Part shown: piece after piece, positions 1 through 64,000 of the stretch
How the letters are laid out: each line of letters opens with the position of its first letter
How positions within the stretch are numbered: the stretch's first letter is position 1
Assembly (NCBI RefSeq): GCF_000186465.1
Contig: NZ_GL636091.1
Location: 242,779 to 306,778 of the forward strand
DNA from: Streptococcus australis ATCC 700641
GTDB lineage: Bacteria; Bacillota; Bacilli; Lactobacillales; Streptococcaceae
Direction: 5' to 3'
Length of the DNA: 64,000 nucleotides
The notes under the pieces: model-generated
The model's input: the letters and a program-made list of their open reading frames with translations, nothing else
The model's database searches: none
Told to the model about the DNA's origin: nothing
Made by a program: the position numbers and the translations under genes

Positions 1-45
1 ATTTTTTATATTTTTTTGATCCCAACAAAAGGAAATGCTGTTAAA

Positions 46-1347
46 TCAGCACTTCCCAAGATCTTTCATTAATTCTTCTAGATATTCCTCTTCATTGTTT
101 CCGCGATCAATCAATCCCCTTCTTGAGATTTTTAACAGATCTAATGAATATTGTTTAATTTTCTCTAATTCACTTTCAGTTAAATTTTTTTTCGAATATT
201 GTCTTCTTAGTTGTTTCGGATTTTCTTTACTAAAATCAAAAACAATATTTTGAGCTAAATACTCTTCCAATTCTTTGATATTATGATGCAATCCAACATG
301 AAATGCAATTGGTGCAAATGTTTTATTTAATGGTTGAGTACAAACACTTCTATATTCGATGGTTCCTCTTGTTGTTAAATCTTGAAAATGGTAACTTCTA
401 TGATTCTTTATGTCCTCTTCTTGCGGTTTTATTTGTTGTCTAGTGCCATCTAAATGATAGGCTACTATTTTTTCTTTTGCGAGGTAATCCTCTACTCTAA
501 CAGGTTCGAAATATAGGATTTCATCCTCACGATAAACATAAAACAAGGCTGTCTTTGCTAAATATTCTAGAAACTCCTGTTCATTTATAAACGCTTTAGG
601 ATTTACACCAACATTTTCCTGATAATAACCATGCATGGAATCTTCCCAGAAAATATCTCTTGAGATCTTCGTATTCCAATTTTCTCCATCAAAAATTGAA
701 TTAGCAAAAAGATATGCTTTTGCTGGTTCCACCTTATTCATCGCATTAATTATTTCCAAATAATTTGCTCTTGAAACATCTAATTGCACTTGATTGCCGC
801 AAATAAAGGTCCCATAGTCTGGATAATGATGAAATCGATTGTTAGGATCTTGTCCAGACAGTTGTAGGAATTGAATCAGCATTTTATAACGATCAATTTT
901 TACAGGTTGATTATCATTTATTCTCCAATAAGGATGGATGCCACTTCCTTCAATTTGATGCTGTCTCTCTCTTAAAAACGGCTGAATGATTCCTAAGTAA
1001 TGATGAAACCGACTTTCAACTTCTTGGATAGTTTTAGTCTTTTCAAATGCAAATTCAATGGTATTGTAGGATAATTCAAATACAATTTGATCTTTGTTTC
1101 TTTTATGTTGTAACTGGACTGGATTCCCATCTTCATCTTGTTTAATCGCAATAAACTCTTCAACTTCTTGCAGATGCTTAAAAAGAGCCTTTGTCACCAG
1201 TACATCCGTTTTATTACCCATGGTATTTACGATTGGAAATTCGAGTTCAACCCCAATGTACTGCTCTGGATTATCTTTCAGCGAGGCTAGGTAACGCTTT
1301 GCCAATAACTGCTGGGAGAGTGCTTGTGATTTTTCTTTTACTGTCAT
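46..1347 (-). CDS. Glutamate-cysteine ligase family (GCS2) protein
   Basis: This 433-aa cytoplasmic protein resembles the GCS2 branch of ATP-dependent carboxylate-amine ligases, which make gamma-glutamylcysteine or a related amide. The motif VELEFP at residues 33-38 and TRGTIEYR near 326-333 are what the family uses around the glutamate and ATP sites. It is shorter than the bifunctional GshAB of many streptococci and has no ATP-grasp glutathione synthetase part, so it could make gamma-glutamylcysteine only or act on another substrate. It lies downstream of the rplQ terminator. A TATAAT hexamer 9 bp before the ATG suggests its own promoter and a very short leader. Confidence 0.75.
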   Translation of the reverse strand: MTVKEKSQALSQQLLAKRYLASLKDNPEQYIGVELEFPIVNTMGNKTDVLVTKALFKHLQEVEEFIAIKQDEDGNPVQLQHKRNKDQIVFELSYNTIEFAFEKTKTIQEVESRFHHYLGIIQPFLRERQHQIEGSGIHPYWRINDNQPVKIDRYKMLIQFLQLSGQDPNNRFHHYPDYGTFICGNQVQLDVSRANYLEIINAMNKVEPAKAYLFANSIFDGENWNTKISRDIFWEDSMHGYYQENVGVNPKAFINEQEFLEYLAKTALFYVYREDEILYFEPVRVEDYLAKEKIVAYHLDGTRQQIKPQEEDIKNHRSYHFQDLTTRGTIEYRSVCTQPLNKTFAPIAFHVGLHHNIKELEEYLAQNIVFDFSKENPKQLRRQYSKKNLTESELEKIKQYSLDLLKISRRGLIDRGNNEEEYLEELMKDLGKC

Positions 1348-1364
1348 AACTCTTCTATTATATC

Positions 1365-1420
1365 AAAAAACGCCTGCTTACGAAATTGTTTTAAATTAAA
1401 GCAATTTCGTAAACAAGCGT
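1365..1420 (-). terminator. Terminator of the ribosomal protein operon
   Basis: The arms TTACGAAATTG (1378-1388) and CAATTTCGTAA (1402-1412) are perfect complements, and an outer ACGC/GCGT pair extends the stem. Read on the minus strand the hairpin is followed by six T residues, as expected for an intrinsic terminator just before the promoter of the ligase gene. Confidence 0.75.
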
Positions 1421-1435
1421 CTACCATTTACCTCA

Positions 1436-1531
1436 ATATGATGAGTGTTACCGCTAGGATAAATCCTAGCGGCAGACCAGAGCTAGACTAAGAAGAACCG
1501 TCCAGTCCTTCCAACATCATAACACTCAACA
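1436..1531 (-). ncRNA. L17 downstream element (L17DE-like)
   Basis: Directly downstream of rplQ the arms TGAGTGTTA (1442-1450) and TAACACTCA (1520-1528) close a multibranched fold. Inside it is a perfect 10-bp hairpin, CCGCTAGGAT/ATCCTAGCGG, with a 2-nt loop. The L17 downstream element is a structured 3' UTR motif described after rplQ in Lactobacillales. Position and fold match it; I assign it from memory of the motif without a covariance-model score. Confidence 0.7.
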
Positions 1532-1543
1532 AAATTGATGATT

Positions 1544-1930
1544 TTATACTAATTCGATAATTGCCATTGGCGCAGCATCCCCACGGCGTGGTTCAGTTTT
1601 AAGGATACGAGTATATCCACCATTGCGCTCAGCATAACGTGGTGCAAGTTCAGAGAACAATTTTTGAAGTGCAGTTGTTTCTGAATATTTACCAGTTTCT
1701 TCATCAAAGTTTTGTGATGCAACTTCGTTACGTACGTAAGCAGCTGCTTGACGACGTGCATGCAAGTCACCACGTTTACCTAAAGTAATCATTTTTTCAA
1801 CTGATTTACGGATTTCTTTTGCACGTGCTTCAGTTGTTACGATTGCTTCATTGATGATAAGATCTGTTGTCAAATCACGAAGCATTGCTTTACGTTGTGA
1901 GCTAGTGCGTCCTAGTTTACGGTAAGCCAT
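1544..1930 (-). CDS. rplQ: 50S ribosomal protein L17
   Basis: This 128-aa protein is the bacterial L17 that lines the 50S peptide exit tunnel region. The start [20 protein letters not shown] is the conserved N-terminus. It is the last gene of the ribosomal run, 11 bp after rpoA, and is followed by a structured 3' UTR element. Confidence 0.98.
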
Positions 1931-1941
1931 GTATTCCTCCT

Positions 1942-2880
1942 CTATTTATCGTTTTTTAGCCCAAGGCCTAAATCGGCAAGCTTAACTTTAACTTCTTCGA
2001 GACTCTTACGTCCAAGGTTTCGAACCTTCATCATTTCAGGTTCAGATTTTTCTGTCAAATCATACACAGTATTGATACCGGCACGTTTCAAACAGTTATA
2101 TGAACGAACAGAAAGATCCAATTCTTCGATGGTACGTTCGAGTACTCGATCATCTGATGCTGTATCTACTTCCTTCATAACATCTGTCGCAATCGCGATT
2201 TCTGTTAAGTTCGTAAAGAGGTTAAGGTGTTCTGTCAAAATACGAGCAGATAAACCTAAAGCATCTTCTGGAATAATTGTTCCATTTGTTAAGATTTCAA
2301 GGGTTAGTTTGTCAAAACCATCGTTGCTACCAACGCGAGCTGGTTCAACTTGGTAATTAACTTTTGTCACTGGCGTATAGATTGAATCTACAGCAAGTGT
2401 ACCTACTGGTGCATCATCTTTTTTATTTTGATCAGCTGGAACATAACCACGACCGCTGTTTACAGTCAAAGTCGCTTTGAAGCTTGATCCTTCACCGATT
2501 GTAAAAAGATAATGATCAGGGTTTACAATTTCAATATCACTATCTGTAAGAATATCTCCAGCAGTTACTTCTGCAGGACCTTCTACATCAAGTTCAATAA
2601 TCTTTTCGTCTTGGACGTAAGATTTTACAGCGATCCCTTTAACGTTAAGAATGATTTGCATAACGTCTTCACGGACACCTGGAACTGTATCAAATTCGTG
2701 CAATACACCTTCAATGTTAATTGAAGTAACAGCAGCACCTGGAAGTGAAGCTAATAATACGCGACGAAGAGAGTTCCCTAGTGTTGTACCATAACCACGT
2801 TCAAGTGGTTCTACTACAAATACACCGTAATCTTTATTTTCATCAATTTTTGTTATATTTGGTTTTTCAAACTCAATCAT
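1942..2880 (-). CDS. rpoA: RNA polymerase alpha subunit
   Basis: The 312-aa protein has the alpha N-terminal dimerisation domain (about 1-230, with the [20 protein letters not shown] signature near 21-40) and the C-terminal UP-element and activator-binding domain (about 245-305, with [12 protein letters not shown]). Length and order rpsM-rpsK-rpoA-rplQ are standard for Firmicutes. Confidence 0.98.
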
Positions 2881-2925
2881 TTGCTATACTCCCTCTGAAA
2901 CGAAAAGCTGTGTAATTGTTGATGA

Positions 2926-3309
2926 TTATACACGGCGACGTTTTGGAGGACGAGCACCATTGTGTGGCACAGGAGTCACATCGCGGATTGCAGTAACTTC
3001 AAGACCAGCAGCAGCAAGAGCACGAATAGCAGACTCACGACCAGAACCAGGACCTTTAACAGTAACTTCTACTGATTTAAGACCATGTTCTTGAGCTGAT
3101 TTTGCAGCAGCTTCTGATGCCATTTGTGCAGCAAATGGTGTAGATTTACGAGAACCTTTGAAACCAAGAGCACCTGCAGATGACCATGCAATTGCGTTAC
3201 CATGCACATCAGTAATCATAACAATTGTGTTATTAAATGTTGCGTGAATATGAGCAATACCTGATTCGATATTCTTTTTCACACGACGTTTACGTGTTGG
3301 TTTAGCCAA
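2926..3309 (-). CDS. rpsK: 30S ribosomal protein S11
   Basis: This 127-aa protein carries the S11 core, including the loop [13 protein letters not shown] and the C-terminal [11 protein letters not shown] tail typical of bacterial S11 of the 30S platform. It lies 26 bp after rpsM in the same unit. Confidence 0.98.
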
Positions 3310-3335
3310 GATTTTTACCTCCTTATTTTATTTTC

Positions 3336-3701
3336 TTATTTTTTCTTACCAGCAATCGCAACAGCTTTACCTTTACGAGTGCGAGCATTGTTTTTAGTGT
3401 TTTGTCCACGAACAGGAAGTCCACGACGGTGACGGATACCACGGTATGAACCGATTTCCATCAAACGTTTAATGTTCAAGTTCACTTCACGACGAAGGTC
3501 ACCTTCTACTTTAATTGCGTCAACTTCACGACGGATAGCATCTTCTTGATCTGGTGTAAGGTCGCGAACACGAATATCTTCAGAAACGCCTGCAGCAGCA
3601 AGAATTTTCTTAGATGTTGGAAGTCCGATACCGTATACATAAGTCAATGAAATTACTACACGTTTGTCATTTGGAATGTCAACTCCAGCAATACGAGCCA
3701 T
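3336..3701 (-). CDS. rpsM: 30S ribosomal protein S13
   Basis: The 121-aa protein starts [15 protein letters not shown] and has the helix-two-turn-helix region and basic tail ([15 protein letters not shown]) of S13, the 30S head protein contacting the A and P sites. It follows rpmJ. Confidence 0.98.
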
Positions 3702-3718
3702 GTTTTCTCCTTTCTATC

Positions 3719-3835
3719 TTATCCTTGACGTTGTTTGTGTTTTGGATTTGCTGGGCAAATTACCATAACACGACCATTACGACGAATTACTTTACAGTAT
3801 TCGCAAATTGGTTTGACCGATGGTCTTACTTTCAT
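3719..3835 (-). CDS. rpmJ: 50S ribosomal protein L36
   Basis: A 38-aa frame between infA and rpsM starts [16 protein letters not shown]. Residues C11, C14, C27 and H33 form the zinc site, so this is the zinc-binding (C+) version of L36. Confidence 0.97.
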
Positions 3836-3858
3836 TTTTATCCCTCCAAGTTTTTCGA

Positions 3859-4077
3859 TTATTTAAAGCGGTATGTGATACGTCCACGTGTCAAATCGTA
3901 CGGACTCATCTCCACTGTAACACGATCTCCCGCTAAAATACGAATATAGTTTTTACGAATTTTACCAGAAACTGTTGCTAAAATCTGATGTCCATTTTCA
4001 AGTTCAACCGTAAACATAGCATTCGGCATCGTATCGACTACTTTGCCTTCTACTTCAATCACATCGTCTTTTGCCAC
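3859..4077 (-). CDS. infA: Translation initiation factor IF-1
   Basis: IF-1 binds the ribosomal A site during initiation. I place the start at the GTG at 4077 (product [15 protein letters not shown], 72 aa) because a GGAGGT Shine-Dalgarno lies at the right distance and 72 aa is the usual IF-1 length. An upstream in-frame ATG would add 14 unrelated residues. The single OB-fold spans the whole protein. Confidence 0.96.
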
Positions 4078-4193
4078 GCAAAAGTACCTCCATAAATTTC
4101 GATTCATTCCTCTGAGCACAGAGGTAACAATTATAAGTCAGACTAATTCATTGTATCACTTGTTGTCAATTATTGCAAGTGACTAAAACGTTT

Positions 4194-4832
4194 TTATTTC
4201 AAATTCTCCAAGACTTTTTGGATATCTTTAAAGACGTCGTTAATGTCTTGATTTCCTTCGATATCATGGACTAACCCTTTTGCACGATAATGAGCAAGAA
4301 TTGGCTCACCTTGAGCAATGTTCACATCCAAGCGACGTTTAACCGTTTCTGGTTTATCGTCCTCACGTTGGTAATAGTCTTCTTCCTTGTAATCAGCTGG
4401 TGGATTGAATACCTTATGGTAGGTTTCACCTGTTTCACGGTGAATAATACGTCCACTCAAGCGTTCAAGAAGGCAAGACGGATCTACTTCGATGTTGATC
4501 ACTCCCTCAAGTTCAAGACCAAGGTCGACCAAGATTTGATCCAAAGCATGTGCTTGTTCAATCGTACGAGGGAAACCATCTAAGAGGAATCCTTTTTCCT
4601 TAATATCGTCTTGAGCCAAACGTTCTTTTACTATCCCGTTTGTCACATCATCCGGCACCAATTCACCTTTATCGATGAATGATTTTGCCAACACACCCAT
4701 TTCGGTTTGATTGGCCATTGCAGCACGGAACATATCCCCAGTTGAGATATGTGCAACTTGAAATTGTTCGACAATCTTAGCCGCTTGTGTCCCCTTACCT
4801 GCTCCAGGCAATCCCATGATTAATAGATTCAT
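4194..4832 (-). CDS. adk: Adenylate kinase
   Basis: The protein interconverts ATP plus AMP and two ADP. The P-loop GLPGAGKGT is at the N-terminus, followed by the AMP-binding domain and a LID region (about 120-160). The LID keeps one Cys but not the four-Cys zinc site of Bacillus. I choose the second ATG (4832, 212 aa) because GGAG then lies 9 nt upstream; the first ATG is only 3 nt from it. Confidence 0.97.
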
Positions 4833-4928
4833 AATCATTTGCTCCTTATTTTGTTTTTAAATAAGTCTGTTACGATCTAACAAACTTATTCAAAAACAAA
4901 ATAGAAGGTTGACAATGTCAACCTAATT

Positions 4929-6236
4929 CTATTCTGTTGTATCCATGAAACCAATGTATTTGCGTTTCAATAAGTAACCTTCTAATTGTTTCATTCCTTC
5001 AATACCAGTGGAGATGATGATCAAGAGACTAGTTCCTCCGAGAGCAACTGTATCTGTTAAACCAAAGACATCCCGGGCAAGAATTGGAATAATGGTGATG
5101 AATCCAAGGAAGAGAGAACCAACCGTAGCCAACCGTCTAAGAAGACGTGACATGTAGTCTTCTGTTCCCTTACCAGGACGTACACCTGGAATGTAGGCAC
5201 CACTCTTTTGTAGATTTTCCGCAGTTTTTTCTGGGTTAATCTGTACAAATGTGTAGAAGAAAGTAAACAAAATGATTAGCAAAGCATACATTGCTACACC
5301 TGTTGGTGTATTGGTTGCTAACATAGATTGTGCTGTTCGAACCCATCCAGCATTGTAACCCATGGCACTAATGACCTGGAAAATTGCTGCCGGTGCAGCT
5401 GTGATCGAACTAGCAAAGATGACAGGAATAACTCCGGCTGGGTTTACCTTCAATGGAAGATATGAGCTAGATGGAGCTCCTTGTGCAATCTTTGTGTATT
5501 GAATTGGAATTTTATACTGCGCTTGTTCCACAAAGGTTGTGAAGTAGATAATCACTAAAATCGCTAAGATTAACACACCTACGAAAATTAGTGAATTGTT
5601 CAATTGTCCAGGACGGACGTTAACAAATGAATCTTCATAAACACCTTTGATCATTTCTGGGATGGAAGAAACAATCCCTGCAAAGATGATCATAGAAACA
5701 CCGTTTCCGTATCCTTTGTCTGAAATCTGTTCTCCCAACCAGGTCACAATCATCGAACCTGTCGTTAAAATTGCACCAATTAAGATGTAGGTTTCAACGT
5801 TCGGTGTCGATACTAATTTAGCTTGTGACAAAGTATGGAAAGTAGCTGTAATTCCAATGGATTGAACGAAAGCTAGAACCAAGGCAATATAGCGTGTTGC
5901 CTGATTTAACTTTCTCCGCCCAACTTCTCCTTGTTTCCCCCACTCAACAAACTTTGGAAGCAAATCCATTTGAAGGAGCTGAACTACGATGGAAGCTGTG
6001 ATGTAAGGACTCACCCCGAGGGCGAAGACAGAGAAGTTTCTCATGGCATTCCCTGACACCAAGCTCATCATATTCAAGAAGGAAACATCTTGTAAGTTGT
6101 TAAGGATCTTCGCATTCACACCAGGAACCGTAATCGTAGTCCCAATTCGGAAGACAAGTATGATAAAAATAGTAAATAAAATTTTTGATCGTACTTGTTT
6201 AACCTTAAATGCATCTTTTAATAATTTAAAGAACAT
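4929..6236 (-). CDS. secY: Protein translocase subunit SecY
   Basis: The 435-aa polytopic protein is the channel of the general secretion translocon. About ten hydrophobic segments are visible, with the plug region after the first one and conserved cytoplasmic loops such as EQISDKGYGNGVS and PEKTAENLQKSG. It is encoded between rplO and adk, as in most Firmicutes. Confidence 0.98.
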   Translation of the reverse strand: MFFKLLKDAFKVKQVRSKILFTIFIILVFRIGTTITVPGVNAKILNNLQDVSFLNMMSLVSGNAMRNFSVFALGVSPYITASIVVQLLQMDLLPKFVEWGKQGEVGRRKLNQATRYIALVLAFVQSIGITATFHTLSQAKLVSTPNVETYILIGAILTTGSMIVTWLGEQISDKGYGNGVSMIIFAGIVSSIPEMIKGVYEDSFVNVRPGQLNNSLIFVGVLILAILVIIYFTTFVEQAQYKIPIQYTKIAQGAPSSSYLPLKVNPAGVIPVIFASSITAAPAAIFQVISAMGYNAGWVRTAQSMLATNTPTGVAMYALLIILFTFFYTFVQINPEKTAENLQKSGAYIPGVRPGKGTEDYMSRLLRRLATVGSLFLGFITIIPILARDVFGLTDTVALGGTSLLIIISTGIEGMKQLEGYLLKRKYIGFMDTTE

Positions 6237-6248
6237 AGGTCACCCCTC

Positions 6249-6689
6249 TTAGATGACTTCTACTGAACCACCTTTAGCAGTGATAGCTTCTTCAGCTGAT
6301 TTAGAGAATTTAGCTGCCTTAACAGACAATTTCTTAGTCAATTCTCCGTTACCAAGAATTTTAATTCCTGATTTTTCAGCTTTTACAATACCTGCTTCAA
6401 CAAGTACAACTGGTGTTACTTCAGCACCATCTTCGAAGACGTTCAACTGATCAAGGTTTACAATCGCATATTCTTTAGCGTTGATGTTTGTAAATCCACG
6501 TTTTGGAAGACGACGGAACAATGGAGTTTGTCCACCTTCAAAACCAAGACGTACACCGCCACCGCTACGAGCTTTTTGACCTTTTTGACCACGGCCAGAA
6601 GTTTTACCATTACCAGATGAAGTACCACGACCAACACGGTTGCGGACTTTACGTGAACCTGCAGCAGGTTGTAATTCATGAAGTTTCAT
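6249..6689 (-). CDS. rplO: 50S ribosomal protein L15
   Basis: This 146-aa protein starts [20 protein letters not shown] and has the glycine/arginine-rich N-terminal extension that threads into 23S rRNA, followed by the globular L15 domain. It lies 12 bp before secY. Confidence 0.98.
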
Positions 6690-6774
6690 TATTATTTTCT
6701 CCTCTTTTGTAAATTGCTAACGCATGTAATCAGGAAAAGGTGTCCCGACTACAAACTCGCCTATACTTATATTT

Positions 6775-6812
6775 AGTTTTAGGGGATGAGAAATTTCTCA
6801 TACCCCTGAAAA
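6775..6812 (-). other. Intercistronic hairpin between rpmD and rplO
   Basis: ATGAGAAA (6786-6793) abuts its complement TTTCTCAT (6794-6801), and AGGGG/CCCCT extends the stem with one bulged base, flanked by TTTT and AAAA. It lies in an otherwise empty 145-bp gap. It could stabilise or process the mRNA, or reduce expression of distal genes. Confidence 0.55.
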
Positions 6813-6834
6813 CCTTGTTCTATTTCAAAATAGA

Positions 6835-7017
6835 TTATTTTACTTCTTCAACTGTTACCAAGTGAGATACTGCAGTGATCATACCACGTACTGCTGGGTT
6901 ATCTTCTTTAATAACAGAGCTGTTCAATTTGCCAAGTCCAAGTGCTACAACAGTTTTACGTTGTGACGGGATGCGTCCGATTGGAGACTTAGTCAAAGTA
7001 ATTTTAATTTGAGCCAT
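6835..7017 (-). CDS. rpmD: 50S ribosomal protein L30
   Basis: A 60-aa protein starting [20 protein letters not shown] matches bacterial L30 in length and sequence. It sits 14 bp after rpsE, as expected in the spc operon. Confidence 0.97.
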
Positions 7018-7031
7018 TTGAATCTCCTTTC

Positions 7032-7526
7032 TTAAGCCAAGTCAGAAACTGAAATACCACGAAGGGCAGCAACTTCTTCAGCGCGTTTCAATTGAGCTAA
7101 ACCTTCCACTGTTGCACGAACAATGTTGATTGGAGTGTTTGATCCAAGTGATTTAGACGTTACATCTGCAATACCTGCCAATTCAACAACGGCACGAACT
7201 GCACCACCTGCAGCAACCCCAGCCCCTTCGATAGCTGGTTTCAACAATACACGAGCTCCACCAAATACTGATGTTACTTCGTGAGGAATTGTTGTTCCAA
7301 CCATAGGAACTTCAATCAAGTTTTTCTTAGCATCTTCTACTGCTTTACGGATTGCTTCTGGTACTTCTTGAGCTTTACCTGTACCAAAACCAACACGTCC
7401 GTTACGGTCACCAACAACTACAAGAGCTGCAAAGCGAAGACGACGTCCACCTTTAACAACTTTTGTAACACGGTTGATGGCAACTACACGTTCTTCAAGT
7501 TCAACTGCATTGTCTTTAAATGCCAT
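7032..7526 (-). CDS. rpsE: 30S ribosomal protein S5
   Basis: The 164-aa protein has the N-terminal double-stranded RNA-binding domain (about 9-75, with [18 protein letters not shown]) and the C-terminal S5 domain. S5 shapes the mRNA entry channel and decoding fidelity. Confidence 0.98.
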
Positions 7527-7543
7527 TTTCTAGTGTCCTCCTA

Positions 7544-7900
7544 TTAGAATTTCAATCCGTTTTCACGAGCTGCATCAGCCAAAGCTTTAACACGTCCGTG
7601 ATATAGATATCCACCGCGGTCGAACACCACTTCAGAAATACCTTTAGCAACTGCACGTTCAGCAACAAGTTTGCCGACAACAACGGCTTGTTCAGTTTTA
7701 GTTCCTTTTGAAACTTCTTTGTCAAGAGTTGAAGCGCTTGCGAGCGTTACACCCGCTACGTCATCAATTACTTGAGCGTAGATGCCTGTATTAGAACGGA
7801 ACACGTTCAAACGTGGGCGATCAGCAGTTCCAGAGAGTTTTCCGCGAACGCGACGGTGGCGTTTTTGACGGATTTTATTTTTATCTGGTTTCGAAATCAC
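7544..7900 (-). CDS. rplR: 50S ribosomal protein L18
   Basis: L18 binds 5S rRNA. I place the start at the GTG at 7900, giving [17 protein letters not shown] (118 aa), because AAGAGGTG lies upstream at normal spacing and this is the usual streptococcal length. An earlier in-frame GTG at 7909 overlaps that ribosome binding site. Confidence 0.96.
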
Positions 7901-7983
7901 AATTTTCACCTCTTAATTTTAAAATCATGTGCTAAGCACTGAGTTGGAAAGATGAAGATTGGTTGAAAAACAACCAAACTACA

Positions 7984-8520
7984 TTATTTACCTGTTTTAC
8001 CTTCTTTACGGCGAACGAATTCACCAACATAACGGATCCCTTTACCTTTGTAAGGTTCTGGTGAACGAAGGCTACGTACGTAAGCAGCTGTTTGACCAAC
8101 TACTTCTTTTGAAATTCCGCTAACAACGATTGTTGTTGGATTTGGAAGTTCAAAAGTAATTCCTTCTGGAGCTTCAACTTCGTCTGGATGTGATTTACCA
8201 ACAGCCAAAACAAGTTTTGATCCTTGAAGTTGTGCACGGTAACCAACCCCGCGCATTTCAAGTTCTTTCTTGAATCCTTCTGATACACCAACAACCATGT
8301 TGTTCAAAAGGGCACGAGTAGTTCCGTGGATTGTTTTCATTTCTTTTGAATCGTTTGGACGGTGAAGAGTTACTTCAGTACCTTCCACACGGATTTCAAT
8401 ATCTTTTGAGAACTCACGAGTAAGTTCTCCTTTAGGTCCTTTTACAGTTACAACGTTGTCATTGTTAGTGAGTTCAACACCAGCAGGCAACACGATAACT
8501 TTATTACCAATACGTGACAT
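7984..8520 (-). CDS. rplF: 50S ribosomal protein L6
   Basis: The 178-aa protein has the two tandem L6 folds and the conserved C-terminal signature [14 protein letters not shown]. It binds near the sarcin-ricin loop of the 50S subunit. A long structured spacer separates it from rpsH. Confidence 0.98.
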
Positions 8521-8643
8521 GTTTTTATTCTCCTGTTAAATTGTCAGGCCTTTGAAGGCCAGTTTTCACGGGGTTTAAGATACTTATTTAGTTCAAGAGC
8601 TGAACTGAACACGCTCTAAGAACTGTGTATCTTGATTTGAGTT

Positions 8644-8738
8644 CGAGCTAAGAATTTGGTGAAAAAGATAAGTTTGTCTTGGAGCATCGCTCCTTCTACA
8701 AACTTCCTATTTTCACTGCATTCTTTTAACGCTCTCAC
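8644..8738 (-). repeat. Structured intercistronic element, copy 1 (rpsH-rplF)
   Basis: A long hairpin occupies most of the 226-bp gap. Its apex is GGAGC-ATC-GCTCC (8681-8693), then AAGTTTGT (8670-8677) pairs with ACAAACTT (8698-8705), then GTGAAAA with TTTTCAC, AAGAAT with ATTCTT, and GAGC with GCTC. A second copy lies upstream of rpsH with different but again complementary arms. Pairing is therefore kept while sequence changes, which argues for a functional fold. Confidence 0.6.
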
Positions 8739-8746
8739 ATCATCAA

Positions 8747-9145
8747 TTACCAAACGTAAGCGATAACTTCCCCACCAACGTTCTTTTGGCGTGCTTCTTT
8801 ATCAGTAAGCAAACCTTCAGAAGTTGAAAGGATAGCAATTCCAAGTCCGTTAAGAACTTTTGGAAGATCTTCACGTTTTTTGTAAACACGCAAACCTGGT
8901 TTAGAAACACGTTTCAAGTTTGTGATAACTTTTTCACCGTTTGCTCCATATTTCAAGAACACGCGGATGATACCTTGCTTGTCATCTTCAATCACTTCAA
9001 CGTTTTTTACAAAACCTTCGCGTTTAAGGATTTCAGCAATCCCTTTTTTGATGTTTGATGCAGGTACTTCAAGTACTTCGTGTTTTGCTTGGTTAGCGTT
9101 ACGAATACGAGTTAGGAAGTCTGCGATTGGGTCAGTCATAACCAT
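8747..9145 (-). CDS. rpsH: 30S ribosomal protein S8
   Basis: The 132-aa protein ([17 protein letters not shown]) is S8, a primary 16S rRNA binder. GAGGAG lies 9 nt before the first ATG, which I keep as the start; a second ATG two codons later is farther from it. The C-terminal [15 protein letters not shown] is typical. Confidence 0.98.
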
Positions 9146-9251
9146 TTTATATTTCTCCTCTTACTAGTAGTTTGAATGTTTCACTTGCTAGTTAATGATT
9201 GAGCTAGGCTCAGAAAGTTTTGATACATACAAATGAGGATTTCTCATTTGA

Positions 9252-9345
9252 ACACGAGCTACAACCTGGGCAAAAAAGATAGATTTGTCTTGGAGCATCG
9301 CTCCTGCATCAAATCTCCTATTTTTGCTGAGGTTGTCACGCTCTT
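9252..9345 (-). repeat. Structured intercistronic element, copy 2 (rpsN-rpsH)
   Basis: This is the paralogue of the hairpin between rpsH and rplF. It has the same apex GGAGC-ATC-GCTCC (9292-9304), but here AGATTTG (9281-9287) pairs with CAAATCT (9310-9316), CAAAAA with TTTTTG, and ACAACCT with AGGTTGT. Several pairs differ from the other copy and still match. Confidence 0.6.
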
Positions 9346-9357
9346 TGTATCATGCTA

Positions 9358-9543
9358 TTACCAAGATGCTTTTGTTACACCTGGGATTTGACCTTTATAT
9401 GCCAATTCACGGAAGCAAACACGGCAAAGTTTAAACTTGCGGTAAACTGAGTGTGGACGTCCACAACGTTCACAGCGAGTGTATGCTTGAGTAGAGAACT
9501 TCGCTGGGCGTTTGTTCTTAGCAATCATAGATTTTTTAGCCAT
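9358..9543 (-). CDS. rpsN: 30S ribosomal protein S14, type Z
   Basis: This 61-aa S14 carries C24, C27, C40 and C43 (CERC and CRVC), the zinc ribbon of the short C+ form. It follows rplE directly, as in other Firmicutes. Confidence 0.97.
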
Positions 9544-9560
9544 TAGTTTTACCTCCTATA

Positions 9561-10103
9561 TTATTTTGCAAACGGCATACCAAGGCCAGTAAGCAATGCA
9601 CGTGATTCTTCGTCTGTGTTCGCAGTAGTTACGATTACGATATCCAAACCACGAGTTTTATCAACATCATCAAAGTTGATTTCTGGGAAGATCAATTGTT
9701 CTTTCACACCAAGTGTGTAGTTTCCGCGTCCGTCAAATGATTTTGTTGGAACACCATGGAAGTCACGAACACGTGGAAGTGAAACTGAAACCAATTTGTC
9801 CAAGAATTCGTACATACGTTCGCCACGAAGAGTTACTTTCGCACCGATCGCTACACCTTCACGAAGACGGAAGCCGGCGATTGATTTTTTAGCTTTTGTG
9901 ATAAGTGGTTTTTGACCTGAGATCAATGCCAATTCTTCAGCAGCTTTCTCAAGGTTTTTAGCGTTAGAAACAGCATCTCCAACACCCATGTTCAAAACGA
10001 TCTTATCAACTTTTGGCACTGCCATAACTGATGAGTAGTTAAATTGTTCAGTCAAAGCTGGAACTACTTCATTAAGGTATTTTTCTTTTAAACGATTAGC
10101 CAT
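9561..10103 (-). CDS. rplE: 50S ribosomal protein L5
   Basis: The 180-aa protein binds 5S rRNA and contacts the P-site tRNA. The start [20 protein letters not shown] and the internal RVRDFHGV stretch are conserved L5 features. It is followed after 17 bp by rpsN. Confidence 0.98.
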
Positions 10104-10126
10104 TATACTTCTCCTTTCCTTCGTGA

Positions 10127-10432
10127 TTAGTCAAGCACTTCGCCTGATTTTTTGTTATAACGAACTTTTTTGCCGTCTACGAATTTGTAGCCAACTCGTC
10201 CAGCAACACCGTTCTTGTCCAAGACTTGAACGTTTGATACATGGATTGGAGCTTCTTTTTCGATGATAGCACCTTGAGGGTTTTCGTTATTTGGACGTTG
10301 GTGTTTTTTAACAAGGTTTACACCTTCAACAACAACTTTATTTACTTTTGGAAGAGCAGCAACGACTTTAGCTTCAACACCTTTGTCTTTACCAGCAATT
10401 ACACGAACTTTGTCGCCAGTTTTTACAAACAT
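10127..10432 (-). CDS. rplX: 50S ribosomal protein L24
   Basis: This 101-aa assembly-initiator protein has an N-terminal KOW motif ([20 protein letters not shown], near 9-28) that binds 23S rRNA. It lies between rplN and rplE. Confidence 0.98.
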
Positions 10433-10454
10433 TTTATTCTCCTTTTATTCTTAC

Positions 10455-10486
10455 GCCCGATGGGCACCCTGGCCAATGAGCCAGGG
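10455..10486 (-). other. Double hairpin between rplN and rplX
   Basis: GCCC-gat-GGGC (10455-10465) is followed at once by CCCTGGC (10467-10473) pairing with GCCAGGG (10480-10486). These are the only GC-rich bases in a 77-bp gap. There is no T run, so it is not an obvious terminator; mRNA stabilisation or attenuation is possible. Confidence 0.45.
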
Positions 10487-10509
10487 GACTGTGTTTGTGA
10501 TTTTTAAAA

Positions 10510-10878
10510 TTAAAGTACTTCTGGAGCAAGTGATACGATCTTCATGAAACCACCGTCACGCAATTCACGAGCGACTGGGCCAAAGATACGAGTTCCGCGA
10601 GGAGTTTTGTCTTCACGGATGATCACTGCAGCATTTTCGTCGAATTTGATGTATGAACCATCTTTACGACGAGCACCTGATTTAGTACGAACGATAACAG
10701 CTTTTACAACGTCACCTTTTTTAACCGCACCACCAGGAGTAGCTTGTTTTACAGATGCCACAATAACATCACCGATGTTTGCAAATTTACGTCCTGAACC
10801 ACCAAGAACTTTGATAGTCAAGATTTCGCGAGCACCGCTGTTGTCTGCGACTTTCAAACGAGTTTCTGTTTGAATCAT
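10510..10878 (-). CDS. rplN: 50S ribosomal protein L14
   Basis: The 122-aa beta-barrel protein starts [19 protein letters not shown] and ends IVSLAPEVL, both conserved in L14, which forms an intersubunit bridge. It is followed by a hairpin-rich gap before rplX. Confidence 0.98.
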
Positions 10879-10903
10879 TTCAGTTTTCTCCTTTCAGGTT
10901 TGA

Positions 10904-11164
10904 TTAGATGATAACCGCTTCTTCAACAACTTCTACAAGACGGAAGCGTTTTGTAGCTGAAAGCGGACGAGTTTCCATGATACGAACGATATCGCCTTCT
11001 TTGGCAACGTTGTTTTCATCATGTGCTTTGTATTTTTTAGAATAGTTGATACGTTTACCATAGACTGGGTGGTTACGTTTAGTTTCAACTACAACTGTGA
11101 TTGTTTTGTCCATTTTGTCAGACACAACGCGTCCAACAAGAACTTTACGATTATTGCGTTCCAT
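10904..11164 (-). CDS. rpsQ: 30S ribosomal protein S17
   Basis: The 86-aa OB-fold protein starts [20 protein letters not shown] and has the [13 protein letters not shown] motif of S17, an early 16S rRNA binder. It follows rpmC. Confidence 0.98.
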
Positions 11165-11187
11165 TGAAATTCTCCTTCCCTAGTCTA

Positions 11188-11394
11188 TTATTTAGCTTCT
11201 GATTGAACAGTTTTGATACGAGCGATTTGTTTTTTCACTTCTTTCAAACGTCCAGTTTGCTCCAATTGACCTGCAGCAGCTTGGAAACGAAGTTCAAACA
11301 ATTCTTTTTTCAATTCATTTTCACGCTTCGCGAGTTCTTCTTGAGAAAGACCACGAAGTTCTTTAACAAATTCTTTTACTTCTGTAAGTTTCAT
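11188..11394 (-). CDS. rpmC: 50S ribosomal protein L29
   Basis: A 68-aa two-helix protein beginning [20 protein letters not shown] matches L29, which sits at the exit tunnel and helps dock SRP and trigger factor. It lies 9 bp after rplP. Confidence 0.97.
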
Positions 11395-11403
11395 GACCTC
11401 TCC

Positions 11404-11817
11404 TTATTTTGCTTCACGTTTTACGAATTTACATTTAACTGGTAATTTGTGGCTTGCAAGACGAAGCGCTTCGCGAGCGATCTCTTCAGATACACCAGCA
11501 ACTTCAAACATTACTTTACCACGTTTAACTGGTGCTACCCAACCTTCAGGCGCCCCTTTACCAGATCCCATACGTACCCCGATAGCTTTAGCGGTGTATG
11601 ATTTGTGTGGGAAGATTTTGATCCAAACCTTACCACCACGTTTCATGTAACGAGTCATGGCAATACGAGCTGCCTCGATTTGGCGGTTAGTGATCCAGTG
11701 GCTAGTTGTAGCTTGAAGACCGTATTCACCGAATGCTACTTCTTTTCCACCTTTTGCTTCACCGCGCATTTTACCACGGAATTCGCGACGGTGTTTTACA
11801 CGTTTAGGTACTAACAT
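11404..11817 (-). CDS. rplP: 50S ribosomal protein L16
   Basis: This 137-aa protein starts [20 protein letters not shown] and contains the conserved [18 protein letters not shown] loop, close to the A-site tRNA elbow. It lies 3 bp after rpsC, so the two are probably translationally coupled. Confidence 0.98.
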
Positions 11818-11820
11818 TGG

Positions 11821-12474
11821 TTATTTACCTCCTTTAGCGTCTTTACGAGCAGGAAGAACTTCACCACGGTAGATCCATACTTTAACACCAAGTTTACCGT
11901 AAGTTGTATCTGCTTCTTCCCAAGCGTAATCGATGTCTGCGCGAAGTGTGTGGAGTGGAACTGTACCTTCAGAGTATCCTTCAGCACGGGCGATATCTGC
12001 ACCGTTCAAACGACCTGATACTTGGGTTTTGATTCCTTTAGCTCCAGCGCGCATAGTACGTTGGATCGCTTGTTTTTGAGCACGACGGAAAGCCACACGT
12101 TGCTCCAATTGACGAGCAATTCCTTCACCAACAAGGTGAGCATCCAAGTCAGGACGTTTGATCTCGATGATGTTGATGTGAACTTGTTTACCTGTCAATT
12201 TGTTAAGAGCTGCACGAAGTGCATCGACGTTCGCTCCACCTTTACCGATAACCATACCTGGTTTAGCAGTGTGAAGTGAAACGTTAACTTTGTTTACTGC
12301 GCGTTCGATTTCGATAGTAGAAACCGCTGCGTCAGCTAATTCTTTTTGAATAAATTTGCGGATTGCAAGATCTTCATGAAGGTAATCCGCGTATTCTTTT
12401 TCAGCATACCATTTGGCATCCCAATCACGGATGATGCCGACACGCATTCCAATTGGATGTACTTTTTGACCCAC
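11821..12474 (-). CDS. rpsC: 30S ribosomal protein S3
   Basis: The 217-aa protein has an N-terminal KH domain with the [11 protein letters not shown] loop (near 77-87) and the C-terminal S3 domain lining the mRNA entry tunnel. It begins [19 protein letters not shown]. Confidence 0.98.
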
Positions 12475-12486
12475 GATGTTACCTCC

Positions 12487-12831
12487 TTATTTTTCTGTCA
12501 CAACCACTGTGATGTGGCTTGTGCGTTTGTTGATTGGTGAAGCTGAACCTTTCGCACGTGGACGGAAACGTTTCATTGTTGGTCCTTCGTTTGCGAATGC
12601 TTCAGATACTACCAAGTTTGCTTTTTCCAAACCAAAGTTGTTTTCAGCGTTTGCTACTGCTGAGTTCAACACTTTCAAGATGATTTCAGCTGCTTTGTTT
12701 GGAGTGAATTTCAAGATTGCTACTGCATCGGCTACGCTTTTACCACGGATGTTGTCAAGAACAAGACGTGATTTACGAGGTGAAACACGCACTGTACGAG
12801 CCATTGCTTTAGCTGAAGTAATTTCTGCCAT
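12487..12831 (-). CDS. rplV: 50S ribosomal protein L22
   Basis: The 114-aa protein has the L22 core and the long beta-hairpin ([19 protein letters not shown], near 84-102) that reaches into the peptide exit tunnel and where macrolide-resistance changes arise. Nothing in that loop looks altered. Confidence 0.98.
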
Positions 12832-12842
12832 TTATGTTCTCC

Positions 12843-13124
12843 TTATTTTCTACGTGTCTTCTTGTCATCTGCAGCGTGACCTTTGTAAGTACGAGTTGGT
12901 GCAAATTCACCAAGCTTGTGACCTACCATGTCTTCTTGGATGTAAACAGGTACGTGTTTACGTCCATCATAAACTGCGATAGTGTAACCAATGAAACTTG
13001 GGAAGATCGTTGAACGACGTGACCAAGTTTTGATAACTTTTTTCTTTTCGTCGTTAGCTTGAGCTTCAACTTTTTTCATCAAATGCTCATCGACGAAAGG
13101 CCCTTTTTTAAGACTGCGTCCCAT
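12843..13124 (-). CDS. rpsS: 30S ribosomal protein S19
   Basis: The start is placed at 13124 ([19 protein letters not shown], 93 aa), which matches the universal S19 N-terminus and has a good ribosome binding site. An upstream ATG would add 16 residues not found in the family. S19 sits in the 30S head. Confidence 0.97.
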
Positions 13125-13226
13125 TTTATTATTTTCTCCTTTAAATATAGTACCACAGCGGCTTGCGCTCACAAGGAGTGCTACCGAGCTGGCGGATTAT
13201 CTAGCACTTAAGCGACTAGTTCTAAA

Positions 13227-14060
13227 TTATTTCTCGTTGCGACGACGAACGATAAGTTTGTCAGATTTCGCTTTCTTGTTACGAGTTTTAAGACCAAGAG
13301 CAGGTTTGCCCCATGGAGTAGATGGCGCTTTACGACCAACTGGTGCTTTACCTTCACCACCACCGTGTGGGTGATCATTCGGGTTCATTACAGAACCACG
13401 AACTGTTGGACGGATACCCTTCCAACGGCTACGACCAGCTTTACCAAGGTTTACAAGTCCATGTTGTTCATTTCCGACAACACCAACTGTAGCACGACAA
13501 GTACCAAGGATCATACGAACTTCGCCTGATTGAAGACGAACAAGAACATATTTACCTTCAGAACCCAATACTTGAGCAGAAGCTCCAGCAGCACGTACCA
13601 ATTCTCCACCACGACCTGGTTTCAATTCGATGTTGTGGATCAAAGTACCAACCGGGATGTTAGCAAGTGGAAGAGCGTTTCCGACTTTGATATCTGCTTC
13701 TGGACCTGAAACGATACGTTGACCAACTTCAAGGCCTTTTGGAGCGATGATGTATGCTTTCACACCATCAGTGTAGTGTACCAAAGCGATGTTTGCAGAA
13801 CGGTTTGGATCGTACTCAATTGTTTTTACAACGGCTTCAACGTTATCTTTGTTACGTTTGAAGTCAATCAAACGGTAATGACGTTTGTGTCCACCACCTT
13901 GGTGACGAACTGTGATACGTCCGTTGTTGTTACGACCTGCTTTGCTCTTCAATGAAACGAGCAAAGATTTCTCTGGTGTGCTTGTTGTGATTTCAGCGAA
14001 ATCCAAAGAAGTCATATTACGGCGACCGTTTGTTGTTGGTTTATAAACACGAATTCCCAC
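13227..14060 (-). CDS. rplB: 50S ribosomal protein L2
   Basis: The 277-aa protein contains the OB and SH3-like RNA-binding domains and the conserved C-terminal segment [16 protein letters not shown] near the peptidyl transferase centre. A 102-bp gap with small inverted repeats separates it from rpsS. Confidence 0.98.
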
Positions 14061-14077
14061 GATATTTCCTCCTTAGA

Positions 14078-14374
14078 TTATTCAGCTTCAGTAGCGAACA
14101 ACTCGATTGCTTTTGAATCAGCTGTAAGCGTGATGATAGCTTTTTTAGTTTTTGAAGTAAAACCAGTGTAACGTCCAACACGTTTAGCTTTTGGTTTTAC
14201 GTTTACAGTGTTCACATTCGCAACTTTTACACCTTCAAATGCAGCTTCAACAGCTTGTTTGATCAAAAGTTTGTGAGCGCGAGTGTCAACTTCGAATACA
14301 TATTTGCCTGCTTCAAGTTGAGCCATTGACTTTTCAGTGATAACAGGTTTTTTGATAACATCATACAAATTCAT
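14078..14374 (-). CDS. rplW: 50S ribosomal protein L23
   Basis: The 98-aa protein ([17 protein letters not shown]) is L23 at the tunnel exit, a docking site for trigger factor and SRP. Its start overlaps the rplD stop by one base, which indicates translational coupling. Confidence 0.98.
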
Positions 14375-14997
14375 TATGCAAGAACCTCCTCGATTTTAGA
14401 GATAGCTGCTTGAGTAACAAGAAGTTTGTCACTATTTGCGATGTCAAGAACACTTGCAGTTGTAGCAGTCGCAACTTTCACGTTTGGAAGGTTACGAGCC
14501 GAAAGAGCTGCGAATTCGTTTCCTTCTTCAAGAATAACAAGGACTTTAGAATCGATGCTCAAAGCTGCAAGAACTTTTGCAAATTCAGCAGTTTTTGGAG
14601 CTGTAAATTCAAGAGAATCAACGGCTACAAATTTGTTTTCAGCAACTTTTTCTGAGTAAACAGATTTAAGCGCAAGGCGACGAACTTTTTGAGGAAGTTT
14701 GTACGCATAGCTACGTGGAGTTGGTCCGAAGACAATTCCACCACCACGCCATTGTGGAGAGCGGATAGAACCTTGACGAGCACGTCCAGTTCCTTTTTGA
14801 CGCCATGGTTTGCGTCCACCACCTGAAACGGCTGAGCGGTTTTTAACTGCGTGAGTTCCTTGACGAAGGCTAGCACGTTGGCTGATGATCACATCAAATA
14901 CAACTGCTTGGTTTGGTTCGATACCAAAGATCGCATCGTTAAGAACAACTTCGCCCGCTTGTTTACCAGTTTGGTCGAATAATGTTATATTTGCCAT
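14374..14997 (-). CDS. rplD: 50S ribosomal protein L4
   Basis: The 207-aa protein has the extended loop [19 protein letters not shown] (near 59-77) that protrudes into the exit tunnel. In enterobacteria L4 also represses its own operon through the leader; whether it does so here is not shown by sequence. Confidence 0.98.
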
Positions 14998-15021
14998 TTT
15001 GACTGTATTCCCCTTTCCTTA

Positions 15022-15648
15022 TTATTTACCAGCTTTAACTGCTGACTTGATAGTGATAAGAGATTTCTTAGCACCTGGTACGTTACCTTTAATAAGGATA
15101 ACGTTCTTTTCTGGAACAACTTGTACAACTTCAAGGTTTTGAATGGTTACGCGGTCGCCACCCATACGTCCTGCAAGGTTTTTACCTTTGAATACGCGGT
15201 TAGGCGCAACAGGTCCCATAGAACCTGGACGACGGTGGTAACGAGAACCGTGAGCCATAGGTCCACGTGATTGTCCGTGGCGTTTGATAACACCTTGGAA
15301 ACCTTTACCTTTAGAAGTACCAGTTACATCAACAATGTCTCCAGCTTCGAAAGTATCAACTGTGATTTCAGCACCAACTTCCAAGCCTTCAACGTTTTTG
15401 AATTCACGAATGAAGCGCTTAGGAGCCGTGTTAGCTTTTGCTACATGTCCTTTAGCAGGTTTGTTGCTCAATACTTCGCGTTTGTCATCGAAACCAACTT
15501 GGATAGCGTTGTAACCATCTGTTTCAACAGTTTTAACTTGAAGAACAACGTTTGGAGTTGCTTCGATAACTGTTACAGGGATCAATTCGCCAGCTTCAGT
15601 GAAGATTTGAGTCATTCCCACTTTTTTCCCTAAGATTCCTTTTGTCAT
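15022..15648 (-). CDS. rplC: 50S ribosomal protein L3
   Basis: The 208-aa protein starts [16 protein letters not shown] and includes the conserved [13 protein letters not shown] loop near the peptidyl transferase centre. It lies 83 bp after rpsJ. Confidence 0.98.
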
Positions 15649-15731
15649 GAGAAAATAGTTCCTTTTCTATATTTTTTTATTCAAAAAGTTTTTAACGAGC
15701 GTTTTTTATGCTCAAGGTATCAAGCTTTAGA

Positions 15732-16040
15732 TTAAAGTTTGATTTCTACGTTTACACCACTTGGAAGATCCAATTTCATCAAAGCGTCAACCGTTTTTTG
15801 AGTTGGGTTGATGATATCGATCAAACGTTTGTGTGTACGCATTTCGAATTGTTCGCGAGAATCTTTGTATTTGTGAGTCGCACGAATGATTGTGTAGAGG
15901 CTACGCTCAGTTGGAAGTGGGATTGGACCCGCAACTTGTGCACCTGTACGAGTAGCTGATTCTACGATTTTTGCAGCCGCTGTGTCAAGTGTACGGTGTT
16001 CGTACGCTTTCAAACGGATGCGGATTTTTTTGTTTGCCAT
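15732..16040 (-). CDS. rpsJ: 30S ribosomal protein S10
   Basis: The 102-aa protein ([19 protein letters not shown]) is S10, also the NusE antitermination factor. It is the first gene of the ribosomal transcription unit and is preceded by a structured leader and a promoter. Confidence 0.98.
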
Positions 16041-16075
16041 CTTTTTCTCCTTTTCGTCTATTTAAGATAATAGGC

Positions 16076-16150
16076 TAGCTCCACAAGAAAACCGACGCGC
16101 GTTGCGTGGCAATGCAACCGAGCGTGTCGCAACCTCTTGCATCAAAGCTA
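16076..16150 (-). promoter_or_regulatory. Structured 5' leader of the S10 operon
   Basis: Nested complementary arms form one long irregular stem: TAGCT (16076-16080) with AGCTA (16146-16150), CAAGA (16084-16088) with TCTTG (16135-16139), CGACGCGC (16093-16100) with GCGTGTCG (16122-16129, one G-U type pair), and GTTGC (16101-16105) with GCAAC (16114-16118). It lies between the promoter and rpsJ, where autoregulatory leaders of ribosomal operons are found. The ligand is unknown; L4 is a reasonable guess by analogy. Confidence 0.6.
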
Positions 16151-16176
16151 ATAGCTGTTTTTCACAGCACCATAGT

Positions 16177-16205
16177 AGTTTAACACAATGAAAGGCCCAA
16201 TGCAA
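16177..16205 (-). promoter_or_regulatory. Promoter of the S10 operon
   Basis: On the minus strand TTGCAT (16205-16200) and TAAACT (16182-16177) are separated by 17 bp, with a TG-rich sequence before the -10. Transcription would start just upstream of the structured leader. Confidence 0.6.
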
Positions 16206-16290
16206 GGGATTTGAATAGATTTTTTTCATTTTTTTAATGAAAGTGTTTTCGAAAGAAAAAGCGTGCCAAAAAAGTTGCTATTATATAGAA

Positions 16291-16415
16291 AAAAGGGAGC
16301 GAGACAGAACAAATTTATATCTAATTTGTTCGTCGTCTCGCCCCCGCACAGTTGATTGGAATCTTTGGAGCTTAACAAGCTCCAAAGATTCCAATCAACC
16401 ACTGCGTCTAGCAGT
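16291..16415. repeat. Palindrome cluster, probably including the tgt terminator
   Basis: Three palindromes follow one another. GCGAGAC (16299-16305) pairs with GTCTCGC (16335-16341) around an inner GAACAAATT/AATTTGTTC stem. Next is a perfect 23-bp inverted repeat (16351-16373 with 16377-16399, 3-nt loop), then ACTGC/GCAGT (16401-16415). On the minus strand the first hairpin ends in a T run, so it can terminate tgt. The density of palindromes resembles dispersed streptococcal intergenic repeats. Confidence 0.6.
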
Positions 16416-16469
16416 TATTTCTATTATTCTAAGATGGCTGTAGTCTTTTTTCTTCCTATTTAGCTTTTC

Positions 16470-18651
<2,182 letters not shown>

Positions 18652-18665
18652 CAAGGAAACCCAAA

Positions 18666-18728
18666 AACCCACCTTCGATTGGAGCTATTCTCCAAAGCAC
18701 TAGGTGGGTTCTTTTTTTCTGTTGGGGA
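18666..18728 (+). terminator. Terminator after the DUF975 gene
   Basis: AACCCACCT (18666-18674) pairs with AGGTGGGTT (18712-18720) and is followed by a run of seven T residues. Confidence 0.85.
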
Positions 18729-18808
18729 AATCCGTCTGCATTTATTTCATCTCTCGTATCAGTTTAATCACTGAATGAAAGACGAGAGGTTCTGAGATAA
18801 ATCAAAGG

Positions 18809-19249
18809 CTATTCTTCTCCTAAGACCAAACGAGTGTGCTCGCGTTTGATACAGCGGTTCATCACAATATCTTCTCGTCCAGCTCCACGAAGAATGTCTT
18901 CTGCTTCTTGATTTTCCAGCTCTAATTGCGCCCAAAAGATCTTCGCATCCGACTCGATAAAGTCACGCGCTACATCTGGCAAAAACTCACTGCGACGGTA
19001 AACATCGACGATATCTACTGGGAAAGGAATTTCCTGCAGGCTAGCGTATACCGTTTCTCCAAGGATTTGCCCACCGGCTGCACGAGGATTAACGGGAATA
19101 ATCCGATAGCCCCGCTCTTGCATCTCCTTGCTGACACGATGGCTGGTCGTATCTTCACGATCAGATAATCCGACCACAGCAATGATTTTGCTTGTTTCTA
19201 GGTAATGTTTGATAATGCCATCACTAGGATTGCGAAATGAATAGGCCAT
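18809..19249 (-). CDS. CoA-binding domain protein (YccU-like)
   Basis: The 146-aa protein is a single Rossmann-like CoA-binding domain (IAVVGLSDREDTTSHRVSKE near 24-43) like E. coli YccU. Its biochemical role is unknown. I start at 19249 (MAYSFRNPSDGIIKHYLE) because AAGGAGATT lies 5-8 nt upstream; the longer frame would run into the gap after polA. Confidence 0.85.
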   Translation of the reverse strand: MAYSFRNPSDGIIKHYLETSKIIAVVGLSDREDTTSHRVSKEMQERGYRIIPVNPRAAGGQILGETVYASLQEIPFPVDIVDVYRRSEFLPDVARDFIESDAKIFWAQLELENQEAEDILRGAGREDIVMNRCIKREHTRLVLGEE

Positions 19250-19326
19250 ATGAATCTCCTTTTGTATGCGTTTCCTTTCTTTAAATAGTATAACAATACG
19301 AAGGGCATTGCAAGTGTTTGTCGTAA

Positions 19327-19362
19327 AAAGCGGTAGGAAACTTAAAAGTCTCCTACCGCTTT
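19327..19362 (-). terminator. Terminator after polA
   Basis: AAAGCGGTAGGA (19327-19338) and TCCTACCGCTTT (19351-19362) form a perfect 12-bp stem; on the minus strand it is followed by five T residues. Confidence 0.85.
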
Positions 19363-19383
19363 CTGTTTTGGACAAACTCAATC

Positions 19384-22029
19384 TTATTTGGCTTCATACC
19401 ATGTTTTGCCTTCATTCTCATCGGCTTCCAGTGGTACCGCAAGTTCAATAGCAGATTCCATGGTCTCTTTGACAAGTGCTTTGATCGCTGCAAGTTCATC
19501 AGTTGGTACTTGCAGAACAATTTCATCGTGAACCTGAAGAAGCATCTTGGTCTTGTATGCGCCTGCTTCTAAGGCTTGGTCCAAGTGGATCATGGCAATT
19601 TTCAAAATATCTGCCGCCGATCCTTGGATCGGTGAGTTAATTGCTGTCCGTTCCGCAAAGCCTCGAACATTGAAGTTGCGAGAATTGATATCTGGAATCT
19701 CCCGACGACGCTTGAAGAGAGTTTCTACATAGCCTTTGTCACGCGCTTCCCGTACCACTCTCTCCATATAGTCCTTGATGCCAGGGTAGCGTTCGAAATA
19801 GGTTTCAATGTAGGCTTTGGCTTCTTTTCGACTAATCCCTAGGTTGTTAGACAGTCCAAAATCGGAAATTCCATAAACCACGCCGAAGTTTACTGCCTTG
19901 GCATTGCGACGGTCATTTGGCGTCACATCTTCTGGTTTTTCAATATTGAAGACCCGCATGGCAGTTGATGTATGGATATCTGCCCCATGCTGAAAGGCAT
20001 CAATCAAATGCTCATCTCCTGAAATATGGGCCAAGACGCGCAATTCGATCTGTGAATAGTCTGAACTCAGCAAGACACTGTTTACCTCTTCTGGAACAAA
20101 GGCCTTACGAATGAGACGACCTTGCTCCAAACGGACAGGAATGTTTTGTAGATTAGGATCCACGCTGGACAAGCGACCTGTCTGCGTCAAATCCTGTACA
20201 TAGCGGGTATGGATTTTCCCATCTTCCAAAATCCAGTCTTGAAGACCGATGACATAAGTCGATTGGATCTTAGCAATTTGGCGGTATTCAAGAATCTTAG
20301 ACACGATCGGTGCGATGGGCGCTAGGCGTTCCAAAACATCAACAGCTGTTGAATAGCCGGTTTTGGTCTTCTTGGTGTATTCAAGAGGGAGTTCCAATTT
20401 TTCAAAGAGGATGACACCCAATTGTTTTGGAGAATTGATGTTAAATTCTTCTCCTGCCAACTCGTAGATTTCTTGGGTCAGGCGCTCCAAGACTGCTTCG
20501 TTTTCCACCTGCATGTCTTGGAGGGTCTGGCGTTCCACCTTAATCCCTGCGATTTCCATTTTGGCCAAAACAGCTGCTAGTGGTTGCTCCATATCATAGA
20601 GCAGATCTAGTTGGTCGTGAGCTTTTAGTTGCTCCGTCATAGGCTCTTCAGTGTCTAGTAAAACAGCGACTTTTCGTGCCAAATGCTCTAATAGGACCGC
20701 CTTTTCTGGAATGATTTTTTTGGCTCCCTTGCCATAAACGACTTCGTCCAGCGGCAGCGTAATCTGACTATAGAGACTCGCAATGGTTGAAATTTCATTG
20801 TCCTCTACGGTCGACAAGAGATACTTGGCCAATCGACTGTCAAACGCGGGATTTTGAAGGGTAATACCCAAGTGGCTGAGCAAGACCTTGGCCCGTTTGA
20901 AGTCATAGACCTTGAGGGGTGTTTTTTCGAGAAATTCTTTGAAAATCGGTGTTTGTAAAAGACCAGTATCTGTACTCACGTAGAGCTGACCTTTGGTCCC
21001 CCATGCGAAGCCGATGATGGGTTCCGTATGGTAATTGTCCCCAAAAATCTCAAAATGGAAGAAACTATCTTCTGTGAGCATATCTGAAGTGACCTGCTCA
21101 ACTTCTGTGTAGTCAAGGGCTACAGGAGTTGCCGCTTCCTCGCTCAAATCCAAGGCCTGACGGAGTTGCTTGAACCCCATATCCTCATAAAACTTGGCAA
21201 GATTTTCTAGATGAGGACCCGTATAGGTGATGTCATCCAGACCAATCTCGATAGGCGCATTGGTGTCGATGGTCGCCAGGGTCTTGGATAGGTAGGCCTG
21301 CTCCTTGTCGTTGATGAGATTTTCCTTCATCTTAGAAGCCTTCATCTCATCGATATGCTCATAAATGCCATCGAGAGAGCCATACTCAAGGAGCAGTTTG
21401 ATCCCGGTCTTTTCTCCAATCTTAGTGACACCTGGGATATTATCCGACTTATCTCCCATCAAGGCCTTGAGATCGATAAATTGCTCCGGTGTCAATCCCA
21501 TCTTTTCTTTCAAATAGGCTGGAGTGAATTCTTCAAACTCTGCCACTCCTTTTTTTGAGATTTCAACCACCGTGTTGTCATCTGTCAGCTGAATCAAGTC
21601 CTTGTCCCCTGAGACAATAGTCACATCAAAAGGAACAGAAGTTGATTCTGCCAACTTGTCCAGCGTTCCAATAATATCATCTGCTTCATATTGAGCTAGC
21701 TCATAGTGGCGAATTCCTAGATGGTCTAATTGCTCGCGAATGAAAGGGAACTGCTCACGGAATTCATCTGGTGTTTTTGCCCGCCCCCCTTTGTAGTCGG
21801 CATACATCTCCGTCCGAAAAGTAGTCTTTCCTGCATCAAAGGCGACGAGAACGTGTGTTGGTTGAATGCGCTCCAACAGATGGCTCAACATGAGATTAAA
21901 GCCATAGACCGCATTGGTATGCAACCCATTGGCATTTTTGAAGCGATCGATTTGATTATAAAGTGCGAAAAAGGCACGAAATGCGACGGAAGACCCGTCG
22001 ATGAGTAGCAATTTATTCTTTTTTTCCAT
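19384..22029 (-). CDS. polA: DNA polymerase I
   Basis: The 881-aa protein has a 5' nuclease domain (about 1-290), a central exonuclease-like domain lacking the usual catalytic acidic motifs, and the family A polymerase domain with motif A SDYSQIELRVLAHIS, motif B RRNAKAVNFGVVYG and motif C QVHDEIV. It processes Okazaki fragments and repairs gaps. The start at 22029 (MEKKNKLLLIDGSSVAF) gives the normal N-terminus. A TATAAT ends only 6 nt before this ATG. Confidence 0.97.
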   Translation of the reverse strand: MEKKNKLLLIDGSSVAFRAFFALYNQIDRFKNANGLHTNAVYGFNLMLSHLLERIQPTHVLVAFDAGKTTFRTEMYADYKGGRAKTPDEFREQFPFIREQLDHLGIRHYELAQYEADDIIGTLDKLAESTSVPFDVTIVSGDKDLIQLTDDNTVVEISKKGVAEFEEFTPAYLKEKMGLTPEQFIDLKALMGDKSDNIPGVTKIGEKTGIKLLLEYGSLDGIYEHIDEMKASKMKENLINDKEQAYLSKTLATIDTNAPIEIGLDDITYTGPHLENLAKFYEDMGFKQLRQALDLSEEAATPVALDYTEVEQVTSDMLTEDSFFHFEIFGDNYHTEPIIGFAWGTKGQLYVSTDTGLLQTPIFKEFLEKTPLKVYDFKRAKVLLSHLGITLQNPAFDSRLAKYLLSTVEDNEISTIASLYSQITLPLDEVVYGKGAKKIIPEKAVLLEHLARKVAVLLDTEEPMTEQLKAHDQLDLLYDMEQPLAAVLAKMEIAGIKVERQTLQDMQVENEAVLERLTQEIYELAGEEFNINSPKQLGVILFEKLELPLEYTKKTKTGYSTAVDVLERLAPIAPIVSKILEYRQIAKIQSTYVIGLQDWILEDGKIHTRYVQDLTQTGRLSSVDPNLQNIPVRLEQGRLIRKAFVPEEVNSVLLSSDYSQIELRVLAHISGDEHLIDAFQHGADIHTSTAMRVFNIEKPEDVTPNDRRNAKAVNFGVVYGISDFGLSNNLGISRKEAKAYIETYFERYPGIKDYMERVVREARDKGYVETLFKRRREIPDINSRNFNVRGFAERTAINSPIQGSAADILKIAMIHLDQALEAGAYKTKMLLQVHDEIVLQVPTDELAAIKALVKETMESAIELAVPLEADENEGKTWYEAK

Positions 22030-22035
22030 AGGCCT

Positions 22036-22041
22036 ATTATA
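22036..22041 (-). promoter_or_regulatory. -10 element immediately before polA
   Basis: TATAAT with an upstream TG (TGGTATAAT) lies 6 nt before the polA ATG. If used, the transcript would start at or next to the start codon, giving a leaderless mRNA. No Shine-Dalgarno better than AGG is present. Confidence 0.5.
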
Positions 22042-22068
22042 CCACGAATCACAAGGTCCCTGGTACAT

Positions 22069-22093
22069 AAAAACTCTACCCTTTCGGGTAGAG
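22069..22093 (-). terminator. Terminator of the 23-aa peptide gene
   Basis: CTCTACCC (22074-22081) and GGGTAGAG (22086-22093) form a perfect stem around a 4-nt loop; on the minus strand five T residues follow. It separates the small gene from the polA promoter. Confidence 0.85.
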
Positions 22094-22113
22094 CCTTCTC
22101 TTATGAAAAATAT

Positions 22114-22185
22114 TTATTCGCCGTAACAAGACCCTTGTTGTGGCAATTTCTTAAAACGTTTTGGATAATTGACTGAGATTTTCAT
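22114..22185 (-). CDS. Small basic peptide (23 aa), unknown
   Basis: A 23-codon frame starts ATG at 22185 with AATGAGG 7-8 nt upstream and is followed by a strong terminator. The product begins MKISVNYPKRFKKLP, is basic, and ends QQGSCYGE with one Cys. It has no leader, membrane segment or double-glycine site. The frame lies alone between a -10-like TATACT (22223-22218) and the terminator, so it is likely a single-gene transcript. I do not recognise the family; a signalling peptide or a precursor of a modified peptide are possible. Confidence 0.5.
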   Translation of the reverse strand: MKISVNYPKRFKKLPQQGSCYGE

Positions 22186-22360
22186 TTTCTGTACCTCATT
22201 TCTTATTGGATGAGTACAGTATACAAGGGAAACCTAAACCATTTCTTATAGAAAGCTTCAAGAAAACTAAAAGCTGAATGCAAAAGGCATAGTTATTTTT
22301 TACGGCAAACTAGTAACTGAAGATGGAGCCCTTTTCATCGCAGTTCCAAGGATAGAAATG

Positions 22361-22385
22361 AAAAACTCTTCCCAATCTGGAAGAG
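22361..22385 (-). terminator. Terminator after the DUF1304 gene
   Basis: CTCTTCC (22366-22372) pairs with GGAAGAG (22379-22385); five T residues follow on the minus strand. Confidence 0.8.
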
Positions 22386-22392
22386 CTGATCC

Positions 22393-22755
22393 TTATCCAA
22401 GCAGAAGAAGGCTGGCTAAAGCGACTATTGCTGGTCCACCCTGGGTCAAGATAATTTTTTTATTAGAAGACACAGCCCCATAAGCTGCGACACCAATAAT
22501 AAAAAGCAGAAAAATCGTGACAATTTCGCTATTTCTAGCTATAAAGAGGGCATAGAGGAGGAAGACACCAATCAGAGCATTATAAATGCCTTGGTTTTTG
22601 AAGAGGACAGTCACAGATGGACGATGTAATTCTTCCTGATCCATATTAAAGACACGACTAGTCGATGCCGAGTGGGTTGCTAAACTCTCAAGATAAAAAA
22701 TATAGAAATGTTCGAAAGCAGCAAGACTTGCTAAAACAACGGTTAAGACAGACAT
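22393..22755 (-). CDS. DUF1304 family membrane protein
   Basis: The 120-aa protein has about four transmembrane segments and the conserved N-terminal histidine region (LASLAAFEHFYIFYLE) of DUF1304 proteins, whose function is unknown. It starts 12 bp after the MarR gene and shares its transcript, so it is a likely target of that regulator. Confidence 0.8.
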   Translation of the reverse strand: MSVLTVVLASLAAFEHFYIFYLESLATHSASTSRVFNMDQEELHRPSVTVLFKNQGIYNALIGVFLLYALFIARNSEIVTIFLLFIIGVAAYGAVSSNKKIILTQGGPAIVALASLLLLG

Positions 22756-22767
22756 ATTATTCTCCTT

Positions 22768-23193
22768 TTAAAATGTAATTTGTTCGAGACCAGACACCAA
22801 CTTTTCGAGTAAGTGACTCAGCTGATCCTGCTCTTTTTCAGAAAGAATCTGATCCATCTGGCCTTTTACTTGTAGATGATGTGCTGGAGGATGGACCAAC
22901 AACCGATCTCTGGCAAGCTCCGTAAGTTCCACCACAATCTCCCGTTGATTGTCTGGATTGCGAGTACGAGTAACATAGCCCCCAGCTTCTAAGACTTTGA
23001 AGTGGCGGGTTAAGGCTGCAGGGTCAATCGCTAGTTTCTCCTGGAGGGCCACTTGGCTACATGGCGCCTCTACTAATAACAACTGGAGCATCTGATAACG
23101 GGTCAGACTAATGCCCAATTGTTTTTCAAATAATTGGGTTGATGCCTGATCAGCTAGCTTCAAACGATAAAGCAAGTCATGCATTTCTGTCAT
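22768..23193 (-). CDS. MarR family transcriptional regulator
   Basis: The 141-aa protein has the MarR winged helix (about 30-110) with the wing and recognition region near DPAALTRHFKVLEAGGYVTR. MarR proteins are dimeric repressors that respond to small phenolic or lipophilic ligands. It is transcribed with a DUF1304 membrane protein, and two likely operators lie just upstream, so it probably represses itself. Confidence 0.85.
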   Translation of the reverse strand: MTEMHDLLYRLKLADQASTQLFEKQLGISLTRYQMLQLLLVEAPCSQVALQEKLAIDPAALTRHFKVLEAGGYVTRTRNPDNQREIVVELTELARDRLLVHPPAHHLQVKGQMDQILSEKEQDQLSHLLEKLVSGLEQITF

Positions 23194-23214
23194 TCCTTCC
23201 CTCTAATCTTTTTA

Positions 23215-23241
23215 TTGACTTATCAATAATTGATTTATCAA
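23215..23241. promoter_or_regulatory. Tandem operator-like dyads upstream of the MarR gene
   Basis: TTGACTTATCAA (23215-23226) and TTGATTTATCAA (23230-23241) are near-identical 12-bp dyads spaced 15 bp apart, within 50 bp of the MarR start codon. This is the layout of MarR autoregulatory sites. Confidence 0.55.
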
Positions 23242-23541
23242 GTGTATCATTTTAAAAAAGTCGAGGCAAGAAATTTGCTCGCCTCAAACGAAATGATCTC
23301 CTCCTAAGAAAAGCAAAGTAAAAGACCACCGGATTTGGTGGCCTTTTAGGGAGATTATTATGAAAAAGAAAAGTTTTAGGATTTCATAAACAAAGTTAGG
23401 AGGTCTTTGTTTATGGTTTTATTATATCGGATTTATCTTAAAGATTTCTTAAGGAATTATTTCATTTTCAAAACAAATTGTTTACGGATTCTTTTCATAG
23501 TGCCATTCCAGCAACAAAGAAGCCTTGCTTTGTTAAATAAG
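23242..23541. other. Gene-poor gap between the MarR and HAD genes
   Basis: No supported gene lies here. A hairpin GACCACC/GGTGGCC (around 23315-23333) may be a terminator. On the plus strand a nine-codon frame with AGGGAG upstream is followed by AGGAGG enclosed in an 8-bp inverted repeat (AAACAAAG 23388-23395, CTTTGTTT 23405-23412). That site leads into a frame running into the HAD gene on the opposite strand, which I do not accept as a gene. Confidence 0.4.
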
Positions 23542-24165
23542 TTAACTTTTTTCTTCTTCAAAATAGAAGCGAATGTCATCCAAACGTTGAATCGCATGAT
23601 TGACATCCGGCTTGTAATCTAAAAAATTAATACTCCCAATTTCTGCATTGTCTGCCAGATCAACATCCAAGGTTCGATCACCAATATAATAAGTCTCACT
23701 CGGATCCAGTTGATACTTATCCACTAGATAATCAATTCCTTCTGGATCTGGTTTTCTCCTAAAACCATTGTCCGTTGTGACAATCTCTTGGAAATAGGAT
23801 AGGATCCCTAAATCTTCCAGAATTGGGTAAGCATTCTTTCCCTTGTGGGTATAGACAAATTGGGCAATTCCTCCCTCTTTAGCCCAAACTAGAATGTCTC
23901 TAGCCCCCTGCATCAGATGAACTTGGGCGTTTTTCTCACGCAAGCTAGAAGCACGATAACGATTCATCTCCTCCGCATCCAAGCCATGTTCTCTAGCAAC
24001 GTCTTCAAGCAAAGACTGGACGGATTGTTGAAGAATAAAAGCATGGACCGCTTCCCGGTCAAAGTCCAGAGAGTAATAGGCATAAGTCTCAGCAATCCCA
24101 TCTAAAATAGCTTCATAAGAATCCAAAAGAGTTCCATCCAAATCCCAAATAAAAGCTCGTGTCAT
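23542..24165 (-). CDS. HAD family phosphatase
   Basis: The 207-aa protein has haloacid dehalogenase motif I DLDGTLLDS at residues 8-16, motif II near YTHKGK, and motif III/IV near GDRTLDVDLA. It resembles phosphoglycolate phosphatase-like enzymes, but the substrate is unknown. I start at 24165 (MTRAFIWDLDGT) because motif I then has its normal distance from the N-terminus. It lies 5 bp after the MATE gene. Confidence 0.88.
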   Translation of the reverse strand: MTRAFIWDLDGTLLDSYEAILDGIAETYAYYSLDFDREAVHAFILQQSVQSLLEDVAREHGLDAEEMNRYRASSLREKNAQVHLMQGARDILVWAKEGGIAQFVYTHKGKNAYPILEDLGILSYFQEIVTTDNGFRRKPDPEGIDYLVDKYQLDPSETYYIGDRTLDVDLADNAEIGSINFLDYKPDVNHAIQRLDDIRFYFEEEKS

Positions 24166-24170
24166 AAGTT

Positions 24171-25454
24171 TTATTCCTTCCATTTCCGATGATAGAGCGT
24201 TTTTAAGAAAAACCAGCGAAAACCATTATCCAAGAGGGTACCTGCCCAAATACCTGGCAAGCCCCAACCGAGGATAACTCCCATCAGATAACCTGAGCCA
24301 ATCCGAATCACCCACATGCCGATCGTGGTCGCATAAAAAGGAAGGCGGGCGTTACCCAGACCTTGCCAGGCAGCCGTATAGATGACCGTTCCAGCTGTCA
24401 GAGGCGTTCCAAGCAAGGAGAACAAAATGACGGATAAGGAAGCGGTAAGAGCTCCTGAATCCTTGGTGTAAAGGGCTGTTAAAGGACTTCCAAACAAGAA
24501 AATAGTAAGGGCGAGGGGAAACATGGAGAGAAAGGAAAGCCAGAAACTCCGACTGGTGATTTGCTTGATCCCTTGCCAATCATTCTGTCCCAAACTTTTG
24601 GCGACCAACATGACTGTCGCTGTCGCAATCCCAAAAGCCGGCATATAGTTGAACTGGGTCAAGACTTCCCCAATGGCATTCCCAGCTACTGCTCTTGTAC
24701 CAAAAACAGCGACCATAGCAATGATAACAATATCCCCTGCTCGCATCATGAGGCGTTCACCAGCAGCAGGTAAGGCAAGGGATAACAAGTCTCGATCCAA
24801 TCCCCAACGAAAAGGAGCAAAGGGAAGTTGAACCTGACGCCAGAGCAAGTAAGTCCCTAATAGGCGAGAGAGAACCGTTCCTAATGCAGCCCCAGCGATG
24901 CCTAGCCCAAAAACAAATATCAAGATGCTCGATAACAGAGCATTTAAAACATTGGTCAACAAACTGACATACATGGGGACCCGCGGGTTGTGGGCTACAC
25001 GGACTAGGGCTCCAAAAGTCGTCATCAGACCCAAAAGCAAAATACTTCCTCCGACAAGGGCTAGATAGAGGCCCCCAGCTTCTGCAACGGCTGCTTCAAC
25101 CCCCAAGAGGGCAATCAATTCCTTGCCAAAGCAGAGGGATAAAGTCCCTAAAACAAGACTTATTAAAACCGTTACTTTGATAGACTCAGTGGCTTGACGA
25201 GCTATGGCCTGCCGATCTTTTTGTCCCATACTTTTGGACAAGAGACTTACAACCGCTGCTCCAAGAGCGATAAAAATAGCTTGGTAAATCGTAATGATAT
25301 TGCCTGCGACGGATACACCCGAGACAGCGACCAAACCCAACTGAGCAACCAAGTAGCTATCTACCATCCCCATGAGCATTTGCAAGAAATTTTCTCCGAT
25401 AGCAGGGAGGGCAATCCTTAAAATTTGTCGATCCACTTGTTGTTGACGAGACAC
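24171..25454 (-). CDS. MATE family efflux transporter
   Basis: The 427-aa protein has about twelve transmembrane segments in two similar halves, as in Na+ or H+-coupled multidrug and toxin extrusion transporters. It starts MSRQQQVDRQILRIALPAIG with the MATE N-terminal motif. The substrate cannot be told. Confidence 0.9.
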   Translation of the reverse strand: MSRQQQVDRQILRIALPAIGENFLQMLMGMVDSYLVAQLGLVAVSGVSVAGNIITIYQAIFIALGAAVVSLLSKSMGQKDRQAIARQATESIKVTVLISLVLGTLSLCFGKELIALLGVEAAVAEAGGLYLALVGGSILLLGLMTTFGALVRVAHNPRVPMYVSLLTNVLNALLSSILIFVFGLGIAGAALGTVLSRLLGTYLLWRQVQLPFAPFRWGLDRDLLSLALPAAGERLMMRAGDIVIIAMVAVFGTRAVAGNAIGEVLTQFNYMPAFGIATATVMLVAKSLGQNDWQGIKQITSRSFWLSFLSMFPLALTIFLFGSPLTALYTKDSGALTASLSVILFSLLGTPLTAGTVIYTAAWQGLGNARLPFYATTIGMWVIRIGSGYLMGVILGWGLPGIWAGTLLDNGFRWFFLKTLYHRKWKE

Positions 25455-25514
25455 ACTTTCCTCCTGATGAAAAGAAACTCAGTTAGTTTCCCAACCGAGT
25501 TTACTTCCTCTCTT

Positions 25515-26999
25515 TTAAAGTCCTAGATAAGTTTCTACTGCAGTCTGCATATCTGCTGCCGCAACAGTTGTCTTGTGACGAACTGGAGCTGTTTCGAGGC
25601 CATCAACTGCTGGTGGCAAGGCTACACCTGAAATTTCGTGCAACTGAGCCAAAGCTTCAAAGTCAGTCAAGCCTGATTTCCCTGTTACAGCTTCTACTGC
25701 AACGACTGGGAATTTATATGGACTAGCTGTTGAAGCAATCACGGTCTTAGCCACATCGCCTGTCGCCGCTTGGTATTTTTTATATACGGCCGAAGCAACT
25801 GCTGTATGAGGGTCCTCAATATAAGCATCTGCCTCATAAACACGCTTGATTTCTGCTGCTGTTTCCGCTTCTGTCGCATACTCCGCTGCAAAGAGATCCA
25901 GAATCTCTGCATCAAAATCAGTCAACTCATACTGACCTTGAGTGTTCAAAGCGTTCATGAGTTCACCTGTCTTCACCGCATCATTTCCCAAAAGATGGAA
26001 AATCAAACGCTCCAAGTTTGAAGATACTAAGATATCCATAGATGGACTAGTGGTTACCTTGAACTCACGCTTCTTGTCATAGACACGAGTTTTAAAGAAG
26101 TCTGTCAAGACATTGTTGTCATTTGAAGCACAGATTAACTTACCAACTGGTAGGCCGATTTGCTTAGCGTAAAAGGCAGCTAAGATATTTCCAAAGTTTC
26201 CTGTCGGAACTGTGAAATTGACTTTTTCACCAGCCACAATCTCGCCAGTTTTAACAAGCTGAGCGTAGGCATAAACATAATAGACAATCTGTGGGACCAA
26301 ACGACCGATATTCATAGAGTTAGCTGATGAGAACTGAAGCTTGTTGGCTGCCAATTTCTCACGAAGAGCCACATCATTGAACATATGTTTCACATTGGTT
26401 TGAGCATCATCAAAGTTCCCGTCAATGGCAATCACATGGGTATTGTCCCCGGTTTGAGTAGTCATTTGCAACTCTTGTACCTTGCTGACACCATCTTTTG
26501 GATAAAAGACGATAATTTCAGTTCCTGGTACATCCGCAAAACCTGCCATAGCAGCTTTCCCAGTATCTCCAGATGTCGCTGTCAAGATGACAATCTTGTT
26601 TTCCAAGCCGTGTTTCTTAGCTGCCGTTGTCATAAAGTAGGGCAAGATAGACAAGGCCATATCCTTGAAGGCAATGGTTGAACCGTGGAAAAGTTCCAAG
26701 TTGTATTGCCCATCTAGTTTCACAAGAGGAGCAATGGCTGGAGTATCAAACTTGCTGTCATAGGCGTTAGTGATACAGTAGTCCAACTCTTCTGCTGTAA
26801 AGTCATCCAAGAAGGCTGACAAAACAAGCTTTGCCACCTCTTGGTAAGAAGCATCTTTTAATGTGTCAAAATTCAAGTCCACCTTTGGATAGCTTACTGG
26901 AGTAAACAAACCGCCATCTGTTGCCAAACCTTGCAAAATCGCCTGACTGGCTGTTACGGTATTTTTCGCATCACGCGTTGATTGATAAACTAATGTCAT
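25515..26999 (-). CDS. thrC: Threonine synthase
   Basis: The 494-aa PLP enzyme converts O-phosphohomoserine to threonine. The PLP lysine is K112 in GSTIAFKDMALS, and the phosphate-binding loop ATSGDTGKAA is present. Length and N-terminus fit the longer class of ThrC found in streptococci. Upstream a TGGTATAAT element may be its promoter. Confidence 0.95.
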   Translation of the reverse strand: MTLVYQSTRDAKNTVTASQAILQGLATDGGLFTPVSYPKVDLNFDTLKDASYQEVAKLVLSAFLDDFTAEELDYCITNAYDSKFDTPAIAPLVKLDGQYNLELFHGSTIAFKDMALSILPYFMTTAAKKHGLENKIVILTATSGDTGKAAMAGFADVPGTEIIVFYPKDGVSKVQELQMTTQTGDNTHVIAIDGNFDDAQTNVKHMFNDVALREKLAANKLQFSSANSMNIGRLVPQIVYYVYAYAQLVKTGEIVAGEKVNFTVPTGNFGNILAAFYAKQIGLPVGKLICASNDNNVLTDFFKTRVYDKKREFKVTTSPSMDILVSSNLERLIFHLLGNDAVKTGELMNALNTQGQYELTDFDAEILDLFAAEYATEAETAAEIKRVYEADAYIEDPHTAVASAVYKKYQAATGDVAKTVIASTASPYKFPVVAVEAVTGKSGLTDFEALAQLHEISGVALPPAVDGLETAPVRHKTTVAAADMQTAVETYLGL

Positions 27000-27194
27000 G
27001 TCAATTTCCTCATTCTGTTCCTTAAATGTACGAGTTGGATCACTCTAGCTTTCGTACAATCTATTCCATTATACCATGAATCCTTGTGAATTTTGTCAGT
27101 GAGAATGAAATTGTCTGAAAAAAGAGGCCATTTCTTGCAAACTGAAAATCAACGAAAACTTCTCTTAATGGATTCATTTGCTGACCGAGTCTTG

Positions 27195-27785
27195 CTAATC
27201 TCTTTTTACTTGCTCATAGGAATCCTTGCCATCATTGAGCTTGTCCCAGATGACGACTTTTCCTTCTTTGAGGGATTTTTGAACATCAATGATCCGCTGA
27301 TTGGAAGAGCCACGAAACTGCAACATAAGGTTGCGTTTGCTCTTATCATAGCGTCCATCCACCAGAATATCAATCAGCGAAAGCAGTTCCAGTTTGTCCG
27401 GCGTCTCCAACATCATTTCTTCCCAGGTGTAGCCGGTCCAAGACCAAATATCTTTTTCCGGCAACTCTCTTTTTACCCGCTTGACCAAGGGAAGCAGGAT
27501 GCCGGTGTTGAGAAAAGGTTCCCCACCAAGCAATGTCAGGCCCTGGACATAGGGTTGGGCCAGATCCTCCATGATCTGCTCTTCCAACTCTTTTGTGTAG
27601 GGAATACCCGCCTTGAAAGACCAGGTCGCTACATTGTAACAACCCTCACAGTGAAACATACAACCTGCTACGTAGAGGGAGTTGCGCACTCCTTCGCCAT
27701 CCACAAAGTTAAAGGCCTTGTAGTCGATGATGCGCCCTTGACTCAGTTCTTCACTTTTCCATTCTTGAGGTTTGGGATTGTTCAT
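27195..27785 (-). CDS. nrdG: Anaerobic ribonucleotide reductase activase
   Basis: This radical SAM enzyme makes the glycyl radical on NrdD. The cluster motif CMFHCEGC (CX3CX2C) is visible. I start at 27785 (MNNPKPQEWKSEELSQG, 196 aa) because GGAGG lies 6 nt upstream. The start overlaps the end of the preceding GNAT gene by 35 bp, so it is the last gene of the nrdD cluster. Confidence 0.95.
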   Translation of the reverse strand: MNNPKPQEWKSEELSQGRIIDYKAFNFVDGEGVRNSLYVAGCMFHCEGCYNVATWSFKAGIPYTKELEEQIMEDLAQPYVQGLTLLGGEPFLNTGILLPLVKRVKRELPEKDIWSWTGYTWEEMMLETPDKLELLSLIDILVDGRYDKSKRNLMLQFRGSSNQRIIDVQKSLKEGKVVIWDKLNDGKDSYEQVKRD

Positions 27786-28296
27786 CTTCATCCTCCAAAT
27801 CAATCCAGTAGCGCTGACTTCTGTCGATTGTGTTTTCGTAAACACCGCCAGCAGAGAGAATGGTGCGACGACTGGCTTCGTTGTCTTCATCGCAGGTAAT
27901 CAGCACTCGTTCTAATCCTTGCTTTCTAGCCTCTGCCAGCCCTAACTCTAGCTGCAACTTAGCCAAGCCCTTTCTGCGTTGACTGGGGCGGATAGAATAG
28001 CCAATATGCCCGCCCTCCACAAATAATTTGTCATTCAAAGACAAGCGCAGAGCTAAAAAGCCCAGAGGCAAGCCGGTCTCATCAAAGGATAAAAATTGAA
28101 TGGCAGGAACCCAGCCTGCTGGCAAATTAGCAACATCCTCCTGCTGCTCTACAATCTTTAACCAATCCTCATAATCCTTTGCTCGTTTCCAAGTGGAGCC
28201 CATGCCACCGTGCATATAGGATTTTGCAGCATCGAACTCCGCAATCATCTCTAAAATCGCGTCTTTATCTTCCAAAGTTGGTCGTCGTAACTTCAT
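27751..28296 (-). CDS. GNAT family N-acetyltransferase (copy 2)
   Basis: The 181-aa protein has the GNAT acetyl-CoA loop SIRPSQRRKGLAKLQLELGL and is clearly a tandem paralogue of the gene 9 bp upstream (same MxLRRPTLxDK start and VTxCDxDNxASR motif). The substrate is unknown. Such genes sit inside the streptococcal anaerobic nrd cluster. Confidence 0.85.
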   Translation of the reverse strand: MKLRRPTLEDKDAILEMIAEFDAAKSYMHGGMGSTWKRAKDYEDWLKIVEQQEDVANLPAGWVPAIQFLSFDETGLPLGFLALRLSLNDKLFVEGGHIGYSIRPSQRRKGLAKLQLELGLAEARKQGLERVLITCDEDNEASRRTILSAGGVYENTIDRSQRYWIDLEDEDEQSQTSRMEK

Positions 28297-28305
28297 AGGC
28301 TTTCC

Positions 28306-28806
28306 TCAATCTATATCAATCCAATAACGCTCTTTCCCACCTCGAATATCCTCTAATACTCCACCGTTAGCAATAATGACTCCTCGGCTGGCAGCATTAT
28401 CCCTATCGCAGGTCACTAGGACTCGTTTAATATTTTTGCTTTTGGCTACTTGCAAGCCTTGTCGCAGCTGCTCTTTGGCCAATCCTTTCCCACGCGCAGA
28501 AGGGCGGATACTATAGCCGATATGCCCGCCTTCTTGGAGCAAATGGTCATTGAGCCGCAAGCGCAGATTGAGAAAGCCCACAGCCTGACCGTCTCTTGCA
28601 AAAGCGACTAACTGAACAGCAGGCACCCAACCTTCCGGAATTCCTAGCCCCATTTCTATGTCACTATTACTTTCCATCCACTCTTCATAAACAAAATTCT
28701 CAGCATCCCAAAATCCGCCATCGTGGGCTGATTGAGTCTGTTCAAACTCTGCCATCATCTCTAAAACTGTTTCTTTATCTGCTAAAGTCGGTCTGCGTAA
28801 TTCCAT
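28306..28806 (-). CDS. GNAT family N-acetyltransferase (copy 1)
   Basis: This 166-aa GNAT protein has the acetyl-CoA motif SIRPSARGKGLAKEQLRQGL and RVLVTCDRDNAASRG. The following gene is its duplicate. It lies between the small 46-aa gene and nrdG; the link to ribonucleotide reduction is by position only. Confidence 0.85.
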   Translation of the reverse strand: MELRRPTLADKETVLEMMAEFEQTQSAHDGGFWDAENFVYEEWMESNSDIEMGLGIPEGWVPAVQLVAFARDGQAVGFLNLRLRLNDHLLQEGGHIGYSIRPSARGKGLAKEQLRQGLQVAKSKNIKRVLVTCDRDNAASRGVIIANGGVLEDIRGGKERYWIDID

Positions 28807-28814
28807 CTTTACCT

Positions 28815-28849
28815 CCCCATATGAGAAAAGCGAGAGCGAACTCTCACTT
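28815..28849 (-). terminator. Hairpin after the 46-aa gene
   Basis: GAGAG-ttcg-CTCTC with extension to a T run on the minus strand lies between the 46-aa gene and the first GNAT gene. It may partly terminate the nrdD transcript. Confidence 0.5.
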
Positions 28850-28990
28850 TTATTTTTTCTTAGCTTTTTTTAAAAATTGCTCTCTCAGGCTGGCTACCCG
28901 GTCTTTTTTATTGATTCCACCTGTCGAATGTTTCTCGTGGAATCGCTGAACCTGAGCCTTGCCCTTATCGTCTAATTGGTATTTTCCCAT
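28850..28990 (-). CDS. Small basic protein of the nrd cluster (46 aa)
   Basis: The frame starts MGKYQLDDKGKAQVQRFHEK and ends in a lysine-rich tail (KKAKKK). It has AGGAA upstream and follows nrdD by 12 bp. Small proteins with this start are found next to nrdD in streptococci; the function is unknown. Confidence 0.75.
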   Translation of the reverse strand: MGKYQLDDKGKAQVQRFHEKHSTGGINKKDRVASLREQFLKKAKKK

Positions 28991-29002
28991 AATCTTCCTT
29001 TT

Positions 29003-31213
29003 CTAATCTGTCACTTGCTGTCCAGCTGATTTGATCGTGGACCCATTCATGTGTTTGACCCGCGCAGCAATTTCCTTGTGGCGTCCATTAACCATGGGGC
29101 GAGCTTGTGGGTTTCCAAGATAGCCACAGGTCCGTTTAACAACGTCTACTGTTTTAGGATCACTATTGCCACAGTTTGGACAAGTAAATCCGCGTTCAGT
29201 TGGCGTAAAGTCGCCTTCGAAATCACACTTGTAGCAACGGTCAATTGGTGTATTGGTTCCGAGATAGCCGACCCGGTCATAGGCATAATCCCAAACCGCT
29301 TCAAGGGCTTTTGGATTTTGTTGGAGAACTGGATACTCACAATAGTGGATAAAGCCACCCGTCGCTCCTGCTTCTGGATAGACTTTTTCAAAGTCCAGCT
29401 TCTCAAATGGGGTTGGGTTCTTGCGGACATCGTAGTGAAAACTGTTGGTGTAGTATTCCTTATCTGTGATATCCGGAACCTTCCCAAATTTTTCCGTATC
29501 CAGGCGACAGAAGCGATCTGTCAAGCTTTCTGATGGCGTCGAATAGATGGAGAAGTGGTAGTCATATTGGTCAGACCATTCTTCGACCCGTTTCTTCATA
29601 TCCTTAATGATTTCGATTGTAAATTGTTTGGCTTCTGGATTTTCTTCCCAATTTGGACCATAAAAGACCGTCGCCACTTCATACAATCCGATATAGCCGA
29701 GTGAAATCGTCGCTCTACGGTTGCGGAAAAGCTGGTCTACCTGGTCGTATTTGCCCAAGCGTTTCCCAAAAGCGCCATACTGATAGAGAATCGGCGCATT
29801 GGCTGGGGTTGCCTCCTTGGTCCGCTCTACCCGATAGACCAACGCGTCTTCAGCGATGTTCATCCGCTCATTAAAGATTTCCCAGAATTTCTCTTTATTT
29901 CCTTCAGATTCCAAGGCAATCCGGGGAAGATTGACTGTCACGACTCCAAGATTCATCCGGCCAGAATTGACTTCCACACCATTTTCATCCTTCCACCCTT
30001 GGAGGAAAGAACGACACCCCATGGGTACCTTGAAGGAACCCGTCAATTCGACAATCTTGTCATATGAGAGGATATCCGGATACATGCGTTTGGTCGCACA
30101 TTCCAAGGCTAATTGCTTGATGTCATAGTTGGGACTATCTGGTTCTAAGTTGAGACCTCTTTTCAAGGTGAAAATCAACTTAGGGAAAATAGCGGTCCGG
30201 TGTTCTGAACCGAGTCCCTTAATTCGAATCTCCAGAATAGCTTTTTGGATTTCGCGTTCAAAACGGTTAGACCCTAGCCCGAATCCCAGCGAGGTGAAAG
30301 GGGTTTGCCCATTGGAGGTAAAGAGGGTATTGATTTCATACTCCAATGATTGCATGGCATCGTAGATATCTTTTTTCGTTTTTTGCCAAGCATAGTCCTC
30401 ACGTTTTTCAGGGAGAACCCACTCCTCAGCTTCCTTCAAATGCTTGTCATAATTCTTCTCTGCATAAGGAGCCAGGACTTCATCAATCCGATCTGCTGAG
30501 CAACCCCCGTACTGGCTAGAGGCCACATTGGCAATGATTTGCGAGATTTGAGCCGTTGCAGTTTGGATGGATTTAGGACTTTCTACTTCTGCATTCCCAA
30601 TCTTAAAGCCATTTTTTAACATACCTTCAAAATCGATCAAGCAACAGTTAGTCATTGGAGTATAAGGACTATAGTCTAAATCATGGTAGTGTATATCCCC
30701 TTTTTGGTGGGCATTGGCTACGTGTTTGGGCAACATTTTGAGACCAATGGATTTGCCGACGATCCCTGCGGTCAAATCTCGTTGGGTGTTGAAGACATCA
30801 CTATCCTTATTGGCGTTCTCATTCACCACTGCTTGGTCCTTGTTGAGGAGCTTGCCAATCGTAAAATTGATATCGGTTGCTTTTGAGCGCTCAAAATCCC
30901 GCTGAGTCCGATAGGTAATATAGCTCTCAGCAATCGCATATTCATTGGCTTGTAATAACTCGTGCTCAACGACATTTTGAATCTCGTAGATTTTCACGCC
31001 ACGAGGGAAGCGTTCCAAAATTTCAGCAACGATCCGGTCTGTAACGGTTTCTAATTTCGCTTCCAAGGCTGGAGTGAGGCCTGTCACTTCTTCTGTCGCC
31101 TTAACCAAAGCACGGTATATTTTATCGACATCAAACTTGACCTTCCGCCCATCTCTCTTTTCCACAAAGAGTTGGGGGAGACTTTGGATATGCTCTTCTC
31201 GTAACGTTATCAT
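29003..31213 (-). CDS. nrdD: Anaerobic ribonucleoside-triphosphate reductase
   Basis: This 736-aa class III reductase makes deoxynucleotides without oxygen. An ATP-cone lies at about 5-100, the catalytic barrel follows, and the C-terminus has the zinc site CYKC/CPNC and the glycyl-radical motif RTCGYLG. I choose 31213 (MITLREEHIQSLPQLF); the longer frame adds 13 residues through the promoter region. nrdG lies four genes downstream. Confidence 0.95.
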   Translation of the reverse strand: MITLREEHIQSLPQLFVEKRDGRKVKFDVDKIYRALVKATEEVTGLTPALEAKLETVTDRIVAEILERFPRGVKIYEIQNVVEHELLQANEYAIAESYITYRTQRDFERSKATDINFTIGKLLNKDQAVVNENANKDSDVFNTQRDLTAGIVGKSIGLKMLPKHVANAHQKGDIHYHDLDYSPYTPMTNCCLIDFEGMLKNGFKIGNAEVESPKSIQTATAQISQIIANVASSQYGGCSADRIDEVLAPYAEKNYDKHLKEAEEWVLPEKREDYAWQKTKKDIYDAMQSLEYEINTLFTSNGQTPFTSLGFGLGSNRFEREIQKAILEIRIKGLGSEHRTAIFPKLIFTLKRGLNLEPDSPNYDIKQLALECATKRMYPDILSYDKIVELTGSFKVPMGCRSFLQGWKDENGVEVNSGRMNLGVVTVNLPRIALESEGNKEKFWEIFNERMNIAEDALVYRVERTKEATPANAPILYQYGAFGKRLGKYDQVDQLFRNRRATISLGYIGLYEVATVFYGPNWEENPEAKQFTIEIIKDMKKRVEEWSDQYDYHFSIYSTPSESLTDRFCRLDTEKFGKVPDITDKEYYTNSFHYDVRKNPTPFEKLDFEKVYPEAGATGGFIHYCEYPVLQQNPKALEAVWDYAYDRVGYLGTNTPIDRCYKCDFEGDFTPTERGFTCPNCGNSDPKTVDVVKRTCGYLGNPQARPMVNGRHKEIAARVKHMNGSTIKSAGQQVTD

Positions 31214-31280
31214 ACGCTCGCCCACTTTCTTTTTTATACAAATACAATTCACCCCATATTATATCACTCAAAAATAAAAA

Positions 31281-31335
31281 ATCAATATCTTGTGGCAAAA
31301 AATGTTATTTCATTTCAAAACCACAAGATATTGAT
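31281..31335 (-). terminator. Terminator after the large membrane protein gene
   Basis: ATCAATATCTTGTGG (31281-31295) and CCACAAGATATTGAT (31321-31335) are perfect 15-bp complements with a T-rich tail on the minus strand. Confidence 0.85.
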
Positions 31336-31338
31336 AGT

Positions 31339-33120
31339 CTATTTATATTGGTACAAGGTGTACTGCGAACCCTTCTGGTTCACTTTTTCATAATTTTTGG
31401 TTAGAACTTTCTGCAGAGCAGACGTTACATCTAGGTCCTTATTGACCACAATAAACTTCGGCTTGGCTTGCTTAATCTGATTGATCAGATTGGTTCGATT
31501 TTCCCTCGGCCCCATATAGGCAGTCGGAGTTAGGAAGGCTGAAGCTGCTAAGCGACCACTTTCTTGATAGAGATGAGCTGTCTGATCCCAAGCATAGATA
31601 GTATCTTTGGAATCGCTATGACTCTTGATATACTGAGCAATTGCACTTCGGTCACTAGTTAGATTGTTTTGGAGAACCAATTGATTCACAACTGGATAGC
31701 CCACTAAATAAGCCATTGCCAAAATCGGTAGGAAGGCTTGACTGGAGAAATAAAGGTCCCAGATTGAATTGTTCTTCATCTTTCGGCGCTGATAAGTCGA
31801 CTCATCCCCAGCAAACCAAAGGGCTAACAAGGGAAGGCCAAAAGGTAACAGGCTAAGGAACTGATAGGCCCCTTGCTCTGGTGTCCCAACCACAACTGCA
31901 ACAACTAGCAGAAGACCGAACCAACTCATAAACCGAATCACACGTTGACCACTTGTTGATACTTTTCGGAAGGACATGACGAAAGCTGAAGCGAAACCAA
32001 GCGTCAACAGCAATAAACAGTAATAAACTAGGTTGGCAAAGAGATGCCCGGCATCAAACTGGAGGGAGCGGAGACTATACAAGGTCTGATGGATTGCATA
32101 TCCAAAAGAGCCGTTCCACACGGTGATGTATCCTAAAGGATAAAAGAGAAGCGAGAATCCCAAGAGGGTAGCAAGAAATTGATAGAAGCCATGGGCTAAT
32201 TTCTTTTGCTTCACATGATAGGCTGTCAATCCCAGAAAAGCTAGCAGATAAAAAATCACACTCAGCCATGGCACAATCATAAAGGCCAAACAGGCTCCTG
32301 CACCGTAGACGACAAAGGATTCGTCTGTTTTCTCACCCTCTAGATAAGCAAGAATGAAATTCATAGAGCCAAAGAGGAAGGGAAGGGCATAAAAGACAGC
32401 ATAGTTCCCACCAAATCCAAGCACTCCAGCAAGAAGGTAGAAGAGTAGCTGAACTTGTCCTGCAATTTTTTCACTTGCAACCAGGCTTCTGACCATCCGA
32501 TATAGGCTCGTCCCAGCAAAAAAGTAGGCTAAAATCTGGAAGACCACCAGGAGAACTTGACCTCCTACCAAACTTCCTAAGCCACTGAGACCATAGTAGA
32601 GCAAACCATTGACCCCAAAGAAATGACCATAGGGAACTTGACCTTGAGAAATTGCCCAACCAGCATATAAGTCCTGAGTTTGTTGATTGGTCGCAAGTAA
32701 GTTGATAAAAGGAAGAGCTACATGGACCATCCCGAGTAGGACGCTAAAAGCAATTGGTAGTGACAAGGGAACTGGTCGCTTAATAGCATAGCGACCCAAC
32801 GACTTTTCATCTTCTTGATCTTCTAATGTCTCTTCTATATCCTCTTGGTCTTTCGTCCTCGCTTCAACCTTCTCTTTGCGATGATGACCAGATCGTGATA
32901 AGCGACTTAGAGTTTCGGTCGAAGCTTCCGTTTCGGACCCTTCTCCATCAACTTGGCTCTCTTCCAGGTCCTGCTCTGATTCCACCGGTTGACTAGCGGT
33001 CAAAACTTCTTCTTCCCGGCTAATTGATTGTTCCAATACTTTTCGTAGCTCTTGAGTATTTTGAAAATTGGACCCGACACTTAAGCCAAGTTTATGCGAT
33101 TCTTTTTCTTTTTCACTCAT
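31339..33120 (-). CDS. Large polytopic membrane protein, unknown
   Basis: The 593-aa protein has an acidic cytoplasmic N-terminal region (about 1-115, rich in Glu, Asp and Ser) followed by about eleven hydrophobic segments and a C-terminal extracellular domain (about 490-593). The layout recalls GT-C type membrane glycosyltransferases, but I see no decisive catalytic motif and leave the function open. Confidence 0.7.
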   Translation of the reverse strand: MSEKEKESHKLGLSVGSNFQNTQELRKVLEQSISREEEVLTASQPVESEQDLEESQVDGEGSETEASTETLSRLSRSGHHRKEKVEARTKDQEDIEETLEDQEDEKSLGRYAIKRPVPLSLPIAFSVLLGMVHVALPFINLLATNQQTQDLYAGWAISQGQVPYGHFFGVNGLLYYGLSGLGSLVGGQVLLVVFQILAYFFAGTSLYRMVRSLVASEKIAGQVQLLFYLLAGVLGFGGNYAVFYALPFLFGSMNFILAYLEGEKTDESFVVYGAGACLAFMIVPWLSVIFYLLAFLGLTAYHVKQKKLAHGFYQFLATLLGFSLLFYPLGYITVWNGSFGYAIHQTLYSLRSLQFDAGHLFANLVYYCLLLLTLGFASAFVMSFRKVSTSGQRVIRFMSWFGLLLVVAVVVGTPEQGAYQFLSLLPFGLPLLALWFAGDESTYQRRKMKNNSIWDLYFSSQAFLPILAMAYLVGYPVVNQLVLQNNLTSDRSAIAQYIKSHSDSKDTIYAWDQTAHLYQESGRLAASAFLTPTAYMGPRENRTNLINQIKQAKPKFIVVNKDLDVTSALQKVLTKNYEKVNQKGSQYTLYQYK

Positions 33121-33277
33121 ATCTTGTTTTTTCCTTTACTAGACTTGCAAGTGCTAAAGGGCACATGCACACCCTACTAGTATATCAAAAATGGACCCAA
33201 CTGTCAGCTTTCTCCACAAAGAGATGATAGATGGTATACAAAAAGACCGATACCCTCTAGGCACCCGTCTTTTCTTT

Positions 33278-34552
33278 TTAAAGTTGATTCAAGATAGTCT
33301 GAAAATCGTTTTTTACGTCTTCGATGGAAGTGGTCACTTCCTGACGAGTCTGGTTATTTTTGACGGTGATTTGGCCACTTTCAACCTCGCTACCACCTAA
33401 GGCAATGATGGTTTTTGCCCCAAAGACGTCAGCTGACTTGAACTGAGCCTTCAACTTACGTCCTAGGTAATCACGTTCTGCGATAAAGCCTTGACGACGA
33501 AGAGCCTGAACCAATTCCAAGGCGGCTACTTCTGCTTCTGAACCCAGAACAGCCACATAGACATCCAACGATGCCTCAACAGGAAGTTCAACTCCTTGTT
33601 TATCGAGGATCAACAAGAGACGTTCCAGTCCCATCCCGAAACCGAATCCTGGAGTTGCTGGCCCACCAAAATATTCTACCAAGCCATCGTAACGGCCTCC
33701 CGCACAAACAGTCAGTTCATTTCCATCGACTTTTGTCACGAATTCGAAAATGGTGTGGTTGTAATAGTCTAGGCCACGAACCATGTTGGTGTCGATGACA
33801 TAGTCAATTCCTAGACCGTCTAGCATAGCCCGGACAGCATCAAAGTGTTCCTGGCTTTCTTCGTCCAAGTAGTCCAGAATAGATGGAGCATTCTCAACCG
33901 CTTGTTTGTCTTCTTTTTCTTTTGAATCCAAAACGCGGAGCGGATTTTCCTCTAAACGACGTTGGCTATCCTTTGAAAGTTGGTCCTTCATTGGAAGGAG
34001 GTAGTCAATCAAAGCTTGACGATAAGCCGTCCGACTGGCTGTGCTACCTAGGGTATTCAAGTGGAGGACGACATTTTCAATGCCAATCTCTTTGAAGAAT
34101 TGGTCAGCCATGGCAATCGTCTCGACGTCTGTTGCAGGATTGCTAGATCCAAAACACTCTACACCAATCTGGTGGAATTGACGCAGACGGCCAGCCTGAG
34201 GGCGCTCATAGCGGAACATAGGACCGATATAATAGACCTTGCTTGGTTTTTGAACTTCTGGTGCAAAGAGTTTATTTTCAACATAGGAGCGGACCACTGG
34301 TGCTGTCCCTTCCGGACGCAAAGTGATATGACGATCACCCTTATCATAGAAGTCGTACATCTCCTTGGTCACGATATCCGTTGTATCCCCTACCGAACGA
34401 CTAATGACCTCGTAATGTTCAAAAATAGGTGTGCGGATCTCTGCGTAATTGTATTTTTTAAAGGTTTCGCGAGCAAATCCTTCTACATATTGCCACTTAG
34501 CGGATTCCTGTGGCAGGATATCTTGGGTTCCTTTTGGTTTTTGTAATTTCAT
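33278..34552 (-). CDS. hisS: Histidyl-tRNA synthetase
   Basis: This class II synthetase charges tRNA-His. Motif 1 lies near the N-terminus, motif 2 near [20 protein letters not shown], the histidine A loop near [10 protein letters not shown] and motif 3 near [15 protein letters not shown]-terminal anticodon-binding domain follows. I start at 34552 ([16 protein letters not shown], 424 aa), with AAGGAG 8 nt upstream. Confidence 0.97.
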
Positions 34553-34683
34553 AGATACCACTCCTTTGCTTGCTTTGTACTATTTATTTTATCATAATTT
34601 CTAGTCCGTGACAGCGCTCAAGCGATAAAATCAGCCTACAAGCCCATCAGGAATAGAAAAAGGGGAACTTCTCCAGCCCATAA

Positions 34684-34717
34684 AAATCGAGCCCGCATCA
34701 CATGCAAGGCTCGATTT
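34684..34717 (-). terminator. Terminator after asnA
   Basis: AAATCGAGCC (34684-34693) and GGCTCGATTT (34708-34717) form a perfect stem with a T run on the minus strand. Confidence 0.85.
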
Positions 34718-34752
34718 CTTTCGTTTCTTTCGTTTCTTTACTTTCAACTATT

Positions 34753-35745
34753 TTATAAGATATTTTCATATTGTTCGCGAACTTCCTGCGGCCAAACACT
34801 GGTTTGGACTTCTCCGATATGTTTCTTACGAAGCAAGAACATGGCCATCCGCGATTGACCGATCCCTCCTCCGATAGTTAGTGGAAAGAGGCCATTCAAG
34901 AGCGCACGGTGCCATTCCAATTCTAAACGATCTTGATCTCCTGTAATAGCAATCTGGCGCTTGAGGGTGTCTTCATCAACCCGAATCCCCATAGAAGATA
35001 ATTCGAATGCCGCCCCTAGGTTATCATTCCAAACAAGGATATCCCCGTTTAAGCCCTTGTAGCCATTTTCTGTTTCTGTCGTCCAGTCATCATAGTCCGG
35101 CGCCCGTCCATCATGCGGTTTGCCATCTGATAAGACGCCACCAATCCCAATCAAAAAGACGGCTCCATATTCTTTGGTGATGGCATTTTCCCGTTCTTTC
35201 GGCGTCAAGTCAGGGTAACGCTCTACCAACTCTTCTGTGTGGATAAAGGTGATTTGTTTAGGTAAGATAGATTCAATATCATAGCGAGCTTCGACAGCTA
35301 GCTCCGTCAAGCGAATGGCCTTGTAGATTTTTTCGACTGTTTCTTTCAAGTATGCAAGGTTGCGGCTGCCGTTTGGAATGACCTTCTCCCAGTCCCACTG
35401 ATCGACATAAACTGAGTGGGTCGCATCCAACGAATCCTCATCCGGACGAAGGGCCTTCATATGGACGAAGAGACCTTCCCCTTCCCCAAAGCCAAACCGC
35501 GCCAAGGTATGACGTTTCCATTTCGCTAGGGAATGAACGACTTCATAGGTTTCATTAGGAATTTGTAAGACTTTAACGGAAACTGGATGTTCTACACCTG
35601 ATAGGTTATCCTGCATTCCATCTCCTACCTTGCTCAAGATAGGTCCTTGAACTTCGACAACTTCTAGCTTATCTTTCAAATACTGGGTAAACGTTGTTTT
35701 TACAAATGAAATTTCTTCTTGCTGGTGAATAAAACTCTTCTTCAT
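34753..35745 (-). CDS. asnA: Aspartate-ammonia ligase
   Basis: The 330-aa enzyme makes asparagine from aspartate, ammonia and ATP. It belongs to the class II aminoacyl-tRNA synthetase-like fold; [18 protein letters not shown] near 39-56 and the C-terminal [16 protein letters not shown] are characteristic. Confidence 0.96.
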
Positions 35746-35876
35746 AGAGACTCCCTTTAAATAGTATGAATTTGATTATACGCTTTTTTCTGGAAAAATC
35801 AATACTTGTCGCTTCTATCAAAGGGCAGGGATGAGCTTTTCAACAAAGTAGATTCTTGTCAGGCAGTTTTCCGAAA

Positions 35877-35958
35877 CTATTTAGATTTTTTTCTAAATAG
35901 AGTTGACAAAATTATATGAAAGGTTTACAATCTATTTAGAAAGATATCTAAATAGATT
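35877..35958 (+). promoter_or_regulatory. sdpRI-like promoter flanked by twin operators
   Basis: The promoter TTGACA (35903-35908), 17-bp spacer, TACAAT (35926-35931) is flanked by two copies of the same dyad, CTATTTAGA-N6-TCTAAATAG. One ends just before the -35 (35877-35900). The other starts at the -10 and extends to a perfect 12-bp inverted repeat (35929-35940 with 35947-35958). This suits repression by the ArsR-type protein encoded next. Confidence 0.8.
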
Positions 35959-35972
35959 AGAGGAGATAGAGA

Positions 35973-36254
35973 ATGAATTTTGCGCAAACATTTAAAGCTT
36001 TATCGAATCCGATACGAAGAAGCATCTTAGAACTGCTAAAGGCGGGGAAATTATCTGCTGGCGATATTGCTGGCCACTTTGATGTAGCAGGAGCGACCAT
36101 TTCCCATCATTTAAGCATCCTCAAGCAGGCGGATTTAATTCGAGAGGAAAAAGAAAAGAATTTTATCTACTATGAACTCAATACTTCTGTCTTGGAGGAT
36201 TTAATGGTCTGGCTCGTTGATTTGAAAGGAGATTCTACTGATGAAAACAACTAA
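35973..36254 (+). CDS. ArsR family repressor (SdpR-like)
   Basis: The 93-aa winged-helix protein (ALSNPIRRSILELLKAGKLS, recognition helix near ATISHHLSILKQADLI) lacks the cysteines of metal-sensing ArsR proteins. It overlaps the start of an SdpI-like gene by 14 bp, the arrangement of Bacillus sdpR-sdpI, where SdpR represses the operon until membrane-bound SdpI sequesters it. The twin operators upstream support autorepression. Confidence 0.85.
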   Translation: MNFAQTFKALSNPIRRSILELLKAGKLSAGDIAGHFDVAGATISHHLSILKQADLIREEKEKNFIYYELNTSVLEDLMVWLVDLKGDSTDENN

Positions 36255-36876
36255 AAAATTATTGGCCTTAACCTCTTTTGTGATACTCTTGCCCATGATT
36301 TGGGGCTTGATCATTTGGTCACAATTGCCTAACCAAATTTCCATTCACTTCAACCTTGCAGGTCAGGCCAATAATTTCCAATCGAAGCCACTGGCCGTGT
36401 TTGGTCTTCCTTTTTTCCTTCTCTTGGTGCATCTATTTGTGATCTTTATGATCGGACGTGATCCTAAGAACCGCACGATGAATGAGAAAATGGTCAAAGT
36501 GATCTACTGGTTGATTCCAATCGTCTCCTTAATCGTCTCCTATCTCATATATAGTAAGGCGCTAGGCTCTACGACCAATCCCTCTATTGTTGTTTCTGCT
36601 TTGCTAGGCCTCATCTTTGTGATCATGGGCAATTACATGCCTAAGTTGAAAGTGAACCACACGGTTGGGATCCGTCTGCCTTGGACCTTGCAGAGTGAAG
36701 ATAACTGGCACAAAACCCATCGCTTGGCAGGGAAGTTGTGGGTGATTGGAGGATTGATCCTCCTTATTGAAGCAGGTATTCAGTTCGCTGTCCCTTATGT
36801 AATGGGGATCGTCATCCTCACCATTGTTTTCATTCCGATCCTATATTCTTATCAATTAAGTCGGAAAGATTGTTAG
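36241..36876 (+). CDS. SdpI family immunity-like membrane protein
   Basis: The 211-aa protein has an N-terminal DUF1648 segment (WSQLPNQISIHFNLAGQANNF near 26-46) and about six transmembrane helices with the SdpI signature VGIRLPWTL and HKTHRLAG. In Bacillus SdpI gives immunity to the SdpC toxin and captures SdpR. No sdpC-like toxin gene is visible nearby. Confidence 0.82.
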   Translation: MKTTKKLLALTSFVILLPMIWGLIIWSQLPNQISIHFNLAGQANNFQSKPLAVFGLPFFLLLVHLFVIFMIGRDPKNRTMNEKMVKVIYWLIPIVSLIVSYLIYSKALGSTTNPSIVVSALLGLIFVIMGNYMPKLKVNHTVGIRLPWTLQSEDNWHKTHRLAGKLWVIGGLILLIEAGIQFAVPYVMGIVILTIVFIPILYSYQLSRKDC

Positions 36877-36893
36877 TATGAAAAATGTAAAAT

Positions 36894-36934
36894 CCAGTGG
36901 AAATCCGTGTTAGGGTATCTTCTACTGGTTTTTT
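36894..36934 (+). terminator. Terminator after the sdpI-like gene
   Basis: CCAGTGGA (36894-36901) pairs with TCTACTGG (36921-36928), with one G-U pair, followed by six T residues. Confidence 0.7.
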
Positions 36935-36939
36935 AGTGC

Positions 36940-37239
36940 TTGATTTCATCGTTTTTTAGCCAAAACAAATTGGAAAAAGAGCGCACCAAATTCCTTCCTC
37001 TGAAAGTGTTTCAGAGGAAGTTTCGCTATGAAGGACATAGCCCAGATAACAACATGATGGAATCCTTCTTAGGCATTTTAAAATCAGAAATGTTTTATGG
37101 TTATGAGAATATATTTAAGTCGCTTAAACAATTGGAACAAGCTATTGTAGACTATATTGATTATTAGAACAACAAACGAATTAAGGAAAAACCAAAAGGA
37201 TTTAGTCCTGTGAAATACGGAACTAAATCCTTTGGATAG
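36940..37239 (+). pseudogene. IS3-family (IS150 group) transposase remnant
   Basis: From about 37036 the translation matches the C-terminal end of an IS3-type OrfB: GHSPDNNMMESFLGILK with the catalytic Glu, then FKSLKQLEQAIVDYIDY. A TAG at 37165 interrupts the conserved YIDYYNNKRI; in-frame sequence NNKRIKEKPKGFSPV continues to 37239. Everything upstream in the transposase is missing. The right IS end is probably near 37270. It is a decayed 3' fragment. Confidence 0.8.
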
Positions 37240-37306
37240 CCTATTTGTCTAACTTTTTTTGGGTCAGTACAATCTGAGTGCTAGGGTTTTATTGTGTTAT
37301 ATCTTA

Positions 37307-37537
37307 CTAATGATGATGATCTTTTTCAGGATTGCTCATAATCTGTGTAAATATTTCTTTATATTTATATTTCAGATATTTTTCGTGTAGAATGAACAAA
37401 GCTACGTAAACAATCATAAAAACAATAGATAAATACAGTATATCAAATGTACTATGTCCAAAATAAGTTGCGGACTCATAAGATCCAATAGCTCCTAAAA
37501 CCAACCAAGGAATATACTTGTAATACTTAGTTACCAT
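37307..37537 (-). CDS. Small membrane protein, possible immunity protein (76 aa)
   Basis: The protein has two or three hydrophobic segments, a charged KYLKYKYKE stretch and a C-terminal DHHH. AAAGGAGG lies 9 nt before the ATG, so it is well translated. It lies downstream of a 40-aa hydrophobic peptide gene and a divergent Rgg regulator; this position and size fit a bacteriocin immunity protein, but I find no family match. Confidence 0.6.
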   Translation of the reverse strand: MVTKYYKYIPWLVLGAIGSYESATYFGHSTFDILYLSIVFMIVYVALFILHEKYLKYKYKEIFTQIMSNPEKDHHH

Positions 37538-37748
37538 AACGCAGTCCCTCCTTTAATTAAACTAATGAGAATATCTAAAACTAAAAGTCATACCTGTACT
37601 TGTAGGATTATAATGATCTAAGATCATCAAAGTGCTAAATTCTCAAACCAACTTCTACCGCCAATAAACGTGGAAGTTAATTTGTCAAAACAATGCTATT
37701 AAAAAATAAAAGGGAAAACTTTTTTGTTAAATAAGGTTAACGTTACTA

Positions 37749-37871
37749 TTAACCAAATATAGTTTTTAGCCAATCAACTATAAGTGGTCTAAGTAATGGG
37801 ATTAAGAATAGACCTACAATGATACCTAAAATAAATATTAGAGACATTTTTTTGAAGCTTCTTTTGTTCAT
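37749..37871 (-). CDS. Hydrophobic 40-aa peptide
   Basis: The frame starts MNKRSFKKMSLIFILGIIVG and continues with a second hydrophobic stretch ending DWLKTIFG. A basic start and one long hydrophobic region suggest a membrane-active peptide or small membrane protein. GAAGGG lies 12 nt upstream, a slightly long spacing. It is read divergently from the Rgg gene. A leaderless bacteriocin or a small inner-membrane subunit are both possible. Confidence 0.5.
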   Translation of the reverse strand: MNKRSFKKMSLIFILGIIVGLFLIPLLRPLIVDWLKTIFG

Positions 37872-37891
37872 CTATGGACACATCCCTTCAA

Positions 37892-37987
37892 TTAATGGAA
37901 TCCCCACCATCGCCAACTATCTAACAAATTGAAGAGTGGGAGTGATGCTATAAAGAATAAATAGTGATTTTTTACACGTTTTCACAT
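37892..37987 (-). other. Broken Trp-rich peptide frame (possible Rgg pheromone)
   Basis: A reading frame ending SLPLFNLLDSWRWWGFH has the C-terminal WxWW cluster expected of ComS/XIP-type or Trp-motif Rgg pheromones. Its only in-frame ATG (37987) is followed at once by TGA. A GTG at 37985 opens another frame (MKTCKKSLFILYS) that would join the Trp frame if the run of six A residues after TGT were one base shorter. It is therefore a frameshifted or mutated pheromone gene, a sequence error, or chance. Confidence 0.35.
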
Positions 37988-38014
37988 CTTTCTTTAATAT
38001 ATATGATATACTAA

Positions 38015-38043
38015 ACATATATCGAAATGTAAAAATGTCACAT
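38015..38043 (-). promoter_or_regulatory. Promoter of the divergent peptide genes
   Basis: On the minus strand TTTACA and TATATC are separated by 17 bp just upstream of the Trp-rich peptide frame and within the Rgg gene's upstream region, where an Rgg protein would bind. The nearby ATGTCACAT is a short dyad. Confidence 0.35.
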
Positions 38044-38072
38044 ATATACACATAATTAGAGGTGGAGCTGTT

Positions 38073-38921
38073 ATGCGTTGGGATTACGGTACGATCTATA
38101 AAAAAATACGGAAATCAAAACATATTAGTCAAGAGGAAGTTTGCCAGGGTTACATTTCAAGAGCGCATTTATCGCGTATTGAATCGAACCAAGTAGTACC
38201 TAGTTTTGAGTCCATGGAGCATCTTCTAAAGCAAGTTGGCCTAGATTTCGAAGAATTTCGATATATATGCCATTCTTACCACCACTCCGATAGAGAAGAA
38301 ATTATCTTATTAGCAGAAGATAACAATGCCTACCAATCAAATGATAAATTATTGGAACTGAAGAATAAGAGTGTAGCTTATTTAAAAAAACATCCTAATG
38401 ATATTCCTGTGTTAAATATACTAAAGAGAGTAGAGGTCATTCTTTGTTTAAGAGAATCTGGTCCAGATGAGAAGGTAAGAACGATGGCCACGGAAGCATG
38501 GAACGAAATTAAAAATCAGGATGTCTGGTATCATAGTGACCTAAAATTAATTGTCGTTATTTTATTTACACTTCCACTAGAAACAGTGATTTCTATCTGT
38601 GATGAATTTATAGATAGACTGAACGATTACTCTGATTATACAGAGATTCTTCCCACCAAGTATAAATTACTCTCTAATTTAGCTAGTATTTTTCTGTGGA
38701 ATGGTTTGATGGAGAAGTGTACTAGTATCAGTTATCTATTGTTAGATACGGCCAAAAAAAGTAAGCGATATGATTTTCTAGGAAATGCTAAAGTGACACT
38801 TGGAATTTGTTTAACTGATAAAAAGTTGGTCGATGAAGGATTGCAACTACTCGAATTAACGGATGAACAAACACTATTGGAAGCATGTCAGTCAGATGTG
38901 AATCGTTTTTTCAAGGAATGA
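38073..38921 (+). CDS. Rgg/MutR family transcriptional regulator
   Basis: The 282-aa protein has an N-terminal XRE helix-turn-helix (about 5-60, SQEEVCQGYISRAHLSRIES) and an all-helical C-terminal peptide-binding domain of the Rgg type. Rgg proteins sense short imported peptides and control adjacent operons. GGAG lies 5 nt before the ATG. The divergent side holds a Trp-rich peptide frame and two small membrane proteins, which are its likely targets. Confidence 0.85.
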   Translation: MRWDYGTIYKKIRKSKHISQEEVCQGYISRAHLSRIESNQVVPSFESMEHLLKQVGLDFEEFRYICHSYHHSDREEIILLAEDNNAYQSNDKLLELKNKSVAYLKKHPNDIPVLNILKRVEVILCLRESGPDEKVRTMATEAWNEIKNQDVWYHSDLKLIVVILFTLPLETVISICDEFIDRLNDYSDYTEILPTKYKLLSNLASIFLWNGLMEKCTSISYLLLDTAKKSKRYDFLGNAKVTLGICLTDKKLVDEGLQLLELTDEQTLLEACQSDVNRFFKE

Positions 38922-39045
38922 GTTTCTAATTAAGAATCGTAGAAAAAGGCAAAGTTTCTTCGATGGATAACGATGAATGTTTTGCCATCTTAAAAAGCTA
39001 GAGTTTGAATTGAAATACAGTACAATAGTTCGCATTTGGCAAAAA

Positions 39046-39092
39046 GCTAAAAGCCTTTGAAATCAACGTTTCAATGGCTTTTAGCTTAATAA
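39046..39092. terminator. Long hairpin at the int end of the element
   Basis: GCTAAAAGCCTTTGAAA (39046-39062) pairs with TTTCAATGGCTTTTAGC (39069-39085) with a single T-T mismatch and a 6-nt loop. T runs occur on both sides, so it can terminate int on the minus strand and a plus-strand transcript. It lies where the end of the element is expected. Confidence 0.65.
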
Positions 39093-39167
39093 ATTTTTTT
39101 CTTCTGTAAAAGTTAACTTATATACTTAAAAAGCTTATTTTAACAGCCTTTACGACTGTTTATGAAG

Positions 39168-39190
39168 AAAAGGTAGAGAAAAAGGTAGAG
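39168..39190. repeat. Tandem AAAAGGTAGAG direct repeats next to int
   Basis: Two 11-bp copies (39168-39178 and 39180-39190) lie 14 bp beyond the integrase stop codon. Tyrosine integrases of this group bind short direct repeats near element ends with their N-terminal arm domain, so these are candidate arm sites. Confidence 0.45.
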
Positions 39191-39203
39191 TTTCAAATGA
39201 CTG

Positions 39204-40475
39204 TTAATTTTCACCTTTTATTTGTGAAAGTCGTTCCATTAAAATATCGACTGCTTCATTCTTTCGGTTAGGATCTAATTCCGCATAGATATCCATTGTG
39301 GTTGAAATAGATTTGTGACCCATACGTTCTTGTAATTCTTTCCAATTTGCTCCAGAGTTGAGCATTAAAGATGCATGAGTATGGCGGAATAGGTGAAAAC
39401 CATAATCAGGTAAACCTAACTCTTTTAATCGTTTAATAAGAGTAGCTCGCTCATTTCGATCAGTCATGTAATTTCCATAGATAGTGGGAAATATCAACTT
39501 AGATTTTGGAAGCCCATGTTTTTCAAAGTAATTATTCATTTCATTGTTAAAATCTTTAAGCTCTTGAATAATGGTAATAGGTACTGGTACTTTGCGATTT
39601 CCTGAATCAGTTTTCGCAGAATTTTTACAAATCACCTTACCTTTAGTACCTAAGGTTTTGTCTCCTCTCCTCCACATAAGAGTTTTATTTACGTTAATTT
39701 CTGACGATTCGAAAAGTAAGTCATCAACTTCCAATGCTAATAGTTCATTAATTCGTAAGGCAGAAGCTAAAAGAGTATTACAAATAAGTTTAAAGCGCCT
39801 GTTGGCTCTTGAGTTTGGGAGCGTATCTAAGTAATTCAACCATATAGCGATATCTTTTTCATGTAGAACTTGAATTCGGTTTTGAGGTGATTTAGGCTTT
39901 GGGGGTATCCTGACTTGTTTTACGGGATTATTCTTTAGATTAAAGTGTACCATTCCGAAATCGAGAATATCTTTTAGTTTATGAACGACTGCACCATAAT
40001 CAGATGCCTTTCCTTTATCTGCCTTACGTTTTCCCTTATTTATTTCTATTCGAGCTTTTTCTGCTAGCTGATCAACCCATTTTTGAATTTCAGTAGATTC
40101 AATAGAATCTATTTTATAATCACCAAATTTTGGGAGGATATATGTATCCAAATATCCCCTTACTCTATTTCTTGTATTATCAGAGGATACCCAAGATTTA
40201 TAACTATCATACCAAAATTCTGACAGTTCTTTTATAGTACCGACAGATAGAGTTTCTTTTCGAGTAGAATCATTTTCTTCGAATTTTCTTTTAGTCTCTA
40301 AATATTTGCGATCTAAGGCTTTTAGTGTTGGAGCTGATATAGTAGTTGTAACTTGTTTTCCTGTTTTTTTATCAGTTCCTAAATAAGCTCCTTTCATAGA
40401 ATAAGTTATAGAACCATCTTTTTTGATTTTCTTAAGAACTTTCTTATTGTTTCTTTCTATTGTCTCAATTTGCAT
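39204..40475 (-). CDS. int: Tyrosine recombinase/integrase of the element
   Basis: The 423-aa protein has an N-terminal arm-binding domain (about 1-70), a core-binding domain (about 78-185) and the catalytic domain with R241, H361, R364, H387 and nucleophile Y397. It integrates and excises the element. It is read towards the element end, as in Tn916, just downstream of an excisionase-like gene. The attachment site is not evident. Confidence 0.93.
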   Translation of the reverse strand: MQIETIERNNKKVLKKIKKDGSITYSMKGAYLGTDKKTGKQVTTTISAPTLKALDRKYLETKRKFEENDSTRKETLSVGTIKELSEFWYDSYKSWVSSDNTRNRVRGYLDTYILPKFGDYKIDSIESTEIQKWVDQLAEKARIEINKGKRKADKGKASDYGAVVHKLKDILDFGMVHFNLKNNPVKQVRIPPKPKSPQNRIQVLHEKDIAIWLNYLDTLPNSRANRRFKLICNTLLASALRINELLALEVDDLLFESSEINVNKTLMWRRGDKTLGTKGKVICKNSAKTDSGNRKVPVPITIIQELKDFNNEMNNYFEKHGLPKSKLIFPTIYGNYMTDRNERATLIKRLKELGLPDYGFHLFRHTHASLMLNSGANWKELQERMGHKSISTTMDIYAELDPNRKNEAVDILMERLSQIKGEN

Positions 40476-40485
40476 TTAGTTTACC

Positions 40486-40743
40486 TCAGATGGTCAAGAA
40501 TTTAAGAATATCCCCACGTTTATAATACACTGTTCGGGTCCCTTCGATTGGTGGCTCCAATCGTGGTAGTCCTTTACGTTCCCAACTTTTAAGTGTATTA
40601 GGGGAAATATTCAGTTCTTTGAGGACTTCCTTTTGGGTCATGATTTCTAACTGATTAGTATCTGATCTTTTATCAAGAAGATTTACCAGAACCTGTAATA
40701 GATTTTCGATTTTATCTAGTTTTACTTGTTGTAGTGTATCCAT
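40486..40743 (-). CDS. Excisionase-like MerR-type DNA-binding protein
   Basis: The 85-aa protein has a coiled N-terminal helix and a MerR-type winged helix (QKEVLKELNISPNTLKSWERKGLP, near 37-60). Proteins of this type adjacent to int act as recombination directionality factors or helix-turn-helix adaptors. It is 10 bp before int and 13 bp after the hydrolase gene. Confidence 0.75.
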   Translation of the reverse strand: MDTLQQVKLDKIENLLQVLVNLLDKRSDTNQLEIMTQKEVLKELNISPNTLKSWERKGLPRLEPPIEGTRTVYYKRGDILKFLTI

Positions 40744-40756
40744 ATAATTATCCTTT

Positions 40757-41869
40757 CTAATGTCCTATAACATATGTAAATTGTTTGGCGGTTTCTGCAT
40801 CAAAAGTACGGTAACTAATAATTCCTAATCCCTTAACATTGCATTCTGAGACAAGAATTGAGCCGTCAGATTTAACCTGTTCCACAAATGAAATGTGTCC
40901 GTATATTGGATCAGCTCCAGCTTGTCCAGGACTAAATGATAGAGCAGAGTGTTCTGTTGGTGTATGGGTTGTTGTGAAACCTGGCTTATTCATCCATTGA
41001 CCACCATTTCCCATAAATGGATCAAAGTTGACTCCGACTTGTTTCCCACGGTTGAAGACATACCAGGTACATTGTCCCCAAGGATAGGTACTAGTGATAT
41101 ATCCTGTGGTATCAATAGCTGTTGTCAGACTGTAACCTACCGGTATATCATTTGAAGTTACTCCTCCACCATCTCTAGTTTTTCCTGTCGTTTGTTCAGG
41201 TGCTTTTGGTGTTCCTCCATGTTCATCAATGAAGGCATCCAGTTTTTGCATGGTTTCTGCACGTCTTTTTCCCGATCCAGTAGTATCTGTGAAATAGACT
41301 CCACCATCAGTTGCTGGATTGAGTGTTCCATTCGCAAACTTTTTAGCTTTGTCATCTTGGATTTTGAAGGTTTGGTTTTTATTTCCAATGATGGTTTGCT
41401 GGGTTAGTCCGACAACAGCAATCTCATCATTAAAGTTATTGGCATATTCTGGGTTGGAGTCATAGGCTCCAAAACCAAACATATTAGCTCCAGGATTGGT
41501 GGCTACTCCAGCAGTTCCAAGAGAGCTTTCATTCAGTGCGATCGCAACAATTCCACGGACATCAAGATTAGATTTAGCTTCCCATTCGAGGAGTTTCTTT
41601 CCATTAATTCGATTCTTATCATAGGAGATTCCTAACGTATCTAAAAAGCCGTCTAATTGCTCTGCCGTGATACCGAAGCGATGAACAAGTAGGTTATGAG
41701 TATAAGGGTCTCCATCTGACCAGTGATCCGCATAAGTCACTTCATTTTGGGATTGGGGTGAGCCATTCGTTCCACCACCTCCGACAGCCCCCATAAGGAT
41801 AATGATAATGAGGACCGGTAGAAAGAGAGGAATGAGACCAGCTAATAGAAACCATTTTAGTTTTTTCAT
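40757..41869 (-). CDS. Conjugal cell-wall hydrolase (lysozyme-like plus CHAP)
   Basis: The 370-aa protein has an N-terminal membrane anchor (about 5-30), a muramidase/glucosaminidase-like domain with candidate catalytic E114 (ALNESSLG), and a C-terminal CHAP amidase/peptidase with C267 (GQCTWYV) and H325 (YGHISFVE). It corresponds to Tn916 Orf14-type hydrolases that open peptidoglycan for the transfer channel. Confidence 0.88.
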   Translation of the reverse strand: MKKLKWFLLAGLIPLFLPVLIIIILMGAVGGGGTNGSPQSQNEVTYADHWSDGDPYTHNLLVHRFGITAEQLDGFLDTLGISYDKNRINGKKLLEWEAKSNLDVRGIVAIALNESSLGTAGVATNPGANMFGFGAYDSNPEYANNFNDEIAVVGLTQQTIIGNKNQTFKIQDDKAKKFANGTLNPATDGGVYFTDTTGSGKRRAETMQKLDAFIDEHGGTPKAPEQTTGKTRDGGGVTSNDIPVGYSLTTAIDTTGYITSTYPWGQCTWYVFNRGKQVGVNFDPFMGNGGQWMNKPGFTTTHTPTEHSALSFSPGQAGADPIYGHISFVEQVKSDGSILVSECNVKGLGIISYRTFDAETAKQFTYVIGH

Positions 41870-41885
41870 CGAATCTCCTTTCTAG

Positions 41886-42110
41886 TTAATGTCTTATATA
41901 AGCAGTGAACAAAACAGTCCCAAAACGCCATTTTGCATCTAAAACGACTGAATAGGACTTAGCCTGTAAGATAATTTGGTCTCGCTCTTGTTCTGTGACT
42001 GGAAATAAAAGAAGGAAATCGACTGAGCGTTTTCCTTCTTGGTAGGCCTGATAAAGAGTTTCTTCAAGAACTCTTGGAAAAGAAGTTCTTGAGCGTATTT
42101 TGGTATTCAT
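41886..42110 (-). CDS. Small ICE protein (74 aa), unknown
   Basis: The soluble-looking protein (MNTKIRSRTSFPRVLEETLY) starts 1 bp after the VirB6-like gene and lies 16 bp before the hydrolase gene. I do not recognise it; position suggests a role in transfer. Confidence 0.6.
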   Translation of the reverse strand: MNTKIRSRTSFPRVLEETLYQAYQEGKRSVDFLLLFPVTEQERDQIILQAKSYSVVLDAKWRFGTVLFTAYIRH

Positions 42111-42111
42111 A

Positions 42112-43995
42112 TCATTCTCCTCTGAGTTGTTTTAAGCATTCTGTTAATCGGTCTCTTCGTTCAATATTGGCTCTTAATTTATCATCTCGTGTCATGGTCT
42201 TTCTGTAAGCACGAGTGAAAGCATTAGATCCTTGGGCTTTGTACATGGATTGAGGATCTTTATATTCCTCTAATTTGCGCTCAATACTATTAATGCGAAG
42301 TTGTTTAAATGGAGAAATCCATTCTTCTTTAAGAGTTTGGAATTCCTCGTTTGAACTTGATGTTGGCTCCGCTGTGATTGGGGATTTCATTGAAGGAGTT
42401 GGTGTTTTTTCTTCAACTGGTTTAACCTTCTCAGGAATTGCCTTTGTTTTCGGAATGTTTGGTTCTGGAGTATCTGGACTTGTTGGCGTCTCAAGTGTTT
42501 CTGTTGGGAGTACTTCATCAGGTTGGTGTTCCGATTCCTTATTGGTAAAGAAAGAACCAACATTTTGGAAGTGACTCTTTGCATTCATGACCATTCCAGC
42601 TCCCAAACCAGCACCTGCTAGGGCAAAGTTCCCAAGGTGTTGAGCAGATGAAAGGCTTCTCGATGGGACTTGTGAAGCTACCTCTCTGGTCTTTGTGACT
42701 CCTTTTTCAACTTTATTTCCTATGTCATTCGCAACCATACGTGCTTTAGATCCAAGAATGAATTGGATCAACTCAGCTTTGTATTTCCATAGAAGGAAAT
42801 ATACAAGTCCTTTTGAGACAACTGAAATGAGTAGTTTAAAGACAAGGCCGAAGATGATCAGGGATGGAAGAGTTTTAAGAATACCATCAAAGCCTGTAAT
42901 GACGATATTTTCAATCATTTTCTCAATGTAGAAGACTAATAGAGTTAATAGACTCGTAATAGCTGGGAAAAGTAGTCCGCCAAACATGACTTTCAAAACT
43001 CCAAAAATCAGATCCTGCATTCTTGGTACAAAGGACATTAGTAGCACAATTGGAAAGAGCAGAATCATCATCAAGACAAGTGTTTGAGCGATGACGTTTA
43101 ACATTTGAATCAAAATAACCGGTATCGCTAATACAAAGGCTTCACAAATTTTGAAGATGACATAAAACATGCGAGTAAAGATGAAATCTGGCATAGCTGA
43201 AACCCAACGGTTCTTTTCACCATCATCATTGGCTCCATTTCCTAGTTCATCCAGATATTTATTGCGATCTTTCGATTTAACTGCTTTAAAGTTTCCATTC
43301 TTATCGCCTGTTCCTAATACCTTACTATCGTCAAAAGTCTCTTGTTTCCCATCTTGGCTATTCTTATATTTCCCATTTTCTTGACCTGTATTGACAAAGA
43401 CATAGGCTTTATAAGATGTTTCTGCAATATAGCTATCTGCCATAGAATCTCCAATTTTAATGGATTTATTATTGCCATATTCTACCTTAATATTCGTGAT
43501 ATTTTTAGTGACATCTTGAGAGACATGATTGATAGTATCAAGTAGATATAGACCACCTGATGTTCCAGCTATTGTTCCAAAATAACCAAAACCAAGGATG
43601 AGAACTAGAAAGACATGAAGGAGTGTTCTTGAAAAAGCTCCTTTCGAAAAGAAAAACTGATAAAAGAGATAAAACGCTAGAATCAGAAGCAACATTGAAA
43701 CGAGTGATTGTTTTGCGACTCCACCAGAGCTTGAACCGATGAATCCTTTCCAAATATTCATTGCTCCATTAAATACATAGTTCTTGTAGTTGGAGTAGAG
43801 ATCAATCTTTTCAAGAATTCGAATCAGCAAAGAAAAGAAGCCCACCACTGCGTTTAGAATGAAAAAGAAGAAGTTGACGAAAAGCTCATTAATCAGTACC
43901 CAAGCCCCGTTAAAGGAAGCGAACCCAGTTGGCTCCATATAGGACTTAAGGGAAAAGATATCGACTCCTCTTAGTTTGTCAAAAGCTTCTTGCAT
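42112..43995 (-). CDS. VirB6-like conjugation channel protein (Tn916 Orf15-like)
   Basis: The 627-aa protein has about seven or eight transmembrane segments between 30 and 425, interrupted by an extracellular loop (about 150-270), and a long cytoplasmic tail rich in Pro, Thr and Glu (about 470-560) ending in a basic helix. This is the layout of TcpH/ConG channel proteins of Gram-positive type IV secretion. AGGAGG lies 7 nt before the ATG. Confidence 0.85.
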   Translation of the reverse strand: MQEAFDKLRGVDIFSLKSYMEPTGFASFNGAWVLINELFVNFFFFILNAVVGFFSLLIRILEKIDLYSNYKNYVFNGAMNIWKGFIGSSSGGVAKQSLVSMLLLILAFYLFYQFFFSKGAFSRTLLHVFLVLILGFGYFGTIAGTSGGLYLLDTINHVSQDVTKNITNIKVEYGNNKSIKIGDSMADSYIAETSYKAYVFVNTGQENGKYKNSQDGKQETFDDSKVLGTGDKNGNFKAVKSKDRNKYLDELGNGANDDGEKNRWVSAMPDFIFTRMFYVIFKICEAFVLAIPVILIQMLNVIAQTLVLMMILLFPIVLLMSFVPRMQDLIFGVLKVMFGGLLFPAITSLLTLLVFYIEKMIENIVITGFDGILKTLPSLIIFGLVFKLLISVVSKGLVYFLLWKYKAELIQFILGSKARMVANDIGNKVEKGVTKTREVASQVPSRSLSSAQHLGNFALAGAGLGAGMVMNAKSHFQNVGSFFTNKESEHQPDEVLPTETLETPTSPDTPEPNIPKTKAIPEKVKPVEEKTPTPSMKSPITAEPTSSSNEEFQTLKEEWISPFKQLRINSIERKLEEYKDPQSMYKAQGSNAFTRAYRKTMTRDDKLRANIERRDRLTECLKQLRGE

Positions 43996-44006
43996 AGATT
44001 CACCTC

Positions 44007-46511
44007 CTAACTAGCGTATTTATTTTCAAGGCTTGATGATACTGTGGCTTTCATTGGTTTTAAAAGCATATCAATATCTTCAAAGATGTTGTGTACAGAA
44101 ATCATATTGAGATTGCCATACACGTCATAGTACAGGCATTGACCAGAGATCATATTGTCAATCCATTCGAGATTGCTTTCAGTGACTTCGAGATTGACGT
44201 GTTTTAAGATATCTTCACGTTCAGATTTTTCATAAAAAGCAAAGATAGTCCCGAATCCAGTAGTATCATCGTCATTTTCTGCATCATGTACAGACTGAGT
44301 AATCAGTGCCAAGGTATTATTTTTGGAGCGTCCAATCCGACGCATATTTTTGATAACGGCTTTTCCTTCTGCGGACTTCATAAGAATCCAAGCTTCGTCA
44401 AAGAACTCAATCGTATCTTCATTTTCATTTCGTTCTCCAAAGTGGGTACAGAAGGCACCAAGCGCAAACATGAGGGCAATAGAGTTGCGTTCATGATCTG
44501 AAATTTTTGTGGAATCGTCCTTTGGTAGTTTGAGGTTATTGACCTCTAGAATAGTCACTCGTGACTCGTAGTTAAGCCCTTGAGTGGTCCCATCTGAAAA
44601 GGCTAGTTCCAAGATAGAATTCGTCACAATTGAGGTCAGGTAACGGCCAACCGAAGCAATTTCAGAGGAAGTGGAGTCTCTCAGAACTTTTAGGACGTGT
44701 TTAAATCCGACCTTCTCACCAGCGACTCGTTTTTCTACAATCGCATTAATAGCTTCTGTGATAGCTGTTTTTTGATCCATCGTGACATCATCTACAGCTT
44801 GTAGTAGAAACTCAAGCATGTTTTTTGCGACCTCTACAGCTTGTTCTTTATCTAGAACGACAATAGGATCTAAGACTCCGTGGTTGGATGGTAGTGAGCT
44901 ATCCAGTGTTACAAAGTTAAAGTTCTCAATCTGTTTCTTGCGTTCAGGATAGAGATGTGCAAATTCAGGTGAGTTGATCACTTCTTGATAGTGATTTCTA
45001 AGTTCACGTTTAGGGTCAATATAAAGTGTCTTGACATTCTGTAAAGCCACACTTAAAAAGATGATCTGAGCAAGGAAGGATTTTCCTTGTCCTGTTGCAC
45101 CCGTAATGATGATATGCGGGTTCTTGGTGATCTTTCCAGCAATATCTTCTTTATTTCCGACTGTCGCATTGTAGAGGACAATGTTCTTTGAGGAATCAAT
45201 GGCTTTTGCAATATTGTCCCAACGACCTGTCCAATTATCCACTCGGCCGATATACCAACCAATACGGTTCCCAGAAGAGGTATTGGTGAAGGGCATGAGT
45301 TCTGAAAATCCACGGGCTGTGACCATATGTGTCCAGGTGCGAGTTTTCTTTTGGAGGTTTTCACCATAAAGCAGAGCTTGGAAGAGATAAGGTCCGTCTT
45401 GAGAGGCTTCACTAATTTCAACCCCCATATCATCAAAGTAGTTCAAAACCACTTGTCGTCTTTGACGGAGCTGATTCACACTTGAAGCAGAGATAATCAG
45501 ATAGGCTCCATATTCGATGATATCTTCCTTGTTTCCGACTTTCTTCATTAAGTCCTTTAGGGAGATGGAACCCATAATGATCTCATCTTGTTGGACAGTA
45601 TCGGTGTTTTCTGCCTCTTCCATGATGTTTCTGTAACGTGTATTCGATCGTCCCATTCGTCCCTTGATCTTGTTGGTATCAATGAATTCTGCCTTGATTC
45701 GTAGCTCAACGGGAAAGTTTAAGCGTTGGATAAATTCGCCAAGATGAAAACCATTGAATTGAACAGGAAATTTACCAACCGGAAGAATAGTCACAAAAGA
45801 AGATCCATAAGGGCTTTCTAGCTTAAGAAAGCCACCTTTTAGGACTTTGATCAAGGTATCTGTGATATTGAATTGAGCACGATTAGCGAGCACCTCCTTC
45901 TTGTAGTGAGGGATATAGCGGAGATATTGCATCCGCTGGTAATAAAAGAGTTCTTCATTAGATAACCGTTTTGCCCGAAGGACAGAGAAGGCTTGAAAAA
46001 TAGTGAATTCATCACTTTTATAGTCTTCATACCAAGTGGGACTTAATTCATATTCATAGCCAAGACCCTTGGCAATTTTTTCTGAGAACTCATTGAAGCT
46101 CTCATAGGCCAAGTCTTTGACGGTCGCTCCATGATTTTGTTTGCGCAAGGTCACTCCAACGACCCAGTCAAACTGATAAGGAATTTCCATTTCATCCGTT
46201 AGACGATCCACCGTGTAAAGAAGAAGTTCTTCTCCTAGTTCTCGGCTGTCATCTGCTAGAGCATCTGAAAAGTCCCGCATTTTCTCCTCTAAAAGATAGT
46301 CTTTAGGGATCAGAGATATTTCAAAGAACTTGTTTTTCTGGAGCTTCTTCATCATTTGAGCAACAGTGATTTTGTGTTTGCCCTTTTTTTCATCATCCGT
46401 AATCGTGATAGGAGTGTTTGGAATACGATAATAAGCAACGACGGTTTGATCTTTTTTGAGAGCTAGATTTTCATGTGTTTCCCTTATAGGATAGGTTAAA
46501 GTAATACTCAT
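44007..46511 (-). CDS. VirB4-like conjugation ATPase (Tn916 Orf16-like)
   Basis: The 834-aa ATPase powers the transfer apparatus. The Walker A motif GATGQGKS is at about 471-478 and a Walker B EFFDEAW lies near 720. I start at 46511 (MSITLTYPIRETHENL) because AAAAGGAGG is 5 nt upstream. A longer frame would start inside the TcpE gene without such a site. Confidence 0.92.
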   Translation of the reverse strand: MSITLTYPIRETHENLALKKDQTVVAYYRIPNTPITITDDEKKGKHKITVAQMMKKLQKNKFFEISLIPKDYLLEEKMRDFSDALADDSRELGEELLLYTVDRLTDEMEIPYQFDWVVGVTLRKQNHGATVKDLAYESFNEFSEKIAKGLGYEYELSPTWYEDYKSDEFTIFQAFSVLRAKRLSNEELFYYQRMQYLRYIPHYKKEVLANRAQFNITDTLIKVLKGGFLKLESPYGSSFVTILPVGKFPVQFNGFHLGEFIQRLNFPVELRIKAEFIDTNKIKGRMGRSNTRYRNIMEEAENTDTVQQDEIIMGSISLKDLMKKVGNKEDIIEYGAYLIISASSVNQLRQRRQVVLNYFDDMGVEISEASQDGPYLFQALLYGENLQKKTRTWTHMVTARGFSELMPFTNTSSGNRIGWYIGRVDNWTGRWDNIAKAIDSSKNIVLYNATVGNKEDIAGKITKNPHIIITGATGQGKSFLAQIIFLSVALQNVKTLYIDPKRELRNHYQEVINSPEFAHLYPERKKQIENFNFVTLDSSLPSNHGVLDPIVVLDKEQAVEVAKNMLEFLLQAVDDVTMDQKTAITEAINAIVEKRVAGEKVGFKHVLKVLRDSTSSEIASVGRYLTSIVTNSILELAFSDGTTQGLNYESRVTILEVNNLKLPKDDSTKISDHERNSIALMFALGAFCTHFGERNENEDTIEFFDEAWILMKSAEGKAVIKNMRRIGRSKNNTLALITQSVHDAENDDDTTGFGTIFAFYEKSEREDILKHVNLEVTESNLEWIDNMISGQCLYYDVYGNLNMISVHNIFEDIDMLLKPMKATVSSSLENKYAS

Positions 46512-46524
46512 AGGTCCTCCTTTT

Positions 46525-46935
46525 CTATAGATTTGTTTTTTCAAAGACAATTTCTTCTACAGGCTCTATTCGATCTTCATGGTAGATAGCTTTTTTGTTT
46601 AGCTTAAAATCCCAGAAGTAAATCAGGTAATCTCCAATAAAGACGTGCATCTTTTTTCCATGAGGCTCGTATTCGGTGTAGAACTTGGCTAATTTATAAG
46701 GGAGATACCAATAGAGCAAGAGAGAAATTGAGTGAGTGATTTTTGCGAGTGGCACAAAGATAAATCCTCCAAAGAGTAACATGGCCACAAAAACGATGAT
46801 AAAGACAATGAAAAAGGACAACTGCATCGGTGTCGCAAAGTACCATAGTCGAGTGCCCTTTTTTGTCTTGATTTCTTGGATCCAATAAGGAGCATTTAGT
46901 CCCTTACTGTAATCATACAGTCTTTCTTCATTCAT
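46525..46935 (-). CDS. TcpE family conjugation membrane protein
   Basis: The 136-aa protein has two transmembrane segments (about 38-85) and a soluble C-terminal part. It matches the TcpE/ConD/Orf17 family, which is needed for the Gram-positive transfer channel. It starts 2 bp after the 74-aa gene. Confidence 0.85.
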   Translation of the reverse strand: MNEERLYDYSKGLNAPYWIQEIKTKKGTRLWYFATPMQLSFFIVFIIVFVAMLLFGGFIFVPLAKITHSISLLLYWYLPYKLAKFYTEYEPHGKKMHVFIGDYLIYFWDFKLNKKAIYHEDRIEPVEEIVFEKTNL

Positions 46936-46937
46936 AC

Positions 46938-47162
46938 TTAAAGTCCTGATTCAATACCGAAGAGTCGCAGGAACCAGCCGACTGCTTTTAGGATATCTTG
47001 TCCTTTCGCAATGGAAACAATAACGGCATAGAAACCAACGACAGAGAAGAGTTGAAGCCAAGAGCTGTTTCGCCAAGCCTTAATCGCTAAGAGCACGGCA
47101 ATGGCTGTCAGGATCCAAATTCCATCGCCCTGGAGGAAGGTTCGTAGATTGTCTGTATTCAT
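46938..47162 (-). CDS. TcpD-like small membrane protein
   Basis: The 74-aa protein has two hydrophobic segments (about 14-28 and 35-65). Size, topology and position between the TcpC-like and TcpE genes fit TcpD-type accessory channel proteins. Confidence 0.7.
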   Translation of the reverse strand: MNTDNLRTFLQGDGIWILTAIAVLLAIKAWRNSSWLQLFSVVGFYAVIVSIAKGQDILKAVGWFLRLFGIESGL

Positions 47163-47171
47163 AGAGTTCTC

Positions 47172-48167
47172 CTATTCTTTATCATTTGCATAATTCAGTG
47201 GAATGGTGTGTTCTAGTTTTGTGACATAGTAGGTCTTTTCTTTTTCTGAGAGAGTAAAGGTGAAGTTTTCTGAGTGAGTGGTACCTCCAACTTCAAAGGT
47301 AGCTTGGACATAAGCGATTAAATCATCACCGTCCTGTTTGAGATAAGTGTAGTCGATCGTTTTGAAAGTGCTATTTGCGATGATATCCACATTTTTAGCG
47401 ATCAGATTAAGATTATCTTGGTTTGTGGTGTAGTTTGTAAAGAAGATCTTGAGGAATTTTTCTACCTTCTTACGCTGAGTATCTGAAAAGTGGTCGTTAG
47501 CGGTTAGTTGGAGCTTATCATCTTCGCTAAAGTGTCCAGCTTGTGAGGATTCAATAGCAGAGAACCAAGGAAGGCCGGAGATATAGTACTTTCCATCTTT
47601 TTCATCAAAAGGAATATTGAAACCTGTCACAATTTCTTTTTCTTCTGTGTTGTTATCCCGATGGATGCTTTCCTTGTATTTAACCTTATAGGTCGCAACT
47701 TTTCCTTCTACAGTCACTAACTGAGAATAGAGAAGTGAGCTGGGGTTTCGAACTTGCCCTTGAGATTTTACATCAGGGATGAAGTTGTAGAATTTATTTA
47801 AGTAGTCCACTTGCTCTTTTTGTTTTTCACCTTCATTAGGAAGTGTGAAATAAGCATAGACATAATCATTCAGATAATACTGGAGTTTATAGTCATATTT
47901 TCTACTCGACTCCATAGGCTTTGTCTGTTGCTTTTGAGTGGCCTCTACTTGAGCTTGTAGTGTACCTACCTTATTTGAGAGTGTGATAGCACGAATAGAT
48001 CCCAAGAGACCAACAAAAAGGAGGAAAGAAATCCCTCCTATGACTGCAATATTGACGGTCTTTTTATTGGTGACTTTTAGTTTTGGTGGACCTCCTTTTT
48101 TCTCCACCTTTTTAAAGTGTGAGAGATATTCTTTTGCTTGAAGCAAATAGCGTTTAGCTTTATCCAT
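47172..48167 (-). CDS. TcpC family conjugation protein (Tn916 Orf13-like)
   Basis: The 331-aa bitopic protein has a cytoplasmic basic N-terminus, one transmembrane helix (near 33-55) and two extracellular NTF2-like domains, as in TcpC/ConB. I place the start at 48167 (MDKAKRYLLQAKEYL) because a full AAAGGAGG lies 6 nt upstream. The longer frame overlaps the preceding gene. Confidence 0.85.
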   Translation of the reverse strand: MDKAKRYLLQAKEYLSHFKKVEKKGGPPKLKVTNKKTVNIAVIGGISFLLFVGLLGSIRAITLSNKVGTLQAQVEATQKQQTKPMESSRKYDYKLQYYLNDYVYAYFTLPNEGEKQKEQVDYLNKFYNFIPDVKSQGQVRNPSSLLYSQLVTVEGKVATYKVKYKESIHRDNNTEEKEIVTGFNIPFDEKDGKYYISGLPWFSAIESSQAGHFSEDDKLQLTANDHFSDTQRKKVEKFLKIFFTNYTTNQDNLNLIAKNVDIIANSTFKTIDYTYLKQDGDDLIAYVQATFEVGGTTHSENFTFTLSEKEKTYYVTKLEHTIPLNYANDKE

Positions 48168-48177
48168 ATATCCTCCT

Positions 48178-48735
48178 TTAGAGACCAGCAAGCTCAATGA
48201 GCTTTGAGCCTTTCGCATAGAGGCGCTTATTGGCTTTTTCGATCTCGCCATTAATGTAATAGTAGCCTCGTAGCTCAGTTTGAAGTTGTTCAATCAGGTC
48301 AGGTTTTAGGTCTTTGGCTTCTTCTTTTTTTAGGAGACTATTTAATTCTCCAGCCTTGGTCCAAGCCTCTCTATGATCTTTCTTTTTAAGTAATTCTCCC
48401 AGTTCATTCGTGACTTGAGAGACTTTCTTTTCAAAAATAGTTTTAGTAGCCATTTCAATTTCCTTTCTAAATGTTTCTTGATTGTCTTTGATGGTCTTTT
48501 GGATATAAGTAATGAGTGAGGGGCGCATTTTTTTATTTACGCTCAACACTTGACCATCTAGCGTGAAACAGGCATGTTCATAGTCATAGAAACCTTTCGC
48601 ATCTGGTGGTTTTTCGGTAGATCTTCCAGCGCATTCATAGTAGAAGTCCTTTCCTTTTCGTAAGAGAACGTACATATGCCAGAATTCTTGTTCTGGAAGA
48701 AGCAGAAAATCTGCTTGATAAATCTTCTTCAGCAT
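48178..48735 (-). CDS. ICE protein (185 aa), unknown
   Basis: The protein starts MLKKIYQADFLLLPEQEF and is soluble with a helical C-terminal half. I choose the ATG at 48735, inside TGAGATG at the stop of the previous gene, with AGG 8-9 nt upstream; an ATG at 48759 would overlap that gene more. No family recognised; it lies between the relaxase and the TcpC gene. Confidence 0.65.
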   Translation of the reverse strand: MLKKIYQADFLLLPEQEFWHMYVLLRKGKDFYYECAGRSTEKPPDAKGFYDYEHACFTLDGQVLSVNKKMRPSLITYIQKTIKDNQETFRKEIEMATKTIFEKKVSQVTNELGELLKKKDHREAWTKAGELNSLLKKEEAKDLKPDLIEQLQTELRGYYYINGEIEKANKRLYAKGSKLIELAGL

Positions 48736-48736
48736 C

Positions 48737-48970
48737 TCAAGAAGCCTCAAGCAGATCATCGTAGCCTAGAGCTTGGTAGATAAAATCTGAATCAAACCAG
48801 AGCCAGTCATTGATTTGTCCTTCTGTTGGAGTATCACCAGAGAAGATATCTTCACAAATGACGGTTAGAGTATCTACTCCACCACGTTCACGGACGGTGT
48901 TTAAGGTGGTTAGTCCACCAGACCATGCTTTAAAGTTTTCTAGTGAATTGATTTGAACTTTGTATTCCAT
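48737..48970 (-). CDS. Small ICE protein (77 aa), Orf19-position
   Basis: An acidic soluble protein (MEYKVQINSLENFKAWSGG) lies 14 bp after the relaxase gene, where Tn916 has orf19. Proteins starting like this are common in this ICE family, and the function is unknown. Confidence 0.65.
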   Translation of the reverse strand: MEYKVQINSLENFKAWSGGLTTLNTVRERGGVDTLTVICEDIFSGDTPTEGQINDWLWFDSDFIYQALGYDDLLEAS

Positions 48971-48984
48971 ATTGCTTTTCCTTT

Positions 48985-50217
48985 CTAGTGTTCATAGTGT
49001 TTATTGGCTTTGAGAAGTCTTAACATGGCTTTTCCTCGATCAGTGATCTCTCCGCTATTCTGAATCATTTTCATGTATTCTGTTTGGAGGATCTTGTCTG
49101 CTTCAGTGACTAGTGCAAGAGAGTTCGCAACTTGATAGGTAAGCCAGCGAATCGTTCGCTCAATACTGTATGGTTGTGGATTGGTTGAAAGTTTTAAGGG
49201 TTCAACACCTCCAAAGAGTTTTTGCCATTTTTCATCAGGTTTATAGGCTCCGAAGCGAGTGAGACCATCATAGACTTGGATTTCTTTATTGATGATGCCT
49301 CTAGCGATTTCTCCGAGGTCTACACCGTTAATGTATTCTTCCACAATGCCTTGAGCTTTCTGATCTGAAAAGCGGAGTTCATAGCGATTCCAGATACCAA
49401 AAATCTCCAAGGATTCGTCCAAGGAGATGTTTTCCATTCGAGCAATTTCATAGCGCTTTTCATAAAAGTTGAAATAGAGTTGACTTTGACGGCTCCCAAA
49501 GTAAATGGACAAGCCGTGATTAGCCTCCATGTCTTCGTTGTCAGTGAAGGATCCACCACCCGTAATATTCCATTTCTTGATCGTGTCTAGGACAATCTCT
49601 TTGGAATAGAGTTTATCAATCAATTTGGGAATTTGAATTTGTTCGTCCTCGTGACCATAACCCTTATAGAGTTCATCTAGAGCGATATCGAGTCGCTTCA
49701 CCCGAACGTCTTCATAGGAATAAAGAATGTTTTGAAGAAAGATCTGCCAAGTGATCCCCTTGTCTTCTAGAAGTAGTTCTAACTCACGGCATCCTTGCCC
49801 GGATAGTTGAAGACAAGTTTGGTAGTCATTGGTCACTGACTTATCAAAGAAATCAAAAATCCAGATATTTCCTCGTTGCCATAAGTGGGTATAGTTCATA
49901 AGACGAGTTTCTTGGTCTGTAAATTCACTTAGGTGGCAGTGAAGAAAGTTTTCACAGAAAGCATCTAAATCCTTCAATCTAGGAAAGGTCAATCGTAGAT
50001 AGTCGATCTGAGCTCGAAGACTGTTTTTATCGCAATCTTGATAGTAACCAAGTCTTTCTTTAAGTTCTCTAAACTTATCAATCGTCAGTCCTCTTTCGCC
50101 TGTTTCATAAGAGCGATAGGTTCTTGTAGGGAGATCAACAGCTTGTGCAAATGCTTTTTGATTCAGTCCTGTTTGTTTTCTGAAATTCTTAATATGAAAA
50201 GGACTAATTTTGTCCAT
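48985..50217 (-). CDS. MobT-type relaxase/replication initiator (Tn916 Orf20-like)
   Basis: The 410-aa protein has an N-terminal XRE helix-turn-helix (about 5-60) and a Rep_trans-type domain (about 65-350) like RelSt3, NicK and Tn916 Orf20. These nick at oriT and attach to the strand to be transferred. The hairpin-rich gap immediately upstream is the expected oriT, and the helix-turn-helix probably binds there. Confidence 0.92.
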   Translation of the reverse strand: MDKISPFHIKNFRKQTGLNQKAFAQAVDLPTRTYRSYETGERGLTIDKFRELKERLGYYQDCDKNSLRAQIDYLRLTFPRLKDLDAFCENFLHCHLSEFTDQETRLMNYTHLWQRGNIWIFDFFDKSVTNDYQTCLQLSGQGCRELELLLEDKGITWQIFLQNILYSYEDVRVKRLDIALDELYKGYGHEDEQIQIPKLIDKLYSKEIVLDTIKKWNITGGGSFTDNEDMEANHGLSIYFGSRQSQLYFNFYEKRYEIARMENISLDESLEIFGIWNRYELRFSDQKAQGIVEEYINGVDLGEIARGIINKEIQVYDGLTRFGAYKPDEKWQKLFGGVEPLKLSTNPQPYSIERTIRWLTYQVANSLALVTEADKILQTEYMKMIQNSGEITDRGKAMLRLLKANKHYEH

Positions 50218-50241
50218 TCATCGCAACACCTCTTTCTAACG

Positions 50242-50276
50242 AAGTGACACACTTTTTTGACGAAAGTGACACACTT
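50242..50276. promoter_or_regulatory. Twin AAGTGACACACTT dyads upstream of the relaxase gene
   Basis: The 13-bp sequence AAGTGACACACTT is itself a perfect dyad (AAGTG-ACA-CACTT). It occurs twice, at 50242-50254 and 50264-50276, 22 bp apart, about two helix turns. It lies between the start of mobT and the oriT hairpins. A binding site for the relaxase helix-turn-helix domain or an autorepressor is likely. Confidence 0.6.
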
Positions 50277-50324
50277 CATAAAAATTGAAAACCCAACTCC
50301 CATAAGGAATGAGGAGGGGTGGAC

Positions 50325-50430
50325 TTGGCGTTTTTGCCAAATGTAACCCCCCTATTAGAAAACGGGGGTTGAAGTTTCATCATGGCCTAGAAACTTCGGG
50401 CTACGGTCTGCGCCTGACCTGCGGTCAGGC
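50325..50430. other. oriT: Origin of transfer (oriT), candidate
   Basis: Four hairpins stand side by side: TTGGC/GCCAA (50325-50340), AACCCCC with GGGGGTT (50345-50351 and 50364-50370), GAAGTTTC with GAAACTTC (50371-50378 and 50390-50397), and GCCTGACC with GGTCAGGC (50412-50419 and 50423-50430). The second resembles the C-run/G-run inverted repeat that carries the nick site in oriT of ICEBs1 and Tn916. It lies between the coupling protein and relaxase genes, the usual location. Confidence 0.75.
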
Positions 50431-52113
50431 TTGCCCTTGCCCTTGTCCTAGCCCATGATGAACAATCGTCGCTTCAACTGCTTTTGGATAAGACCTGCGT
50501 CCTCCCTCTTCAAATTGAGCGAGGATTTCAAGAAGAAGTTTTTCTTGAAAAGGATCCACTAGAATAGCGGATACAGTCCGCTCAAAGATGATCCCTTGTT
50601 CTGTTAAGAGATAGATAATCTTGCGTAAGGTTGGCATTTTAAGATTTTGTTCGTCCGCAAATTCCTTGAGTGGTCTTTTGTTTGATTCGTTTTCTATAGT
50701 CTCCTCTTCCTCTATAGGGTCAATTGTTTCAAGCGGTGGTTTATATTCTTCAAATACTGAGAACTCTTCTCCTTCAAACTCCATGATGGGAATTTTAGAG
50801 TAGGCATCATAGAAGGAGAAACCTTGATCAAGCGGTACATAAGGAGAGAAAAACTCACCAGCCAGCTCACCGTTGTTTGCGATATAGCCTCGTCCTTTGA
50901 CTTTGACACCATTAATTTCATCTAGCTTTTTGAACTCTTTGGTTTTATTGGCATCTCCAAACATCATGTCATAGCCTGTTGATTCTAAATGACCGACGGA
51001 AAGACGCTTCATAAAGTTATCCCGAAGAGCCGTTTTGATAAATTCTCCATCGGGCCGTTGCATAGCAAAGATGATAAAGACTCCAGCTTGACGACCTTCT
51101 AGAACTAATTGTGAGAGGTATTCCATGAGTTCTGACTGTTGGCTATAGTCACGATCAATCTTGGCCATGAGGGCTGCCCACTCGTCTACCAGGATGAATT
51201 TTGGTTTCATGTCATAGTGAGTAAAGTTCTTTCCAGCTTGGAATCTTGGCGAAGTGGACATCCGCTCATAGCGTTTTTCCATGAACTCTACATTCTCTTT
51301 AAAACAGTTGATGATATCTTCCTTACTAGTATAAACACGGCCATGAAAGACTGGAATTTTCTTTAATCCAGCTAGATCAGAATTCTTTGGATCACAGATA
51401 TCAACAAAGCCAATTTTAGCTAGTGCATAGATTATAGTCATGAGAACAACTGTTTTTCCTCCACCTGTTCCACCGCCAATGAGAAGATGAGGTTCTTCAA
51501 TATAATCCCAAGATACATCTTTCATGAGCTGGAGTTTGGATCCCTTGACTTTTACTTCATCAATTGTGATTCGGCTATCAATTCGGTTAATAGCAATTTC
51601 ATATTTGATAAAACGGTTATCAAAGGTTTTATTACGAAAGTCCCCGTTAAACATGACTTCAAGCGTAGCTCCCAGATTTAAAAAGCGATCTTGGAACTTA
51701 TTGCCTTCTAGAATGAAGCTCACTTCAATCTTGTAGCGAGACTGTTTGATATACACTTGAGGCAAGGTGATTTTTTCAATGATCTTGTTTTCACGTCTGA
51801 CCTTTTTAACTAGATAAAGGTTATTCTCGAGCAAAAAGCGAGAAAGAATTCGAAGGCTGTTTAGCTTTTGAAAAAAGAGCATCTTCCTGTAGCAAACCCG
51901 ATTGATAAACCAAGAGAAGATTAAAGAAAAGAGAAGTCCAGCTCCTAGAAAATATCCTTGAGGTAAAGGATGGACTTTTAATTCTTCTAGATGTAAGTAG
52001 CTGTAGAAACTAATAGCCAACAAAAAAGGAAACCACCAGATAAACCATGTGATTCCCTTTAGTTTACGATGAAAAACTCGAACTCTTTTTCCCCGATAGG
52101 TAAAGAGTTTCAT
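50425..52113 (-). CDS. FtsK/SpoIIIE-type coupling protein (Tn916 Orf21-like)
   Basis: The 562-aa ATPase has two transmembrane helices (about 22-40 and 53-71), Walker A GGGTGGGKT at 213-221 and Walker B ILVDEW at 307-312. It delivers the relaxosome to the channel. Its C-terminal end carries a Gly-Gln repeat (GQGQGQ) that overlaps the edge of the oriT hairpins. Confidence 0.92.
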   Translation of the reverse strand: MKLFTYRGKRVRVFHRKLKGITWFIWWFPFLLAISFYSYLHLEELKVHPLPQGYFLGAGLLFSLIFSWFINRVCYRKMLFFQKLNSLRILSRFLLENNLYLVKKVRRENKIIEKITLPQVYIKQSRYKIEVSFILEGNKFQDRFLNLGATLEVMFNGDFRNKTFDNRFIKYEIAINRIDSRITIDEVKVKGSKLQLMKDVSWDYIEEPHLLIGGGTGGGKTVVLMTIIYALAKIGFVDICDPKNSDLAGLKKIPVFHGRVYTSKEDIINCFKENVEFMEKRYERMSTSPRFQAGKNFTHYDMKPKFILVDEWAALMAKIDRDYSQQSELMEYLSQLVLEGRQAGVFIIFAMQRPDGEFIKTALRDNFMKRLSVGHLESTGYDMMFGDANKTKEFKKLDEINGVKVKGRGYIANNGELAGEFFSPYVPLDQGFSFYDAYSKIPIMEFEGEEFSVFEEYKPPLETIDPIEEEETIENESNKRPLKEFADEQNLKMPTLRKIIYLLTEQGIIFERTVSAILVDPFQEKLLLEILAQFEEGGRRSYPKAVEATIVHHGLGQGQGQA

Positions 52114-52126
52114 CCTGTATCACCTC

Positions 52127-52588
52127 CTAGTTTTCCTTCTTATTTTCTACCGGTTTGTTTTCTTTAGTCGGTGTGCCTCCAGTTTTTTTCTTGATTTTAG
52201 AAGCAAAGAGCTTATAGATATCATTACGATTGACGTGAGTATGTGTGATAACAATATCTTCCAATTCAACCTCTTCTCGGTATTTAATACCCAGATCCTC
52301 GATCTCAGACTCAGACATATCAGCGATCGTGAAAAAGAGGGTTTCATGCTGGACAGAAGAATGAATTCCTACGACAATTCCACGGATCTCACCTGTATTG
52401 ACTTGTACAAATGATCCATCAGGATTTCGTTGTGAACGATCCACTTCAAAGATGATATCAGGACCTTCAATGCCTCGGAAAGTCAGTTTCCCAAGGACAG
52501 CTGGGACATCTAGTCCATCTGTAATGACACGATAAGTCTTGTCAGCGATTTGTAGTTTTTCTCCGTAGTTTAATCCAATTTTAGCCAT
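52127..52588 (-). CDS. DUF961 family protein (Orf22/HelP-like)
   Basis: The 153-aa protein matches the DUF961 family of Tn916-type elements; ICEBs1 HelP of this family assists the helicase during element replication. The lysine- and glutamate-rich tail (about 130-153) is probably disordered. It is 13 bp before the coupling protein gene. Confidence 0.75.
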   Translation of the reverse strand: MAKIGLNYGEKLQIADKTYRVITDGLDVPAVLGKLTFRGIEGPDIIFEVDRSQRNPDGSFVQVNTGEIRGIVVGIHSSVQHETLFFTIADMSESEIEDLGIKYREEVELEDIVITHTHVNRNDIYKLFASKIKKKTGGTPTKENKPVENKKEN

Positions 52589-52609
52589 GTGATTTTCTCC
52601 TTTAATTTC

Positions 52610-52906
52610 TTATTTTTTAATTACCAATTTTTCCGCAAAGACATTGAGATAAGGTGCAACAGTATTGCCATTTAGAGCAGTATCTGGGAAAAAGATTGGG
52701 TTAACAGTTTCTACTAGAGCATCTTCTGGAATGACCGTTGTAGAGGCTGGTGTGATGACATGAAAGGCACCGTGCTCTGCGCTGTTTAGGATGTGACGTT
52801 GGTATTTGCCTTCTTTTCCAAAAATAAATTTAGGAGCATTTCCTAAACGTTCATAGTAAGCAGGGCCAATAAATTCTGGTTTCATTTTAAGTGTTTCTGA
52901 GATCAT
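52610..52906 (-). CDS. DUF961-type protein (Orf23-position)
   Basis: A 98-aa protein ([22 protein letters not shown]) occupies the place of Tn916 orf23 and is similar in pattern to small DUF961 proteins. A role in element replication is inferred from context. Confidence 0.7.
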
Positions 52907-52940
52907 AAGATTTTCCTTTCTGAGTGTAAAATAAAAAGAG

Positions 52941-53187
52941 TTAAGCTAGTTGCTTCACTCTTGAGTAATAGTGTGTAAAAAGTTTGCGTTTAAACATACG
53001 ACTATAGAATTGAATATCCCCATGAGAGTAGCCATTTCTACGAGCATTTTGAGCTAGATGATCTAGATCTACTTGCGCTTGAGCATAGAGTTTAGCCTGT
53101 AGTTTATCAGATTCACTAAACATGCCATAGGTGAATTCATAATTATCATAGAGTCGTTTACATTGTAATGCGAAAAAAGTTTTGCAT
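52941..53187 (-). CDS. First gene of the transfer operon, apparently frameshifted
   Basis: The intact 3' frame (52941-53123, 60 aa, [15 protein letters not shown]) has no ribosome binding site of its own. An ATG at 53187 has a perfect AAAGGAG 6 nt upstream but stops after nine codons. Removing one base from the six-T run (53178-53173) would join them into an 81-aa protein, [16 protein letters not shown] and on. Either the gene is frameshifted, uses slippage, or the run is miscounted. Function unknown. Confidence 0.65.
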
Positions 53188-53215
53188 ATCGTTCTCCTTT
53201 ATTGTAATAAGTAAA

Positions 53216-53250
53216 AAAGCTACTAAGTGAAAAAAGGAAAGAACTTAGTA
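53216..53250 (-). terminator. Terminator-like hairpin in the transfer operon leader
   Basis: AAGCTACTAAGT pairs perfectly with ACTTAGTAGCTT across an A-rich loop (about 53218-53254) and is followed on the minus strand by six T residues. It stands between the operon promoter and the first gene, so it should act as an attenuator. A second hairpin GTCTATCA-ATAA-TGATAGAC lies at 53263-53282. Confidence 0.7.
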
Positions 53251-53289
53251 GCTTGAGAGTAAGTCTATCAATAATGATAGACAGCAGTA

Positions 53290-53660
53290 AAGAAAAGTTA
53301 TTTGGTTGGAAAGATCCCTCTTTCCACGGTGGCAACGTTTAGCAAGGTGCTTTGCGTCAATTACCATCGCTTTCCCAGCCAATCTCTTCAGGTAGTCATC
53401 ATCATACCCAAGGGATTCTCTTACGCCCTTTGGCGAAGCCAGTTCACTTTACTATTCGGAAAAGTGCGAAAGTCCGAAATGCGTGGAAGCCCACAAGAAA
53501 TTAGTCTTGTTTTATATCTTCACTTCAACCATAAAACGGACTTGACTTTTCTTATCAAAACATTTACAATAAAGGTACGAAGTTTATGTGTTGTTCTGAT
53601 GATCAGTCCTCTGGTTGTCAGACGCACTTTTTATTTAATTGTCAATGATCATAATGCCGA
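53290..53660 (-). promoter_or_regulatory. Long structured leader of the transfer operon
   Basis: This stretch is transcribed from the promoter at 53713-53741 but has no accepted gene. It is richer in GC than its surroundings and holds hairpins on the minus strand: GTGG-gctt-CCAC (about 53481-53492), TCGGA/TCCGA (about 53456-53478), TGGC-TTCG-CCA (about 53432-53442) and GGAAAG/CTTTCC (about 53308-53325). One minus frame stays open for about 75 codons without a start. It looks like a regulatory RNA or a decayed gene. Confidence 0.45.
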
Positions 53661-53712
53661 TAGTTAGGCGTTATTATTTTTAAAACCAATATAACTTCTG
53701 GCTATATTTTAT

Positions 53713-53741
53713 ATTATATAACCATTGGTTATATTTGTCAA
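53713..53741 (-). promoter_or_regulatory. Transfer operon promoter with operator in the spacer
   Basis: On the minus strand TTGACA (53741-53736), 17 bp, TATAAT (53718-53713) is a full consensus promoter. The spacer and -10 edge are a perfect dyad, ATATAACCA-T-TGGTTATAT (53716-53734). The XRE repressor encoded 50 bp away on the other strand is the obvious candidate to bind it. Confidence 0.85.
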
Positions 53742-53784
53742 GAGATTATTTGAAATTAATACAAAAAAATTTTAGAGGTTTAAA

Positions 53785-54135
53785 ATGGAATTTTCGGAAC
53801 GATTAAAAAACCTTAGAAAACAAGCACATCTTACACAAGTCGATGTAGCTGAAAAACTAGGAATTTCGCAACCAGCTTATGCTTCATGGGAACGTGGAGC
53901 TAAAAAACCAACACAAGATAATTTAGTCAAGATTGCACAAGTTTTAAATGTATCAATTGATTATTTAGTTGATAATTCGGATGAACATCTAAAAGAAGAC
54001 GAGTTAGATAATGTAGAACTTCTTTTCCGTATGAATTCAAATGGTCTAACCGAAGAAGAAAAGGCTATTTTCAAGAAAGAGTTGATCGAGTTTATGGAAA
54101 AGAGAAAAAAAGCATTTAAAAAAATAAGTAAATAA
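53785..54135 (+). CDS. XRE family repressor (ImmR-like)
   Basis: The 116-aa protein has an N-terminal helix-turn-helix (about 5-60, TQVDVAEKLGISQPAYASWE) and a short charged C-terminal region. It is divergent from the transfer operon and next to its operator-like promoter. An ImmA-like protease gene lies further downstream, so it probably belongs to an ImmR/ImmA-type control of excision and transfer. Confidence 0.85.
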   Translation: MEFSERLKNLRKQAHLTQVDVAEKLGISQPAYASWERGAKKPTQDNLVKIAQVLNVSIDYLVDNSDEHLKEDELDNVELLFRMNSNGLTEEEKAIFKKELIEFMEKRKKAFKKISK

Positions 54136-54189
54136 AAAATTAGCCTTTTTTGTTCGATAACTTCATTGATTAAAAGGAGTGTTTTATAA

Positions 54190-54606
54190 ATGGATGTAAA
54201 AAAAGAATTTTTGAAAATAATGTCAGAACAAAAAGAAATTGCCTTAGCGACATCTGTAAACAATATTCCAAATGTAAGAATAGTAAATTTTGTTTTTGAT
54301 TCAACCAATAATACACTCTATTTCGCATCTTTCAAAGATAATGATAAGATTAAGGAAATGGAATCAAACTTTCATATTGCATTTACTACAATTCCACACT
54401 CTGGAAATGAACACGTAAAAGCTAAGGGCTTAGTTCAAAAAAGTACCAGAACTATTTTTGAAGTGGCGGACCAGTTTATTGCTAAAGTACCAGGTTACAA
54501 AAATACTATTGAATTTGCAGGGGAATCTTTAGTTTTATTTGAAATACGATTTGATACTGCGATCGTCACCAAAGATCTAGAAACAATACAAACTATAGAA
54601 CTTTAA
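54190..54606 (+). CDS. Pyridoxamine 5'-phosphate oxidase-like flavin protein
   Basis: The 138-aa protein has the split-barrel pattern of the PNPOx-like FMN family (ALATSVNNIPNVRIVNFVF near 18-36). Members reduce or bind flavins, F420 or heme; the role here is unknown. AAGGAG lies 10 nt upstream. It follows the repressor gene and may be element cargo. Confidence 0.75.
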   Translation: MDVKKEFLKIMSEQKEIALATSVNNIPNVRIVNFVFDSTNNTLYFASFKDNDKIKEMESNFHIAFTTIPHSGNEHVKAKGLVQKSTRTIFEVADQFIAKVPGYKNTIEFAGESLVLFEIRFDTAIVTKDLETIQTIEL

Positions 54607-54635
54607 ATTAAAGTTCCAAAAATGGGGATTAAAGT

Positions 54636-55649
54636 ATGGAAAGTTTTGAAATTGAAATACCAAAAATGGAGCATTTTGAAGTTGATGTCAGAAAAAAGGA
54701 ATTATACAACTATGATTTCCAATCATATTCATTAACTCCACTGCAAAAAGAAGCCTCTTTAGTAGTTGCTAATAAGATTAGAAATAATTTATTTGCTCAT
54801 ATTCCCGAAGCTAAATTATTAAAAAAGCTTGTTGAAAAGAATGATAATGACAATGTAGAATACGTTGCAAAATTATCCGAAGTTGCAAAAGAAAAGTTAA
54901 AATCGGGAGAATGGAGTTATGGTATACGAAAAAAGACAGGCGAGACCTATGCAGTATTAAAAGATACTGAATCTGGAAAAATTAAAAGTAGTGTAACCTT
55001 AGAGAAAAGGACTGTCAAAGAGTTAGGGAATCTACCTGAGCTTTCTGCAATACAAGGGCAACTAGCATCTATTTCAGAACAAATTGAAAGCTTAAATGAA
55101 CTAGTTATCCGCGTGGAACAAGGGCAATACAATGATAGATTTTCAGGCTTTTTCAGTGCTCGCCAACTAATTGTAGAGGCCTTAGCAACCAGAAATGAGC
55201 AATTAAAAAAAGAATTACTACTTTCAGCGATTAAAGAAAATAATAATACCATTGCAAAACTAATGATGTCAATTTACACAGATGGTTTAGACTTTATCAA
55301 CATTAAAACCAATTCAAAAGATGCAAAAAGAATAAATACTCTGCTTCAACAATCAATTAGTTACCTGTCATCTGCAATGCAATTAAATGTTGTTGCGTAT
55401 ACAGTATTAGAGGAACATGAGTCTGTTATAGCTGTATTAAGCAATTACAAAGCTTTTACTGAGCAAACTTTACTTGAGCCTAAATATGATGGAAAAAGTT
55501 TAGCTTGGAAAATTGATAATTTTACAAAAGGAAATAGCAGCTCTTTTATAAATTTGACACAGAGTATTTCAGAAAATATCAATGCATTGGTTAACCATTC
55601 AGAAACATTATTAGTAGAGGAAGATACGAATGAAAGAAGAGAAAATTAA
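54636..55649 (+). CDS. Cargo protein (337 aa), unknown
   Basis: The protein is largely helical, with a basic central part (about 95-130, GIRKKTGETYAVLKD) and a likely coiled coil near 140-165 (IQGQLASISEQIESLNELV). There is no signal peptide or membrane helix. It overlaps the next gene by 20 bp, a sign of coupled translation. I do not recognise the family. Its place in the regulatory arm of the element fits an accessory or defence role, which is speculation. Confidence 0.7.
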   Translation: MESFEIEIPKMEHFEVDVRKKELYNYDFQSYSLTPLQKEASLVVANKIRNNLFAHIPEAKLLKKLVEKNDNDNVEYVAKLSEVAKEKLKSGEWSYGIRKKTGETYAVLKDTESGKIKSSVTLEKRTVKELGNLPELSAIQGQLASISEQIESLNELVIRVEQGQYNDRFSGFFSARQLIVEALATRNEQLKKELLLSAIKENNNTIAKLMMSIYTDGLDFINIKTNSKDAKRINTLLQQSISYLSSAMQLNVVAYTVLEEHESVIAVLSNYKAFTEQTLLEPKYDGKSLAWKIDNFTKGNSSSFINLTQSISENINALVNHSETLLVEEDTNERREN

Positions 55650-55815
55650 AACATGTAAATACTTTAGATGTAATAAAGAAGTATACTCTCCAAAAGCAAA
55701 ATTCTGTGGAGAGCACGAAAGATTTTATAGAGAACACAGGAATAAAATTGGAGGGGCGTTGCTGACTTTTGGAGGAATAGCACTTTCAGCTTTGGTAAAA
55801 AAAAGAAATAATTAG
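55630..55815 (+). CDS. Small zinc-ribbon-like membrane protein (61 aa)
   Basis: The protein has a Cys/His cluster (CKYFRC and FCGEH, near 9-29) that could bind zinc, then a short hydrophobic segment (GGALLTFGGIALSALV). Its start overlaps the end of the 337-aa gene, so the two are probably partners. A bidirectional terminator follows. Confidence 0.65.
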   Translation: MKEEKIKTCKYFRCNKEVYSPKAKFCGEHERFYREHRNKIGGALLTFGGIALSALVKKRNN

Positions 55816-55842
55816 ACTATGTTTATATATTTAACGTAATAT

Positions 55843-55872
55843 AAAAAAAGTGGACACACATCCACTTTTTTT
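55843..55872. terminator. Bidirectional terminator
   Basis: AAAAAAAGTGGA (55843-55854) and TCCACTTTTTTT (55861-55872) form a perfect stem with A and T runs on both sides. Confidence 0.85.
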
Positions 55873-55935
55873 ATATAATAAACTCAACTAAATTGATTTA
55901 GTTTTGTATTTTATACTTAAAGGAGGTATCATTCT

Positions 55936-56796
55936 TTGGATGAATTGTATACAAGAATAAGTAAGTCTACAAAACGTGTGTTATACCAGTACATGAAGGA
56001 TAACGATATTTCGTTACTAAATTATAGTTTCAACTACTTCTTTCAACATTGTATTCAAGAATATCAGATTCAAGTGATTAGTCATCACTTCTCAAATCAC
56101 AAGATTGAAGGATTAACTATTATTGATGAATTAGGTATTAGTTTTTCTTATGAGAAGGATAATCCTATAGTTAAGCAAAATTTCACTCTGTGTCATGAGC
56201 TGGGCCATTTTATTCTCAATCATGAAGGCAATTATTTTGCAGAATCTATTGATAATCAAGAGAGTCTGCTAGAGCGAGAAGCGAATATTTTCTCTGCTGT
56301 AGTATTAATGCCTGACATTGTTTTGTTGTCAAAGATTTATTATAGTTGCGACACCTTTCAACACATTCAAAATAGCCTCGATGTCTCAAAACAGGCATTG
56401 TTCTTTCGCCTTTTAGATCTTCTTAGAGAATATTATCCTAGAAAAGAAAGTACCATTAAGCAGGCTATCGATGCTTATATTGATGGACAAAATGCCACAC
56501 TACTCCTTTTGTTTCACGGTGTCAAAGAACAGATTATAAAGGAATTCAACAACTATCAGACTTCTCTAATCAATAAGATTGAACAATCAGTAATCAAAAA
56601 AGGCTTCGTGACTAGTCAAGAATATCCAGAGCTTCTAGATCAAGAGAATTGGAAAACAATAAAGACTTACTGTAATAATTTAAGAGTATGGCTCATTTAT
56701 GACAAAGGAAAATCTATAGCTTATGTTTGGGATAAAAATAAGCTAACGGACAAAGAGGCAAAACAAAAAGCTGAATTGAAATTACTATTAATGTGA
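55936..56796 (+). CDS. ImmA/IrrE family metallopeptidase
   Basis: The 286-aa protein has the zinc protease motif HELGH at 87-91 and downstream EREANIFSAVVLMP typical of ImmA/IrrE. Such proteases cleave XRE repressors of ICEs and phages after DNA damage or other signals. It starts at a TTG (55936) with AGGAGG 9 nt upstream. The stop overlaps the region of the next gene's ribosome binding site. Confidence 0.88.
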   Translation: MDELYTRISKSTKRVLYQYMKDNDISLLNYSFNYFFQHCIQEYQIQVISHHFSNHKIEGLTIIDELGISFSYEKDNPIVKQNFTLCHELGHFILNHEGNYFAESIDNQESLLEREANIFSAVVLMPDIVLLSKIYYSCDTFQHIQNSLDVSKQALFFRLLDLLREYYPRKESTIKQAIDAYIDGQNATLLLLFHGVKEQIIKEFNNYQTSLINKIEQSVIKKGFVTSQEYPELLDQENWKTIKTYCNNLRVWLIYDKGKSIAYVWDKNKLTDKEAKQKAELKLLLM

Positions 56797-56804
56797 GGGA
56801 AACG

Positions 56805-57491
56805 ATGTACCAACCAGAAAAACTAAAGGCGCGTAGAAAAGAGCTAAAAATGACTCAAAAAGATATTGCAGATCAATTAGGTATTACCTACCAGGCCTAT
56901 TCTGCATGGGAACGTGGGGTAAAAAAACCATCTAAAGAAAAAGTAAAGCTTTTAGAGCAGATTCTAGATGTCCCAATAGGTTATTTTACAGAACTTGAAA
57001 TCGTTCGGCTATACAATACTCTATCAGATGAGGGAAAGAATAACGCACTGAGTTATGTCAGAAACCTAGCTCAGAAAAAACAATGTAAGAATGTTGTTTC
57101 AATGTCAAAAAAACTATACGAATACCATGTTTACGAAAAAATGTCCGCCGGCATTGGCTCATCAGTTTATAATGATCAGAACTATGATACTGTCTATTTT
57201 GATGAAGAACTAGCTCATGATTTTGCGTCATGGGTATCTGGCGACTCAATGGAACCCAAATATCAAAATGGATCTGTAGCTCTTATTCGTGAAACAGGAT
57301 TTGATTACGATGGTGCAGTTTATGCTGTAGTCTGTAACAGCCAGACCTACATTAAGCGAGTTTATCGTGAAGAGCACGGCCTAAGGTTAGTTTCTATCAA
57401 CCCAAACTATCAAGATATTCTTCTTTCATATGATGAAGATCCTAGAATTGTGGGGATTATTGTTGGTAATTTTGTACCAATGAAACTCTAA
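56805..57491 (+). CDS. LexA/CI-like repressor with S24 peptidase domain (Arp1-like)
   Basis: The 228-aa protein has an N-terminal XRE domain (about 5-60) and a C-terminal S24 autopeptidase with S148 (SGDSMEP) and K184 (IKRVYR), plus a likely cleavage site A115-G116. RecA-stimulated self-cleavage would derepress its targets after DNA damage. I start at 56805 (MYQPEKLKARRKELKM), with GAGGG 7 nt upstream; a GTG at 56793 overlaps the previous gene. Confidence 0.9.
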   Translation: MYQPEKLKARRKELKMTQKDIADQLGITYQAYSAWERGVKKPSKEKVKLLEQILDVPIGYFTELEIVRLYNTLSDEGKNNALSYVRNLAQKKQCKNVVSMSKKLYEYHVYEKMSAGIGSSVYNDQNYDTVYFDEELAHDFASWVSGDSMEPKYQNGSVALIRETGFDYDGAVYAVVCNSQTYIKRVYREEHGLRLVSINPNYQDILLSYDEDPRIVGIIVGNFVPMKL

Positions 57492-57635
57492 AAATTTTTT
57501 ATTTACATTAATTTTCTATTTCTGATGATTATGTAATAAAGAAATATAGAAGTTATTTACTTGGAAATTATATGCATTAATCTCTCGAATATTTAGATAA
57601 ATTACAAATGTTACAAAAATATTTCAAAAAAACAC

Positions 57636-57663
57636 TTAACAATGTGTAATGTTGTAATATAAT
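57636..57663 (+). promoter_or_regulatory. Promoter of the lipoprotein gene
   Basis: TTAACA (57636-57641) and TATAAT (57658-57663) are 16 bp apart, 33 bp before the start codon at 57697. The remainder of the 205-bp gap after the S24 repressor gene is AT-rich and shows no gene. Confidence 0.6.
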
Positions 57664-57696
57664 AGCTAATATACATTTAGGTGAGGTATCATAATT

Positions 57697-58353
57697 ATGA
57701 AAAAATGGACAAGTTTAGCACTTTTAGCATTAACTTCTGCGAGCCTACTCGTAGCATGTGGTTCAAAAAAAGAAGAGAGCAAATCTTCTGCCAAAGAGGC
57801 ACAAACGACTATTAAATCTAGTCAGAAAAAAGCAAAGGCTTCTTCTGAGAAGAAAGATACAAAAACTGCTGAAGCTGGTTCGCAAGAAGGATCACAAGAT
57901 GCAACAAACTCAGGTCAAACAACTAAAGGATCTAGTTCAGCAAGCACTGATAAGGTCACAGATTCATCTCAAATGGTTCCGGAAGAGCTGGTAGGGACTT
58001 GGACAGGAACAACTGAAATTGCCAAAGATTTCCAAATGACAGTGGCTGCGGACGGAACGGTCACTACGACAGCAAACTTTTATCAAGCTGATATGAATCC
58101 TATCCGTACTGCAACGACGAAAGCAAAAGCAGTCCAAGCTTCTGGTAATATCTACTACTGGGAAACAGACGAACCTGGAGCTTTTGATGCCCTACTTCCA
58201 GGTATTGCTGGACTTGGGGGAGCCAATGCTAAGGTAAAACCTGGTTTCATTTTGGAAGAGGGTCATTATACCCCAATTGTATTTGTAACAGGGCTTAATG
58301 AAGATTTTGATTACAGCAAATACAATGATTTCCGTGTTTCCCTTACAAAATAA
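57697..58353 (+). CDS. Putative lipoprotein with Ser/Lys-rich linker
   Basis: The 218-aa protein has a lipoprotein signal peptide ending LLVAC (Cys21), a low-complexity Ser/Lys/Thr/Gln stretch to about residue 95, and a C-terminal beta-rich domain starting GTWTGTTE. It is probably surface-attached. It lies just beyond the element's repressor gene and may be chromosomal flank or cargo. The function is unknown. Confidence 0.8.
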   Translation: MKKWTSLALLALTSASLLVACGSKKEESKSSAKEAQTTIKSSQKKAKASSEKKDTKTAEAGSQEGSQDATNSGQTTKGSSSASTDKVTDSSQMVPEELVGTWTGTTEIAKDFQMTVAADGTVTTTANFYQADMNPIRTATTKAKAVQASGNIYYWETDEPGAFDALLPGIAGLGGANAKVKPGFILEEGHYTPIVFVTGLNEDFDYSKYNDFRVSLTK

Positions 58354-58381
58354 AGACATATTCAATGTTCTTAAAATTAAC

Positions 58382-58428
58382 AACACCCCAAAAGTTAGAT
58401 TCTCCATCTATCTTTCAGGGTGTTTTCT
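58382..58428. terminator. Terminator between convergent lipoprotein genes
   Basis: AACACCC (58382-58388) pairs with GGGTGTT (58418-58424), with partial inner pairing, followed by T residues on the plus strand. Confidence 0.7.
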
Positions 58429-58472
58429 TATAACCTAATTACGTAAGGAATCAAAACTTCATAGCTCTGTTT

Positions 58473-58829
58473 CTACTTATATTGTTGAAGTGCTTTATTA
58501 TATGCTTTACTGCCTTTTTGATAATATTCATGTTCTATTCCTGATATATCGACTGTGATGATACCATCCTTAACTTTATATTTTACTGTTGAATCAGTGG
58601 TACCTTCTCCTGATAAATGAAAGGTGTTATTTTCTTGATCAATTATAAAGCTATCAGCTTCTCCATGTTCTATTGAACCTCTGTTCCCTTTTATAGTGAA
58701 TGCCAACTCGTTTCTTTCACTTGATATCCAATAATACTCTCCATCCAAGGACTGTCGATTACTTTTAGAACATGCAATCATTATAACCGGCATTATTAAC
58801 AGTAGCAAAAAAATTATAATTTTTTTCAT
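58473..58829 (-). CDS. Small lipoprotein, copy 1 (118 aa)
   Basis: The signal peptide ends MIACS with the lipid-attachment Cys20, followed by a domain beginning LDGEYYWISSERNELAFTIK. A paralogue with very similar protein and DNA sequence lies at 63127-63489. The two copies, both on the minus strand, flank the Rgg/SHP/ABC cassette. Function unknown. Confidence 0.8.
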   Translation of the reverse strand: MKKIIIFLLLLIMPVIMIACSKSNRQSLDGEYYWISSERNELAFTIKGNRGSIEHGEADSFIIDQENNTFHLSGEGTTDSTVKYKVKDGIITVDISGIEHEYYQKGSKAYNKALQQYK

Positions 58830-58987
58830 ATCCTTCGCCTCCTTTTATAATATTATTTTACCAAAAAAATATTACAGCATTGTGTCTAAGTACAATTATT
58901 CTAGTGATTGAATATATTTGTGTTAACTTTACTAAACAATCTTAGGAGGAGATAAGGGTTCATAATTTATTTTACCCCTTCGTTCTA

Positions 58988-59833
58988 TTATTTTATAATT
59001 TTATTAAAATGTTCTTGATACTGTGACTTGATATTATATTCTCCTAGAATTTCAAATACTTGTAATGCCTGTTTCATCTTATCGATTCCATTTTGATCCT
59101 TCTTTTTAAATTCAAAATATCCTGTAGAATACAGAAAAACGGTTTGCTCATAATAATTTTGTTCATTTTCTAATAGTTTTTCTATCTCACTAATCAAATA
59201 TATGCAATTAGAAAATTCTTCTAAGTCTATGCTTAAAATTAAGCAATTTATTGCTAACTGTGTAACAAGTCTCTTATTAGTTTTATTTAATGATGAATAT
59301 ATATAGTTCTTCAACATTTCCTTTGTTAATAGGAAGTAAGAACTGTATTGAACTGTTCTTACACAGTTACCTAATAGAATAATTTCATAATATCCCCAAC
59401 TTTCAACTTGAAATAGATAGTCTGTTAAATTTAGTATTTCTTCATCCGATGGAAAAACTTTTTGGTCTACGGTGTGAAGAATTGATTTTACCATCGTTCT
59501 TTCAAAAGAGTTTAAATTATAGTTTGAAGAATTGGAGAGAAGCTTGGAAATGCTCTCCATGTTTTGTAATGAGTATTGGTTTCGAATGTAATGTATTAAA
59601 TGAGCAAATGACTTAGTATGATTATTATCCTTCTCATGTAATATAATAAATTCATCTAAAGAAATATGTAGCTTATTTAAAATATTAATAAGTCTGATGC
59701 AAGAAATTTCTGATTCTCCTCGCTCAAATCTAGAGATTTGAGATTTAGAGAGATTCTCGTCAGCTACAGAACATAGGGTGATTTGTTTTCCTTGACGAAC
59801 TTTTCTTAGTGTTTTTCCAAGTGATGATTTCAT
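58988..59833 (-). CDS. rgg: Rgg2/3-like quorum-sensing regulator
   Basis: The 281-aa protein has an XRE domain ([16 protein letters not shown], then [16 protein letters not shown]) and an Rgg repeat domain with [12 protein letters not shown], a stretch shared with streptococcal Rgg2 and Rgg3, which bind SHP pheromones. I start at 59833, where GAGGG lies upstream; a GTG at 59848 overlaps it. A SHP-type gene starts 78 bp away on the other strand. Confidence 0.92.
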
Positions 59834-59878
59834 TTTTCCCTCTTTCACAACAAATTTTTGAGTTATTTATTTATATTA

Positions 59879-59884
59879 TATAAT
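59879..59884 (+). promoter_or_regulatory. -10 element of the SHP gene
   Basis: TATAAT lies 27 bp before the SHP start codon. The matching -35 is weak (TTGAGT at 59858, spacer 15), as expected for a promoter that needs an activator such as Rgg. Confidence 0.5.
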
Positions 59885-59911
59885 AAAAGAAACTAATAAA
59901 GGACTAGTGAT

Positions 59912-59983
59912 ATGAAGAAACTATCGAAAATTTTTCCTATTTTATTTTTATTCTTAGATATAATAATTATTGTGGGAGAATAA
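59912..59983 (+). CDS. shp: Short hydrophobic peptide (SHP) pheromone precursor
   Basis: A 23-codon gene starts MKKLSKIFPILFLFLD and ends IIIIVGE. This matches the SHP architecture: a basic start, a hydrophobic body and a C-terminal pheromone starting at Asp (DIIIIVGE), very close to the DIIIIVGG end of S. pyogenes SHP3. AAAGGA lies 8 nt upstream. Divergent placement next to an Rgg2/3-like gene is the standard arrangement. The last residue Glu instead of Gly is unusual. Confidence 0.9.
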   Translation: MKKLSKIFPILFLFLDIIIIVGE

Positions 59984-60001
59984 AGTGCTTACCAGTACTG
60001 A

Positions 60002-60028
60002 TAAACTATTAGTGTTACTAATAGTTTA
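60002..60028. other. AT-rich hairpin after the SHP gene
   Basis: TAAACTATTAG (60002-60012) and CTAATAGTTTA (60018-60028) are perfect complements around TGTTA. There is no T run, so partial termination, mRNA stability or a binding site are all possible. It separates the SHP gene from the downstream peptide and ABC genes. Confidence 0.5.
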
Positions 60029-60046
60029 CTTTGAAAGTGTAATCTT

Positions 60047-60211
60047 ATGTGTGGTGATAGAATTGTTTGTATAAGTCCGATGGCTGGACGTAGTTCTAGA
60101 GCTAAAGCAATTTTTAGAGATAAGCCAAAATATAAAATGAATATAAGTTGGTTATTTTTAGATATACTGTTTGTTACTTTTTTATACGTAACAGATGATA
60201 ATTATCTATAA
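60047..60211 (+). CDS. Possible 54-aa peptide of the SHP-ABC cassette
   Basis: The frame starts MCGDRIVCISPMAGRSSRAK, has a basic middle, and a hydrophobic C-terminal half (WLFLDILFVTFLYV) ending DDNYL. The ribosome binding site is weak (GAAAG, 9 nt). It lies between the pheromone gene and a three-gene exporter, where a secreted or modified peptide would be encoded. It may also be non-coding. Confidence 0.35.
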   Translation: MCGDRIVCISPMAGRSSRAKAIFRDKPKYKMNISWLFLDILFVTFLYVTDDNYL

Positions 60212-60242
60212 TTTAAACAGATGATAATTATCTATAATTTAA
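60191..60242. repeat. Perfect 26-bp tandem duplication
   Basis: The 26 bp from 60191 to 60216 are repeated exactly at 60217-60242. The duplication covers the stop region of the 54-aa frame and ends just before the Shine-Dalgarno of the ABC ATPase gene. Confidence 0.9.
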
Positions 60243-60254
60243 AGGAAGGCTAGT

Positions 60255-61046
60255 ATGGTAATTAATATAAAAAATCTGAAGAGAAGTTTTTTTGTTAGAG
60301 AAACAAGAGAAAATTTTGAAGCTTTGAAAGGAATTTCTTTTTCAATAAAACGAGGAGAGATATTTGGATTACTTGGTCCGAATGGTGCAGGCAAGTCAAC
60401 TACAATAAAAATTCTTTCAACAATGCTTCTACCTACATCAGGTGAAGTAGAAATATCCGGATTTGATATCTATAAAGATGAGCAACAAATTCGTGAGAGA
60501 ATAAATTTCATTTTTGGAGGAGAAAGAAGTTTATATTTTAGACTTTCTGCTGAGGATAATTTGTTTTATTTTGCGGATCTATATAAGATACCTCGGAAGA
60601 AGCAACTGATTTTGATTCCAGATTTACTTAAACAGGTTGGGTTGAATAGTTTTGCAAAACGTAGAGTAGAGACATTCTCAAAAGGTATGAAGCAACGTCT
60701 TCAGATTGCTAGAGCATTGTTAAATGATCCTGAGATAATTTTTTTAGATGAACCGAGTATTGGTCTTGATCCAGTAGGAGCACTTGAGTTGAGAAACATC
60801 ATAAAAGAGTTGGCTAAAAATGGGAAAACAATTCTTTTAACAACCCATTATATGGCTGAAGCTGAGGAACTTTGTGATAGAATTGCCATCATTAATCAAG
60901 GCGAAATTGTAACCTGTGGTACATTACCAGAAATTGCATCATTAATTTCAGATGAAGATAGAACAAAAATTCTTCAAGATAAAGTGAAAGAACAAAAAGA
61001 AATAGATGTAACACTGGAAGATATTTATTTGCATTTAGTGAGGTAG
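60255..61046 (+). CDS. ABC transporter ATP-binding protein
   Basis: The 263-aa ATPase has Walker A GPNGAGKST (41-49), an ABC signature FSKGMKQR (141-148, the ABC-2 variant), Walker B IIFLDEP (161-167) and the H-loop His198. It pairs with the two following ABC-2 permeases. Such three-gene exporters commonly serve peptide export or self-immunity. The SHP/Rgg pair upstream is its likely regulator. Confidence 0.93.
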   Translation: MVINIKNLKRSFFVRETRENFEALKGISFSIKRGEIFGLLGPNGAGKSTTIKILSTMLLPTSGEVEISGFDIYKDEQQIRERINFIFGGERSLYFRLSAEDNLFYFADLYKIPRKKQLILIPDLLKQVGLNSFAKRRVETFSKGMKQRLQIARALLNDPEIIFLDEPSIGLDPVGALELRNIIKELAKNGKTILLTTHYMAEAEELCDRIAIINQGEIVTCGTLPEIASLISDEDRTKILQDKVKEQKEIDVTLEDIYLHLVR

Positions 61047-61054
61047 TCGTAAGT

Positions 61055-61825
61055 ATGAAAGTTATTTTTGCTAGTGCTATTGTACACATGAAGCAAGCAG
61101 TAGCTAGAAGTACGTTTCGCTATTGTCTATTTTTTAATCCTCTGTGTAATGCTATTCTCTTAGGGCTAATGTATAGTAATAAATCCAATCAAGAATTTAC
61201 TTTATATGCTATTTTAGGAACCTCTCTATCTTCATTTTGGACTATTATCTGTTTTTCGTCAGCTGCGGACATAAACAGAGAAAAGTATTTAGGGACATTA
61301 CCTATTTTATTCACATCACCGTCAGGTTTTAAAAAGATTATTTTTGGCAAACTACTTGGTAATAGTCTTTGGGGAGTGGTAGCATTTCTGTTGAATGTAA
61401 TATTTGTGACGATATTATTTGGTCGCATAATGGCTGTTAAGAGTTTTAGCTTATTAGTAATTGTGATTGTCTTAGCAGTATTGACCTTCGTTAGTATAGG
61501 AATGCTGATGTGTTCAGCATTTACCTTATCAAGAAGTGCACGTTTGTTAATGAACTTAATAGAGTATCCGTTACTTTTAATAACAGGCATGGTATTCCCT
61601 TTAGATTTTATAAACCAATATATAAGGTGGGTTTCATATATTTTATCTCCAACATGGGTAATGAAAGGATTTGAACTTGTTGTATACGGTGGGAATTTAA
61701 AAGAAATATTTATTGTTATATCAACTCTCTCTATACTTACCGTATTTAATTTTATAATTGCTCACTTTGCCTTTGTCAGTGTAGAGAAAAAAAGTAGAAT
61801 TGACGCAACTTTGGAGGTGTATTAA
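61055..61825 (+). CDS. ABC-2 type permease (first)
   Basis: The 256-aa protein has six hydrophobic segments and the ABC-2 permease pattern, including a loop ADINREKYLGTLPILFTSP that contacts the ATPase. It starts 8 bp after the ATPase gene and ends directly at the start of the second permease. Confidence 0.88.
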   Translation: MKVIFASAIVHMKQAVARSTFRYCLFFNPLCNAILLGLMYSNKSNQEFTLYAILGTSLSSFWTIICFSSAADINREKYLGTLPILFTSPSGFKKIIFGKLLGNSLWGVVAFLLNVIFVTILFGRIMAVKSFSLLVIVIVLAVLTFVSIGMLMCSAFTLSRSARLLMNLIEYPLLLITGMVFPLDFINQYIRWVSYILSPTWVMKGFELVVYGGNLKEIFIVISTLSILTVFNFIIAHFAFVSVEKKSRIDATLEVY

Positions 61826-62614
61826 ATGGAAAGTGTTTTAAGATTTTTCAGAAGGATTATCTTTTCTTATAAACAATCCTCAATGATGTCGGATTGGAAA
61901 ACTTATATGATGTTCGACTTAATTCCTCCAATTTCACAAACACTGCTTTTCTCTCTGATTGCCGGATACATTTACGGAACTGATTATATTCAAAAATGGA
62001 TGATTGGAAATGCGATACTAATAACATCTTTTGGAGCTTTGTTTGGTGTTGGTACACAACTGATGGATGAAAAATATAATGGGACATTGAGTTTTCTAAT
62101 TGCTTCAAAAACCAAGTTAAGATCGATACTATTTTCTAGTGCAATTAGCACAATGTTTACTAGTATGATTTCTGTAACTATCGGCGTGGTATTAGTGAGT
62201 TTTATTTTGAGAATTAATTGGAATATAGAAATGATTTCTTCGTTTATTGGTGTCCTTTTCCTATCTTCTTTCGTTGCAATGAGTTTTGGATATATTTTTT
62301 CATGCTTTATTTTAATAACAAGTGAAACAAATCTTATATTGAATTTAGTCAGTCGATTGTTGTTGATTTTTACTGGGGCTAATTTTCCAGTTAGTAAATT
62401 GCCTAATATTTTTCAGTGGTTTTCTAAAATGTTACCTTTGACAAGGTCTATTCAGATTGCTCAAGGTCTCATTGAAGGAAATAGTCTTTCAAAATATAAC
62501 AAACTAATTTATGAAGAGTTAACCCTAGGTTTTTCTTTCATTCTAGTAGCATCTATTCTTTTAAAATATATGGAAAGACAGTCACGTACCTCTGGAAAAC
62601 TAGAGTTTACATAA
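61826..62614 (+). CDS. ABC-2 type permease (second)
   Basis: The 262-aa protein has six hydrophobic segments and a loop MDEKYNGTLSFLIASKTK equivalent to that of the first permease. It starts at the base after the first permease's stop codon, so the two are probably made in equal amounts and form a heterodimer. Confidence 0.88.
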   Translation: MESVLRFFRRIIFSYKQSSMMSDWKTYMMFDLIPPISQTLLFSLIAGYIYGTDYIQKWMIGNAILITSFGALFGVGTQLMDEKYNGTLSFLIASKTKLRSILFSSAISTMFTSMISVTIGVVLVSFILRINWNIEMISSFIGVLFLSSFVAMSFGYIFSCFILITSETNLILNLVSRLLLIFTGANFPVSKLPNIFQWFSKMLPLTRSIQIAQGLIEGNSLSKYNKLIYEELTLGFSFILVASILLKYMERQSRTSGKLEFT

Positions 62615-62937
62615 ATTTATTTTTTTTACGAATAGTTTACTTTTTCGGATTAGAGATATATTTTTCATTCTCTGTAGTAGTTGAACAAGAGGGGATGAGT
62701 GCTTGGGGTATCATTTACAATTGAAATGATATTATAGAATTCATAGTTGTTATATATTTGATAACACATTGAAGTTTAATTTTATTAAGACAAAGTAGCT
62801 ATAAATGCACTCTTAAAAGGAAGAAAATAATTTTTCGATTTTATAAATTAGTGAGAAATGGTTTAGCTGCAATAAGAGGATCTCCTAGTTGTATTTTTTT
62901 ATCAATAATATAAATGAATTCCTTAAAGGAGAATGCA
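62615..62937. other. AT-rich gap without a supported gene
   Basis: No convincing gene or terminator is seen in these 323 bp between the second permease and the small sigma-like frame. It may hold decayed sequence. Confidence 0.5.
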
Positions 62938-63087
62938 ATGAAATATTATATCTGCGTCAAAGGTAAAAAGATTCCTGTATCTCAGGAAGTTTATCAGGGA
63001 TGTTGGCAGTTGGTGAATCACGAAAAATGTCTGGATAGAAAAGATAGAAAATTTGGTCAAAAATATCAAGAAAAGTATTGGAAATAA
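62938..63087 (+). CDS. Truncated sigma-70-like protein of mobile elements (49 aa)
   Basis: The frame starts MKYYICVKGKKIPVSQEVYQ and includes HEKCLDRKDRKFG, the N-terminal signature of small sigma-70-like proteins common in Gram-positive ICEs and transposons. The rest of the usual protein of well over 100 aa, including region 4, is absent. AAAGGAG is present upstream and a terminator follows, so the stub may still be expressed. Confidence 0.65.
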   Translation: MKYYICVKGKKIPVSQEVYQGCWQLVNHEKCLDRKDRKFGQKYQEKYWK

Positions 63088-63093
63088 TCTATA

Positions 63094-63120
63094 ATGCACC
63101 TATTCGGCAAATAGGTGCAT
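63094..63120. terminator. Terminator after the sigma-like stub
   Basis: ATGCACCTATT (63094-63104) and AATAGGTGCAT (63110-63120) form a perfect 11-bp stem between convergent genes. Confidence 0.7.
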
Positions 63121-63126
63121 ATCATC

Positions 63127-63489
63127 TTATTTATAACCAAAATTTTTGAGAGCTTTCTTATATTCACTACTCCCCTTTAAGTAGTAATCATGTTTCATTC
63201 CACTAATATCAACAGAAAAGACCCCATCTTTAAATGAATATTCTTCTGTTCGACTTGCAATATTTTGTCCAGTTAATTTGATTGTGTTCTTTTGTTTGTT
63301 AATGATAAAACTATCGGCTTCTCCATGCTCAATGGAAGCACTATCTCCTTTAATAGTAAATACCAACTCGTTTCTTTCACTTGAGATCCAATAATACTCC
63401 CCATCTAAAGATTGGTAGTTGTTTTTTGAGCAAGCAATTAACGTGATTATTGATAACGAAAGTAGTAGTATACCTATTATTTTTCTCAT
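63127..63489 (-). CDS. Small lipoprotein, copy 2 (120 aa)
   Basis: The protein is the paralogue of the 118-aa lipoprotein on the other side of the ABC cassette, with lipobox LIACS (Cys20) and the shared LDGEYYWISSERNELVFTIK. I choose the ATG at 63489, with GAGG upstream; a longer frame adds 14 unrelated residues. Confidence 0.8.
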   Translation of the reverse strand: MRKIIGILLLSLSIITLIACSKNNYQSLDGEYYWISSERNELVFTIKGDSASIEHGEADSFIINKQKNTIKLTGQNIASRTEEYSFKDGVFSVDISGMKHDYYLKGSSEYKKALKNFGYK

Positions 63490-63548
63490 AATCTTTGCCT
63501 CTTTTTTCAATATAGTATACCAAAATATCATTACAGAATTAATACAAT

Positions 63549-63600
63549 TAATGTCTGTTATAATAGAAAAATCAAATATTGTCTATTATAACAGACATTA
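63549..63600. repeat. Perfect 19-bp inverted repeat with outward -10-like elements
   Basis: The arms at 63549-63567 and 63582-63600 are exact complements with a 14-bp loop. Each arm contains TGTTATAAT, an extended -10 on its own strand. It lies in the 305-bp gap between copy 2 of the lipoprotein and the MerR gene; no gene is seen there. Confidence 0.7.
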
Positions 63601-63794
63601 GTAAATTATAGAAAAAGATCTATATTTGGCTATAGTTTTACTAAATCTCTACGACTATAGATTAAAAATGTATACACTTCTATTTTACAAGTTCAACTTG
63701 AGAAAATCCCAATTACAACCATTTAACAAGTAATATAAAAAGAGTTCAATTTTATTGTCAATCCCTTTTTTAGATAAAGAAAATAATAATGGTG

Positions 63795-64000
63795 CTAATT
63801 AGGATTAATACCTAAATAAGTTTTAATTTTCTTTTCAAGAAAATCAATATGTTGGTTAATTTCAGTTTGTTGCTTATGAAGTTCATCAAGTTGAAAAAAT
63901 AGTAGTCTAAGTCGTTGAGGAATTGTGGAGTCTCCTTTATATCTTAGATCAGCGTATTCTTGCATATTTTTAATAGACATTCCCGTCTTTTTTAATCTAA
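63795..64000 (-). CDS. MerR family regulator (partial, N-terminus beyond window)
   Basis: The frame is open to the window edge. The visible part, RLKKTGMSIKNMQEYADLRYKG and on, is the end of the MerR helix-turn-helix domain and the dimerisation helix. No effector cysteines are visible. The start lies past position 64000. Confidence 0.8.
   Translation of the reverse strand, partial: RLKKTGMSIKNMQEYADLRYKGDSTIPQRLRLLFFQLDELHKQQTEINQHIDFLEKKIKTYLGINPN

Follow-up and report, generated by a model that had tools for sequence, protein, structure and literature searches.

Organization of the rgg-shp-exporter locus

The stretch analysed here, 64,000 nucleotides from Streptococcus australis ATCC 700641 (the window), carries an rgg gene on the minus strand (58988–59833), divergent from shp (59912–59983), which is followed on the shp strand by genes encoding an ABC ATPase (60255–61046; PF00005) and two ABC-2 permeases (61055–61825, PF12698 and PF01061; 61826–62614, PF01061 and PF12698). 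This order had been proposed in a preliminary description of the sequence, and we recovered every part of it in place, including the 23-aa SHP. In the rgg-shp intergenic region, an Rgg-box-like site, TTTCCCTCTTTCACAACAAA (59835–59854, plus strand), precedes a -10-like TATAAT (59879–59884, plus strand) of the presumed shp promoter. The 271-bp gap between shp and the ATPase gene contains, all on the plus strand, two overlapping hairpins (hairpin 1, TTACCAGTACTGATAA, 59989–60004; hairpin 2, 60002–60028), a 54-aa open frame (60047–60211) and, just 5' of the ATPase gene, two tandem copies of a 25-bp repeat with GATAATTATC (60192–60241), recognized by eye. The 54-aa frame was rejected as a firm gene, having a single match of 98% identity (5 member sequences on 3 contigs).

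An apparent integrative element lies around 6 kb from the cassette, with integrase and conjugation-type genes on the minus strand (39204–52588; Phage_integrase, CHAP, AAA_10, Rep_trans and FtsK_SpoIIIE). DNA resembling the 40.7–53.5 kb part of the window is also found near the cassette in two other genomes, G252 and G261. Judging from this proximity in three genomes, the cassette may be part of the integrative element.

The Rgg3-type regulator and its predicted pheromone

The regulator retains the N-terminal HTH and the Rgg C-terminal domain typical for group I (Rgg_C, PF21259, E 8.5e-47; TIGR01716, 172.7 bits against a cut-off of 36.9). The ATG at 59833, giving a protein of 281 aa, agrees better with the alignments to relatives than does a start at the GTG further upstream (59848). 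The initial assignment as Rgg2/3-like was borne out and could be narrowed, on amino acid identities and tree position, to the Rgg3 type: the window protein is 75% identical to its nearest relative and 71% to the Rgg adjoining an exact SHP3 precursor, as against 51–54% to six Rgg2-type sequences, from which it is separated on the Rgg3 side of the tree by a 100/100 split. The Rgg2 and Rgg3 labels in this tree rest on L019 and L087 lying in G045, the genome with an exact SHP3 precursor. Among solved structures, it matches one chain (6w1e, 7ji0, 10lg), which we take to be S. thermophilus Rgg3, with 450 bits, and 4yv6, presumably S. dysgalactiae Rgg2, with 305 bits. Within the Rgg3 side it is placed weakly beside five loci (83/8 in one tree, 90/65 in another), two of which (L001 and L007) encode DIIIVGG and, judging from this peptide, would be Rgg0094. 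A search of phages with the window Rgg returned four records, one full-length at 29% and three partial at 62–76%.

As for the pheromone, the precursor MKKLSKIFPILFLFLDIIIIVGE has the features of group I SHPs, i.e., divergent orientation to rgg, a short hydrophobic sequence and an acidic first mature residue. The predicted mature peptide, DIIIIVGE, assumes that the precursor is cut at the acidic residue, by analogy with the cases in the accessible portion of PMC3679016. As noted before, its last residue is the sole difference from SHP3 (DIIIIVGG). The precursor matches the SHP2/SHP3 family NF033797 with E 2.9e-9 and 37.1 bits, aligned to position 22 of 23, i.e., 0.9 bit below the curated cut-off of 38; the peptide is thus SHP3-like in sequence, not a member of this family.

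To place the pair, we compared 33 Rgg3-type loci, comprising 30 kept of the best matches from 197 genomes together with the window, G252 and G261; several of these are closely related. The Glu end is unique to the window within this sample. Yet, SHP ends vary widely: 11 of the 17 intact SHPs do not end exactly in DIIIIVGG, and DIIIIVRG, DIIIIIG, DIITIVGG, DIIIIVGGWTS, DIIVIVNW and GIIIIVGG occur once each. A unique meaning of the Glu end, read from the sequence alone, was therefore rejected.

Promoter region and tandem hairpin

The Rgg-box pattern is a 20-mer drawn from the aligned loci, the window included, and as such describes what is common to them rather than a published site. It occurs once in the 64 kb, at 59835–59854 with zero mismatches (0.04 occurrences expected at up to two mismatches), and with up to two mismatches in all 33 loci; the -10 follows at 44–45 bases past the box start, again in 33 of 33. 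The window thus has the box and -10 in the shared rgg/shp intergenic region, as in group I Rgg3 systems, and by analogy the box would bind Rgg and the TATAAT would act as the shp promoter, although a generic promoter scan did not list this -10 element.

Directly 3' of shp, we found a tandem hairpin in which 8 of 15 pairs show compensatory changes. It is present in 22 of 284 genomes, and 19 of its 23 copies follow an intact or broken shp directly; one of the remaining copies (L067) forms a row of the alignment. Genome G045 also carries it. Copies were collected by a script that accepted a GTAC-centred repeat only together with a second hairpin, and the post-shp rows were taken. The first alignment (17 rows) omitted L018 and L023, in which hairpin 1 is accompanied by no more than a short second stem; L008 was dropped on the way to 16 rows, and promoter palindromes and L069 were excluded. 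The window copy, which lacks one of the consensus base pairs, failed the script at hairpin 1 and was added by hand. Paired cells amount to 99.2%, in part by construction, so that the compensatory changes are better evidence, as is the genome scan, in whose training set most copies, or close relatives of them, were included. By reading, eight of the 33 loci have shp or its remnant without the full element (L006, L012, L020, L021, L024, L025, L028 and L030). Changes to G-U account for just 2 of 240 cells, so that the element may instead be a palindrome acting at the DNA level.

A terminator T-run follows one copy of the element and is missing from that of the window. No terminator-like site was scored in 59800–62900 by a scan for three G-C pairs plus a T-run, which is blind to the AT-rich hairpin 2. 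Rfam gave two sub-threshold matches (E 0.069 and 0.14), both away from the hairpins, and a thin literature search yielded no mention of a post-shp hairpin. Since the window copy (59989–60028) stands between shp and the exporter, expression of the latter probably depends on read-through. The hairpin would be a well-defined point of control between the pheromone and the effector genes, and one that is simple to test.

The exporter and its front ends in related genomes

The ATPase and the ABC-2 membrane domains (Pfam) identify an ABC-2 type exporter. PptAB/Ecs transporters consist of one ATPase and one large EcsB-type permease; the two permeases of about 260 aa, with ABC-2 as their only membrane families, led us to reject, on layout, the PptAB SHP exporter. 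LanFEG transporters share the layout of one ATPase and two permeases, but the ATPase reaches only 175.9 bits in TIGR03740 (cut-off 309.75), and a confirmed LanFEG was rejected as well. At E 1e-10, 7 of 284 Streptococcus genomes encode relatives of permease 1. With the same query, nine stretches of viral contigs gave no relatives, five plasmid records were all below 60% identity and none from Streptococcus, and the PDB gave only weak ABCG1 matches (best E 0.0023).

Three genomes, that of the window, G252 and G261, have the exporter joined to an Rgg3-type gene. These three rgg genes do not form one clade (p-AU 0.003), and permease 1 dS is 0.06–0.23 while Rgg dS is saturated. In five of the seven Streptococcus genomes with the exporter, an ArsR-type HTH protein is encoded 5' of it, and the stretches examined yielded no Rgg; in a MAG with the exporter, the 315 bases available on its 5' side hold no Rgg match. 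In G261 the exporter lies directly behind the Rgg box, its ATPase start codon 79 bp from the rgg start, at the usual position of the shp start (77–91 bp in most other compared loci).

Proposed mode of action and alternatives

We consider it fairly likely that the locus, which adjoins an apparent integrative element, forms a quorum-sensing cassette of the Rgg3 type with the ABC-2 exporter as pheromone-controlled cargo. At low pheromone, the Rgg3-type protein on its box would keep Pshp off, by analogy with Rgg3, which the accessible part of PMC13361665 presents as a repressor at low SHP. SHP would be exported, trimmed to an octapeptide with Asp as its first residue, taken up again and bound by Rgg, and Pshp would fire. 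Transcription would yield shp, and part of it would read through the tandem hairpin into the ATPase and permease genes. In strain D39, RNA-seq after SHP addition revealed a single transcript running from shp across the genes behind it (PMC5597970, section 8). Amid dense pheromone producers, the cell would thereby raise what may be an efflux or self-protection pump.

Control of the exporter by the pair, as initially suggested, is thus plausible from the gene order, the Rgg-box promoter and the relatives, and the difference in bit scores between the two solved chains, the box and -10 common to 32 other loci, the G261 ATPase position, the three non-clade rgg genes on one exporter and the lack of a scored terminator agree with it. 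Against it stand the gap with its conserved hairpin pair and the ArsR-type regulators. The preliminary description held that homologous loci lacking the SHP frame would refute the coupling. Both sister Rgg-exporter loci are of this kind, shp being broken in G252 and absent in G261, yet both keep the Rgg box; retention of the exporter therefore needs no local pheromone, and no SHP2/3-family gene scores over the cut-off in either genome.

The same loci raise the somewhat unlikely alternative that the Glu-ended SHP of the window is inactive or in decay and that Rgg mostly listens to DIIIIVGG of neighbouring streptococci. An intact shp frame is lacking from 16 of the 33 Rgg3-type loci, some of the breaks being possible assembly errors. 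Of ten matches to the pattern IIVGE in 284 genomes, none was judged by reading to be an SHP. In the printed reporter data of PMC3679016, two of four loci responded to DIIIIVGG of another species, while two S. thermophilus loci did not answer non-cognate peptides. Against this alternative, the window shp frame is intact, with the start, hydrophobic core and Asp kept, and its octapeptide departs from that of SHP3 at the last residue alone.

That the exporter is a passenger with its own promoter, independent of Rgg/SHP, appears unlikely. The gap, the hairpins, the 25-bp repeats and the different regulator in most genomes with the exporter would fit such a view, but no plus-strand sigma-70-like site was scored in the gap (a weak point, as the same scan missed the presumed shp promoter), and the repeated joining to Rgg3-type genes, directly behind the box in G261, speaks against it. 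A private channel, in which Glu and matching Rgg changes confer a separate specificity, is very doubtful: the window Rgg departs at nine positions from residues conserved in at least 93% of 30 Rgg3-type proteins, including K218E and L225Q, the latter three residues ahead of that aligned with Rgg2 Tyr222 (presumably a pocket residue), but at 25% divergence departures of this kind are unsurprising, and C-terminal SHP variation is common and without known meaning.

Relation to known systems and possible exchange of cargo

The Rgg/SHP switch of the window is of a known kind, and exporter operons behind such pairs have already been described. It shares with S. pyogenes Rgg3/SHP3 (and Rgg2/SHP2) the divergent rgg/shp genes, an MKK-type hydrophobic precursor, the DIIII core and an operon 3' of shp, and the Rgg box and hairpin element recur in G045, with its exact SHP3 precursor; it differs in the Glu end and in its ABC-2 exporter cargo. 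The S. pneumoniae Rgg0939/SHP pair is of the same DIIIIVGG type, and the operon behind its shp varies by strain, with lantibiotic and other ABC exporters known by annotation; the Glu end is absent from that list (PMC5597970, Table 2). For S. mitis Rgg0094/SHP0094 (DIIIVGG), as far as PMC13361665 is accessible, the cargo is different and the tree neighbourhood weak.

Our comparison suggests that switches of this kind have repeatedly become linked to cargo genes, those of this exporter and others. Tentatively, Rgg, the Rgg-box promoter and often the attenuator-like tandem hairpin may form a front end for swapped, unrelated operons. At least three separate joining events would have brought the exporter behind such a front end, or else other Rgg3 modules would have taken the place of the original one; frequent loss of shp would leave many cells as receivers, whose private cargo is switched on by the pheromone of other cells; and the hairpin pair, terminator-like with a competing hairpin, could set the amount of cargo per pheromone transcript. 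If so, a shared streptococcal pheromone channel would repeatedly make exchangeable pumps and pathways subject to control by cell density, here adjoining mobile DNA and sometimes without production of the signal.

In line with the preliminary description, we recognized no substrate gene for the exporter. Transporter-only cargo has a precedent in the S. thermophilus SHP/Rgg locus gp_sali_7, whose SHP (EGIIVILVG) differs from that of the window: in the accessible portion of PMC12445099, its target operon consists of the transporter only in 264 of 265 strains, and one strain carries the full RaS-RiPP operon.

Organization of the cassette

We found that the gene order anticipated in the preliminary description is present in the window, with Pfam and NCBIfam concurring: rgg (58988–59833, minus strand) is followed on the plus strand by shp (59912–59983), an ATPase gene (60255–61046) and the genes of ABC-2 permease 1 (61055–61825) and permease 2 (61826–62614). 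The one exception is SHP, whose score against the NCBIfam model NF033797 (37.1 bits) is 0.9 bit short of the cut-off of 38. Given cleavage ahead of the acidic residue, as demonstrated for other SHPs (PMC3679016), the mature pheromone would be DIIIIVGE. On balance, we favor reading the locus as an Rgg3-type quorum-sensing cassette with the ABC-2 exporter as predicted cargo. It resembles the Rgg0939-type loci, where exporter genes are annotated behind the Rgg/SHP pairs and induction was demonstrated for the D39 operon (PMC5597970), as well as a system whose target operon consists of a transporter alone (PMC12445099); rtg is an Rgg-controlled exporter with a peptidase (PMC13361665). Rgg3 is described as a repressor at low SHP levels that is able to activate at high ones (PMC13361665), and PptAB as the known SHP exporter (PMC5167397). 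Of most interest are the seemingly exchangeable front end (rgg, Rgg-box promoter and shp), the frequent loss of shp and a hairpin pair behind it. Immediately 5' of the ATPase gene, a 25-bp tandem repeat in two copies (60192–60241) contains GATAATTATC, at a guess a metal-regulator site.

Assignment of the regulator

The proposed Rgg2/3-like identity was borne out, on the Rgg3 side. Among solved structures, phmmer scores the window Rgg at 450 bits against the chain of 6w1e/7ji0/10lg, which we take to be Rgg3 of S. thermophilus, versus 305 bits against the 4yv6 chain, presumably Rgg2 of S. dysgalactiae, and a tree of 39 rows separates it from six Rgg2-type rows with 100/100 support. Some Rgg match occurs in 180 of 197 Streptococcus genomes, the top identity to the window Rgg being 75%. 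In genome G045, locus L019 encodes exactly the published SHP3 precursor (PMC3257209); the adjoining Rgg is 71% identical to that of the window, and the other Rgg of this genome adjoining an SHP2/3-family gene 53–54%.

Promoter and pheromone ends

Across 33 Rgg3-type loci (the window, L039 and L040 of genomes G252 and G261, and L001–L030 of other Streptococcus genomes), the Rgg-box 20-mer, a pattern derived from these very loci, is found in all with at most two mismatches, and the -10 element is always positioned 44–45 bases past its start. The 64-kb window holds one box, against 0.04 expected. An intact shp is retained in 17 loci and missing from 16. The ends of the intact SHPs, window included, are DIIIIVGG (6), DIIIVGG (2), DIIIIAGG (2) and seven single variants, and a truncated end, DIIII, is published for pneumococcus (PMC5597970). 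Within the literature searched, DIIIIVGG occurs in 13 papers and DIIIIVGE in none. The IIVGE-stop pattern matches 10 of 284 Streptococcus genomes, none of the matches reading as an SHP on inspection of the frames, and [DE]IIIIVGG matches 24 of 284, partly in broken frames; the search pattern accepts TGG as well in the stop position (e.g., in G011). In L004, L011 and L013, a 17-aa frame, MKMAIGGEYY(N/S)LYTKRK, occupies the shp place behind the same promoter. The first sizeable gene behind the promoter is unlike between most of L001–L030, where cargo judged by eye includes ABC, MFS, AMP-binding, AroE-like, Nudix and aminotransferase genes.

Distribution of the exporter and apparent exchange of its front end

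Relatives of permease 1 occur in seven of 284 Streptococcus genomes (E 1e-10), and a scan of genome contigs yielded six loci, one of them in a Candidatus Atopostipes MAG and the others in Streptococcus sp. F0442 (G261), S. cuniculi, S. moroccensis, S. ovuberis and S. acidominimus. An Rgg adjoins the exporter in two of the seven Streptococcus genomes, G252 and G261. In the other five (G183 and the last four species named), the exporter is preceded by an ArsR-type HTH (HTH_5) gene of about 345–366 aa. No Rgg match lies in the 315 bases of sequence available ahead of the exporter in the MAG.

Homologous loci without the SHP frame, which had been set beforehand as speaking against SHP–Rgg control of the exporter, do exist. 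The shp-like frame of G252 is interrupted close to the start, its out-of-frame end resembling EIIIVGC, and in G261 the ATPase start sits in the shp place, 79 bp off the rgg start. NF033797 detected no convincing SHP in G252 (best 11.9 bits) or G261 (none). The search works, since G045 yields two genes above cut-off; at E up to 10 it gives sub-cut-off matches in 5 of 14 control genomes, and the model is blind to other SHP groups. The remaining Rggs of G252 and G261 are at most 34% identical.

For the pairs window-G252, window-G261 and G252-G261, dS is 0.055, 0.20 and 0.23 in permease 1, 0.16, 0.63 and 0.65 in the ATPase, and 0.74, 0.17 and 0.87 in permease 2; the exporter is thus itself a mosaic, with parts unequally close. 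Rgg dS is saturated (2.2, 2.5 and infinite). A single clade of the three exporter-linked Rggs, defined by the common exporter but chosen after the first tree was seen, was rejected (p-AU 0.0032), and in all four comparisons (G252, G261, G183 and the MAG) identity to the window climbs inside the initial 170 bases or so of the ATPase gene. This points to one of two histories: three joinings of the exporter to Rgg3 modules, or replacement of the front made up of Rgg and shp. Order and orientation of the cassette and its neighbors vary among the window, G252 and G261.

Hairpins behind shp

Two overlapping inverted repeats (59989–60004 and 60002–60028) lie directly 3' of the shp stop. In 16 aligned loci, selected partly for paired structure so that the percentage is partly by construction, 99.2% of cells are paired versus 81.9% in shuffles and 27–54% in slid versions, and compensatory change is seen at 8 of the 15 pairs. 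An extended hairpin 2 taking the last three hairpin 1 columns has 95.3% of cells paired, its three extra pairs forming in 13–14 of 16 rows with compensatory change absent; competition between the two is weakly suggested. Of seven copies folded as single sequences, each is more stable than the mean of its shuffles, with z from -1.7 to -5.1. At lowest energy, L001 forms the two hairpins together, whereas the other folded copies form mainly hairpin 2, and the 5' hairpin seen in the window fold is displaced relative to hairpin 1.

R1, a model built from the aligned hairpins, gives 59.2 bits to the window copy, which was among the sequences it was trained on. Across 22 selected genomes, every one of its ten matches of at least 59 bits falls at an Rgg3 locus; the best match after these, at 35 bits, is one of the ten read on the opposite strand. 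At E 1e-4, 22 of 284 genomes gave 27 rows, of which four are reverse-strand duplicates, leaving 23 copies (L127–L135, L142 and L157–L169, among them L168:1515–1550). Nineteen lie directly 3' of shp (13 intact, 6 broken), with the Rgg box 142–149 bp before; the remaining four are in G241, G082, G061 and G081, and those of G241, G061 and G081 are located about 1.2 kb 5' of shp-like sequence. In these four genomes (L158–L161) the element stands apart from shp; in L160 (71–937), the one inspected, the gene upstream of it encodes an HTH protein of 288 aa that may be a further peptide-sensing regulator. In G108, the hairpin 2 stem has 16 pairs plus a T-run and scores as a terminator; a T-run is missing from the window copy. 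None of the Rfam families fits the element, and the main text of PMC3150281 and PMC13059722 contains no mention of a terminator, hairpin or stem-loop. The pair may act as a partial terminator or as an mRNA end element separating pheromone from cargo.

Mobile context and flanking genes

Integrase, CHAP, AAA_10 ATPase (which we assume to be VirB4-like), Rep_trans and FtsK genes occupy 39204–52588, a region that looks like an integrative conjugative element. DNA similar to window 40.7–51.9 kb (94%) and 51.5–54.1 kb (89%) directly adjoins the cassette stretch in G261, as does DNA similar to 40.7–54.6 kb (94% to 89%) in G252, the Rgg following at about 6–7 kb. Two small minus-strand genes with lipoprotein-like starts, similar by eye, bracket the cassette (58473–58829 and 63127–63489). 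A 57-aa frame at 62914–63087 matches, over its first 48 residues (90%), the beginning of a longer frame of L046 (3023–3451, 142 aa) and is perhaps a junction scar.
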